64,000 nucleotides of DNA from positions 56,080,722-56,144,721 of the forward strand of contig NC_056000.1 of NCBI RefSeq assembly GCF_018446385.1, read 5' to 3'. The position numbers and the translations under genes were made by a program. Below, one piece after another: positions 1 to 64,000 of the stretch (position 1 is its first letter; every line of letters starts with the position of its first letter). The notes under the pieces are model-generated. The model searched no databases. It was not told the DNA's origin and saw only the letters and a list, made by a program, of their open reading frames with translations. This DNA is from Zingiber officinale. Lineage: Eukaryota; Streptophyta; Magnoliopsida; Zingiberales; Zingiberaceae.

Positions 1-601
1 TGTACTCGAGGTAAAATCCTAGAATTAGGGTTTACTGTAGAAGTCTTGTAGCGTTACTGTAGCAGTACTGTAGCAGTCGACTGATGTACTGTAGCAGAGC
101 CGTTGAGATAGCCGTTGGGCTGGCACCAGTCGACTGGTGCAAGGACCAGTCGACTGGTAACGGGCAAATCAGGTTCTGATTTGTTCCAAGCTCTATAAGA
201 AGGAGCTTGGTATGACCGGCCAAGGTGACGAAATTAGACTTGGTTAAGGTCTAATTAGTAGTCTACAAGTGCTCAAGAGTTTTCCTTGTGTCCAAGAGGT
301 CTTGGTGAGTTTGTGGTGAGGTTTCTCCACCCACAAGGAGTTTGAGCTAGCCGGAGGTCTTCCGGGGAGTAATCCACCGACGGATAGGGATCGTCCACCT
401 TACGGACACGCCGTGGAGTAGGAGCTTTATCTCCGAACCACGTAAATGATCGTGTAGCTTGGTTTGCATTCTTTCTTGTCTTGTATTTTGTTTAGCTTGT
501 TTATTTTTGTATTATTCCGCTGCGCAAGCTAACAACGTAGGAAGTGAACAATTTGGGTGAGCCGCTATTCACCCCCTCTAGCGGGCACATCGGTCCTAAC
601 A
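1..601 (+). mobile_element. LTR1 fragment, 3' part of an LTR, left-truncated by the window
   Basis: Nearly identical to 6348-6958, the 3' part of the complete LTR1. It ends at a canonical CA (tcctaaca at 594-601). It contains a CTGTAG/CAGTACTG microsatellite, several GTCGAC-centred palindromes (for example caccagtcgactggtg) and a TATA-like ctctataag near 191. A 5' LTR should be followed by a primer-binding site; here it is followed at 602 by the interior of a different LTR (LTR2). So this is not a normal 5' LTR/internal junction but a copy of the junction at 6958/6959. Confidence 0.8.
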
Positions 602-1206
602 CTAACTGGAAGTTAGGTAGTGGTAAAGTCCTAGTGAGGAGCTAAGTAAGGGAAAGTTCTGGTGAGGAGCCAGGCAATTGGAAAGTCCAAGCATGTGGTC
701 TTGGTAAGGAAAGTCCTGGTGAGGAGCCAGGCAGTTAGAAAGTCCAAGTGTGATCTTGGCAAAGGAGAAAGTCCTGATGAGGAGCTAGGCAATTGGAAAG
801 TCCAAGTGTGATCTTGGCACAGGTTATAAGTCCAAGCATGTGGTCTTGGCAAAGTAAGTCCAAGTGGTCTTGGCAAGGTAAGCCCTAGTGTGACTTGGCA
901 AGGAGAACTCGACAACTAGGATGATGCTAAAGGAAGCTCTTGAAGGCAAAGCGTGAAGGATGGAGAGATATCCGAGGGACGCAAGGCTGATGGAGGAGGC
1001 TAGAAGGCTAGTTCGAGGTTGGTCAGGTGCGACCAAATGCTAGGCATGGAGGCCCAACATGTCATGGTTGACCAGGAGTTGGGTTGGAGATTTTGGACTT
1101 GAGTTTGAGTCAAGTTCAGGCTGGTCAATCGATCGGGCGATCGATTAAACCAGGGTCCAATCCATCAGTGGATCGATTGGAGTGTACTGCGAAGGAAGGA
1201 ATGGCC
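602..1206 (+). mobile_element. LTR2 fragment, joined to gag at 1206/1207
   Basis: Matches 6959-7563 without any visible indel (constant offset 6357) and 13299-13903. It lacks the first ~240 bp and the last ~780 bp of LTR2. At 1206/1207 the LTR sequence stops abruptly and gag coding sequence begins; about 1 kb present in the related element (rest of LTR2, primer-binding site, gag start) is absent. 602-905 is an array of about eleven short hairpin units. Confidence 0.8.
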
Positions 1207-2760
1207 GATAAGAAGGGTAAACGCCTTCGACCTCGGCATTGGACCGAAGAGCAACGGGAACAAGCGGAGGCCGATAAGAAGGTAACAAAAATCTTGTTAA
1301 ATATATTACCTTCTAACATCCTTTTGAGTGTAGGTGAATACACAAGTGCATGTGATCTTTGGAAAAAGATCATTGTCCATCATGAGAACCCTACACAAAT
1401 CCAAGAAGAGGAGAAGCCCAAGGAGAAGGGCTCATTGGTCCAAGAAGAGAAGGACCAATCGAATGTTGACATAAGTTCAACATTCGAGGAGGAGAAGGAA
1501 GATGAGGAGGTATCATCCACATCTTCAAGGGAGGAAGAAGTGGAATCATCCACATCTTCAAGTGAAGAGGAAGAAGAGAAATCCGAGGAAGAGGAGATCT
1601 TGAAAGCTCAACCCTCCACCTCAACTACCAAGAAGAGCACAAAGGACTGCATCAAATGTTTTGAGTGTGGTAAGATGGGGCACTACAAGAGTAGGTGTTC
1701 TTCACTCAAGAAGGTAAAGGAGGTAAATCCTAAACTCACTAAAGTTAATTTAGAAACTAATGTGAGTTGTAGGAAGAAGAAGAAGGAGAAGAAGCACATT
1801 AGGTGCTTTACATGTGGTGAGTGGGGTCACTACCACACAAAGTGCCCAAGGAAAGGAGAGCTCATGAAATTGGCGTACTTGAAGAAGTGGGAGAAGAAGG
1901 GAGCTTCCAATGTAAAAACCAAGGTATCATTTAATGAATTCATTCCGTTGACACATGATAAAAAGCATGCTAGAAACAACTCTTATCATCTTAATGTTAT
2001 TTATCATGAGAATAGGAGGCATGATAACCTTAAGGATAAATATATTCCTCCTCATGTTAGATTTGCCACACCTAAGGTTAGGAAGGTAAATAACAACTTA
2101 GGCAATAACACCAAGGATTTTAGATATATGCCTAAAAATAGAAATGCTCAAGGATTCAATGAAAAACCAAAATCTAGGGATTTATGGGGTGAAAATCAAG
2201 TCTTGAGGACAAGACTTGATAATTTAGAAAGGACCTTAACAAGAATGGAAAATATTCTTAGGGGTCAAAATGAGCATAACCTAGGAAAAGCTAGACAAGA
2301 GCCATCCAATGGCTATAGAGGTTTGGGATACAAACCTAAAGCCAAGAAGGATGTGACTTCCTTTCATAGGGTTCCATATAGTTATGGGACCAACCCTAGG
2401 TTTAGAGGTCAAGTTAAAGATACTAGGGAAGGAATCCCTAAGAGTATTTTTGGCAAGACCAATGTGACTAAGACTTCTAAGAAGTCCAACAAAGTCACAA
2501 AGAAGGTCACAAAGGAGGCCATCCCTAAAGTTGATCTAATAAAGGTGACTAAGGCTCCAAAAAGGCCTAATAAAGTCACAAATAAGGTTACAAAGGGAGT
2601 TAACCCTAGAAGTGACCTAGTGGAAGTGACCAAGGCTTCTAAGAAGCCAAGAAAGGTCCTTAGGAAGATATCTAGGGAAGTCATCCCTAGTGAGTACCTA
2701 GAGCATCCAAGGAGCACCAATAGGTATTGGGTTCCTAGGAACATATTCTCTACACCCTAG
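1084..2760 (+). CDS. Gag-like protein of a gag-only Copia-type retrotransposon (copy 1, chimeric N-terminus)
   Basis: Open frame of 558 codons. The first ~41 codons are LTR2 sequence read through by chance; true gag similarity starts at DKKGK (about 1207), aligning with the second gag copy at 8539-10110. In order: a partial UBN2/gag-polypeptide domain (LRPRHWTEEQ...DLWKK), a long Glu/Ser acidic tract, two CX2CX4HX4C zinc knuckles (CFECGKMGHYKSRC and CFTCGEWGHYHTKC), a basic Lys-rich segment with repeated VTK..PK.. units, and a C-terminus ending in STNRYWVPR. Known role of such proteins: RNA binding and assembly of virus-like particles. No protease, integrase, RT or RNase H follows. The annotated start is the first in-frame ATG-like codon of the open frame; the native N-terminus is lost. 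A functional protein is doubtful. Confidence 0.7.
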   Translation: MEILDLSLSQVQAGQSIGRSIKPGSNPSVDRLECTAKEGMADKKGKRLRPRHWTEEQREQAEADKKVTKILLNILPSNILLSVGEYTSACDLWKKIIVHHENPTQIQEEEKPKEKGSLVQEEKDQSNVDISSTFEEEKEDEEVSSTSSREEEVESSTSSSEEEEEKSEEEEILKAQPSTSTTKKSTKDCIKCFECGKMGHYKSRCSSLKKVKEVNPKLTKVNLETNVSCRKKKKEKKHIRCFTCGEWGHYHTKCPRKGELMKLAYLKKWEKKGASNVKTKVSFNEFIPLTHDKKHARNNSYHLNVIYHENRRHDNLKDKYIPPHVRFATPKVRKVNNNLGNNTKDFRYMPKNRNAQGFNEKPKSRDLWGENQVLRTRLDNLERTLTRMENILRGQNEHNLGKARQEPSNGYRGLGYKPKAKKDVTSFHRVPYSYGTNPRFRGQVKDTREGIPKSIFGKTNVTKTSKKSNKVTKKVTKEAIPKVDLIKVTKAPKRPNKVTNKVTKGVNPRSDLVEVTKASKKPRKVLRKISREVIPSEYLEHPRSTNRYWVPRNIFSTP

Positions 2761-4391
2761 ATGGGTTTAGAGAGTGTCAACTCCAATTGGAAAGGTAGTT
2801 AACCCAACCTTGGGAAAGTTGACACTTGAGAGCATTTTCAAGGTGATTGTTAACCTTTGAAAATGAAAAGGATGATAAGTGTTACTCTTTGAAAGAGTAA
2901 AATGTGTCAAAATTTGAGGAGTTAAATCTAATTTAAATTGACACACTAGAGAGAAGCAAAAGTAATGCCAAATTTGGAATTCGACATTTTCTTATGGAAT
3001 TAAGGGAAATGTAAACCTTAATCCAAATTGTCACTCTTGGAAAAGAGTAACATGTGGCAAATCTTAAGGAATTATGTTTGAATTAAATTAGCGCAATGTG
3101 GAAAAACATAAGAAATACCAAATTGGGATTTTGGTATCTTCTTAGAGTAATTGAAGAAAAATCTAGGTCATAATGTAAGATGTTCACTCTTTGGAAGAGT
3201 GAAATGTGTCAAACTTAGAGGTTTTGAACTTAATTTAAATTGACACATTTAGAAAAGGATAAGAAATGCCAAGTTGGGGTTTTGATATTTTCTTAAAAGG
3301 TAAAAGGCAAATCTAAGTTTTAATTTGATTTCATTTACTCTTGGAAAGAGTAAAATGTGCCATACTTTGAGAAATTTGTTTAAGTTAAAATGGAACAAAT
3401 TTAGAAAGGAAAAATAAATGTCAAAATTGAGTTTTGACATTTTCATGGAAAATCATGGGCAATTTAGGGTTAAATTTTGAGTTAGCTAGGGTTAAGAATA
3501 CTTAGATAGGTAATCTAGGTAAATTTTATTTATGCTAACTTGCCATGTTTTGTTTGCCTATCATATGTCATGACATCATATTTATATTTAACATTCATAT
3601 TTTATTATGAAAAATACAAAAATACCATGTCATGTCATACATACATCATGTAACTATAGCTTGCTTTTCATTTTGAAAATTGCTTATTTTGATGTATGTC
3701 ATGTAACATCATGCATTACTTTAATTCCCTTGTTATTTAAGGATAGATGGCATCTATTATAAATGGTAAATATCCCAACAAGAGGGATTATATCAAGTGG
3801 CATCCTAGATGGATGATCATGATTTTTACAATGCCTAGATAGAGATGCATGATCCCTTAGTTTAGGGCAAGACCAAATATACATCTCACAAAGAACTATA
3901 AGGTGACTTGTATGTGTTTTAATACACGTTAGATACAAGTGAAATGTTAAGATGGTGAACTAAACTCAAGATGTTGATCTAGTGCATCTTGTTGAGTTTT
4001 AGGTTCATCAAAACACATAGTTATGTGTCTTCCAATCATTGGGAAAGCTAATGTACAAGTCATGTGCATTGAGCCCAAAGAACGTGGTTGGATATTGGTT
4101 TTGAAAATGATTTCAAAATACTTTTGAAAAACCTTGGTGAAGACTATCTTTTGATAGTAATCATCATTGAAAAGTTAGATACAAATTAGGAGAAAACATT
4201 GAATTTTTCAAGAGTTTTCAAATTTGTTTCAATCTTTGAAAATAGGAAGTATTTTCATAGAAAACTATTTTTCCCTGATAAAGTATACCCTAAATAATGT
4301 TTACATGAGTTTTCATGATGAAAACAAGTATGGATTGGTTAAGAAAAACTAAAGTGAAGTTTCGGTTGAGGTTTAGTTTCATTATTAAATT
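2761..4391 (+). other. Non-coding internal region of gag-only element 1
   Basis: No pol motif or convincing ORF in any frame. The sequence is AT-rich and consists of loosely repeated phrases (for example variants of tcttggaaagagtaaaatgtg and ttaaattgacaca roughly every 100-200 bp). It is collinear with 10111-11720 of element 2, so this is a conserved non-coding part of the family and not random sequence. Confidence 0.6.
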
Positions 4392-4841
4392 TTGAACCTC
4401 AAAACTTCGAGTTTTGGTTTTCCTAATTATTTAGAAACCCTAAGTCATTGTTGGTGCAATGATGGAAGTTTGACCATATTTTTAGGGGGAGTTAGCTTTG
4501 GAAACATAAAAATCTTTTCCAAGACCAAAAGGAGGTCAAGTGTTAAGGTAGCACATGACATTGGTATGAGAGGTGTTACCAAGGACAAGAGAGAGTCATC
4601 CAAGGCTAATAAGAAGGAATATGCTAGGGTAGCATATAATTATAGCAAGGATGAGGTGTCTAAGATTAAGGACAAGAAGAAATTAATCAAAGACAAGGTG
4701 TCTAAGGTTAAGAATGTGAGTTTAGTAGGCCAAGTGTCACCCGAGGTGCATCGAAGTGACCTAGCCATAGTGGATGAGTCACCAAGAGAGGTGACTAAGG
4801 TTAAGATTCCTAAGGATAGGAAGAACTTTTGGGACCCATGA
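4392..4841 (+). CDS. Small Lys-rich ORF of unknown function inside element 1
   Basis: Frame of 149 codons. I recognise no domain. The second half is very basic (repeated KDK, SKVK, TKVK) and ends KIPKDRKNFWDP, resembling in composition the basic tail of the gag ORF upstream. It may be a displaced remnant of the gag C-terminal spacer left after pol was lost, or a chance frame in Lys-rich repeat DNA. The equivalent part of element 2 (around 12240) has no matching long ORF, which argues against a conserved protein. Confidence 0.3.
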   Translation: MNLKTSSFGFPNYLETLSHCWCNDGSLTIFLGGVSFGNIKIFSKTKRRSSVKVAHDIGMRGVTKDKRESSKANKKEYARVAYNYSKDEVSKIKDKKKLIKDKVSKVKNVSLVGQVSPEVHRSDLAIVDESPREVTKVKIPKDRKNFWDP

Positions 4842-5890
4842 TAGATGGATTATCAAATGTGCCAAGTGATTAAGAGACAAACTTAAGTCTCTAACCTAGT
4901 GGGTTGGCACAATTGGGATGTGTTTCATGCATGAAAATATGACATTGGAGGTCATATTGCATAAAAATTAGCTTTTGATGTATAGATGTCATATAAACCC
5001 ATGCTATGGAAGTATTGTGATTTAGTATGGGCAGATACATCAAGAGGAAGCCAAAACTAGGACTTTAGGTCAATATTCAATTGAACTTTTTAGCTAGTTT
5101 TGAATTTTGTGTCAATCTTGGGATCTGTGATAAATATATTTTTATATATATTTTTCCCAAGTAGACAAGGGTACAATAGACCTCTCCACAAAATTTGGGG
5201 ATTTTTGGAGGTCTAGGGAATTTCTGGTGCATTTCTGAAGTTGACCTGAAAAGGCTAATTTTTGCAGAAATAGAGTGCCAGTCGACTGGTGCAGATACCA
5301 GTCGACTGGTAACAGTATTTTTGAGCACAGAATGTTTCTGTAACTGGTGCCGATACCAGTCGACTGGTAACAGTAGATTTCGACCACAGAATGCTTCTGT
5401 AAGGTTCTGTCGAAGGGGGCAGTCGACTGGTACCTAGTTCAGTCGACTGATACCAGCCTAAAAGTGTTTTTCAACGTTGTTCTTCACCGTGTCAACTCGT
5501 TTAAATGTATGAGATCCATGGGGGATAAATACATGAGTTTAGGGTCAATTTGGATGACATGTTTTCAATAATTGAGATATTGTTGGAGGTCTTTTTGATG
5601 TATGGCAAAGGGGGAGAAGTCTAGGTTTAAGTGGGAAACCTATACACCTTTGCGAGAAATCCTAACTCGAGGGAGATCTTAGGTGAAGGGGGAGCAATTG
5701 TTTAGGCAAAGGGGGAGAAGTTTACCTTTGCGAAAAATCCTAGCTCAAGGGGGAGCTTAGGTGAAGGGGGAGCCTAGGGATTTAGGTTCCATTATTTATG
5801 CATGAGTTGATTTGCATATTTATTTGCATATGTATTGCATTTATGTTTCCCTAACTTAAACAGGTTGCTAAACATCAAAAAGGGGGAGAT
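4842..5890 (+). other. 3' internal region of element 1 with GTCGAC palindromes and polypurine tract
   Basis: No gene. About 5276-5455 holds five copies of a GTCGAC-centred palindrome (ccagtcgactgg and extensions), the same motif as in LTR1. 5590-5780 has repeated gcaaagggggagaag phrases. The region ends with a polypurine tract aaaaagggggaga (about 5876-5889) immediately before the TG of the 3' LTR1, the expected plus-strand primer position. It is homologous to 14680-15108. Confidence 0.65.
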
Positions 5891-6958
5891 TGTTGGAGCA
5901 ATCTAGGTGCCCTAAGTTTTGATGTTTGGGCAAAGGTTTAAGTTAGGTTTATTGTTGTATTTGATATGCATTGTGAGTGTGCAGGATACAGGTACAACAA
6001 GGAAAGTCCAAGGGTGAGTCTTGGCGGTGTAAGTCCAAGCATGTAGTCTTGGCAACGTAAGTCCAAGTGTGATCTTGGAAAAGGAGGAAAGTCCAAGGAT
6101 GAGTCTTGGCGGTGTAAGTCCAAGCATGTAGTCTTGGCAACGTAAGTCCAAGTGTGACTTGGCAATAGATGAAGTCCCGGAGGCGCGACCTCTTGGCAAA
6201 GGAAGACCCGACAACAATGACAAGGCCGATGGAAGCTCCAGAAGGCAAGACGTGAAGGATGGGGAGGCATCCGAGGGACGCAAGGCTGATGGAGGAGGCT
6301 AGAAGGCTAGGTCTAGGTTGGTCGGGCGAGAACGAGTGCTGAGTGAATGTACTCGAGGTAAAATCCTAGAATTAGGGTTACTGTAGCAGCACTGTAGCGT
6401 TACTGTAGCAGTACTGTAGCGTTACTATAGCAGTCGACTGATGTACTGTAGCAGAGCCGTTGAGATAGCCGTTGGGCTGGCACCAGTCGACTGGTGCAAG
6501 GACCAGTCGACTGGTAACGGGCAAATCAGGTTCTGATTTGTTCCAAGCTCTATAAGAAGGAGCTTGGTATGACCGGCCAAGGTGACGAAATTAGACTTGG
6601 TTAAGGTCTAATTAGTAGTCTACAAGTGCTCAAGAGTTTTCCTTGTGTCCAAGAGGTCTTGGTGAGTTTGTGGTGAGGTTTCTCCACCCACAAGGAGTTT
6701 GAGCTAGCCGGAGGTCTTCCGGGGAGTAATCCACCGACGGATAGGGATCGTCCACCTTACGGACACGCCGTGGAGTAGGAGCTTTATCTCCGAACCACGT
6801 AAATGAACGTGTAGCTTGGTTTGCATTCTTTCTTGTCTTGTATTTTGTTTAGCTTGTTTATTTTTGTATTATTCCGCTGCGCAAGCTAACAACGTAGGAA
6901 GTGAACAATTTGGGTGAGCCGCTATTCACCCCCTCTAGCGGGTACATCGGTCCTAACA
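5891..6958 (+). mobile_element. LTR1, complete 3' LTR of element 1 (1068 bp)
   Basis: Starts TGTTGGAGCAATC directly after the polypurine tract and ends TCCTAACA, so it has canonical TG...CA ends. 6001-6200 contains hairpin units of the form gtCCAAG-loop-CTTGGc, including a larger ~87-bp direct repeat. Downstream are CTGTAG microsatellite and GTCGAC palindromes, then a TATA-like ctctataag near 6550. It is followed directly by LTR2 sequence, as at 601/602. The first 5 bases after it, ctaac, also occur at the corresponding site of complete LTR2 (13299-13303). This fits insertion of element 1 into an LTR2 copy, but the left flank needed to prove a target-site duplication is outside the window. 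Confidence 0.8.
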
Positions 6959-8340
6959 CTAACTGGAAGTTAGGTAGTGGTAAAGTCCTAGTGAGGAGCT
7001 AAGTAAGGGAAAGTTCTGGTGAGGAGCCAGGCAATTGGAAAGTCCAAGCATGTGGTCTTGGTAAGGAAAGTCCTGGTGAGGAGCCAGGCAGTTAGAAAGT
7101 CCAAGTGTGATCTTGGCAAAGGAGAAAGTCCTGATGAGGAGCTAGGCAATTGGAAAGTCCAAGTGTGATCTTGGCACAGGTTATAAGTCCAAGCATGTGG
7201 TCTTGGCAAAGTAAGTCCAAGTGGTCTTGGCAAGGTAAGCCCTAGTGTGACTTGGCAAGGAGAACTCGACAACTAGGATGATGCTAAAGGAAGCTCTTGA
7301 AGGCAAAGCGTGAAGGATGGAGAGATATCCGAGGGACGCAAGGCTGATGGAGGAGGCTAGAAGGCTAGTTCGAGGTTGGTCAGGTGCGACCAAATGCTAG
7401 GCATGGAGGCCCAACATGTCATGGTTGACCAGGAGTTGGGTTGGAGATTTTGGACTTGAGTTTGAGTCAAGTTCAGGCTGGTCAATCGATCGGGCGATCG
7501 ATTAAACCAGGGTCCAATCCATCAGTGGATCGATTGGAGTGTACTGCGAAGGAAGGAATGGCCCAATCGATTGGTCGATCGATTGAGACCATAATTCGCG
7601 AGCACAGAGGCCTTCCCAATCGATCAAGTGATCGATTGGGAGCTGCGGATCGATCAGCCGATCGATTGGGCAGGGGAGTTCTCGCGCGATCGCGAGAACA
7701 CATAAAGTTTCTAAATTGATCCACCGATCGATTCAAATGTTCCCAATCGATCGGTCGATCGATTGTGATTCGACAGTTGGGCAGGATGCAGGTGATGCAC
7801 GGCTGCGATGAAGCGGTGCTAACGTGGCAATCGATTGGGGATGGATTGGATCGATTGGGAGCACAGTTTAAAGCCTTGGCGGTGCGTTTTCTCCGTAGAA
7901 CTTTGTGTTCCTCTCCTACGAGCTTACAGCGATTCTCACGGTGATTTCTCCAACACTCACGCTAGTTATTGAAGGCACTTGAGGAGCATCTTCAAGGTTC
8001 AAGAGGCAACAACAAGTAGCAAGAAGAAAGGGTATTCACTTGTATTCCTAGGGTTTCTTCTTGTATTTGTGTTTGTGTTATGTGTGAGTTTGTACGAGGC
8101 TTCTCCGCCTCCGACCGAGAAGGAGTGTTTCATAGTGGAGATAGCGTGTCGTGTGTGGATCCTTGGATTAGTCACCTCTTCTTGAGGTGGATACCGAGTA
8201 AACCCTAGGTGTTAGCATGTTGGTTTGTTGTGTGTTTGTATTTTATTTTCCGTTGCATATCAAGACGAAGCAAATCAACACAAGCGCGAAGAAACGCTAT
8301 TCACCCCCCCCCCCCTCTAGCTGGCATAAAGGTCCCTACA
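6959..8340 (+). mobile_element. 5' LTR2 of element 2, missing its first ~240 bp
   Basis: Aligns with 13299-14679 of the complete 3' LTR2. It ends ...ggtccctaca at 8340, two bases before a primer-binding site. 6959-7262 is the hairpin array; 7481-7866 holds about ten ATCGAT-centred palindromes such as caatcgattggtcgatcg; a C-tract precedes the 3' end near 8303-8315. The missing 5' end was probably displaced when element 1 inserted. Confidence 0.8.
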
Positions 8341-8342
8341 AT

Positions 8343-8355
8343 TGGTATCAGAGTG
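8343..8355 (+). promoter_or_regulatory. Primer-binding site of element 2
   Basis: TGGTATCAGAGTG, two bases after the LTR end, matches the usual plant primer-binding site complementary to the 3' end of initiator methionine tRNA (TGGTATCAGAGC). Confidence 0.85.
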
Positions 8356-8412
8356 AGGCCGCTCTTCTACGGACTAATCGCCAAGAGAGCAAGAAGCTAG
8401 AGGAAGAAGAAG

Positions 8413-10110
8413 ATGAATTTGGAAGGACCACTCAGATGGGACATCCAGATTCCACCTCCGTATGACAAAGAGGACTTCAATTTTTAAAGAACTCGGTTGG
8501 AGACATAGTTTCAAATGGATTGGAACCAATGAGTTATTTTGGAGGACCCATTTGAAGCTCCAACGGATAAGAAGGGTAAACACCTCCGACCTCGACATTG
8601 GACCGAGGAACAAAGGGAGCAAGCGGAGGCGAATAAGGAGGTAACCAAAATTTTGCTAAATTTATTACCTTCTAATATAATTTTGAATGTAGGTGAATGC
8701 ACGAGTGCAAATGATCTTTGGAAAAAGGTCATTGTCTATCATGAGAATCCCACTCAATTTCAAGGAGTAGATGAGCCTAAGGAGAAGGGCTCATTGGACC
8801 AAGAAGAGAAGGACCAATCTGATGTTGACATAAGGTCAACATTCGAGGAGAAGAAGGAAGAGGAGGAGAAGGAAGAAGATGAGGAGAGATCATCCACATC
8901 TTCAAGAGAGGAAGAGGTGGAAGCATCCACATCCTCAAGGGTTGAAGAGGTGGAAGCACCCATATCCTCAAGAGGAGAAGAAGAAGAAGATGATGCAACC
9001 TCCACAATGCAAGCTACATCAAATAGAGAATCAAACATCATCCCTACAAGCAAAGGTATAGGAACTTCAATTGAAAATAATAAAAATCATATCATTTGCT
9101 TTGAGTGTAGGGAGCATGGGCACTACAAGAGTAAGTGCCCCAAATTGACCAAGAAGAAGGGCCAAGTAGTACCCAAGGGCAAGGAGAAGCCCAAGGAGAT
9201 TGGTCCCACAGAACGTAAGAGCAAGAAGCACATTGTGTGCTTCTCATGCAATCAAAATGGGCATTACCGGAGTCAATGCCCTAAAGGGAAGAAGCCAATC
9301 AAAGTTAGAGGAGGAAGCACAAGTCTAGGGGGAGCTTTTAAGAGCAAATCCAAGGTAACATTTAATGACGCAATTCCTTTTAGAAATGGTAAAGAGCATG
9401 TTAGAAATAAGGTACATCATTTAAATGCTAATTGCCATGAGATTAGAAGGTATGATAGAAGTAAGGACAAATATATTTCTCCTCATGCTAGATTTATCAC
9501 ACCTAAGGCTAGGAAGGTAGATAATTACTTAGGCAATAACTCTAAGGATTATAGATATATGCCTAAAAATAGAAATGCTCATAGGGGTCAAGAAAAATCC
9601 AAGTCCATGGATTTAATGACGGAGAACCAAGTCTTGAGGTCAAGACTTGATACCTTAGAAAGAACCCTAGCAAGAATGGAAAACATACTTAAGGGTCAAA
9701 ATGAGCCTAACCTAGGAAAGTCTAGACAAGAGCCATCCAATGGCTATAGAGGTTTGGGATACAAACCTAAAGTCAAGAAGGATGTGACTTCCTATTATTG
9801 GATTTCATATAGCTATGAAACCAAACCTAAATCTAGTGGTCAAGCTAAAAATACTAGGGAAGTCATCCCTAAGAGTACTTTTGTCAAGACCAAGGTGACT
9901 AAGGCTCCAAAAAGGTCAAATAAAGTCACAAAGAAGGTTACAAGGGAAGGTATCCCTAGAAGTGACCTAATGGAAGTGACCAAGGCTTCTAAGAAGCCTA
10001 GAAAGGTCATTAGGAAGGTATCTAGGGAAGTCATCCCTATTGAGTACCTAGAGCATCCAAGGAGCACCAATAGGTTTTGGGTTCCTAGGAGCATATTCTC
10101 TACAACCTAG
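8413..10110 (+). pseudogene. Gag-like protein of element 2, interrupted near its N-terminus
   Basis: An ATG at 8413, 70 bp after the primer-binding site, starts a plausible gag N-terminus (MNLEGPLRWDIQIPPPY). The frame is closed by TAA at 8485-8487, and gag-like coding continues in another frame until about 8550. From 8539 it returns to the first frame and stays open for 523 codons to 10110. The long part has the WTEEQ...DLWKK gag segment, Glu/Ser-rich acidic tract, two CX2CX4HX4C knuckles (CFECREHGHYKSKC, CFSCNQNGHYRSQC), a Lys-rich VTK/PK region and the STNRFWVPR C-terminus. It is clearly related to, but diverged from, the copy at 1084-2760. No pol follows. As it stands the ORF start is broken, so this copy is probably inactive. 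Confidence 0.75.
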
Positions 10111-12381
10111 ATGAGTTTAGAGAGTGTCAACTCTAATTGGAAAGGTAGTTAACCCAACCTTGGTAAAGTTGACACTTGAGAGCATTTTCAAGGTTATTGT
10201 TAACCTTTGAAAATGAAAAGGAGTATTGGGGTACTATTTGAAAGAGTAATATATGTGCCAAAATTTGAAGAGTTAAAGTTAATCTAAATTGGCACACTTA
10301 AGAAAAGTATAAGAAAAATCAAGTTAGAATTTTGATACTTTCTTAAGAAATTAAGAGAAAATCCATGCTTTAATCAAATATGATTAAGCCTTGAAGAGCA
10401 AAAAGGTGCCAAGTTTTGAGGATTTGTAATTAGGTTAAAATTGGCACACTTAAAGGAAAACCATAAGAGATACTAAATTGAGATTTTGGTGTTCTCTTAA
10501 TGGGCTAAGTGAAATGTAAACATTAATCCAAATTGTCATTCTTGGAAAGAGTAACATGTGCCAAATCTTAATGAATCATGTGTAAATTAAATTGGCACAA
10601 GTTAGAGAATCACATGAACTACCAAGTTGGGATTTTGGTATGTTCTTAGGGAGTAAAGGGCAAATTTAGGCTTAAAATATAAGGCGATTACCCTTTCGGA
10701 AGGATAAATATGCCAAAATTTGAGGAATGTGCTTAATTTTTAATTGGCATAAATAAATCAAGAGATTAAAGAAATGTCAAGTTGGGGTTTGACACTTTCT
10801 TGATGAAATTGGGCAATCTAGGATTTAATTTTAAGATTAGCTAAGGTTTAAGGACACTTAGATAGGCAATCTAGGTATCTTATGTATGTTAATTTGCCAT
10901 GCTTTGTTTGCCCATCATATGTCATGACATCATATTTATTTTTGCATTCATGATTATTATGAAAAATATAAAAATATCATGTCATGTCATACATACATCA
11001 TGTAGTTATAGGAAATTTTCTTTTGAAAATTATTTCTTGTTGATGTATGTCATAACATCATGCATTATTTTAATTTCCTTGTTATTAAGGACAAATGACA
11101 TATATTTTAAATGTTAAATATCCCAACAAGCGGGATGACACCAAGTGACATCCTAGGTGGATGATCACAAGTCTCTTAATGCCTAGATAGTTATGCATGA
11201 TCCCATAGTTGATTTAGTGCATCTCACAAAGGATCATAAGGTGACTTGTATATGTTTTAGTACACATTAGATACAAGTGAGATGTTAGAATGGTGAACAA
11301 AACTCAAGATGTTGATTTAGTGCATCTTGTTGAGTTTTATGTTCATCAAAACACATAGTTATGTGTTTTTCAATCATTGGGAAAGCTAATGTACAAGTCA
11401 TGTGCATTGAGCCCAAAGAACATGGTTGGATATTGATTTTGAAAATAATTTTAAAATACTTTTTGAAAACCTTGGTGAAGACTATCTTTTGATAGTAATC
11501 ATCATTGGAAAGTTAGACACAAACTAGGGAAAAACATTGAAGTTTTCAAGACTTTTCAAGTTTGTGTCAATCTTTGAAAGTATGTAGTATTTTAATAGGA
11601 AACTATTTTTCCTTGATAAAGTATATTCTAAATAATGTCTATATGAAGTTTCATGATTTTTAGAATTGTGTAGAATTCTTGGGGAGTTTCTGAATTTCGT
11701 TGAAATTGAATTTCAGGAAATCAGAAACTCAATCGATCAACCGATCGATTGGGATGGTTTCGATCGATCAGTCGATCGATTGGGAAGTCCATTCCTGCCA
11801 ACAGAAGGTTAGTGAATCGATCAGCTGATCGATTGACCCAGGATGGATCGATCAGTCGATCGATTCAGAGGGAATCTCTGCAAGCAGTAGCTTGCGGAAT
11901 CGATCAATGGATCGATTGAAGTGATTTCAATCGATTGAGTCCCAACTTCAATCGATTGGAAGTCTGATTTTGGCTGAAAAAGCCTGATTTCTGCACTTCA
12001 AATCACTTCGAGTCCCAATAACCATTCCTAACCCCTTGGAATATATTTGTATACATTTAGGGAGAGTTTTCATTATGAAAGCAAGTATGGATTGGTTAAG
12101 GTAGACTTAGGTGAAGTTTAGGTTGGGGTTTAGTCTCATTATTGAATTTTGAGCCTCAAAACTTCAAGTTTTGGTTTTCCTAACTGTTTAGGAACTCCAA
12201 GTCATTGTTGGTGTAGTGACAGAAGTTTGACCATATTTTTAGGGGGAGTTACTCCTTGAATGCATAAAAAAATTTATCTTTAAGGACCTTGGAAGGGGGT
12301 TAAACCTTCGTGTTGGATAATACTCAGGGTCGAGTATTGGGGAGCAATGGAAGATTGGTTATCTTCGTTGTTAGAATGATA

Positions 12382-12640
12382 AATGCTCTCGGATGAGCAT
12401 TGTGGAGTAGATTACTACTCAATGGGGAGCATTAGATTAATGAAGGGGATCAGACCTTCATTGATAGAGTGAAAAATGCTCTTGGATGAACATTGAGAAG
12501 AAGATTACTGCTCAAGGGGGAGCATTAAATACAATGAATGGGAGTTTCATTGGGAAGTTGATGCATGCTCTAGGATGAGCATTGTGAAGTGAAGTAGAGT
12601 TCAAGGGGGAGCTTTGGCGGCAATGAAGAATATAAGATCT
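12382..12640 (+). repeat. Imperfect ~90-bp tandem repeat, about three copies
   Basis: Phrases of the type aatgctct.ggatgagcatt followed by ggggagcatta recur at 12382, 12475 and 12564 (spacings 93 and 89). Each copy also carries complementary gctc/gagc blocks that could form a stem. Confidence 0.6.
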
Positions 12641-12844
12641 TCATTGTAGAGTTGTTAACAACATGTGAGGTTGTAAACAACGTAGAGTTAACTCTTATGG
12701 AGAAGAGTTTATTTTCTAATTTGATGTGTGGCAAAGGGAGAGAATGGAAGGTTAAGTTAGACCTTCATCCCAAGCGGGGGGAGTTTGCCTTTTAGGAAAG
12801 GGAGAGAATGAAGGAAACCTTCATTCATGTCTTGTCATGAAAGG

Positions 12845-13021
12845 GTTAAGGATATGCGATTTAGCTTTGTGATAAAGAAGAGGTTAAGACTATGAGATTT
12901 AGCCTTGTGATAAAGAAGAAGTTAAGGCTATGGGATTTAGCCTTGTGATAAAGAAGAAGTTAAGGCTATGGGATTTAGCCTTGGTATAAAGAAGAGATTA
13001 AGGCTATGAGATTTAGCCTAA
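12845..13021 (+). repeat. 38-bp tandem repeat, five copies
   Basis: gttaaggctatgggatttag-type units start at 12845, 12883, 12921, 12959 and 12997, an exact 38-bp period with few mismatches. The array ends about 25 bp upstream of the polypurine tract of element 2. Confidence 0.85.
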
Positions 13022-13058
13022 CTTAGAGGTATTGTCAAACATCAAAAAGGGGGAGATT

Positions 13059-14679
13059 GTTGGGGCAATTTCCTTTGGTTAAGTTTGACCAGTTTGACTA
13101 AGCTTGAGTCGGGATTTGAGTTTTGATGTTTGACAATATAAGGAGATTGACAATATAAGGAGATTGTTGGAGCAATCACCCGGTTATGGAGATGGTCAAA
13201 GGGTTGACCAGGTTGATAAGAAGACAAGTCAAATAGGTCAGGGATGACAGGAGACTTGACTGGGTAAGTCCTAACTGGAGGTTAGGCGTCTGGAAGTCCT
13301 AACTGGAAGTTAGGTAGTGGTAAAGTCCTAGTGAGGAGCTAAGTAAGGGAAAGTTCTGGTGAGGAGCCAGGCAATTGGAAAGTCCAAGCATGTGGTCTTG
13401 GTAAGGAAAGTCCTGGTGAGGAGCCAGACAGTTAGAAAGTCCAAGTGTGATCTTGGCAAAGGAGAAAGTCCTGATGAGGAGCTAGGCAATTGGAAAGTCC
13501 AAGTGTGATCTTGGCACAGGTTATAAGTCCAAGCATGTGGTCTTGGCAAAGTAAGTCCAAGTGGTCTTGGCAAGGTAAGCCCTAGTGTGACTTGGCAAGG
13601 AGAACTCGACAACTAGGATGATGCTAAAGGAAGCTCTTGAAGGCAAAGCGTGAAGGATGGAGAGATATCCGAGGGACGCAAGGCTGATGGAGGAGGCTAG
13701 AAGGCTAGTTCGAGGTTGGTCAGGTGCGACCAAATGCTAGGCATGGAGGCCCAACATGTCATGGTTGACCAGGAGTTGGGTTGGAGATTTTGGACTTGAG
13801 TTTGAGTCAAGTTCAGGCTGGTCAATCGATCGGGCGATCGATTAAACCAGGGTCCAATCCATCAGTGGATCGATTGGAGTGTACTGCGAAGGAAGGAATG
13901 GCCCAATCGATTGGTCGATCGATTGAGACCATAATTCGCGAGCACAGAGGCCTTCCCAATCGATCAAGTGATCGATTGGGAGCTGCGGATCGATCAGCCG
14001 ATCGATTGGGCAGGGGAGTTCTCGCGCGATCGCGAGAACACATAAAGTTTCTAAATTGATCCACCGATCGATTCAAATGTTCCCAATCGATCGGTCGATC
14101 GATTGTGATTCGACAGTTGGGCAGGATGCAGGTGATGCACGGCTGCGATGAAGCGGTGCTAACGTGGCAATCGATTGGGGATGGATTGGATCGATTGGGA
14201 GCACAGTTTAAAGCCTTGGCGGTGCGTTTTCTCCGTAGAACTTTGTGTTCCTCTCCTACGAGCTTACAGCGATTCTCACGACGATTTCTCCAACACTCAT
14301 GCTAGTTATTGAAGGCACTTGAGGAGCATCTTCAAGGTTCAAGAGGCAACAACAAGTAGCAAGAAGAAAGGGTATTCACTTGTATTCCAAGGGTTTCTTC
14401 TTGTATTTGTGTTTGTGTTGTGTGTGAGTTTGTACGAGGCTTCTCCGCCTCCGACCGAGAAGGAGTGTTTCATAGTGGAGATAGCGTGTCGTGTGTGGAT
14501 CCTTGGATTAGTCACCTCTTCTTGAGGTGGATACCAAGTAAACCCTAGGTGTTAACGTGTTGGTTTGTTGTGTGTTTGTATTTTATTTTCCACTACATAT
14601 CAAGACGAAGTAAATCAACGCAAGCGCGAAGAAACGCTATTCACCCCCCCCTTCTCTAGCTGGCACAAAGGTCCCTACA
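13059..14679 (+). mobile_element. LTR2, complete 3' LTR of element 2 (1621 bp)
   Basis: TGTTGGGGCAATT...GTCCCTACA, canonical TG...CA ends, preceded by a polypurine tract. It carries the hairpin array (13265-13602), ATCGAT palindromes (13821-14207) and a C-tract near the end. It matches 6959-8340 closely from 13299 onwards. Downstream (14680) lies the internal 3' region of another element (element 3), so element 2 appears to be inserted in element 3. Confidence 0.85.
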
Positions 14680-15108
14680 AAGTTTTCAACAATTGGGATA
14701 TTGTTGGGAGCTTTTTGATATTAGGCAAAGGGGGAGAAGTAAGGTTTAGTTGGGAAAACCTTAAGTGACTTTGTGTAGGGGGAGCCTTATGATAGATTCT
14801 TAAATATCTCTGTGATAAAATTCCTAGCTCAATGGGAAGCTTAGGTGTAGGTGGAGCCTTGGGATAGGTTCTAATGCTTGGTGCATTTTCCCATTTCGAC
14901 GGTGTAAGTCCAAGTGTGTAGTCTTGGCAACGTAAGTCCATTCGGCGGTGTATATCCAAGTGTGTAGCCTTGGCAACGTAAGTTCATTGAGCAATGTAAG
15001 TCTAAGTGTGTAGCTTTGACAACATAAGTCCATTTGTTTTAGCATATTTATTTGCTATTATGTTTTCCCTAACTTAAACGTATTGCCAAATATCAAAAAG
15101 GAGAAGAT
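14680..15108 (+). mobile_element. 3' internal fragment of element 3 (gag-only family)
   Basis: Starts gttttcaacaattgggatat, homologous to the region from about 5562 of element 1, and includes the gcaaagggggagaag phrase, three hairpin units with diverged stems (14905-15035) and a degenerate polypurine tract (aaaaaggagaagat) just before LTR3. No coding sequence. Confidence 0.65.
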
Positions 15109-16096
15109 TGTTGGAGCAATTCCAATGGTCCGTGCGACCATGTGTTTTGGTGTTTGGGCAAAGGGTTTAAGTTAGATTTACCCTTGTATTTGATATGTGT
15201 ATATGAGTGTGCAGGTTTGCAAGATACACATATGACTCAGCTTGATACCTTCGGGTCCGGTGAAGGATAAGCATCCGAGGAACCGTGGACAAAGCAGTAA
15301 GGACAAGGGCCGAGGGACTAGCCGCGGGCTTGGGTGCATCCGAGGGACGAGAGCCAAAAGAAGTAGGCTTGAAGGCAAGAGATCAAAGCTGCAACGAAGA
15401 GTCCAGTGAGTCGTAAGGGTGAGGGTCCGAGTGCTGAGAGATTGTACTCGGGTACCAATCGACAGGTGGTTTCATCAGTCGACTGGTGTAGTCGAATGGG
15501 CAGTCGACTGGGAGCGAACACAATGCTTCTGTTCGCTCGACCAGTGTGGAGCAGTTGACTAGTACTTTTACTAGTCGACTGGTATCAAGCCGTTGGGATG
15601 TAACGGTCGAATCTCCACAGAGGACTGTCGACTGATGATTTTGCCAGTCGACTGGTATGCGGGGTTTTCCAACCCGTGGCCTATATAACCAAGGCTTGAG
15701 AGCTTGGTTATAGTTGACGAAATTGGACTTGGTTAAAGTCTAATTAGTAGTCTACCAGTGCTCAAGGTTTCCCTTGTGTCCAAAAGGTCTTGTTGAGTTT
15801 GTGGCGAGGTTTCTCCACCCACAAGGAGGTTTGAGCTAGTCGGAGTTTCCGGGGAGTCATCCACCGATGGATCGGAATCGTCCACCTTACAGACAACCAT
15901 AGAATAGGAGCCTTATCTCCGAACCACGTAAATCGGCGTGTCGATTTGTTTGTATTTTTTCCTTTAGTATTTAGCTTTCGTATTTGTGTTTATATTATTG
16001 TATTTTCGCTTGCGCAACTAACAAATACGTAAGAAGCGATTATTTGAGGACGTCGTCTATCTAACCCCTCTTCTAACTGGTCATCGATCCCCTACA
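15109..16096 (+). mobile_element. LTR3, 3' LTR of element 3 (988 bp)
   Basis: TGTTGGAGCAATTCC...GATCCCCTACA with canonical ends after a polypurine tract. Its second half is clearly similar to LTR1 (tgtactcg..., GTCGAC palindromes at 15475-15655, ttgacgaaattggacttgg, ccaccgatggatcggaatcgtccacc). ctatataac near 15681 is a likely TATA box. It is a diverged relative of LTR1. The matching 5' LTR is not in the window. Confidence 0.75.
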
Positions 16097-17375
16097 TGAT
16101 CTTCCTAACCATCGGGACTTCCCTTGTATGGTATTTGATTTTTCTAACCCATCGACACTTTATCTACATAGTATTTGGTCGTTCTGACTCATTGGATTTT
16201 CTCTTGCTTGTCGTTTAGTCTCTTCTAATCAACCGGGGCTTTATTTTCAACCCACTATCAAGTTATCTGTACTTAACGCATATGTTAGAACATTTAATGT
16301 TCAATTTTAAACCCTTTGTTATATATCAAAATACAAATTTGATCCACGCCTGCACCACCAATAGTGTCTTCCTCTTTCAGCTAGTTTTTTGTTCTTTAAT
16401 ATCCCCTTGAGACACCTGCATCATGTGATTTTCATCATCCTAATGTATTATACAATAATAAATTTAATAAATTTCCATAGAAGTCTAAACTAGAAGATAT
16501 TTGGAACCAAAACATTTAGTTTATTGCAATACATTATTAGAGGGGAAGAATGGTGAGAGTGCAAGATATTCAAGAGCGACTGCAATTAGTCATTCTGAAC
16601 CTAGAGGTCTATCATTAAATTTTGGACAAAACTCATTCTGAAACCTCAGATTTTGAACATGATAACAAATTAACAATGGGGGTTATCTAGGACTTCTTGA
16701 GATAAGAAAAAAAATTCTTAGTTTCAAACTACCATGTGATCCTAAACATTTTAATGCTAAAAAATGTTTTATCTTTGGAGATGATGGAGAGTTTAAAACA
16801 CTATCTTATGTCATTGTGTAGGAGAAGTTGAGTTGAAAACACTAGCTTAGCTTTACCCTAAACAAAAGTGACTTATAGGAGGGCGGAGCCAATACTAAAT
16901 ATCGAAGGGGGCCAATAATAAATTTGAGAAAGATTAATTATTTATTATATATAATAATAAAATTTAAATATATCATATTTGCATCAAATAATACATCAAT
17001 ATGTAACATCCACCATCAAAGTTTCCACGAATAACAGAAGTTTTGACATAGACAATGTAGCAGAAGTCGGACATTTAAATATAACAATAAACTTTTGCTA
17101 CTTTAAACCGTATTTTTGAAGATATATTTCTGAAGGGGGCCAATACATAGTGTCTCTCCACCTCTAAGCAGAGCAAGGAATAAACTAATGGAAAGGAGCT
17201 ACCAATGGGGCATTGACCTCCGGGAAGCTTGTATTAGAAATTCTATGTTTTGCCATAAGAACATCTAAAGAGGGGAGCTACAACTAGGATTTTTATGTTC
17301 CAAGGATCTTACTTGAAGAAGAGAATAGTGAAATGAAAGACTAGGTATATTTAAGTCAATTTTTTTTAGTTTTTC
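16097..17375. other. Intergenic, no gene seen
   Basis: No ORF or RNA gene recognised. 16877-17166 may be an old hAT-like fragment: it begins ggagggcggagccaata, ends gtctctccacctcta, and has a directly repeated gaagggggccaata at both sides of its core. No clear target-site duplication was found. Confidence 0.5.
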
Positions 17376-18309
17376 GGTAATTTATCAAATCACGCACCTA
17401 GATATCTTAATTGACCAAAAGGTGTATGCTACTTTGGTATTTACCAAATGACGCACTTTTTCAAGTGCACTTCCCTTTTTATCCTTCTGACCAATCAAAC
17501 TTTTTTTTTTGTCGTTTTCTTTTCTCCCTCTTCTCTTTCCTATCTCCTCTTTCATCAATGACATTTAAAATTTAGTTAATTTTTAAATAACATTTTAATA
17601 CATTTAGAGAAGCTAAAATAAACTATGAATATCAAATTTGAACTCCTTGCAATATCAGGAATCTACAGGAACTGAAATGGGTGTAATCTGAGGTCTCTAG
17701 GTCCATCAGTGGGTTTCGGTCAAAACCCACTGATGGACATAGAGAGCTCCGATTGCACCCATTTCAGTTTCTATAGATTCCTGGTGTTGCAAGGAGTTCA
17801 AATTTGCTATCCATTATTTATTTTAACTTTTAGAAGGTGTTAAAATATAAGAAAAAATAATCAGCAAAAAAAATTCATATCAGACCCAACGTGAGCCTGA
17901 TATGATTCATATCAGACCTAACGTGGAGCCTTTTTGTTGATTCTTTCTTCTTATATTTTAACACATTCTAAAAGTCAAAATAAATAATGGATAGCAAATT
18001 TGAACTCCTTGCAATACCAGGAATCTATAGAAACTGAAATGAGTGCAATCGGAGCTCTCTAGGTCCATCAGTGAGTTTTGACTGAAACTCACTAATGGAC
18101 CTAGAGACTCAGATTACACCCTTTTCAGTTCCTGTAGATTCCTGATGTTGCAAGGAGTTCAAATTTGCTACTCATAGTTTATTTTTACTTTTAAAAGGTG
18201 TTAAAATATAAGAAGAAAGAATCAGCAAAAAGGCTCCACGTTAGGCCTGATATGAATCATATCAGGCCCACGTTGGGCCTGATATGATTCCATATCAGGC
18301 CCAATGTGG

Positions 18310-19045
18310 ATCTCAGTCTATTAGAAATGCTCAACTGTTTTAGGAACTCTTCATTTCATAATGGATGTGTTTATGATTGCTCTAAGTAGAAAAATAGATA
18401 AGGGCATCAATGGATATCCTCCTACATAAATGTTTCAGCTAGTGATGAAATCAAGTGGAAAAAGACAGTAGCAAAACATTGAGAGTTCTCTGACAAATTA
18501 GAGAATGTATAATGTTTCATTACCTATAAGAAATACATATGCAAACACTTAGAACAAATAGTCATAGTATAGTTATTGAAAAAAGAGAAGATACGTATAA
18601 TTCCAATAAATAGAATTGACACAATACCAGATAGACCTAATTCTTCTATTAGCATGTAACTGCAAATAAGTCATGACTCACTTATTTCTTCTTTATTTGT
18701 AAAAGAAAATTAATCAAGAAAATGAGATCACTTACGAGAAATAAGGGAAAAGGACAAAGAGACACCACTCCAAATTCTGAAGGCTGAAAGAAAAGTGTGT
18801 CAATTATTTAAATGGAAAAAAGATACCGAGCAAAAGGTAGAGGAATTACAAAAATCGTTACTTTTCAATATCCAATCCAGCATATTTGAAGAGGTATTTG
18901 GCAGTTAAGGTTTTTCCGCATAATTTTTCAAACCCCCAACAAAGACAAACATCATGAATTGAGATTTAAGTCAAAATAAAATGCTACATTGGAAATGAAG
19001 AGTTCCTAAAATAATTGAGCATTCCTAATAGAGTGAGATCCACAT
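18310..19045 (+). repeat. Left-arm nested module with ~640 bp unique core
   Basis: An inverted repeat (ctattagaaatgctcaactg at 18319 and the complement near 19005-19030) flanks about 640 bp of sequence not built from the palindromic units. The whole module occurs inverted at 19895-20640. The core has no long ORF and I could not assign its origin. Confidence 0.7.
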
Positions 19046-19894
19046 TGGGCCTGATATGGAATCATATTAGGCCCAATGTGGGCCTGATATGATTCATATC
19101 AGGCCTAACGTGGAGCCTTTTTACTGATTCTTTCTTCTTATATTTTAACACATTCTAAAAGTCAAAATAAACAATAGATAGCAAATTTGAACTCCTTGCA
19201 ACATCAGAAATCTACAGGAACTGAAATGGGTGTAATATGAGGTCTCTAGGTCCATTAGTGAGTTTTGGTCAAAACCCACTGATGGGCCTAGAGAGCTCCG
19301 ATTGCACCCATTTCAGTTTCTATGGATTCCTGGTGTTGCAAGGAGTTCAAATTTGGATAATACAAGAAGAAAGAATCAGCAAAAACAATTCATATCAGGC
19401 CCATTTTGGGCCTGATATGAATCATATCAGGTCCACGTTGGGCCTGATATGAATCATATCAGGTCCACGTTAGGCCTGATATGGAATCATATCAGGCCCA
19501 ACGTGGGCCTGATATGATTCATCAGGCCTAACGTGGAGTCTTTTTGCTGATTCTTTCTTCTTATATTTTAACACATTCTAAAAGTTAAAATAAATAATGG
19601 ATAGCAAATTTGAACTCCTTGAAACACCAGGAATCCATAGAAACTTAAATGGGTGCAATCGGAGCTCTCTAGGTCCATCAGTGAGTTTTGACCTAGAGAC
19701 CTCAGATTACACACATTTCAGTTCCTGTAGATTCCTAATGTTGCAAGGAGTTCAAATTTGCTATCCATTGTTTATTTTGACTTTTAGAATGTGTTAAAAT
19801 ATAAGAAGAAAGAATTAGCAAAAAGGCTTCACATTAGGCCTGATATGAATTATATCAGGCTCACGTTGGGCCTGATATGATTCCATATCAGGCC

Positions 19895-20640
19895 CAATGT
19901 GGATCTCACTCTATTAGGAATGCTCAATTGTTTTAGGAACTCTTCATTTCCAATGTAGCATTTTATTTTGACTTAAATCTCAGTTCATGATGTTTGTCTT
20001 TGTTGGGGGTTTGAAAAATTATGCGGAAAAACCTTAACTGCTGAATACCTCTTCAAATATGCTGGATTGGATATTGAAAAGTAACGATTTTTGCAATTCC
20101 TCTACCTTTTGCTCGGTATCTTTTTTCCATTTAAATAATTGACACACTTTTCTTCCAGCCTTCAGAATTTAGAGTGGTGTCTCTTTGTCCTTTTCCCTTA
20201 TTTCTCGTAAGTGATCTCATTTTCTGGATTAATTTTCTTTTACAAATAAAGAAGAAATAAGTGAGTCATGACTTATTTGCAGTTACATGCTAATAGAAGA
20301 ATTAGGTCTATCTGGTATTGTGTCAATTCTATTTATTGGAATTATACGTATCTTCTCTTTTTTCAATAACTATACTATGACTATTTGTTCTAAGTGTTTG
20401 CATATGTATTTCTTATAGGTAATGAAACATTATACATTCTCTAATTTGTCAGAGAACTCTCAACGTTTTGCTACTGCCTTTTTTCACTTGATTTCATCAC
20501 TAGTTAAAACATTTATGTAGGAGGATATGCATTGATGCGCTTATCTATTTTTCTACTTAGAGCAATCATAAACACATCCATTATGAAATGAAGAGTTCCT
20601 AAAACAGTTGAGCATTCCTAATAGACTGAGATCCACATTG
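19895..20640 (-). repeat. Right-arm inverted copy of the nested module
   Basis: Reverse complement of 18310-19045 with few differences (for example cggaaaaaccttaactgctg here versus a ...ctgcca... variant in the left copy). Together the two copies form the bulk of the foldback stem. Confidence 0.7.
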
Positions 20641-21394
20641 GGCCTGATATGGAATCATATCAGGCCCAACGTGGGCCTGATATGATTCATATCAGACATA
20701 ACGTGGAGCCTTTTTGCTGATTTTTTCTTATTATATTTTAACACCTTCTAAAAGTCAAAATAAACTATGAATAGCAAATTTGAACTCCTTGCAATATCAG
20801 GAATCTACAGGAACTGAAATGGGTGCAATCGGAGCTCTCTAGGTCCATCAGTAGGTTTGATATGATTCATATCAGGCCCAACGTGGGTCTGATATGAATT
20901 TTTTTTGCTGATTCTTTCTTCTTGTATTTTAACACCTTCTAAAAGTCAAAATAAATAATGGATAGCAAATTTGAACTCCTTGCAACACAAGGAATTTATA
21001 GAAACTGAAATGGGTGCAATCGGAGCTCTCTAGGTCCATTAGTGGATTTTGACCGAAACTCACTAATGGACCTAGAGACATCAGATTACACCCATTTCAG
21101 TTCCTGTAGATTCGTGATGTTGCAAGGAGTTCAAATTTGCTATTCATAGTTTATTTTAGCTTCTCTAAATGTATTAAAATATTATCAAAAAATTAACTAA
21201 ATTTTAAATGTCGTTGATGAAAGAGGAGATAGAAAAGAGAAAAGAGAGAAAAGAAAACGACAAAAAAAAAGCTTGATTGGTCAGAGGATAAAAAGGGAAG
21301 TGCACTTGAAAAAGTGCATCTTTTGGTAAATACCAAAGTAGCATATATTTTTTGATCAATTAAGATATCTAAATACATGATTTAATAAATTACC

Positions 21395-22107
21395 ATTTTT
21401 TTTATGATAATTATTTAATTCTTCGAATTGATTAATATTAGAGAAAGTCAGTCCTACACTCCTACTCTACATATGTGAAACTGAGGTGGTTCGGATTGTT
21501 CAATTGGTTTGGAGCAATAGCAGTTTGGGAGAAAAGGTATCTTTGAATTAGGTGCGCTATTTATTAAAAATTAGAATATGATGTGTGATTTATAAATTCT
21601 CGAAACCTATGTACCATATTCATAATGTTTTGACAGAAGTGGAAATTATTTGGGGGAAAAAGTAAAATTGAAGGAACAAAGTGAAAAATTCTTTCTCCAG
21701 CGCAACGGTCCCCTATTTGAGGCCAAACTGTATTCGATCGACGGTGCATTGTTCTGCATGCGACTAAAATGGAGGAGGCGGAACGGCGAGCACATAAATG
21801 GCGGAGGCGAGGCCTGTCTTCTCTCTCTAGAGCCCCCGGAAATCGAAAGGATGAAGTGCCTCAAAGTGGTCTTCTGCACCCTCCCCCTCTCCTCCTTCGA
21901 TGAACTCCTCCCAATGCGCTGATCCACCAATTCCTTCGGCTTTCTCGTCCGGTGCCGATCGTTTTGGTGGGTGTTCATCTTGGTATGCAACATTGTCTTT
22001 GTTTTTAGGAAAAGATACGCCTTTTTTTTAGAAAAGGATGCAGTTCTATGTGAACTTAGTTTTTGTTAGAGCCAGGGATTTAACTCGACAAATTTGGGTG
22101 TTTCGTG
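21395..22107 (+). other. Upstream region and probable 5' leader of the NIPA gene
   Basis: Between the foldback element and the NIPA start codon. No other gene. CT-rich segments (tcttctctctctagagc at 21817 and ctccccctctcctcc near 21881) are typical of plant 5' untranslated leaders. Transcription start and a possible leader intron cannot be placed from sequence alone. Confidence 0.4.
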
Positions 22108-25100
22108 ATGGGGGTGTCGGAAGACAATGTTCGTGGGCTCGTGTTGGCCATGTCCTCCAGTATTTTTATTGGATTAAGCTTCATTGTGAAGAAGAAGGGG
22201 CTGCAAAAGGCAGGGGCCAATGGAGTCCGAGCAGGTCTGTTTAAAATGGAAAAAAATAACTGTTTTCCCCCTTTTGGGTATGAGGCCTTGTGTCGAAAAA
22301 TTGCTTTTTCCTCGTGCCTAAATTGCAATGATGTTTTCATTTTCAAATTTCAGGATCCGGGGGTTTCTCATACTTATACGAGCCTATATGGTGGGTGGGA
22401 ATGCTCACCAGTAAGTAAGAATGTTGAATATTTTTGATTCGTTAGGTATTAGTATCCAAGTAGATGAATAAGTAAGTCTTTGATTGTAGAATTTCTACAT
22501 TCTGTTTTGACTGTATGAATCCTTGGTTAACAATATTATTACATCAATAAGTAGTCCCTAGTCAGCAGGAATCAACCATCATATGCATAACTACTTGCTT
22601 TAGTCTGTGTATCGTTGTCATTCATCATATTTTTTCTATCATGTTTTAGTTTTCACATTACATTATAACCAGTATTTCATTATTACTGACCAATATATTT
22701 AAATGAATGAGAAGCAAAACTATTGATAATAAATACATGAAAAATATAGCTAGTAGAAGGGAATAAAATCAGTTGCACACATATAGAGGATGGGTTTAGA
22801 TTCATAGATACTTGGTTGAATAATACAAATATTTTATTGAATATTATCCTTCATACACAACTTTATTCATATTAGGTACCTTTGTCTATGACCACACTAT
22901 TCTATGCCTAGAGAAGAATTAAGTTGTTTTCTCAAACATAGGCATCTTAACACAGATGCCTCTAACTTTGATGGACCATTACACCCTAATACAAGCTTCT
23001 TGATTAGTTAATTGAAATAAAAGACTATCTTGATCAGTATGACATGACCGTTATCAAACAAGTATAATGTATCGAATACAAACTAGAGCTGCTAAGAAAT
23101 TCAACAATTTAGACAACCACTAAAATATAGAACTGAAATGCAATGTAATCTTGAATATGGATATTCCTAAATGTTTCATTTCTAAATATCTTGCTGATGA
23201 ATTATAGTAAAATTTATAAATCTAAAATTATCATTACTAAAGGTGTCAAAATCTTATGGAGTTGATTGCTTGTTTACTATTTGTAATCACTCAGATTTCT
23301 ACTTAAACTTTTATGTGAGAGACACATAGATAAGAGAAAAGAAATTATACTATGTAGGGATTCTTTTTTAGTGCCCAATGCTATAGTAAGTTATCTTCAT
23401 GCATCCATGAACATGAATCCTAAGAGTTGTGTAATTTATTTAGCCTCACCATTAACATTAGTTTAATTTTTGAATTTGAGGATATGATATTTTACTAGGA
23501 GGCATTCAAGCTTTTGTTCTTATATGTTGTCTTTATCATAGGGTGTTCTTCTATGGGGTTTCAAGGATTTCAGTGTTGACCCATGCTGTTCGAAACAAAC
23601 GATTTTTACATTCCGGCACAAGATCGACATTGATACCCTATCAGTACGGATGTGCCGATAGCTATGCAAGAATCCTATGCTCACATACATCCTAGCATGA
23701 ATTGATTCCTTTTGTCGATTACAAGAAATTAAAAGGCATGGATGGCTATAAATGCTTGAAAACTTACCCAGTAGCAACACACGTAGATTAGTGAGAGAGA
23801 TCAGCAGTAGCGAGGATGAGCGATGACTCTTCTGTTGAATAAGTGAATGGAGAAGAAATGGAAGAGGAAAGAGGCTCCATTGTGAATGAGACTTTAGTCC
23901 TACATTGGAAGTTTCAAGGAAATTTTGTTGGTTTATATTGATTCACATACATTGAGGTTATGAACAAATGCATGAGGAGAGGCTCTCTCTCACGTGTGGG
24001 TGCGCAGGGGGGTGCAAATCCAGGGCCCCGATTTGCACTGAACCAAGTTGACTCGTGTGCGAGCGCGACCTGCGCACACGAATGCCGAACCGGTCGGGGC
24101 AAAAATTTGCCCAAGTGGAACAACCAACATTTTACCACATAGATCTTTGGCTGCTGTGAAACGGACGCATTAAATTCGAGATTAATGCAGAATAAAATCG
24201 GCCGAGTAATAATGAGTGAAACGGTGGTCGTTTCATTGCTCGGCTAATAATGACCATTAAGGTCATTAACTCTGGCCACTGATCCGAGCTACTATATAAG
24301 GAGGCTCCGATCATAGACAGGACACACAAGATAGCAAAGACTCTCCATTTTCTTCCTCCTCCTCTGTCCTGCAGCTCCTACTCAGCGGAGTGCCCGTGGT
24401 AGCATTCGGGTGCCACCCAGTTCGCCGTGACCACCAGTGCTTGGTCGGATTCACGGTCGGTCGTTGTATCCTGGGAAACAGACGACCTTTGTAAGCCTCA
24501 AAACACAGCCAGAGGTGGGCGAATCTGTTTCAAGGAAACTGCGACTCGCAGGCTTAAGTCAGTTTTTCTGCCCATTAGGCCGAATTGCCCGGCTGGTCTT
24601 CCGCTCTGCAGACCAACCCTGTCATTCCGTTCTGTAGACTTGGTCTTCCGCTTTGCAGACCAGCCCTGTCATTCCATTCTGCAGACCTGGTCTTCCGCTC
24701 TGCAGACCAGCCCAGTCGCTCCGCTCTGCAGACCTGGTCTTCCGCTCTGCAGACTAGCCCTGTCGTTCCGTTCTGCAGACCTGGTCTTCCGCTTTGCAGA
24801 CCTGGTCTTCCGCTCTGCAGATTTGGTCTGGCGCTCTGCAGACCTGCTCTACCTCTCTGTTCTTCCGCTCTGCCTACAGACCTTGTCTTCCGCTCTGCAG
24901 ATTTGATCTTCCTCTTTGCAGACCCGCTCTGTCGCTCCGCTCTGCAGACCTGATCTTTCACTCTGCAGACCTGGTCTTCCACTCTCCAAATCTGGTCAGC
25001 CGCTCTCCAGACTTGCTCTGACGCTCTGGTCTGCCGCTCTACAGACCTGGTCTGCCGCTCTGCAGACCTGTCCAGCCGCTCTTTGGCACGTAGCAGAAAC

Positions 25101-28100
25101 CAACCCCTGCTGGCAGCCTGAGATTATCCGCTCAGGTCATTTCGACTGTAAGTTGAATTTAATTCAGTGTAGCTTAAATTCAACTAATAATCGTAAATCT
25201 CCGACATTAGATTGTTTGTATCCAACAATCTTGAAACAGAGTCGACTCTGTTGAGATGGCCACGGAATGAAATGTTGAGGTGCAACAGACTCAACACGTG
25301 CAGGCCTCCTCCGCCCCAATTGGGACTGTGACAATCAACCACGGGGAAAAGCCAGAGAAGTTCAGTGGACTGAACTTCAAGAGGTGGTAGCAGAAGATGC
25401 TCTTCTACCTGACCACGCTCAATCTAGCTCGGTTCTTGACCGAGGACCCTCCCAAGCGTGCTGAGGATGCTGATGCGCAAACCATCAGTACAGTGGAGGC
25501 ATGGACTCATTCTGAGTTTCTTTACCGAAACTATATCCTTAACTGTCTTGCCGACTCGCTGTACGCTGTGTATAGCATGAAGAGAACGGCTAAGGAGCTG
25601 TGGGAGTCCCTGGACAAGAAATACAAGACGGAGGACGCAGGGGCAAAGAAGTTCATTGTGGGTCGATTCTTGGACTACAAGATGGTTGACTCCAAGACGG
25701 TGATCAGTTAAGTCCAGGAGCTTCAGGTGATCTTGCACGAGATCTACTCAGAAGGGATGGTTCTGAGTGAAACCTTCCAGGTGGCTGCTATCATTGAAAA
25801 GCTGCCTCCCGGCTGGAAGGACTTCAAGAACTACCTGAAGCACAAGCGGAAGGAGATGAATGTGGAGGAACTCATTGTTCGACTTCGCATCGAAGAAGAC
25901 AACAAGAGTTCAGAGAGGAAACTGTTCTCTCAGGCTACTGTGAAAGCCAACGTGGTCGAGCACAGTCAAAGCTCGAAACGGAAGAACCTTAAGTCTTCCA
26001 AGATGGGACCCAGAGGAGGCATCAGCAAGAAGAAGTTCTCTGGGAAGTGCTTCAACTGTGACAAAGTGGGTCACAAATCTTCGGAGTGCAGAAAGCCGAA
26101 GAAGAAGCAAGAGGCCAACCTGAACGAGGGACCAGAAATGGACGACCTCTGCGCTGTGGTCTCTGAGTTAAACCTGATCGGTTCAAACCCGCGGCAATGG
26201 TGGATCGATACTGGAGCCATCAGACATGTGTGATGCAACAAGGAGCCGCTCCACAACTTCGAAGAAGTCACTGGAGACAAACTGTTCATGGGGAACTCAG
26301 CAACCTCGGACATCATGGGCCAAGGAAAGGTGGTGCTGAAGATGACTTCGGGCAAGGATCTCACTCTGAACAATGTGCTGTATGTTCCGGAGATTCGAAA
26401 GAATCTAGTGTCCTGATCACTATTAAGCAAGCATGGCTTTCACATTGTCTTTAAGTTGAACAGAGTTGTATTGTCCAAGAATGGAGTGTTTGTAGGAAAA
26501 GGCTATGTATCTGATGGGTTGTTTAAGCTCAATGTAATGACGATTAGGCCTAAGATAAATAAAATTGAAAACTCTTCCACTTATATGCTTGAGTCTTCGT
26601 GTTTGTGGCATGGTAGACTAGGGCATGTTAATTACGATGTATTGCGTAGATTAATTAATATGCAAAGCATACCTACATTCCACCTTGACGCAAAACACAA
26701 GTGTGAGATTTGTGTTGAAGCGAAAATGACAAGGTCATCCTTTCAACATATTGAAAGAAGTAATGAACCACTTGACCTAATCCGCACTGATGTGTGCGAC
26801 CTAAAAGGTACACCAACACGTAGTGGTAATAAATACTTCATCACTTTTGTATATGATAACACAAAAATATTGTTATGTGTATCTTCTCAAAAGTAAGGAT
26901 GAAGCTATAGAGAAATTTTCTCTCTATAAGAATGAGGTTGAAAACCAACTTAATAGGAAAATTAAGGTGGTTCGAAGTGACCGAGGCGGTGAATATGTGT
27001 CACCGTTCGCTGAGTTGTGTGTTGAACATGGGATCAGACACGAAACAACAGCTCCTTATACTCCTCAGCAAAACGGAGTTGCTGAGCGAAAGAATCGAAC
27101 TCTAAAGGAAATGATGAATGCTCTTCTATTGAGCTCTAGATTACCAGAGTCCATATGGTGGGAAGCTGTGTTAATAGCTAATTACCTTTTAAATAAGGTG
27201 CCCCAGAAGAAAATAGATAAGAGCCCTTATAAGTTGTGAAATGGAAGACAACCGTCCTACAAATATTTACAAATGTGGGGGTGTCTTGCCAAAGTGTTGG
27301 TGCCTGATCCGAAAAGGGTTAAGATAGGACCAAAGACTGTTGATTGCATATTTATTGGATATGCACATAACAGCAGTGCTTATCGATTTTGTGTGTATGA
27401 GTCACACATACCAGAGATACACAAAAACTCGATAATCGAATCGAGAAATGCCTCGTTCTTCGAGCATGTGTTTCCGTATAAGACCCGAAAGGATGTTAGC
27501 TCCTCAAAACAGGCAAATGAAACACAAGGCGAAGAAGAAGATGATGATGATGATGATGAGCCAGTTGAGGTTGAGCTTAGACGGAGTAAAAGAGCTCGGG
27601 TAGAAAAATCCTACGAATCGGATTTTATCACTTTCATGCTGGAAAGTGAGCCCCGGAGTTACTCAGAAGCAGTAAGCTCGTCTGATGGACCTCACTGGAG
27701 AGAGACAATTGCATCTGAGATAGAATCTATCTTGCAAAATCACACTTGGAAACTCCTAGATCTTCCTCCGGGAAGTAAACCACTAGGCTGCAAGTGGATC
27801 TTCAAGAAGAAAATGAAATCAGATGGCACAATTGATAAATACAAGGCCAGATTGGTTATCAAAGGATACCGACAACAAGAAGACCTTGATTATTTTGATA
27901 CATATTCTCCGGTGTCGAGAATAACTTCCATTAGAGTACTGTTGGCTATCGCTGCTCTATGGAATCTCGAAATACATCAAATGGATGGAAAGACAGTCTT
28001 TCTAAACGGAGATTTAGAAGAGGAAATCTACATGGACCAACTTGAGGGGTTTTCTTGTCAGGACAGAAAAACAAGGTATGTAGATTGGTGAAGTCATTAT

Positions 28101-31100
28101 ATGGCTTGAAACAAACTCCAAAGCAGTGACATGAAAAATTTGATAATGCCATGAAGAAATGTGGATTTAAGATCAATGAATGTTATAAATGTGTCTACAT
28201 GAAAGCCACAAAAAGTGACTATGTAGACGGCATACTTATCATTGGAAGTAATGATAAGATAATAAAATCCACAAAAGGTATGCTGAGCTCAAGATTTGAT
28301 ATGAAAGACATGGGCCTAGCTAATGCGATTTTAGGAATCAAAATTCTTAGAACGACAGAAGGACTTGTTCTTAGTCAGTCTCATTGCGTGGACAAGATTC
28401 TTGAAAAATTCACCAAGGGTGATACAGTGTTGGCATGAACGCCGATAGATACGAGTCAACATCTAGCAAAAAATTGAGGTGAAAGTATCTCTCAAATAGA
28501 GTACTCTCGAGTAATTGGAAGTCTAATGTACTTGATGAGTTGTACACGACCAGACTTGGCCTACGCAGTAAGCAAACTGAGTAGATACACGAGTAATCCC
28601 GGTGTTAAGCACTGGAAAGGGATAACAAGAGTACTGAGGTTCTTGAGGTATTCTCGTGAATATGGACTGCATTATACAAGATATCCTGCTGTGATCGAAG
28701 GATACAGCGATGCAAGTTGGATATCTGATATAAAAGACTCTAAGTCTACGAGTGGATATGTCTTCACTCTAGTAGGTGCAGCCATTTCCTGAAAATCTTT
28801 TAAGCAAACCGTAATAACCAGATCCATGATGGAATCTGAGTTTCTAGCTCTTGACAAATGTGCTGAAGAGCCTGAATGGCTACGACAATTCTTAGAAGAT
28901 ATTCCACGATGGCCGAAACCTGTGCCGGCGATTTGCATACATTGCGATAGTCAATCAGCAATCGGTCGGGCACAAAGTCATCTGTATAATGGTAAGTCTA
29001 GACATATACGTCGTAGACATAATACTATTAGACAACTACTCTCAACGGGAGTTATCACTGTTGACTATGTGAAGTCAAAGGATAACCTAGCGGATCCGCT
29101 AACCAAGGGGTTAAATCGAGAGTTAGCTATAAGCTCATCATGAGGAATGGCCTTGATGCCGTTGTCAGCGATCAGTGCAGAGGACACCCAACCTATACTG
29201 ACTGGAGATCCCAAGAACTAGGTTCAAAGGGACAACTAATCTGCACTGACTAGACACACAGTAGGGGAATAGACCAATGAAACAGTGACTAGACCAGGGT
29301 AAGCCGATGGGCTTTTAATGGTCAAGAAGAGTAGATGACAACTCTTGAGGGATCACCTATGTGAGAAAGAAGTGGGGCCGCTTCGAAGAGAATTGGAGGC
29401 ACAATTCTTAGAGCTTCTCACAGAACCAGGCGTGTTCATGGCCAAGAACGAACACACTCATGAGAACTGAGTTGTATCAGGGAGAGTCTTGGGTGAGATT
29501 TGTCACTGCTTACACAGACGACAATATAGTTCAAGGACATTGTGTCTACTATCGGCCAGTAAGCAACCAAATCTTCACAAGGGAAGGTTTAAAGGGTAAA
29601 ACCTACCTATCCTATACTTGACTCAACTGCTGAATGCTATCACTTACCCTATCTCCATTCATGTGGGGGATTGTTGAATAAGTGAATGGAGAAGAAATGG
29701 AAGAGGAAAGAGGCTCCATTGTGAATGGAACTTTAGTCCCACATTGGAAGTTTCAAGGCAATTTTGTTGGTTTATATTGATTCACATACATTGAGGTTGT
29801 GAACAAATGCATGAGGAGAGGCTCTCTCTCACGCGTGGGTGCGCAGGTGGGGGGGGGGGGTGTGTGCAAATCCAGGGTCCGGATTTGCACTGAACCGAGT
29901 TGACTCGTGTGCGAGCGCGACCTGCGCACACCAATGTCGGACCGGTCGGGGCAAAAATTTGCCCAAGTGGAACAACCAACATTTTGACACGTAGATCTTT
30001 TGCTGCTGTGAAACGGACGCATTAAATTCGAGATTAATGCAGAATAAAATCGACCGAGGAATAATGAGTGAAACGGTGGTCGTTTCATTGCTCGGCTAAT
30101 AATGACCATTAAGGTCATTAACTCTGTCCATTGATCCGAGCTCCTATATAAAGAGGCTCCGATCATAGGCAGGACACACAGCATAGCAAAGACTCTCCAT
30201 TTTCTTCCTCCTCCTCTGTCGTGCAGCTCCTGCTCGGCGGAGTGCCCGTGGTAGCATTCGGGTGCCACCCAGTTTGCCGTGACCACCATTGTTTGGTCGG
30301 ATTCACGGTCGGCCGTTGTATCCTGGAAACAGACGACCTTTGTAAGCCTCGAAGCACAACCGGAGGTGGGCGAATCTGTTTCAAGGAAACTACGACTCGC
30401 AGGCCTCGATCAGCTTTTCTGCCCATTCGGCCGAATTGCCCGGCTGGTCTTCCGCTCTGCAGACCAGTCCTGTTATTTCGTTCTGCAGACCTGGTCTTCT
30501 GCTCTGCAGACTAGCCTTGTCATTCCGTTCTGCAGACCTGGTCTTTCGCTCTACAGACCTGGTCTTCCGCTCTGCAGACCAGCCCTGTCATTCCGCTCTG
30601 CAGACCAACCCTGTCGCTTCGCTTTGCAGACCTGGTCTTCCGCTATGCAGACCTGGTCTTCCGCTCTGCAGACTAGCCCTGTCGTTCCGTTCTGCAAACC
30701 TGGTCTTCCGCTCTGCAAATCTGGTCTGGCGCTCTGCAGACCTGCTCTACCTCTCTAGTCTTCCGCTCTGCCTGCAGACCTGGTCTTCCGCTCTGCCTGC
30801 AGACCTTGTCTTCCGCTCTGCAGATCTGGTCTTCCGCTCTACAGACCAGCCCTGTCACTCCGCTCTACAGACTTGGTCTTTCGCTCTGCAGACCTAGTCT
30901 TCCGCTCTCCAGATCTGGTCAGCTGCTCTCCAGACCTGCTCTGACGCTCTGGTCTGCCGCTCTGCAGACCTGCCCAGCCACTCTTTGGCACATAGCAGAA
31001 ACCAGCCCCTGCTGGCAGCTTGAGATTATCCGCTCAGGTCATTTCGACTGTAAGTTGAATTTAATTCAGTGTAGCTTAAATTCAACTAATACCCGTACAT

Positions 31101-34100
31101 CTCCGGCATTAAATTGTTTGTATCCAACATCTTCAACTCATAACATCCATGTTTAGGTAATATTTTGATGTCTTTGGAGTCTCAGAGGAGAGGAGAGATG
31201 GTCGGTCGACTAGCAATTGTCGTGGTTGTTGACCAATTCGTGTTTGTCCAAACAAATCACAACCAACAACGACCTAGGAAGGAGAAATAGCGAAGAAAAT
31301 CACAAGGGGAGAAAAGTGATTAGAGATTCTAGGAAAAAGAATTTTAAAATGACTATTAATTGAAACAAAAAAAAGTGATATAAATTTATCATAATGTTAT
31401 AAATAATTAGTATATATCAATTTTATAAGTTGTTATAAGATATATATGAGTCGTTTAAATGCATAATAGTGATATGATTAATTATATTAATGTTATATGG
31501 TTTTGTAACAGTGTTATAAAATCTTTATAATATCGTAATAGGGTTATAATAATTGTACATATATTTTATATTTTTTTATTATTTTTAAATAAGTTAAAAT
31601 AAAAAATTAAAAATATTTGAATTAAAATTTTTAGTATTTTCAATTAATTCAAATTCATAATCAATCAAACCTTAAAATTTTAAATTTTTGAATAATTTTA
31701 AATTAGTAAATAATTTTAAATTAGTAAATAATTTTTTAAAATAGTAAATAAATTTAAAAATTAGTAAGTGATTTAAAATTTTTTAATTTATTATTTTTTA
31801 AAAATATATATTTTTTAAAAATATATATTTTTAAATAAATTTCCAAAATATAATTTTAATGTTTAAATTAATTTTTTTAATGATAAAATTTCAAATATAT
31901 TAAAAAAATAATTAAAGACCTTAAATAACTTTAAAATATGATTAATAATTTTTACAATTATCCTTGACTCTTTAAAAGGTTTTTAGAATTATATTTGAAC
32001 TCTTAGTTTTATTAATCTCTATATTTTTAAATACAAAAAATACATTAAGAATTACATTAATTACAAGAATAATTTGAAGTTGTGAGAACTTGAGTTCATT
32101 GTAGATCTATATAAATATAACATGGCAATATCAATAATCATGAAATCTCCAAATTTGTGACAATTTGAAGTCGAAGACCCATCTTCATGACATGCACATG
32201 TCCTCATACTCAATGTATTTGCAATAAAAATTTAAAAGATTAAGACTATTTTATTATATGCAATAATAAAAAAAAATCTAAATTTTGAATACCTTGTTAT
32301 AGCTGTTGCAAAATTTAATAGACATCAAACATTTCAAGAGAACACATTGAAAGAACTTAGCAAAAAACACCCGAAATATAAAATCAATAGTAAACACTTA
32401 TAGCAAACAAATATTAATAAAAACAAGCTATGGTGGTACTGAGATCGTATTGTTCCCGACCATACCAAAACTTCTATATAGCTCAAAATTTTAACTTCTC
32501 AACTTTATCATTTTCATCCCGCTAACTAATTTTAGAGATGAGAACATCATCCTAGCCTAGTGATCAATTGAGATATTTTTTATTCATTGGAAGAGACAAT
32601 CAAAAAGAAATAAAATGCACACATTTCTTACTCATGGAAGGAATGCCAAAGAAAGATAATGAATCAAGTCTATGCTAAACAAATTTGGAGAGTTAGTGAT
32701 GCTATTCTTCCTTGTACTTGGAAACAAGGACCTAAAAAATATGCAGACAACTTGCTTGAAGGTGACTTCTTGTTTGGGGAAGAACAACTTGCTTGAAGGT
32801 GACTTCTTGTTTGGGGAAGAATAGTGTAAACTAGGAATCAATTTTTTAAAAAATGTTTTTAATTATTTTGATAGGTTGCCTTTTCTAGGGCTATATTGAA
32901 GTGCATGTAGAAGATTAATTAAATTGGTTCATTTTCTAATATGTAATTATTTCCTAGTTTAGATGAGTAGTTAATGTTTTCTTTTTGATGATTTTAGTTT
33001 ATTTTCATTTTTTTTCATTTTGGAGGCATTAAAAGGACCTCAACTTCCCCTATGTTAATCAACCTTTGACCTAAAAATATTCCTCTTTATGAGTTTTCAT
33101 TCTCTATGTGAGATCAACACAAAATTTCTCGTGAGGCGTGTCTAGATGTTGAAACTTTTGCCAGACCATATGGAAGTGATGAAAACTATGAAACTCTCAC
33201 GATTATGTCTCCATGATATAGTTGTCTACTTGACTCTTCTAATTTTACTTCTCTTTTTTTTTTCTTTTAATAAAAGGAAGTGCAATCTGTCTACCCAGGT
33301 GTTGTGCATATCTCTGATCCACCATTTACTCTATGTAATTATATATCATTTCTAATATTCAGATCCTGTAAGCCACTTCTATTTTTGTTAAGAAGATTTT
33401 GTTTTTTTCCTCTACAATTGCATCTTTAATCCTAATTGTTTTGACTTCTCTAATTATAAAAGTTATTTTGTTTTGAACAAGTCTATAACATCTTAAGCAA
33501 TTTTGTGCTCATTTATTATCTATTATCTATTGGAGCTATGTTTAACTTCTCTAGGTTGGTAGTACCTTTTTTCTAACATTCTTTTTTCTACTATCTTATG
33601 TATATTATTTTTAATTATCCAACATTAACCCATAAAGTATAAGAGACACAAGTTTAAGCTTTGAAATCTCTCCTACACTTCAATCTATAAGTCTTTATAC
33701 TATTTATGGTATCTTTGCCAATATTGCCTAAGAAGGCTACCTAGCTTTAACTAAAAAAAGAGGAGTGCTTCGCCTAATGATTATGCGGTTCCCTTTAGGG
33801 AATTGTTCCAAAGAGTTGTCCTCTTAGGCTGGAGTAGTCTAGGAGGAAGTCTAGCCATCTAGGTGAGTTTATTTAAAAAATAATTTATTTATCTTATTGG
33901 TTCACTTGAATACAACGCTAATTGCCCAACCCATCACAACAATCCTCTAATATATTATATGATTATCTAATTACGTTATATGTTTTTTCATTGGAATGTG
34001 AAATATGATGTGGTTTATTCTTTTTTATGTAGTTACTTATATCTTGTTTACATTTGGTTATTTTTTTGATTGATTAATACACTTAGTTGGCAATAATACA

Positions 34101-37100
34101 TGCAATGTATATGTTGTCTTGTACAACTACTGAAGCATTATTGTAGATATGCCAAAGTGTGCCACATATATTGTAGGAATTTTAGTCAAGTCATAATGCA
34201 TGCTTACAACTCTAGGCCAACAAATATGTGAAAAACATCAAGAATAATGGGTCTAAAACTAATTCTTTGTTGATATATATACTCTTTGTTATTTTTTTTA
34301 CTTATCTATTTTATTGTAATGTTATCCGCTTAGACCGTCGTATAATGTCTAGGGTTTATGCAGTGAATCAATCACCTATCACTTGAAACAACCGTTTAAA
34401 ACCTTGAAAAAGGAATAAAAATATTGAGTGGGAGACAGGTCATCTATGGTTCATACATGATAACTAAACATACCTTTGTCCCCAAATATTGAGTCTCCAA
34501 AGTCTAAACAATCATTTAATGGTTAAAATTATTATTATTAGTATTTGAAGGAATGGAAGGTTGGTAGCCTGCCATATGTTGATCACTACGGTTTATGTAC
34601 TCATCCAGTCTTTAAATGTTGAGTGGGAAAATACGAGTGTTTTTCCATTTTTACTCACTATGATTATCAGTTTTTTCTCTATTTATCAGTATAATGTTGG
34701 TGATGATACTTGTAAGGTCTTGGATGCTATATTTTCCATGCCAAAATATGTACCTCAAATGGATAACTGAGTTTTTAAATTAGGAAATTTAGTCTGTTTG
34801 GTAGTTGTCCTAACTTTTAGTGTATATCTGTCTTCCACTTTTATAATTCAAAATCAATAACCAAATATTTTGGACAACACATTCATATTTTTCTTGCAAC
34901 AAACAAGAACAACTTTACAGTTGATTTTGTGGTTTTATTGAAAATTTTCTTCCTCTTAGTTCAGTCCAGTAGAAAATTAATCTAGTCTATATGCACATAT
35001 ATCTTCATTCTTAGTTCTTACATATTTTCCATGTGAAAAGGCATATGAACATGATTGCAAATTTTTCTGAGTTCTTGGTGATCCGCCCTTTGAATATATT
35101 GATAACATTTAGTACAACTGTATGGAGGAATAATGCTGAAGATTTTTTGACGTTCCTAATGCTTTTCTTTTTGAACAAGTAAATAGGACGCCTATAAGAG
35201 TGAAATTATCTTATAGTAGTAAGAACATTCAGGAAAAGAATGCTCATACTTTAGTGTTCACAGTCATCTAATTCACCATGCCGCTGCAGTTTTATGAATT
35301 TTTTTTACCAAACTTGATCAATGTCTCGCTTTAGATTATGTCCACTTTACATGTATCTGACCATTTTTAGTGATTAGCTCATGTCAACAATTTATCATCT
35401 CCAGTGATACTTGGCGAGGTTGCTAACTTTGCTGCCTATGCATTTGCTCCTGCCATCCTTGTCACTCCTTTAGGAGCATTGAGTATAATTGTCAGGTATG
35501 GTGATAATTTTGCTGACTAGAAATTATCCAGTATTGTACATTATCTAATGAAAGCTATTTTATGCAGTGCAGTGCTAGCTCATTTCATGTTGAATGAAAA
35601 ATTGCACATATTTGGTGTCCTCGGCTGCATTCTCTGTGTTGTGGGTTCTGTTAGTATTGTATTGCATGCTCCAAGAGAGAAAGATATTGTATCAGTTAAG
35701 GAAGTATGGAGCCTTGCCACTGAACCAGGTTATCCATGCATGCATACCAAGATGCTTCAATTAGCAATTTCTAATAAATGTTAACATAACCACATCTCAT
35801 GCCAATTTGACTAATATATTGCATCTATAGCAATTTCAACATAAACCTTTAATTGACGTATAAATTATGTTTGATGTGTTGTATTGTGCAAGTAATGTGG
35901 TAACCCTGTAGTTGGTATGTGATAAAGGATAATTTTGTTGTATGATTCTTCTCTTTCTGCTGCACTCATTTTTTTATGCATTCTATTCTAAGCTGCAGAA
36001 TACTGTACTAGTATTTTCTCCTCTATGGTAGAATTTATGATGAGGTTCAACTAGCTTAATCTACTCTGTGCTACTTCTAATGTTAAAATATAAATTCGTA
36101 ACAAATTAGAAGAATCTTGTTGATATTCAAACTTAAGAAAATAGCCAAAACTAATAAAGTAATTTCTTGCCTTCAGGCTTTGTTACTTATTCTTGTCTTG
36201 TCCTGTTCCTGGTTGCGTTCCTCATTGTCCAGTTAGTTCCACGCTATGGTCAAACACATATGCTGGTATACGTTGGAATTTGCTCACTAATGGGTTCCCT
36301 AACGGTATGTCCAGTGCATCAAAATGTGTATTTTTTGGCTATGTAAGTTGTATCTTACTTTTCCTTTTCCTTCATTCAGGTCATGAGTGTAAAAGCAGTG
36401 AGCATTGCATTAAAGCTAACATTTTCAGGAATGAATCAATTTGTCTATTACCAGACTTGGTTTTTTGCAGCTACTGTAGCATTTTGCTGTGTTATGCAGA
36501 TTAACTATCTGAACAAGGTAACCAACTCTGAGGCATCTGTATATCAATCAATAAGCTTATTCAAAATATTTTCTAATTGAAGTTGAATAATAGTCTACAA
36601 GCAAAGAGTTTGACAAATATTGAGCAGTATATTTTAAACCAATCAAGAATTTAGTTACTACTAAAACAAACAACTACTGTTCAGTTGTCAGAAAAGAGGT
36701 CAGTCTAAATAGGTTTTACCTTTGTAGCATGGTTTCAAGTGCACAAAGGCATCAGTCAACACCTTTGAAAAGTATCATTCTGGTTGCCCATGACAGATAT
36801 TTTCTTGTATAGAAAGATTCTATTATGACTTATTCTATTTGCTGGTCATGAGGAGGAAATGAAAATAAAAAAGAGGGGAGGGAGAAGTGCCAATAGATAA
36901 TTCCAGTTGAGACAAGAAGATTTTCTTCTCATGATTCAGTCAGCAATCCTCTGGTCATGAGGAAGCAACAAAACATTAAAAAAGAGAGGAGAGCTCAAGA
37001 TGAGATGCAGTAATTGAAGCATTAGTAGTGGCAGAGAAGAGTAACTACATAGTCAGAGAAAGACTGAGTGTTTGATGGCCATATTGAGTGGCAATAGATT

Positions 37101-40100
37101 TTTTTTTTTTTCCATCTGTCCATAGGAGAATTTTTTTTTTTCCTTCGTCCATCCATGATTAATTCATGCATCCACGAGGTACACATAGAGAGAGAGAAAA
37201 AAAAAACCTTTATAAGGATGAAGATACAAATTATTAAGGAAAAAAATATATAATATGATATAATTTCTAACTTTATAAAATATACTATTACTAATGAATT
37301 AAATTATTTTATATATAAATTTAGTTTAATTTAAAATTTATTATAATAAATTCAAAATTAAATCATGTTTAACCTCCTTGATCATGTCATGTTTACATGG
37401 TGAACTTAAGTTAATCTAAATCGACTTTTGCCAATCAAACATTTCACTTGCAATAGACCCAATGTGCAACGGTAAAGTTGCTGCCGTGTGACCTTATAGT
37501 TATGGGTTCAAGTCGCATAAACAATCTCTTATAATGCAGAGTAAGACTGCATACAATAGATCCAGTGTGATCTAACCCTCCCGCATGACGGGAGTTTCAT
37601 GTATCAGAATGCCCTTTATATTTTTTTAAAAAATACCAAAATTATATCAGTATTGAAACCGTATTATTTTGGTCATAAATCGAAATTCTGGTATACTTCA
37701 AAATTTTAAACCAGTGTGAATCTCTTTTCTGATGATGTGGATTAATTGTTGTATGAAATTGGCCTTGTTAGAGCATGCTTTATACAAGAAGTAAATAACC
37801 TAGTCTAAATACGAAACATAATTTCATGCCATGGGATCCTAAAGGCAGTACCAACATGGATAAGCACTAAAGTTACTTCCAAGCTTGCTTGATTCAATTA
37901 TGCATAACTTGGTCTAAAGAGAATTTATAGAATTAAAAGTTTCAGTATTATTCATATTGATAATACTTTTGTTACGCTAATGGTATGGTTAAATTCTGGG
38001 TGGGGATATTAGCATTAGGTTTCATTGTATATATACTATACTTTCCGAAGAATAAAAGGTTAGTATTTATTTCATCTTATGAAATTTCCACATATTCATT
38101 CTGGTTTAATTGTCTTCTCACCCCAGTGTATAGGAAATTCTCGTGTTAATATATTTTGTGTACTTAACAGAAATGTTATTATAGTTGGAACAAACACATG
38201 TTACAGGTTCATTAGGATGATGAACACAAAAGTAATTATGATCATTGAAGAGAAAGTTCAAGCTATTTTGAATTCTGATGCTCTGATATTTTTCTGCCAT
38301 TTTTCACTCTTAATTGCATCAATAGGCTGTTCTTGCAGGCACTTGACACCTTTAATACAGCTGTTATATCCCCTGTCTACTATGTGATGTTCACTACTTT
38401 TACCATATGTGCCAGCATGATCATGTTTAAGGTGATTTACTATTTTTACTATTTTCTGTTAGTGGCTATTGGTATTTTCCTAATCTATCCTTCTAAATAT
38501 ATGACAACATATATTTTTTACCTGGGGGTTAAGTACCTTAATGAACCCCATCCTTAGCATAATATGGTTTCACAAAAGGGGAGTTTAAACCTTTTTGAAG
38601 CTCGATGACAATAATTCTGGCCTGTCACTTTGCTCCCCTAAATAATCACTGAGACAAAGTAACGTTGCCACATGGACAATGTTTTATCTCACAAAATATT
38701 AGAAGGTATTATATCCCATCTACAGTAGATAAAAAAAGTTGGCTTTGCCCCTCTATTGTATGGCGTTGCTGCCACTAGGTTCAGGCCCATACTTTCCTAG
38801 TACATTTGCATAGTTTTCATCTTCAATAAGTGGAGAAGAAAAGGGTTGATCACTGTCAAAAATGGCTTCTTTTGTTTGAGTGAAAACTATTTTCCTTGAA
38901 ATTTTCAATTTTTGAAAAATAAAATCATTATAATTTTTTATAGCACTAGATATGGAAAATATGGATCCTTTCTATTAAAAAGAAGAAACAAATAATGTAA
39001 GACATCGAATACAATTATCTAATTAAGCTATCAAATTAAAAGATAATGAACCAAAATAGTCTAATTACTAAACAACTTAATATAAAATTCAAAATCCTAA
39101 TCATATTCCTACTCTTCATCAACAAAACCCTAGGAGTACCCTTCTTGGACAGGCTACTTGCATGGGAAGAGGGCACAAGGAGAATGACTTTTAACCGCTC
39201 CTACTGCCAATGAAAAAGATCATTGCATGTGTTAGGAAAAGGTAAGCCTCCCATTATCTTTGTAGGGCCTTGTTCAACATTTAACACCATTTAAATCTGA
39301 AGCAAAAAGGGAAGGGAACAGTTGATGCTTAGGTGCATGTATCAAAAGTAATTAGGAAAGCTTATGAGTAGGTGTTGATCTTGTCGAACAAAAGGAAAAT
39401 CAACATAGGAAAAAAATACGTAAGAGAGGTTGATGAAGTCTTGAATCCACATCGAGTTGAGGCCAAAGCACTCTCAAGGGGCATGAAGTCTTCTTACTCA
39501 TAAAAGAGGGTCACATAGAAAAAAAGTAATAATTAGGATTCCTAATGGGCTCGATTTAGGAAGTTGAGGAGATAGCGGGATGGGTTTTAGCATGATAACT
39601 TTCTTTCCCTTGATTAAAACACATACCAGTATTCTAAATGGTGGTCGACCGCCTAGGCGGGAGGCAGGTATCAACTGCATTGCCTTTGCCTGAGGCATGC
39701 TTTAGGCGGAACTCACCTCCTTCTGCCACCGCCATGTCTAGAACCGCCATTGCCGCCACCTCCACTGCCACCATTTCGCCACCGCAATGCGTCTAAATGA
39801 GTCGTTTGGGCTTGGCGATGAGTCCGGACGCGTGGCTCGAGCCTGGCGACGTGTCCGAATGTGTCGTTTGGGCTTGGCGATGAGCCGGACGCGTGGCTCA
39901 AGCTCAAGCAACGAGCCCAAGCATATCGCCCGATCCTGGTGACAGGCCTGTAGGCGTCGCCTGAGCTCGACGACAGGCTTGAAGGCGTCGTCTGGGCCCA
40001 ACGAATCGCCCGGACATGTCGCCCAGGCCTAGCAAAGTGTCCGAACTCGTCACGCGAACCTGACAATGCATCGGACTTGTCGCCCAGCCAAAATAGGGTA

Positions 40101-42178
40101 TGCTGGTAAGTTGTAAGTTAGGGTTTAATTAAATAACTTTAGGTTAATAATTTTAATCAACTCCTAGTTATGATTGAGATTGTTTACATAGACTTAATTA
40201 AAGTCTAATAAAATTATCCCATTATATATATAATTAAATATTTAGATTTAATTTTTAGTTAATATGTTTTATTAAAAGTAAATATTATAAAGAATAATAA
40301 TTATTTATAATATTATGTATAAAAAAAAATCAACCGCTTAGATGATCGAGGCGGTAGGTGGTCCCTGGTCGCCCGCCAGTGCCTACCACCATTCACAACA
40401 TTGACACATACACACGCAATTAGGTAAAGAACTACTCATATCTTCACAGTTGTAGTTCTATAAGGAAGTAAGAGTATCCCCCCCCCAACCTGAGTTATAG
40501 ATGTTAATTTTGCTTGGTTTAAATTTTAAATCTTTAAAGTTCTTCCATGGTACAACCTTAGTGATATTGATGCAATCACCCATGCATGTATGTTGTATGT
40601 TTTCGAGGGTTGTTGATATAATCTAACTAAGCATGTGTGTTGCACAGTTTTGATGTTTGTATCATGTTAAGTTAAGTATTTATTGTGATTTAATGCTATG
40701 TGTCAGGTGTGGAGGAGCATATCATTTGACAAGTTGGACGGAAGTCCTAGCAGACATGGGATGTTGAATGCTAGGTAGACATACATGATGAAAGTCCTAG
40801 CAAGCATAAGATGTTGGATTCTAAGCAAATGGATATGGTAGAAGACTTAGTTGGAAGGAGTGTCGGATGTTAGGTGGAGAAAGTCGTAGAAGGATCTTGG
40901 CTAGGAAGACTCAAAGTGGTAAGTACGAAAGTCCAATTGACATAGAGGTCTTCTAGTATCAGGTATACTTTTAACCGAGAACTTCTAGTTACTTAAGCTT
41001 GGGACAATGATTGTTTCGGAGCTAGGACTCAACATGTAGATGTAGATGGGTGTGTTATGGTGTCTTAGTCGACTAATACTGAAGTAACAGTCGATTGATG
41101 AACAGGATTATGCGCAAATTTGAAATTTCAACAAGCTCAGATTCGTGATATGGTCAATTGACTGTGTGGACTACTAGAGTCAATTGTTCGATTCCATGAA
41201 TCACAATCGAGGATTGTGGTTTGCATGCAATAGACTGTTGTGTATGTATAATTGATTGATGGAAACCACAATATCTTTGAATTCATGGTTTAGCATGGAG
41301 GAGACAAAAGGATGAACAGTCAACTCGTCAAGTCAATTGATGAATGTCAGAAAGGAACAGAAGATTGAATAGTCAACTAGATGAGTCAACTAATGAATGT
41401 CGGAAAGGAACAGAAGATTGAATGGTCGACTAGACAAGTCGACTGACAATAAAACAGAACATTGAACATCGACTATGTGAGTCCTAACTTCTAGAAAGGA
41501 ACAAACTGTTGCATAGTTAACTAGGTGAGTGATTGCTAACTTCCAAAAAGGAGCATATTGTTTGTGAGTAACTCTGGAAGTCAACTCTTCATCAACACAC
41601 TCCATAGTCAAAGACATTGTAAATCGGCCAAATGCAATAAGATCGAAATATTCAGTCGGCCAAACACAAACTCCAAGGAGATCTCTATGAGATCATCACC
41701 TCATCTTGGAGGAGTTTTCCCTGATCCTTCAGATCAACCTATCTTCTTAGAAGCGAAACCCCATCTTACAAATTTTCGAGCGGGGAAATTGTCATAAAAT
41801 TCAAGATTCAAATCTCAATAAAGACACTCCTGTGCAAACATATTCTACTTTCCAACTCTTTTGTTAATTTTCTTCCCTAAATTTTGCCACCTAATGTGCT
41901 TGTCTATATAGATACAGATATTATTGCATTATCCTAAAAAAAATTGCATCTTTTTCATTTGCACGTGTTTTAGCAGAAAACTAGTAAGTTTCTAGTGCAA
42001 AATTCTGATCTAATATGGCATTATGAACCAGGACTGGGACTCGCAGAATGCTTCACAGATCGTAACTGAAATATGCGGATTCATAACAATACTTTCTGGA
42101 ACTTTTCTTCTCCACAAGACAATGGATACGGGATATGAGAAGCCGCCTCCACTGCCCCCACCTGCCAACAGCTTGTAG
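22108..42178 (+). CDS. NIPA: NIPA-type magnesium transporter (8 exons, 313 aa)
   Basis: Exons: 22108-22234, 22354-22410, 35405-35495, 35568-35728, 36177-36304, 36380-36517, 38339-38431, 42032-42178. All introns are GT-AG, and the summed length is 942 bp with one continuous frame. The product belongs to the NIPA family of multi-pass Mg2+ transporters of plasma membrane and endosomes (about nine membrane helices). Visible family sequence, in order: N-terminal [130 protein letters not shown] and a Pro-rich tail ending NSL. The start is the ATG at 22108 in the usual family position. Intron 2 is 12,994 bp because of a Copia insertion; introns 6 and 7 also hold mobile DNA. The coding sequence is intact. 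Confidence 0.93.
22411..23832 (+). other. NIPA intron 2, part before the Copia insertion
   Basis: AT-rich intronic sequence without ORF, RNA gene or recognisable repeat. Begins with gtaagt (22411). Confidence 0.6.
23828..23832. repeat. Target-site duplication TCTTC (left)
   Basis: TCTTC abuts the 5' LTR; the identical pentamer abuts the 3' LTR at 31130-31134. Five bases is the usual Copia target-site duplication length. Confidence 0.9.
24293..24300 (+). promoter_or_regulatory. TATA box of the Copia LTR promoter
   Basis: tatataag in the context gagctactatataaggaggc. The 3' LTR has tatataaag at about 30145. Position in mid-LTR suits a U3 promoter, so the 3' copy could fire outward into NIPA intron 2. 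Confidence 0.6.
24590..25085 (+). repeat. ~21-bp minisatellite in the 5' LTR
   Basis: Degenerate units of the type ccgctctgcagacctggtct, about twenty copies, with some longer units containing ccagccctgtc. It creates long chance ORFs in several frames on both strands, which are not genes. Confidence 0.85.
25235..25252. other. Perfect 18-bp palindrome just after the 5' LTR
   Basis: aacagagtcgactctgtt, perfectly self-complementary, 8 bp after the LTR end and overlapping the place where the primer-binding site is expected. No standard initiator-tRNA binding site (TGGTATCAGAGC) is present here. Confidence 0.8.
25256..29143 (+). pseudogene. Copia gag-pol polyprotein, decayed
   Basis: Reads gag ([10 protein letters not shown]..., [11 protein letters not shown]), one zinc knuckle [14 protein letters not shown], protease WWIDTGA (about 26200), integrase HHCC ([10 protein letters not shown]...CEICVEAK) and catalytic core ([27 protein letters not shown]), RT ([32 protein letters not shown]), and RNase H ([25 protein letters not shown]). 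The ATG at 25256 is followed by a stop after four codons (25268). Further in-frame stops include 25388, near 25709, 26231, 26414, 27237 and 28790, and there are frame changes near 26850 and 28060. The RT active-site YVDD reads YVDG (28220-28231), a loss of a catalytic aspartate. So it cannot encode an active polyprotein. Confidence 0.93.
29144..29671 (+). other. Copia 3' internal untranslated region and polypurine tract
   Basis: Non-coding tail after RNase H. Ends in atgtgggggat at 29661-29671, a short polypurine tract next to the 3' LTR. Confidence 0.7.
29672..31129 (+). repeat. 3' LTR of the Copia element (1458 bp)
   Basis: Same ends as the 5' LTR. Includes a G-run (about 29849-29859), TATA box near 30145 and the CT-rich ~21-bp minisatellite (about 30440-30985). 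Followed by the TCTTC duplication. Confidence 0.92.
30440..30985 (+). repeat. ~21-bp minisatellite in the 3' LTR
   Basis: Same ccgctctgcagacctggtct-type units as in the 5' LTR but with a different copy arrangement, so the array has changed since insertion. Confidence 0.8.
31135..35404 (+). other. NIPA intron 2, part after the Copia insertion
   Basis: AT-rich, with an extremely AT-rich stretch at 31370-32080 (repeated taaataattttaaattag). No gene. A 37-bp tandem duplication is present at 32747-32822. The region ends in ctccag at the exon 3 acceptor. Confidence 0.6.
32747..32822 (+). repeat. 37-bp tandem duplication
   Basis: acaacttgcttgaaggtgac and the following bases through ttggggaaga are repeated exactly twice in a row (cttgcttgaa at 32751 and 32788). 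Confidence 0.85.
37459..37620 (+). mobile_element. Au-type SINE in NIPA intron 6
   Basis: A tRNA-derived SINE: A-box-like gtgcaacggtaaagttg (from 37463), B box gggttcaagtc (37504-37514), then nnnaatgcagagtaagactg, gcatacaatagatcc, cccgcatgacgggagttt and a terminal gcccttt followed by T-rich sequence. This order matches my memory of the Au SINE family found across flowering plants. No clear target-site duplication found. Confidence 0.82.
38432..39629 (+). other. NIPA intron 7, first part
   Basis: No gene or recognised repeat. Begins at donor gtgatt (38432). Confidence 0.5.
39630..40405 (-). mobile_element. Decayed hAT-like non-autonomous element in NIPA intron 7
   Basis: Ends are imperfectly inverted (aaatggtggtcgaccgcct on the left; gcctaccaccattcac on the right). 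The core is GC-rich with internal repeats (gtttgggcttggcgatgag twice, near 39807 and 39867). The stretch 40120-40200, with aatcaactcctagttatga, is shared in inverted orientation with the clearer element at 51991-52673. No transposase, and no certain target-site duplication. Confidence 0.5.
40600..41820 (+). mobile_element. Decayed LTR-like remnant of the gag-only family in NIPA intron 7
   Basis: Carries the family's signature features: hairpin units of the type aagtcctag...ctaggtag and cttagtcgactaat-type TCGACT motifs between 41060 and 41450, in the same order as LTR1/LTR3 (hairpins first, palindromes later). No internal region or gag is visible, so it may be an old solo LTR; its exact ends are uncertain. 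Confidence 0.45.
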
Positions 42179-43512
42179 AATACATATGAACAAAGCCTTC
42201 ATCTTATATATATATATAATATAATTCTTGCGGAATCGAGTTTAGTGGCAAGTAACACCTTGAAATCAGATTATGGGGACGCAACTCTCCTACAGACCTC
42301 ACATAACGTTGAAATTCTGAAGCTAAATGATGCAATTCAGAGGACGGGAAAGATGATCATTCCTGGTAAGTGTTGGAGGCATCTTAAGCACTCATTGCGT
42401 TTCTTGTTTACTGTTGAGCTTATCTTCGCATTTGTTATTGAAAAATTTATTTGGAAAGATTAGAAATATTACCATTCTTTTCATTTGATAATAACCTGCG
42501 TCTTTTTTTTTCTTTTGTCTTGCAGCAGTTTGCCTACATATGCCTCACCATATTAATACGAATAGCACCTTTTGTTTCTAAACTCAATTGTTTAGGAAAA
42601 AATGAATTATTTTGGCACTTTTAGGATGAAATTCCAAAATACACATTTTAGGTGGGCATGAACTCAGCATTAGTCTTCAAGTACAGGTTGATTTCATGTC
42701 ATTTTGTGCAAATTCCTTCTAAGCAAATTCATTCTGAAAAGTTTGTCTCAAACCGAGTTGTTTAGAAATCAATAACAAGATATCTCATTGGTGAAAATGA
42801 GCCACCTTCGGGGCTATGATACGATGATAAACAGTAGGACGGACTTCTTAGACACATTATACTTGAAAAGTTTGAATTATTTGTGACGTTGGGCCATATA
42901 TCAGGATCCCTCTGTACTTCCAAATTTATTTTGATAATCGATGAAAAAATTTCATAGAAATAGACCAATCACCTCGAGAATTAATCTCATCATAAAAATT
43001 GATCATTTAAAAAAAATGAAAATAAGCCCACAAATGTTGTCCATTTTAAAATCATTTTGCTGATATCTGCAAACTTGTCCCAAGCAGATTAATTTTGAAA
43101 TGAACTATCTTGGATCCCGTTAAAGTATCATTGGCATGAGAATCTTGAAAATGCATTGTGAATCAAATAAACAACAAAGAACTTTATTAATTAGTTGGTC
43201 TTTTCGCCCAATGAACTAACTGGTAGCAACATGAAATACTATTGTCCCTCGTTTCCACACGTAGGAACAAAGCACAGAATTTGCACAACACCAATCAAGA
43301 ACAAAACCATTTGATAAAAAGTGTCTCTTTAATATTTAATGATGGGAATTAACTAGCAGCTGCGCTGTCGCAAGTGATTACAGCAAACACAAAGTTCTCT
43401 GGCATCCAACACTCTAAACTAAAGACCACACATGTATGTAAATTTCTAAACTCTGCGACATAGTTTTTATTTTCAAGACAATGCACGTACGAGCTGCGTT
43501 GCAGTGACAAGG
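42179..43512. other. Intergenic region between convergent NIPA and FHA genes
   Basis: Holds the 3' untranslated regions of both genes. No other gene or repeat recognised. Confidence 0.6.
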
Positions 43513-46500
43513 TTAAGATAGCAAGGACACCAGGGAAACAAACTCGGATGTTATCCTCCCTTTCGATCTTGTATTGATCACAAAGTGCTCTGGGTATTTC
43601 CGAAGCAGCGTAAGGAGGCCAAACCAAGGTCTTCCTTTGGTTTCAAGAGGGGGCCAGTCCTCGGATGTGAGGTACCTCTTAACTCTGCTGTGGTGCCACA
43701 CATTGCTATATTGTTCCACAAGCTGAACCAAATGATATGAAAACCGTAAAATTGCTTATGTTGTATAGACTGATTCAAGATTAAAGACATGAGAGTTTCT
43801 AACATATTGGGAAAAAAAAAATACTGACTGATCATCACATTGTAGATAGAACAATTTTTTCCAAAGTTTTTCCAGAAAGCATTTGGAATGTCTCAAGTTA
43901 AACTTTGAGTTTCGAAAAAGTTTCCAAAACAAATGAAATATAGAAACCTGAACCCATTGGGCCTAACTAAAATTCAAAATGCTTGCAAATCATGTCAGCT
44001 AGTACATAAGCTCAAAAAGATTCACATCCTTAATGTGTCAGTAAGAAAACTTGAGAACTTGGAATCAGAGTCCGAAATGTGATGCCACTGAAATTCTATA
44101 TCGCTTGTCTGAGAAGGCTTCAAATTATAACCTAAGCAAATTGACTTGCAAAACTAAGCAGCCGAAATCAAACAAAAGTTTTCTAAAACCCTCCTCAGCA
44201 TAACCCATATATATAAAAATCACCATGTTATTTAAGAACATAATAATTCAAAAACTCTAGTAAGATCACTGGTTTTTGAGCTAACCTCTGCATGAAGTTT
44301 TACCATAGGCATCCACTCTCCAGGTCCACAAAGATCAGATAGTACTGTGGCTACAGATGAGACAACATCCTTCTCTTCCAATTGTAAAAGTTGATGGTTA
44401 TCCGAATCCCTGTCAATCCTTGATCTTGCTTCAGACTTTCTCTCTGTGAACATTGAGAAAGGTATGATGTTCCTTAATAATATATATTGCAGGCAATCAC
44501 AAGATAATGCAGATGTAGAGCTAGGGAAAAAACATTTAAAAAATAAAGAATATGCTACATCAGAATTCCAGGTCATTACATTTCCAATTATCTGTTTTCT
44601 TAATTATCCACCTTCAGCCTGGTTTTAGGAAGGTGAGATGATCCTTTTACCAGCTTTAAAAAAACCTTTTGGACAATTAAAACTGAGTGATGATGTTCTT
44701 ACACAATGGATAGTGGATGCAGAACAAGCTTACTACTGTGATGACATGCAGCTGGCAAAGGAATGAAGGATTAAGGCAACCAATTCTAATGTTTTTTAAC
44801 AGTCAATTTTAGAAATTTAAACTTTCACTCCCTTTTCCTTTCCTTCCAGAGAATCACAAACTGGGGACATCTATATCCTCCAATTTTTTCCCCTACCTCC
44901 TTTTTTGCTAAATTATTGTGTTTCCTTGTAGAAGATTAGGCCTTAATAAATCTTTCTACACATTGTTCCATAGTGATATTATACACTTCCATGACGCATC
45001 ATATATTTACAACATGTTAGCGTGTCAAGGCATTTGTATCACAGAGACATCAGTCTAATAACCTTTAAGATCAGAAAATATATCAATTTTTTATAGTACC
45101 AAAGTGGTCCATTTAGGAGAGCAAACAACAGCTATCAATTAATTTATTGATTTACCAGCAAATCTTCTTCTTACATTAAAGCCCTAAGTTTCCTAGTATG
45201 AATTCAGTCAATGGAAATGGAGGAGAATCCTTCAGTTCATTTAGAAATTTGCTCCTTAAAACTTGGGTAATCAATATTTGAGTAACTGAAATAATGTAGT
45301 AAGAAAGCAGCACAAGATACTACATATGTAGTTATTCCTTCTTCCCAATTCCCACGTTAGGAAGATCCTCATGCACTAGAAACATCCAATCTAAAATTGG
45401 AAAAAAGTCAAGAGGACATCAATAATCTTGCCTAATGATATTTGGGATGGAACTTCTGTTCGATTGCTACAGATAACCAACTAAAGCAAGGTATTTGATC
45501 TACTACGTTGCAATTTGATGTCTAAAGATTTTTCAGCTAGACAAATTGAAGATATTACAATTACAGATGATATAGTCTTGCCTAGAATTCAAGGCAGACA
45601 AAAGCTAGTTGCAACCCTTAAATAGTTGGGTCTAACATGTATTGTCATTGTAGTTGTTTCATTTTGTACTGGGAAGTACAACAGCTAAGTTTGTCAAGTT
45701 TTGTTGGAGTAAATGGGTTATGGACTTTATGTTAGCTATGCCTGTCATGTTTTGTTGACGGAAATGGATTATGGACTTTATGTTCTTCCTACAACATAAA
45801 AGTAAGCATGGTCACTGTAATGACAGAAACTTCCAAGAAGAAAAAAAAAACAACAGGATATAACTGTTACAGAAAACATAAGCTAATGTATAAATTACTA
45901 ATACTCCACAATCCCTGGCTGAGAAAATTTACTACTAAAAAATCTTTTGAAGAATAGGAGCCTAAGATATTAAGGTAGAAGTATATAAAATAACCCTAAT
46001 TTTGTGATTTCTACTCCACAAGTTTAAGTGAAAATCTAGCCCTCAAATTATTCTAATAAATAAAATAACATGAGAACACAGGTATGAATAATCATGAGTA
46101 TGATTACATTGACTTGATCCATTTGAACCCGCACAGAAACAACTAAGAAATCTAAAATGCCATTTTTTTAGAAGCATTTTCCAAAGTCAACTTTTCTCCA
46201 TAATGTGCAGTTTAGTTTACTTCAGAAAACTCTTCTTATGGGACTAAAAACTCTAATTCTTTATTTTTCAAAGAGGCATGTGACCATATACCTTCACAAA
46301 ATTTCTCCTTGCCCAAATAACCAAAGTGAATTCTAATTTTGCATGAATAACCTTAAAACATGAGCACATTTCCAAAGTATCCAAATGAAATGAAATGTTC
46401 ACATGGGGCTTGCTAAGTCAACAAAATTGCTTTCTTTGTCCAAAACTTACAACTATTTGTTCTTAAGGAAACTAAAATCCCAAAAGTTAGTCCAAAGTAG

Positions 46501-48114
46501 CAATATTCACATTGCTAATGTTCCTTGTAACTTACTATATAAACTAACTAAAATTCTACTGTACCTACAAATATAGTCTAACCAGATAAGCTCTCTCACT
46601 AAACATCCATTATCATTTAGAGGGGGGTTACCTTTACTATAAAACCAAAATGATGGCCAATTCTTACCAGTATGACATAGAATGGTACCAAGCTGGCTGA
46701 ATGCGCAAATGTTGAACTGAAAGCCAAAGAACTTGATAAACCATTGCTTAAACTGAAAAGGTTTAGTTGACATGATTTCAAAAACTGGTTGGTCCAAGTA
46801 ATGTGTTCAATACATGATGACTAGTTGCAATTATGCTTGTGCTAAGCCCAAAAAATCAGAGTTTGCTGACTCACACAAGAAACCAAGACTCCAAGAGGGC
46901 TATTTATGTAGTCAATAATATGATTGCTAATTAGAGAGCGGTAACATAGCAAATATAGAGGGAACATGGAATGGTATTAATGATACAACATACAGCTTAA
47001 GAGGCTCAAAATTTAAAACTTTGCTTCAAATCTGAGACTATAATTTCGCCATGATTCTTCAAATTTTATATCCAATCGATCCACCAAACCTTGCACAAAT
47101 ACTCAATCAGAATCATCATTGACATCCAGAACAAACCACTCGCCATTTCAAACTACTCCCTCATTAAAAAGCTAAATGTTATTTGCAATCATGGCTTGTT
47201 CTCTCCAGGCCTATCGCAATAAAACTAAGTAATCTCAAACTTTACCACCAAATTGTGAACATAGTCGACATTTACTAGTATTCCTCCAAAACTTTGCGAA
47301 GAACCTTTTTTTCTTTTTTTTTTTTCCAGCATAAATTAGTGCCATTTCGAGAAAGAATAGCCATGAAAGAAGAATACAAGGGAAATTTTGAAGGACTAGG
47401 AGAAGGGCAAGAGATGCCCTTCACTGAACCAGTCAGTGTACCTGAAGGTCCAGCCTTCCCAGCGACAGTCACTGCGAGCCCAGCCCCATAACCTGCTCCG
47501 GATCCTTCTATCTCACCGGACACCTTTCGCACCTTCATCAGCCCAGCTCGGGCGAAACCATCATTCTCCAATCCGTCCCCCTCGTCCTCCTCAGCCTCGT
47601 CGTCGTATGAACCATCCCACAAGTCTGTCTGGCGTGGCCGCCCTTTTCGACCGAAAGGCGGCAGAATCGGAGGGACAGGCATCGTCGGGGGCGGAGCGGG
47701 GACAGGGGGGTGGAGCTGACGGACGGCGGCGGATGTGGCGAACATAGATCGGATGGGGAGGAGGAAGTAGAATTTCTTGTCACCAATCTGGAGGAGGTCT
47801 TGGGAATCGAGCTTGACGGGAGGGTTACCGGGCAGGTGCAGAACGCCCTCGACGAGGCAGCCGTTCTTACCGATGACCTCGAGGGCGAAGCGCCGGCGGG
47901 GGAAGTCGTAGAAGATGCGGGCATGGTGGCGGGAGATGTTCATGCCACCGCCGAGGCTGGATAGGTCAACGTCGACAGTTGACTTCTTACTGGTGCGGCC
48001 GAGCATGATGGAGTAGGTCTGCATGTAGTACTCGAAGTCCTCGCCCTGAAGTTTGGCGAACCCCGCCTCCACCTCTCCCGACCCGGCGCCACCGCCTCCG
48101 CCTCCGCCGGCCAT
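43513..48114 (-). CDS. FHA2: FHA-domain protein, FHA2 type (3 exons, 346 aa)
   Basis: Exons on the minus strand: 48114-47442, 44443-44286, 43722-43513; total 1041 bp in one frame with GT-AG introns. A Gly-rich N-terminus is followed by a forkhead-associated phosphothreonine-binding domain at about residues 25-110, with its conserved GR (39-40), SRHH (61-64) and NG (84-85). Then comes a Pro-rich and acidic linker, and the conserved plant C-terminal region (DVVSSVATVLSDLCGPGEWM, YSNVWHHSRVKRYLTSEDWP, LLRKYPEHFVINTRSKGR). Plant FHA2-type proteins are nuclear and implicated in transcription or ribosome biogenesis. The start is the ATG before the Gly tract; exon 1 is GC-rich, unlike its surroundings. 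A small extra exon inside the 3 kb intron 1 cannot be excluded, but the phases join perfectly without one. A tandem-duplication breakpoint lies 37 bp upstream of the ATG. Confidence 0.9.
44444..47441 (-). other. FHA gene intron 1
   Basis: 3 kb, AT-rich. No coding exon recognised; minus-strand ORFs such as 46507-46797 show no family similarity. No mobile element identified. Confidence 0.6.
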
Positions 48115-48150
48115 GTGCGTTGTGGGAATGGATTGCGATTCGGCTGTCTT

Positions 48151-50335
48151 CTAGAATCATCCATCCTCTACCTGCTGGCTTAACTCAAGGGTTTTGGTTT
48201 CGCTATTTCCCTTTTTCTTTTCTTTTGTTTGTTTTTTATTTTTCAATCACAATTGTGCACTGCTGTACACTCCGTGGTAAATGGCAAACGACCTTCTACC
48301 AAATACAATTTTAAAATTTTTAACAAAATTATTATAAAATTTTAAATTAACCAATGTATAATTTTTATAAATTTTATGCCCTTTATTAATGCCTGATAAA
48401 TTTATGGATAAAAAAATAAAAGAGACTTATTATTATTATTATTATTAAAAATTATTATTTTTTAAAAAACATCAAAACAATGTCACATCCCTTTTATATC
48501 TAGGATATTCTCTCTTTATCCCGCTGGTATAATTCTAACAATTAAATCAATTGGAGCAGAGATCTTCTAGTCCACGATCTTTAGATCATTCTTAGACCCC
48601 CTACTCTTTCATAAATGGTATAGACTGAATCCTACGTATTAGATAGACGAAGTTGTTCATCCCACCTTATGAGAGAGTAGGTCTCCTCTGACTTAAGAGA
48701 TCCAAGACCAGATGATCCAGCTTGAATCAGTTAGATTGATTATTTAATCTTAAATAACTATGAAAATATAAAAATTATTGTCCAAATATATTATTTATCG
48801 ACCCAAACAATATTATACTAATTTATGACTCATTATTGGGCTTTAATTATCTCTAAGCTTTAATTATTACATATTATGTATGTGTTTTATTTTATTTATT
48901 TATTATTTATTTTACATATATCTAATAATTTTGTTTTATTTCAAGGTTTCCATATCTTTTTAACTCTATTTTCATAAGTAAATGAGTTCAATTAACTAAA
49001 TACCCTTTTCTACTTTTTTTTTTTTTTTTTTATAAAAATGTTCCTACTCGATTGAGATTCTTATGTTACGGTGTAAACTAGAAAACTTTCAAAATCACTT
49101 CTATTTGGACTTCACATAAAAATTTGGATCAATATAAACATTTTAGTCAAAACTATTGTATGAACTTAATTGATTAAAATTAAAACGTAAATAATATATA
49201 ATAACTCCATAGGCTTCAAGTAATATAATAGTAAAACTAAGAGTATATAATGATTTGAGAGATTTTTTTTAGTTAGCACTATATATAACGGCTCATTAGT
49301 TCAGTATTTTTAAATAATAATTTATTAAAAAATTCATCTATTAATTTGATTCTTAGATTCATAAAAAAATTAAGCGACAGAGTGCTATTTATGGAATTGA
49401 TAAATTTATATCTATCTAACAATTTTGTTTAAAATTGGAACATGTCTTAAACAATAAAAAAAATAAAAGCATAAAACAATTCCAAAGGTTCAGGAAGCAC
49501 AACAAAAGAGTCACTTTTGAAATTTGATCAGTAATTTTTATCAAAATTGTTATCTGATCTCGAGTCGAACAATATAATTAAAGGGAATATAATGACTTTA
49601 GGGATCTAGGGAGCATAATAAAAGAGTCATATTTGAAATTGAAAAATTTTAGGTCTGTGAAATAAATTTAGTTATATGTATGTAAATTGATCAAAATCAA
49701 AGAATGAAGGTGATAACTTTAAGGAATCCAAAGAACACAACAAACAGAGAAGTGAAGTAGAACAAACCAAAGATAAAAAAAGATTCTATTGCAAAACTAA
49801 GATATCCACTAATTATACATACAGAGAAGTCAAGTAGAACCAAAAACCTACTCACAGCACCAGAAAAAAATTTAATACATAAAAAGTCACAGGCAAACTA
49901 ACTTGTGCCCGGATCAAAATATAAAAGTATACATGTCTTGAGTTTCCAAACAGAGCAATTTAAAAAAAGATCAGCATAATTTAGAATTGGCTCCTTAGTT
50001 TCCATTTGTCATTCCAGTGCTTGGCTCTTTAATATGTTTTCAGTACATGGAATGCGTTCCACATAATTTCAGTCAAACATTGGTTTGTTGTAAGATTTGT
50101 TCCAAAACTATAATTTTAACCCTATCCAAAAATCTATTTCTCACTCTGCCATAATACTATACAACAACACAAAACATTTCCTCAGTCAACTGATCAGTTA
50201 CATCCGCAAGAACTTTAATTAGTTGCTGGAAAGAATTAATTTGGTTTATGCTTGTGAATTATATACAAGGAATTTTTTATGTCAATTGCACTGGATCTAT
50301 TTTGTAGACTTGTGCAGTCCATGACTTGTGCAACC
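48151..50335 (-). promoter_or_regulatory. FHA upstream region (unit 1 copy)
   Basis: The 2.2 kb between the truncated phosphatase stop and the FHA start. AT-rich, no gene, with an ATT microsatellite at about 48429-48448. It must hold the FHA promoter because the next gene upstream ends at 50336, but I cannot point to a specific TATA box. Confidence 0.5.
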
Positions 50336-53300
50336 TCATGGACGACGCGCACTTGATATTGATAAGTTGGGAACTCCCGTGGATGAACTGCCAAAGTCCC
50401 GAACATCTGACCTGTGCAGATGACTTGATTGGTTCCTTTTTCTATGTTCTTTTCTATCACCGCACTCAGCTCCAGGCGAGGAATGACGTACTGCAACCTT
50501 ATGTGCTTTGCTGTCTGTGGAGCCAGTTCCGGTGACTTGTATTAGCAATAGTACTTCTTTGTCCCTAATGTCTTCACACCAACAGTTCTGTGCAACTCCA
50601 TCAACATATTCTTCTTTAGTGTAGTAATCATCATGAAGCACTGAAACTTCTATTGTTTGTCCAGGCTTGATTATGCCACTAGCAGGATAAACCTTAAAAA
50701 TTGAAATAATCAGTGAGAGAAAGCTGAAGAATGGCTGGGTTTCGTATGAGTCCTGTAAGGGACAATACAACTAAAATACATGCTTTAAGTATTTAACAGA
50801 CGATTTTGGTGGTGTGTATTTCCGTCAATTCATACCTATGATTATCAAACTTTGAAACGTATTTGCTAAATTAATCAAATTGAAAGGCTATAATCAAGAT
50901 GATACAAGTAAAATGAGCATGAGAAAATCATTGTTCACAAATGGAAGATGAAGTAAACTCTAAAATCATGTAACTGTATAATTTAAAATGCACAATAAAT
51001 ATTTTATTGGATAAAATATCAAGGCTTTCAGATCCAAATCTCAGACACTGGTTCTACTGGAAGCAGAGTTTTTTGAAAACCAGACCAGGATAGAATAGGT
51101 CAGGCCCCTGGGCCACAATTTTTCTGTCTGATAGATTAACAATGCACATTAATCGGATGTTTTCTACTGTTTGAATGGAATCAAATTGGGACTTTGGCTC
51201 CTGAGTCAACTGATTGAACTGGCTGGCCTGGTTTGATCCAGTGGTTGTAATGAAGATACACAAGAATTTATATAAATAAATATCAGTTATAAAACCAGGA
51301 AATTTACCTCTAGCCAGAGAGGAAAACCAAAGGAGCATCTAGCAGAAAACTCTGATGCATTTGTATCCTCCCCAATTGTGGCCTGGCCTTCACAAATGAT
51401 CTGAAAGACAGCTTTGTACTTTTCACACTTATTTGTGATACGAAGAATGGAAGCATCTTGGTTTTGCAGGATTATGTTGTTAGTACTAACAACAATTTCT
51501 GGAACAGCACAGGATTCTTCAAGCAAGGATCTTATCTTCTCATTTGTTGTTATTATTCGTCCATACTCTTGCCTCCTTATCAACTCATCTCTATGTGCAA
51601 TTTCCACACAAAATATGCACCTAACAGGCTTGTGATCACTATCAGTAACATCCATACATGCTTCATACCTAGCAAATGAAGATGCTGTATCCATTAGTGA
51701 ACCATTAAAAAAATTAGTGCCCTATCCATTAGTGAACCATTAAAAAATTATCTAAGAAAAGCATCGTCTGAAAGAACTTACAGTGTGATTGAAGAGACTA
51801 CGGGACACTTTAGTGAGCATTCAGCCACTGAAATTGAGCGACTGTCACGATACAATATTCTATCACACCATGCAGGGATACGTTTTTTCTCGCTTGAATC
51901 GTATCCTGAGAAAGCAAATGATTCCGTTTCAGAATTGAGACTACACAAGTCAAAGACTTCAACAATCTCATTGTCAAACAAAGTCTTCGCCAAGGTTTAA
52001 AATTTCGACCCGTGCCGAAGTTTTGGTACTGGACCGGAACGATACAGTTTCGGTACCGTATCGTGTTGTGCTGATATAATTTCGGTATTTTTTAAATATA
52101 AAATATATTAATTAAAAAATAGAATATTTAACATAAATACTTTAAAAATAAACAAAATAAACAATATAAAAAACAATCTTTAAAAAAAGGAAAAGATATG
52201 AAAATAGATAATAAATAAATAGAAATTTTATGAGTGTTTAATAAAGCCTATTTAGATTATCTCTATCATAACTAGGAGTTGATTAAAATAATTAACCTAA
52301 GTTTAATTAAAAAAAAATTCCGAAATCCGATACCACTTGCGAGCTCACGCTACTTCGGCTGTGTCGCGGGGTTGCGCAACCTCGCAGCCATGGCCACGAG
52401 GATCGTGTGACTCCTCCAACATGACCACAATGGTCGTGCGACCCCTCTGTGGTGGCCGCAGGGTCGCACAACGCCTCCGTGGCGACAACGAAAGGGTTAT
52501 GCGACCCCTTGTTGTTGTTGTGGGGTCGAGCGACCCCTCCGCTGCGGCCACGAGGTCGTGCAACACGTCATAGTTGTCGTGGGTTTGGTGTCGGGTTGTG
52601 CCGGTGCCGGTCGTCGAGCGGAATGAGATGTTTCGCCCGTTTCGACCGTCTCGGCACGACACTTTAAACCATGGTCTTCGCAACGAATTATAAACTGCTA
52701 AACTAGTTACATGTTTTTAGCCATTAACATCTGCAGAAGTAAAATTACTGATACTAAAGCTTCAATCCAGTAAAACTGAGCTTCAAAAAATAAGAAATCA
52801 ATCATGTTACAAATGCATCTGCTAGAACTAATTGGAACTGATAAACTACCTTGTTATTCATAGAATATTATTTACTTCTGCCAGAGTCAAAACTATTAGA
52901 CTTAAAAATTTCATCCATGAGAAATAATTATCATAATTTAATTTTTGTTAAAAGCATACCTGCTAGACCTACTTGATGTCTTTCAAACTTGTATGTTGGA
53001 GGAAATTTAATTTGCCCTTCACGCATTCCTTGGAAGACTTTCCCTGCTTTCATTTCTGCCCGGAGTTGATCCTTCTCTCTAAGCCAATCAAAACATCTTT
53101 GAGACACCATGTCCCGAGCTTCATCATAAGATATGCTATGAAGCCGATAATTAAAGTCACCCAGAAAAACCACCATATCAGCTTCTGACAAGTCAGGTTT
53201 CCCATCATCAGGCTGAACTGTTGCAACCTGTCAATGTCACAAGTATTGAACTTGGATAAAAATGGCATTCACATGGAAATATATGCTCATCACGATTGAT

Positions 53301-53632
53301 TGAAAAATTCTTTTTTACATACATTCACAGAACGATGCAATTGGACAGATGTAGCAGCGCCTGCATAAAAGATGCAACGTTGCTATTAGAATGATGTTAC
53401 AAGGATTAGACATGGGGAAGATGAATGTGTTTCATGTTCCTGGAAACTTATACAAAGTAAGTGCCAAACCTGCTGCACCAAGTCCAGTAGTTGACCGGCT
53501 GAAAGCCATTGTTCGATAAACATGATCAAAATCAGCATTCCTCCTGCTCACTGCCTCCAGGTGAGCAGCAAAATGACAGTTTACAAAACATATTATTCTG
53601 CCATAGGTTCTTATCCTCAAGCCCACAGCTCC
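50336..53632 (-). pseudogene. 5'-truncated inositol 5-phosphatase copy (six in-frame exons)
   Basis: Exons on the minus strand: 53632-53470, 53360-53323, 53227-52960, 51905-51782, 51668-51308, 50692-50336. Each has exactly the same length as in the parent gene and all splice sites and the stop are kept (436 codons plus stop). It contains the FLGDFNYR and PAWCDR phosphatase motifs and DHKPV, but lacks the WD40 repeats and the GTWNVGQ start of the catalytic domain, which stay only in the parent. Catalysis is therefore unlikely. It arose by the tandem duplication, whose right breakpoint fell in the intron before this first exon. Lack of frame damage suggests youth or constraint. It could be transcribed from the FHA upstream copy at 54655-56882. 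Confidence 0.88.
51991..52673. mobile_element. hAT-like non-autonomous element (683 bp) in unit 1
   Basis: Inserted in an intron of the truncated phosphatase copy. The 8-bp target-site duplication gtcttcgc lies at 51983-51990 and 52674-52681, and unit 2 (58522-58529) has one uninterrupted copy of it: an empty site. Terminal inverted repeats: caaggtttaaaatttcg and, reversed, catggtttaaagtgtcg. The core at 52330-52640 is GC-rich with repeated gtcgtgcgacccct-type units. An 8-bp duplication with CA-type ends is typical of hAT. No transposase. Confidence 0.9.
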
Positions 53633-54654
53633 CTGTATGGCAAATAGAGTAATTTCAATGAAAATTAGAATAATTGGTAAACAGATTATTTTAGTACAAT
53701 TCACAACTTCCCCATAGATCCCTCCATGGCTGATGTCTCAAATATAGCTATGCAATATTTTATCAGGCAACAACTAACCATGAATGATCTGATGCAACAA
53801 AATTCCTAGTTGTTCACATTAAATTGCTCTTGGGTGAAGAATCAAAAAGGAGATTTTAACACACTTCTTAAGAAATCAAGGTCTATAAGCAGAGCAAGTT
53901 GTTATTACACAATCTACAAGTAGTTATATATGTAGATTTAGCATAGCACAGATGGAACAAATTCTTAGGTAATAATCAGTCATCTTAGAAATCACCGTTC
54001 TTCTAAGATTAGTATGGAAATGAAAAGATACTGATCACCTTTCATCCCACACAAGATTTTTTTTTTCCTTTTGTATTAGTTAAATTAACTAAAAAATTCC
54101 CATGCACAATAAGCTATGTTTAATTACTCATCTATCTAATAATGGCATTGTATTTTATTTTCTTATGAAAATTTAATGAGAAATTGGATTTTGAATGTAG
54201 GACCACTGATTTGACATTTGTCAATGCTTAATTTTCAGTTTTATAGGGTAACTAATGTCACACATCATTTACCGTACTGCAAGTCTCCATATTTTCATCT
54301 TCAGATAAGATGCTAACAAACATTATATACTATGGTTAGCATGCACCATCTGATAATGCCCAAAAAGAACTAACAGACAAACTCAACCAATTCCATAATT
54401 AATACTTGGTTGGCATATGCAATCAACCAATATCTGAAACCATGGTTAGCATACTATTTTATAGACAATTGGTGAACAATAAATCTAAAATATTAGAATG
54501 TTGTGCAATTGTTATTAACTGTTAAAGAATAAATAAAACCTTAGTTGGTCTACGCACAAAATTTCCTTTACATATTTGGGAACTGAACCATAAGTTCGAT
54601 TAATATTTACAGTCCCATATATTGTGGAGACATAATTAGAATATCTTTTACACC

Positions 54655-56882
54655 CTAGAATCATCCATCCTCTACCTGCTGGCTTAACTCAAGGGTTTTG
54701 GTTTCGCTATTTCCCTTTTTCTTTTCTTTGTTTGTTTTTTATTTTTCAATCACAATTGTGCACTACAGTACACTCCGTGGTAAATGGCAAACGACCTTCT
54801 AACAAATTTAACAAAACTATTATAAAATTTTAAATTAACCAATGTATCATTTTTATAAATTTTATGCCTTTTATTAATGCCTGATAAATTTATGAATAAA
54901 AAAAATAAAAAAGACTTATTATGATTATGATTATAATTATGATTATTATTTGTTAAAAATTATTATTTTTTTAAAAAATATCAAAATAATATCACATCCA
55001 TTTTATATCTAAGATACTCTATCTCTTTATCCAACTGGTCCAACTCTAAGAATTAAATCAGTTGGTGCAGGGATCTTCTAGTCCAAGATCTTTAGATCAA
55101 TTTAGATCCTACTCTTTCATAAATGAGATGGATTGGATCCTACCTATTAGATAGACGGGATCGATCATCCCATCCTTTGAGAGAGTGGGCCTCCTCTAGT
55201 CTAGATAATCCAAGACCAAATGATCCCATTTGAATCAGTTAAATTGATTATATAATCTTAAATAACTATGAAAATATAAAATTTATTGTCCAAATATATT
55301 ATTTATCGACCCAAACAATATTTTACTAATTTATCACTCATTATGGAGCTTTAATTATCTCTAAGCTTTAATTACCATTTATTATGTATGTGTTTTGTTT
55401 TATTTATTTATTATTTATTTTGCATATATCTAATAATTTTGTTTTATTTCAAGGTTTCCGTATCTTTTTAGACTCTATTTTCATAAGTAAATGAGTTCAA
55501 TTAACTAAATACCCTTTTCTACTTTTTTTTTTTTTTATAAAAATGTTCCTACTCGATTGAGATTCTTATGTTACGGTGTAAACTAGAAAACTTTCAAAAT
55601 CACTTCTATTTGGACTTCACATAAAAATTTGGATCAATATAAACTTTTTAGTCAAAACTATTGTATGAACTTAATTGATTAAAATTAAAACGTAAATAAT
55701 ATATAATAACTCCATAGGCTTCAAGTAATATAATAGTAAAACCAAGACTATATAATGATTTGAGAGATTTTTTTTAGTTAGCACTATATATAAAGGCTTA
55801 TTAGTTCAGTATTTTTAAATAATAATTTATTAAAAAATTCATCTGTTAATTTGATTCTTAAATGCATAAAAAAAATTAAGAAAACATTCTACCATTACAC
55901 TATTACCCAAGGAGTGACAGAGTGCTATTTATGGAAATGATAAATTTATATCTATCTAACAATTTTGGTTAAAATTGGAACATGTCTTAAACAATAAAAA
56001 AAGTAAAAGCATAAAACAATTCCAAAGGTTCAGGAAGCACAACAAAAGAGTCACTTTTGAAATTTGATCAACTAGTAATTTTTATCAAAATTGTTATATG
56101 ATCTCGAGTCGAACAATATAATTAAAGGGAATATAATGACTTTAGGGATCTAGGGAGCATAATAAAAGAGTCATATTTGAAATTGAAAAAATTTAGGTCT
56201 GTGAAATAATTTTAGTTATATGCATCTAAATTGATCAAAATCAAAGAATGAAGGTGATAACTTTAAGGAATCCAAAGAACACAACAAACAGAGAAGTGAA
56301 GTAGAACAAACCAAAGATAAAAAAAGATTCTATTGCAAAACTAAGATATCCACTAATTATGCATACAGAGAAGTCAAGTAGAACCAAAAACCTACTCACA
56401 GCACCAGAAAAACAAATTAATACATAAAAAGTCACAGGCAAACTAACTTGTGCCCGGATCAAAATATAAAAGTATACATGTCTTGAGTTTCCAAACAGAG
56501 CAATTTAAAAAAAGATCAGCATAATTTAGAATTGGCTCTTTAGTTTCCATTTGTCATTCCAGTGCTTGGCTCTTTAATATGTTTTCAGTACATGGAATGC
56601 GTTCCACATAATTTCAGTCAAACATTGGTTTGTTGTAAGATTTGTTCCAAAACTATAATTTTAACCCTATCCAAAAATCTATTTCTCACTCTGCCATAAT
56701 ACTATACAACAACACAAAACATTTCCTCAGTCAACTGATCAGTTACTTCCGCAAGAACTTTAATTAGTTGCTGGAAAGAATTAATTTGGTTTATGCTTGT
56801 GAATTATATACAAGGAATTTTTTATGTCAATTGCACTGGATCTATTTTGTATAGACTTGTGCAGTCCATGACTTGTGCAACC
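54655..56882 (-). promoter_or_regulatory. Duplicated FHA upstream region, now facing the truncated phosphatase
   Basis: Copy of 48151-50335, that is, the FHA promoter region down to 37 bp before its ATG, in the same (minus) orientation. Instead of FHA it now lies directly before phosphatase intron sequence (54654 and below). Promoter activity is inferred only from its origin. Confidence 0.55.
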
Positions 56883-59800
56883 TCATGGACGACGCGCACT
56901 TGATATTGATAAGTTGGGAACTCCCGTGGATGAACTGCCAAAGTCCCGAACATCTGACCTGTGCAGATGACTTGATTGGTTCCTTTTTCTATGTTCTTTT
57001 CTATCACCGCACTCAGCTCCAGGCGAGGAATGACGTACTGCAACCTTATGTGCTTTGCTGTCTGTGGAGCCAGTTCCGGTGACTTGTATTAGCAATAGTA
57101 CTTCTTTGTCCCTATTGTCTTCACACCAAGAGTTCTGTGCAACTCCATCAACATATTCTTCTTTAGTGCAGTAATCATCATGAAGCACTGAAACTTCTAT
57201 TGTTTGTCCAGGCTTGATTATGCCACTAGCAGGATAAACCTTAAAAATTGAAATAATCAGTGAGAGAAAGCTGAAGAATGGCTGGGTTTCGTATGAGTTC
57301 TGTAAGGGACAATACAACTAAATTACATGCTTTAAGTATTTAACAGACGATTTTGGTGGTGTGTATTTCCGTCAATTCATACCTATGATTATCAAACTTT
57401 GAAACGTATTTGCTAAATTAATCAAATTGAAAGGCTATAATCAAGATGATACAAGTAAAATGAGCATGAGAAAATCATTGTTCACAAATGGAAGATGAAG
57501 TAACTCTAAAATCATATAACTGTATAATTTAAAATGCACAATAAATATTTTATTGGATAAAATATCAAGGCTTTCAGATCCAAATCTCAGACACTGGTTC
57601 TACTGGAATGGAAGCAGATTTTTTGAAAACCAGACCAGGATAGAATAGGTCAGGCCCCTGGGCCACAATTTTTCTGTCTGATAGATTAACAATGCACATT
57701 AATCGGATGTTTTCTACTGTTTGAATGGAATCAAATTGGGACTTTGGCTCCTGAGTCAACTGATTGAACTGGCTATCCAGTGGTTGTAATGAAGATACAC
57801 AATAATTTATATAAATAAATATCAGTTATAAAACCAGGAAATTTACCTCTAGCCAGAGAGGAAAACCAAAGGAGCATCTAGCAGAAAACTCTGATGCATT
57901 TCTATCCTCCCCAATTGTGGCCTGGCCTTCACAAATGATCTGAAAGACAGCTTTGTACTTTTCACACTTATTTGTGATACGAAGAATGGAAGCATCTTGG
58001 TTTTGCAGGATTATGTTGTTAGTACTAACAACAATTTCTGGAACAGCACAGGATTCTTCAAGCAAGGATCTTATCTTCTCATTTGTTGTTATTATTCGTC
58101 CATACTCTTGCCTCCTTATCAACTCATCTCTATGTGCAATTTCCACACAAAATATGCACCTAACAGGCTTGTGATCACTATCAGTAACATCCATACATGC
58201 TTCATACCTAGCAAATGAAGATGCTGTATCCATTAGTGAACCATTAAAAAAATTAGTGCCCTATCCATTAGTGAACCATTAAAAAATTATCTAAGAAAAG
58301 CATCGTCTGAAAGAACTTACAGTGTGATGGAAGAGACTACGGGACACTTTAGTGAGCATTCAGCCACTGAAATTGAGCGACTGTCACGATACAATATTCT
58401 ATCACACCATGCAGGGATACGTTTTTTCTCGCTTGAATCATATCCTGAGAAAGCAAATGATTCCGTTTCAGAATTGAGACTACACTAGTCAAAGACTTCA
58501 ACAATCTCATTGTCAAACAAAGTCTTCGCAACGAATTAAAACTGCTAAACTAGTTACATGTTTTTAGCCATTAACATCTGCAGAAGTAAAATTACTGATA
58601 CTAAAGCTTCAATCCAGTAAAACTGAGCTTCAAAAAGTAAGAAATCAATCATGTTACAAATGCATCTGCTAGAACTAATTGGAACTGATAAACTACCTTG
58701 TTTACTTCTGCCAGAGTCAAAACTATTAGACTTAAAAATTTCATCCAGGAGAAATAATTATCATAATTTAATTTTTGTTAAAAGCATACCTGCTAGACCT
58801 ACTTGATGTCTTTCAAACTTGTATGTTGGAGGAAATTTAATTTGCCCTTCACGCATTCCTTGGAAGACTTTCCCTGCTTTCATTTCTGCCCGGAGCTGAT
58901 CCTTCTCTCTAAGCCAATCAAAACATCTTTGAGACACCATGTCCCTAGCTTCATCATAAGATATGCTATGAAGCCGATAATTAAAGTCACCCAGAAAAAC
59001 CACCATATCAGCTTCTGACAAGTCAGGTTTCCCATCATCAGGCTGAACTGTTGCAACCTGTCAATGTCACAAGTATTGAACTTGGATAAAAATGGCATTC
59101 ACATGGAAATATATGCTCATCACGATTGATTGAAAAATTCTTTTTTACATACATTCACAGAACGATGCAATTGGACAGAAGTAGCAGCGCCTGCATAAAA
59201 GATGCAACGTTGCTATTAGAATGATGTTACAAGGATTAGACATGGGGAAGATGAATGTGTTTCATGTTCCTGAAAACTTATACAAAGTAAGTGCCAAACC
59301 TGCTGCACCAAGTCCAGTAGTTGACCGGCTGAAAGCCATTGTTCGATAAACATGATCAAAATCAGCATTCCTCCTGCTCACTGCCTCCAGGTGAGCAGCA
59401 AAATGACAGTTTACAAAACATATTATTCTGCCATAGGTTCTTATCCTCAAGCCCACAGCTCCCTGTGTGGAAAATAGAGTAATTTCAATGAAAATTAGAA
59501 TAATTGGTAAACAGATTATTTTAGTACAATTCACAACTTCCCCATAGATCCCTCCATGGCTGATGTCTCAAATATAGCTATGCAATATTTTATCAGGCAA
59601 CAACTAACCATGAATGATCTGATGCAACAAAATTCCTAGTTGTTCACATTAAATTGCTCTTGGGTGAAGAATCAAAAAGGAGATTTTAACACACTTCTTA
59701 AGAAATCAAGGTCTATAAGCAGAGCAAGTTGTTATTACACAATCTACAAGTAGTTATATATGTAGATTTAGCATAGCACAGATGGAACAAATTATTAGGT

Positions 59801-60487
59801 AATAATCAGTCATCTTAGAAATCACCCTTCTTCTAAGATTAGTATGGAAATGAAAAGATACTGATCACCTTTCATCCCACACAAGATTTTTTTTTTCCTT
59901 TTGTATTAGTTAAATTAACTAAAAAATTCCCATACACAATAAGCTATGTTTAATTACTCATCTATCTAATAATGGCATTGTATTTTATTTTCTTATGAAA
60001 ATTTAATGAGAAATTGGATTTTGAATGTAGGGCCACTGATTTGACATTTGTCAATGCTTAATTTTCAGTTTTATAGGGTAACTAATGTCACACATCATTT
60101 ACAGTACTGCAAGTCTCCATATTTTCATCTTCAGATAAGATGCTAACAAACATTATATACTATGGTTAGCATGCACCATCTGATAATGCCCAAAAAGAAC
60201 TAACAGACAAACTCAACCAATTCCATAATTAATACTTGGTTGGCATATGCAATCAACCAATATCTGAAACCATGGTTAGCATACTATTTTATAGACAATT
60301 GATGAACAATAAATCTAAAATATTAGAATGTTGTGCAATTGTTATTAACTGTTAAAGAATAAATAAAACCTTTGTTGGTCTACGCACAAAATTTCCTTTA
60401 CATATTTGGGAACTGAACCATAAGTTCGATTAATATTTACAGTCCCACCATATATTGTGGAGACATAATTAGAATATCTTTTACACC
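54655..60487. repeat. Tandem duplication, unit 2 (5.8 kb)
   Basis: Direct copy of 48151-54654. It starts at the blunt junction cacc|ctagaatcatcc and continues at its right end into unique intron sequence of the parent phosphatase gene (taattctttacac at 60488). It carries the parent gene's last six exons. Confidence 0.93.
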
Positions 60488-63400
60488 TAATTCTTTACAC
60501 TAACTTCATTGCAAGGTCTGGAAAAACATATGTAAGCAAGATGTGGTCAACCCACTACATAACATATGTGGTATATGGAGTTAAATGACAAGACATACAT
60601 GGTCAATATTAAAATTAGTAAAAAATATTTATATTAATATCTACAAGGTTTGAACTTTTAAGTCATGCCTGAGTTTTGATTTTGACCAGAACAATACAGT
60701 TTTAATATCATATTGGAGTGTTGACACACAGCGTTGATAACAAACTAAAGGTGCAAGGAGGAAGGAGATGAAGTAAAGACAATTGCATACCTACTGGTAA
60801 ATATTTAAAGTATTATCTATCTTAGGTCTACAGCTAGAATTCTACAATTTTAACATTGCGTTATGTTAATGCTTAGACATAGTTTAGTGTACATTGAATC
60901 TTACCAAGATGAATTTAGATGAGTTTTATTCTTTAATATCCTTTTGTAAATACCCTTATGTTGGGACGATGGTTCCTTCTTTGTGCTAAGGTCTAACTAC
61001 GTTGTTTTAATGGTTTGAAAATAAATGTAAGTTAGGTCTTTGTATTTTATCATGCATATTGTGCCAGATTGTTATGAATTTGAAGCTTAAAGTGGTATAT
61101 CTTGAATGAAAGCCAATGGATGTGGAGCCATAAAGAGCTTCACACTCGTGGATAGTCATCAAGCTTGGAAATGGATCCAAAGATACATGTGTTATTTTAG
61201 ATTGTAACAATCCGATTTAGTTTCTAGGTAGAGTTTGTTATTTAGCGAGCTATCTCTTAGGTCATAGAGAATGTTTGAAAGGTTATCTTAGAATTTAAGG
61301 TTGATTGCATGGTCAACCAAATTTAGTATTTTGGTTGACTAACATTTGGCCAAAGTAAATGTTGTCTCAATGGTCATATCACAAATGTTGGTCAAACTAA
61401 AGTGGTTTTTTGGTAGACCAAAGTCCCTAGAAATGACAATTGAAGCTGTGTTTACAAGCTATTGTATAGGATATTTTGGCACTGATACTTGCAAGAAAAC
61501 ATCTAATCATCCTCTATATTAATCATGTGCTAAAAGGAACATCAAGAGACTTTGAAAGAAAACACAATTTCATCCTTAGAATTGAAGTTCTTCCAGATTA
61601 AACTCTAGTCACCTCAGTTTAGATCTTTATACATAAAGTGAGATTGAGTTTTTTTTTTCTCATTGTTTATCTTCTTAAAATTGTGTTTGCTTTTAGAGGG
61701 CATCTAGAAACATTCCACATGGATTGTATCATTCAATAGAAAGTAATCAACAATAAGAGGAACTTGCTGGAGACTACAAAGATAGGCCCCATGGAGTGAG
61801 CAAGAACTAGTTTGCTCAGATAGAAGGTATCTAGATTGATGTAGGATGAGCTCTAGATCAAGAAGTGACTCGACTAGGGAGAGTCTAGTCAAGTTATGTC
61901 ACCAAGTGTTACGTATCATCATTAAATGGAAAAAAAAAAATTATCAACCTTTTCATGAAGTTAATGAACTCTATGCATAAACTCAAGATTTCTCTAACTT
62001 GGACCCAAAAATGAACTAAACCAAGAAGTGTTAGTTACAAGAATTGAAAATGTCACCTTGTTTCCTATCGTACGTCCCAATCCGCATGGAACAGCCGCAA
62101 CATCAACATCACCAATATGTGACTGAAGGTCCTTCCTAGCCCTAGGAAAATAATAAACTAAGATTATATAATTGATAGTGAAGGCAAAATACAAGTTTTG
62201 AATCATAGATGCACTAGAAAAGGTTACGAGTGTAGTGAAAACATAGCATGTGTTGAATTTTCACTTATTTCTTGTTTAAGCTGAATGCTCACCATGCAGC
62301 AATGAGTAACCCTGCCAGCTGCCTGGAACCAATCCGCTGAAAGGATGTTCTTTCATCTAGAGTATTGCCTATAGTATCTAACCACCACTGGCCATTAGCA
62401 CTTCCCTCAATTCCTACCTAAGATCATTAAAGAAAAATTAATAATGTAAGAAAAGCACCAAAATATGACTTAATATTCACAAATCTTCCATCTATATGGC
62501 AAATGCAATAAACACAATAGATCTACTTGCACCTTTCATCTTAATAATAGTAAATATGAAAAGTCAACAACTTATAAACTAGAATTATGGCTTGAACCAT
62601 TTCACAATATTCAATCTCTGATTGGTAAGATGCATCAGGGTCCTCATCTTATGGCTTGACTTTTTATGCCCTAAACCCTAAATCTTGGATTCTCACAAGT
62701 GAACAAATATTCTGTATTGGATATGCTTTTGGTTCATAGTTTGGCTTCTTATTCAGAAGCTAATCCCTTACAACTTGAATATTTTTCTTAAGCCAAGATT
62801 GTGTTGCTTGTCTTCTTATTGGTAAGTTCATCTCTATGGCCTCACTTCAACCCTAAGCCCTATCTCAATTTATGAACACACAATACCTCAATATCTTATG
62901 GCTTGGTTTGTGGCTTGATTTTCCCTAGAAAAGAAAAATATTTATCATATTGTATGTACACTCATAGAGCTCATTTTTTAATTGGTTTGGTATTGTTCAT
63001 AGACTCTCAATATAATAAAATTCATCTGGTGTGAAGACCTTTGTTAGTCAATTTCCTAATCTCTGAATTCCACCATTGGATTAAACTTGGTCAGTTTATC
63101 CTTTTCTTGATAGGGAAACAATAATAAGAAACCAAATATTTTCATAATAAATCAAAACAAGTTAAGAAAATCCTGTCCAGGAGCATAAACCAACTTTCAT
63201 ACAGCAGTCAGAATCCATAAGAGTAATATCATAATTAACATGTGGTAAATATCTTACACTTTCTTTAGCAGCAGACATTGCCAGGAATCCTGCCCCCATT
63301 TCCACCTCTTGCAACCCAACTACAACTAAATCAACTTCTGATGCTGCGGTACCCAACCAGGACATGAGGGAATCAGGAGATGCTCTTTCTTGTCCAACAT

Positions 63401-64000
63401 TCCAAGTTCCAGCTAAGATCTTAAGATTTTCAAATTTTGTATATGATTGCTCCTTTTGGGCAAGTTCTATTCGCAATAAATCATCAATAGGTCCAGGAGA
63501 TCTTATATTCCACCCACGTATCCCGCCATGTTGTGCCAGTGTGAATATATATGAGCCTCCAACAGCCATCTTTATAACTGGACTGCTATGTGCAATCCAT
63601 TCTCCAATCAGATTGCAATCAAGATCAAAGATCTGAATATTGCCACTAGCATAACCCACCCATAACCGTGGCCCATGTGTACAGATACACTGAACAGAAG
63701 AACAATGATGCAGAACCTCTTGCAATCGATTCCCATTTCCATCCCACTGAACTAGTGTTCCATTTGTACATCCAGTCCAAACCATTCCATCTGTTGATGT
63801 AGTTATTGCTTCTGTTCTCTGATTATCTTCTCCGAATGGTCCCTTTGATGCAACTCTGCGAACAACACCAGCTGCTCCTAGAATGGCATTACGTGAACGC
63901 TGGAAAAAACCAACCGAACCCTGCGACTTTTCCTTCTTTGATGAGGAACCAATCTTTGTCTTCATTTCATCGTCCAAAGATGGATCTTGTGAAGATGGAA
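56883..64000 (-). CDS. WD40-type inositol polyphosphate 5-phosphatase (FRA3/5PTase12-14 type), 3' part
   Basis: Minus strand, 5' end beyond the window. Exons: 64000-63258 (partial), 62417-62293, 62141-62057, 59462-59300, 59190-59153, 59057-58790, 58444-58321, 58207-57847, 57239-56883; all introns GT-AG, phases consistent. Members of this plant family remove the 5-phosphate of inositol phosphates or phosphoinositides and influence actin, cell-wall and seedling growth. Seen: end of the WD40 region ([33 protein letters not shown]), catalytic domain from [45 protein letters not shown] and SDHKPVRC, then the conserved C-terminal region ([24 protein letters not shown]) ending SARRP. No stop or frameshift is seen, so this is the functional parent of the truncated copy at 50336-53632. 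Confidence 0.92.
59463..62056 (-). other. Phosphatase intron containing the right duplication breakpoint
   Basis: 2.6 kb intron between exons 62141-62057 and 59462-59300. Duplicated sequence ends at 60487; the rest to 62056 is unique. No gene or recognised mobile element; a short poly-T tract lies near 61650. Confidence 0.7.
62418..63257 (-). other. Phosphatase intron, no further feature
   Basis: 840 bp, AT-rich, with repeated variants of tcttatggcttg (about 62646-62890) but nothing coding. Confidence 0.6.

Follow-up and report, generated by a model that had tools for sequence, protein, structure and literature searches.

The described repeats that come closest to those reported here are the RM boxes of Sireviruses, palindromic repeats of the long terminal repeat (LTR) that are associated with CpG islands before the TATA box (Bousios et al. 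2010, PMC2829016). As tabulated in that work, each element carries one motif, with identities of 66.5–100%, and a CGG-CCG core is present in 12 of 13 elements, the published exception being Tnd-1. The same source describes an inverted repeat that encloses the polypurine tract of Sireviruses and may form secondary structure beside it. Cis-regulatory and siRNA roles have been proposed for Sirevirus palindromic LTR repeats (PMC2829016, PMC10760457, PMC5311732). In maize, where Sireviruses are cited as 21% of the B73 genome (PMC10760457), small RNAs are reported in excess on the palindrome clusters of Sirevirus LTRs (PMC10760457, PMC5311732). The central maize work (Bousios 2016), as the same two papers cite it, concerns LTR palindromes that evolve fast and have a predicted secondary structure.

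Here we examined a 64,000-nucleotide stretch of the Zingiber officinale genome (the window), in which two nested elements, A and B, carry arrays of short hairpin units. Like RM boxes, which are described as high-copy, dyad-symmetric repeats of the upper LTR half and, in some elements, the linker (PMC2829016), these units are numerous and symmetric. They differ in lacking the CGG-CCG core, in showing four stem types in B arrays rather than one motif per element (array A is nearly uniform), and in lacking a CpG island, with a CpG observed/expected ratio of 0.06 in array B and 0.61 in array A. The maize palindromes have a different motif, CACCGGACNNNGTCCGGTG; they are set apart here by the descriptions in the citing papers alone, and those descriptions mention no array in which stem types changed in a compensatory way (PMC10760457, PMC5311732). 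The inverted repeat around the tract is single, has arms of 28 bp on average and encloses the tract, unlike an array of small stems (PMC2829016). Among the titles and abstract openings listed in literature searches, and the Sirevirus palindrome papers apart, no such array is described. The remark in the original prediction that it knew of no described function has to be set beside the roles proposed for Sirevirus palindromes, although the motifs in those accounts differ from the present ones.

RESULTS

Nested Sirevirus-type elements carry the arrays

The first 16 kb of the window holds nested Sirevirus-type Ty1/copia elements. The features of the window used below are as follows.

1–601, forward strand: element A LTR (3′ part), interpreted as the 5′ one, with its start at −456 in locus L003
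602–905, forward strand: copy of the LTR B array with its first unit cut, identical to 6959–7262
5891–6958, forward strand: element A 3′ LTR; element A interrupts hairpin unit 2 of LTR B (sequence reading, locus L003)
6004–6207, forward strand: related array of LTR A, 7 units, six of them CCAAG/CTTGG (unit table)
6959–7262, forward strand: array of the element B 5′ LTR, with element A before it (sequence comparison and unit table)
6959–8340, forward strand: 5′ LTR of element B from array unit 2 onward (sequence alignment and reading)
8341–8353, forward strand: primer-binding site ATTGGTATCAGAG, after the LTR end CTACA (sequence reading)
12844–13019, forward strand: 38-bp tandem repeat AAGGCT..AGCCTT in the element B linker, just upstream of the polypurine tract
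13048–13059, forward strand: polypurine tract AGGGGGAG of element B with the AT/TG attachment site (sequence reading)
13058–14679, forward strand: 3′ LTR of element B (TGTTGGGGCAATT...CCCTACA), starting after the polypurine tract and AT and ending in CTACA
13266–13612, forward strand: hairpin array of LTR B (3′ LTR), 12 units of the form AAGT-[CC...GG]-CA (unit table, shuffle control, homologues)
about 13860–14210, forward strand: palindromes of the CAATCGATCGATTGG type in LTR B, apart from the hairpin array and shortly before TTTAAA at 14207
14906–15034, forward strand: degenerate linker-type array (element C), upstream of a polypurine tract
40742–40964, forward strand: degenerate array of a more distant family, with the long-loop unit CCTAGCA..TGCTAGG

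Several Sirevirus hallmarks were found in these elements. Further octamers of the AGGGGGAG type lie in the linker at 12241, 12515, and 12604; the Sirevirus junction of 5′ LTR and primer-binding site is present, with the core of the site at 8343, as is the polyC integrase signal close to the LTR end, with C-runs before TCTAG at 8304 and 14644; and zf-CCHC domains occur in stop-to-stop frames of 525 and 562 aa, as in the large Sirevirus Gag with its zinc knuckle. A gag-like frame with a zinc knuckle was found in the internal regions of both A (1207–5890) and B (8354–13047). When a 272-aa copia reverse transcriptase fragment of another element in the window was used as a tblastn query, its sole match within the window was itself, with no match in either internal region. 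Elements A and B may be non-autonomous.

The order of insertion could be read from the borders. The LTR of element A starts at −456 in locus L003, directly following ...AAGTCCTAAC, and its 3′ LTR ends at 6958, followed by CTAACTGGAAG; the target-site duplication is therefore CTAAC, at 6959–6963, with the far-side copy in L003. Element A (−461 to 6963) interrupts the LTR B hairpin unit exactly at the border of arm and loop, and a weak palindrome preference of such insertions is reported (PMC6911290). A tandem duplication relating 1–1206 to 6348–7563 was considered and dropped, as L003 has array unit 1 and the target duplication before the first A LTR. Past that LTR come 605 bp of B LTR, a junction at 1206/1207, and the gag-like frame, an order that likely arose when copying was primed from the LTR and then switched to gag.

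Of the two LTR copies of B, 13299–14680 aligns with 6959–8341. Positions 602–1206 are the same as 6959–7563, with 0 differences over 605 bp, and each differs from 13299–13903 by 1 base, so the arrays at 602, 6959, and 13299 were counted as one. The three array stretches of the original prediction are all present, but as copies of a single LTR segment.

Elsewhere in the window, 24593–25082 and 30444–30951 are similar to each other and are probably LTRs of another copia element; they carry a different, hairpin-capable tandem repeat, CTGGTCTtccgctctgcAGACCAG, ~300 bp downstream of a TATA-like motif. The region 17376–21394 is dense in direct and inverted repeats (e.g., 17376–17920 against 21394–20852 at 92%) and holds TGATATGAATTCATATCA-like palindromes.

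Structure of the arrays

In the intact array at 13266–13612, every unit consists of aagt, an arm opening with CC (TC once), a loop of 4–8 nt and a complementary arm, followed in most units by ca or ta, at a spacing of 24–30 bp. Watson-Crick pairing is 5/5 in 7 of the 12 units, 4/5 in four and 3/5 in one. About 11 units remain at 602–905, where the first is interrupted by the insertion of the other element. Units, their aagtCC openings and stems had all been predicted, and all were confirmed.

We counted hairpins with a 5-bp stem and a 3–12 nt loop against dinucleotide shuffles. Array B had 7, where 1.6–1.8 were expected, and 0 of 300 shuffles had as many; 2 of the 7 are formed by TTGGAAAGTCCAA between units and are not unit stems. 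Array A had 6 against a shuffle mean of 0.88 (0/300 as many), with its last unit, CCCGGAGG..CCTCTTGG, pairing at 3/5 only. A milder excess over their own shuffles was also seen in control stretches (14 against 7.8 in the rest of LTR B, 4/300 as many; 29 against 18.7 in the internal region, 2/300 as many), so this test is weak by itself. The degenerate element C array gave 2 perfect hairpins (37/300 shuffles as many) and the 38-bp repeat at 12844–13019, which can form hairpins, gave 3 (28/300). None was found at 40742–40964 at the loop limit of 12 nt, the long-loop unit there having a loop of ~20. Another possible pairing, between a spacer and the 5′ arm that follows it (TTGGAAAGTCCAA in B), was set aside because it is absent from the spacers of array A.

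Folding was among the checks named with the original prediction. Local folding z scores in the arrays were −2.3 to −6.4 on both strands, bar one antisense value of −1.3; values were also low outside them, at −3.3 and −3.8 just after the array and −3.0 for gag antisense. Folded whole as one RNA, the array had z scores of −1.65 (sense) and −1.30 (antisense), with −2.80 for DNA, and global folding of the whole array is uninformative.

The arrays are abundant and diverse in the genome

We then searched the window's own genome (3.09 Gb, 211 contigs; the window matches C15:56080722–56144721), in which such arrays belong to abundant Sirevirus-type Ty1/copia elements. With array B as the query, there were 3,209 first-look candidates, and the best 40 scored gave 51 matches. 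An exact 22-base unit had no match in viral contigs, and Rfam covariance models gave 0 matches at E ≤ 0.1 in 12300–15300.

Thirty-seven B-family loci were retrieved and their arrays read, with 9 to 21 unit starts per locus (the count for L049 includes a second array). Four units recur across them: CCTAAC-tggaN-GTTAGG, CCTAG-tgaggag-CTAGG, CCTGG-tgaggag-CCAGG, and CCAAG-tgtgat-CTTGG. Other families show further stems in the common frame, namely CCAAGT/ACTTGG and CCAAGC/GCTTGG (L036), CCAGCTA/TAGCTGG, CCAGAC/GTCTGG, and CCTAGCA/TGCTAGG (L093), CCTGGT/ACCAGG, CCAGT/ACTGG, and CCTAGGG/CCCTAGG (L035), and CCAACaggaagGTTGG (L066). Overall, CCAAG, CCTAA, CCTAG, and CCTGG are the commonest. In the units read, stems are 5–7 bp long and loops range from 4 to about 27 nt. 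Some long-loop units (L088, L093) have a second inner stem, e.g., GGTCA/TGACC inside CCAAGTG/CACTTGG.

Unit types differ in stem sequence and keep their own pairing

Pairing between unit types was assessed by swapping 3′ arms. Units were collected with the pattern AAG[TC][CT][CT], by which the outer C's are pre-selected and the 3′ arm is never consulted. For 89 clusters of distinct units, with duplicate loci still included, the own-pairing total was 330 against a permutation mean of 291.1 (sd 6.3, maximum 319), a total matched by 0 of 20,000 permutations, and perfect 5/5 stems numbered 28 against a mean of 5.7 and a maximum of 15. Once duplicate loci, including L092, L095, and L097, which repeat other places, had been removed, 40 clusters opening CC remained, and 0 of 5,000 permutations reached the observed value for arms of 5, 6, or 7. 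The coarsest clustering (12 clusters) gave modest support, with 125, 8, and 183 of 5,000 permutations for these arm lengths.

A second test considered pairs 3–5. Among 607 units opening CC, 150 without GG[CT][AG] were left out, and the 457 with a recognisable end, which still included the repeated loci, were exactly complementary at these pairs in 349 cases. The exact complement was the commonest partner for 7 of 19 distinct 5′ triples, against a permutation mean of 0.94 and a maximum of 5.

One change could be followed in detail, as CCTAG/CTAGG and CCTGG/CCAGG have the loop TGAGGAG in common, so that one pair differs on both sides. At this pair 4, the 149 units with that loop (fetched loci and window) were G-C in 93, A-T in 32, G-T in 14, A-C in 8, and G-A in 2; this count and the triple test include all three window copies of array B. 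A free-arm pattern matched 7,114 genome sites, against 5 for the reversed control. The first 100 of these were G-C in 69, A-T in 16, G-T in 7, A-C in 5, and other in 3. As in the other pattern searches, these were the first 100 places listed, all on one contig (C1). Pair-4 sites share ancestry, so Fisher values on them are not probabilities of independent events, and the pair-4 change may be one event. The covariation between unit types is real and exceeds the arm-swap controls. In several families, unit types diverged while their own pairing stayed, which suggests that folding itself was kept.

Copies of single units decay

Change of stem sequence with pairing kept, as originally predicted, holds between unit types; between copies of one unit it does not. 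No double change was seen in either of two orthologous units, across 170 and 222 pair cells. At the same 100 unselected genome sites, pairs 1 and 2 had no compensatory double change, pair 3 had one and pair 5 had one, these two being in matches that look unrelated, and there were many single transitions at pairs 1, 2, and 5. Single stem transitions on the sense strand (pairs 1, 2, 4, and 5 summed) gave G.U 43 times and A.C 53 times, so G.U was not favoured. In one orthologous unit, the stem was no more conserved than its surroundings (variability 0.032 against 0.022 for the loop and 0.018 for the flank), and in the other it was more conserved (0.029 against 0.081 and 0.087).

The units with one mismatch that the original prediction listed do exist, and they have the look of decayed forms: in the 149 units, CCTAG plus the loop TGAGGAG is completed by CTAGG in 24 cases and by CTAAG in 3. 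At 26 of 37 B loci, the last B unit reads CCTAG-tgtga-CTTGG and so contains a T.T mismatch; together with the uncompensated decay of copies this marks the constraint as loose. Present-day variation is mostly uncompensated. The covariation is thus a trace of divergence among unit types in the past, and most copies today are simply decaying.

The arrays lie beside the polypurine tract

The exact junction of tract and LTR, AAAAGGGGGAGATTGTTGGAGCAA, occurs 2,740 times in the genome (1,404 and 1,336), against 0 for the control. We took the first 30 listed places, unselected (L009–L038), two of which are 266 bp apart. At least two AAG[TC]CC were present in the linker (−300 to 0) at 21 of 30 junctions and in the LTR (+50 to +500) at 7; both regions had at least two at 1 junction, neither did at 3, and at 20 the linker had at least two and the LTR fewer. 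At least one fully paired (5/5) unit was nearby, in linker or U3, at 29 of the 30. The sense hexamer outnumbered its reverse by 113 to 2 at −500 to −1, and by 32 to 22 at +100 to +399. The reverse motif GG[AG]CTT also clusters in the 30 loci, with 45 at −1400 to −701 and 19 at +200 to +299.

The linkers have 99 unit starts, and 34 of them pair 5/5, against a mean of 14.2 and a maximum of 22 when arms are swapped; 46 are CCATT, which does not pair, and 39 are CCAAG. In C-type junction linkers (e.g., L013, L017), paired CCAAG alternates with unpaired CCATT, the AAGTCC opening being retained without a stem. The 32 LTR unit starts, 23 of them CCAAG, show no excess, with 21 pairing 5/5 against 20.2 when swapped, because nearly all are CCAAG. 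As about half of the linker starts are non-pairing and the paired stems are nearly all CCAAG/CTTGG, the junction sample fixes position, not covariation.

The distance from array to tract ranges from about 70 to 400 bp. Within the LTR, the array starts at +208 in B and +113 in A (published RM clusters start 200–400 bp into the LTR), and both U3 arrays are upstream of TATA-like motifs, at 14207 and 6551, respectively. By the ordinary layout of LTR elements, linker and U3 would both be near the 3′ end of the genomic RNA. An array found only in the linker is internal, which places it outside the region upstream of the 5′ LTR promoter but would keep it in the RNA.

A separate palindrome zone in LTR B

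The zone at about 13860–14210 contains CAATCGATTG-like palindromes resembling the published Tnd-1 RM, ACAATCGATTGT (PMC2829016). Its CpG observed/expected ratio is 1.41, against 0.06 in array B; in LTR A, the contrast between array (0.61) and palindrome zone (0.75) is small. The published Sirevirus palindromes thus appear as a second array in LTR B, separate from the hairpin array.

DISCUSSION

The firm part of this analysis goes no further than stem types with retained pairing in the vicinity of the polypurine tract. For what lies behind it, we lean tentatively to an RNA-level stem-loop array that would serve as a multivalent binding site for protein, as judged from sequence. A modular array of short stem-loops adjoins the tract, in linker or U3, of Sirevirus-type Ty1/copia elements; its units multiply through tandem duplication, and their types have diverged, with their own pairing kept, in several families. 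As both positions are near the 3′ end of the genomic RNA, we infer that the selected form would be RNA, or single-stranded minus DNA copied from it. The AAGTCC...GGCA frame together with a closed stem may then be recognised by a Gag zinc knuckle or by an RNA-binding protein of the host, with a role in export, packaging, or stability. Retroviral constitutive transport elements, stem-loop RNAs near the 3′ LTR and near the 3′ end of the genomic RNA, are proposed only as a functional analogue. Packaging was one guess of the original prediction; an array in U3 or linker would sit outside any 5′ packaging region, near the other end of the RNA.

The arrays could instead act at the DNA level, as palindromic protein-binding sites in U3 that extend the Sirevirus palindromic modules upstream. 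Clustered palindromes upstream of TATA are described in Sirevirus LTRs (PMC2829016), the A and B arrays have that position relative to the motifs at 6551 and 14207, a protein could read the constant AAGTCC/GGCA frame, and CpG ratios barely separate array A from its palindrome zone (0.61 and 0.75). Yet a factor reading bases would not need stems that differ between types with pairing kept, the two zones of LTR B are far apart in CpG (0.06 against 1.41), and 20 of 30 junctions have two or more unit starts in the linker against fewer than two in the LTR. Promoter repeats would suit the U3 families and not the linker ones, and we consider this explanation unlikely, if still a serious one. Somewhat less probable is mutation without selection, in which quasipalindrome correction by template switching, whether in reverse transcription or in replication, makes and re-perfects short stems and slippage at hairpins multiplies units. 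Stems and multibase compensatory changes can arise this way in one event (PMC8794818), unit starts vary from 9 to 21 over the 37 B loci (L049 with its second array included), and present stem variation is mostly uncompensated decay. Against this, pairing in the units read ends at the constant CC/GG boundary and leaves the AAGT beyond it unpaired; in 27 of 30 junctions, unit starts keep to the neighbourhood of the tract even though they switch between linker and U3; and the common T.T mismatch has been left uncorrected.

Two further roles are less likely than an RNA array, promoter repeats, or template switching. The folded array may be a substrate for host silencing and a source of small RNA, as proposed for maize Sirevirus LTR palindromes, on whose clusters small RNAs are in excess (PMC10760457, PMC5311732). 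The stems here are 5–7 bp, which makes small-RNA production from single units, another role floated in the original prediction, unlikely. Dicer acts on a duplex far longer than such stems, and we hold silencing to be improbable. Slightly more improbable still is a structure of the DNA intermediate, in which hairpins flanking the tract would help to specify plus-strand priming or cause reverse transcription to pause. Unit starts do lie close to the tract on either side, and the inverted repeat around the tract has been proposed to aid primer formation (PMC2829016), but the array lies anywhere from about 70 to 400 bp from the tract, and such a task hardly seems to need multiple units.

Taking the RNA-level array further, many Sireviruses of this plant could carry an undescribed RNA element, a stem-loop array that switches position around the polypurine tract, in which the AAGTCC...GGCA frame and the pairing are conserved and units evolve their own stems in several families. 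We regard this wider claim as doubtful, more so than the binding-site reading itself.

Sireviruses form a large part of some plant genomes, and the role of their fast-evolving non-coding repeats is at stake. The array, with its many units in each of thousands of copies, supplies its own test of covariation. Such arrays could decide whether structure is selected and at which level, whether RNA, DNA, or mutation bias, and they are a natural test case for compensatory change through template switching. If the wider claim is true, they would amount to a repeat-based RNA recognition code of plant retrotransposons.
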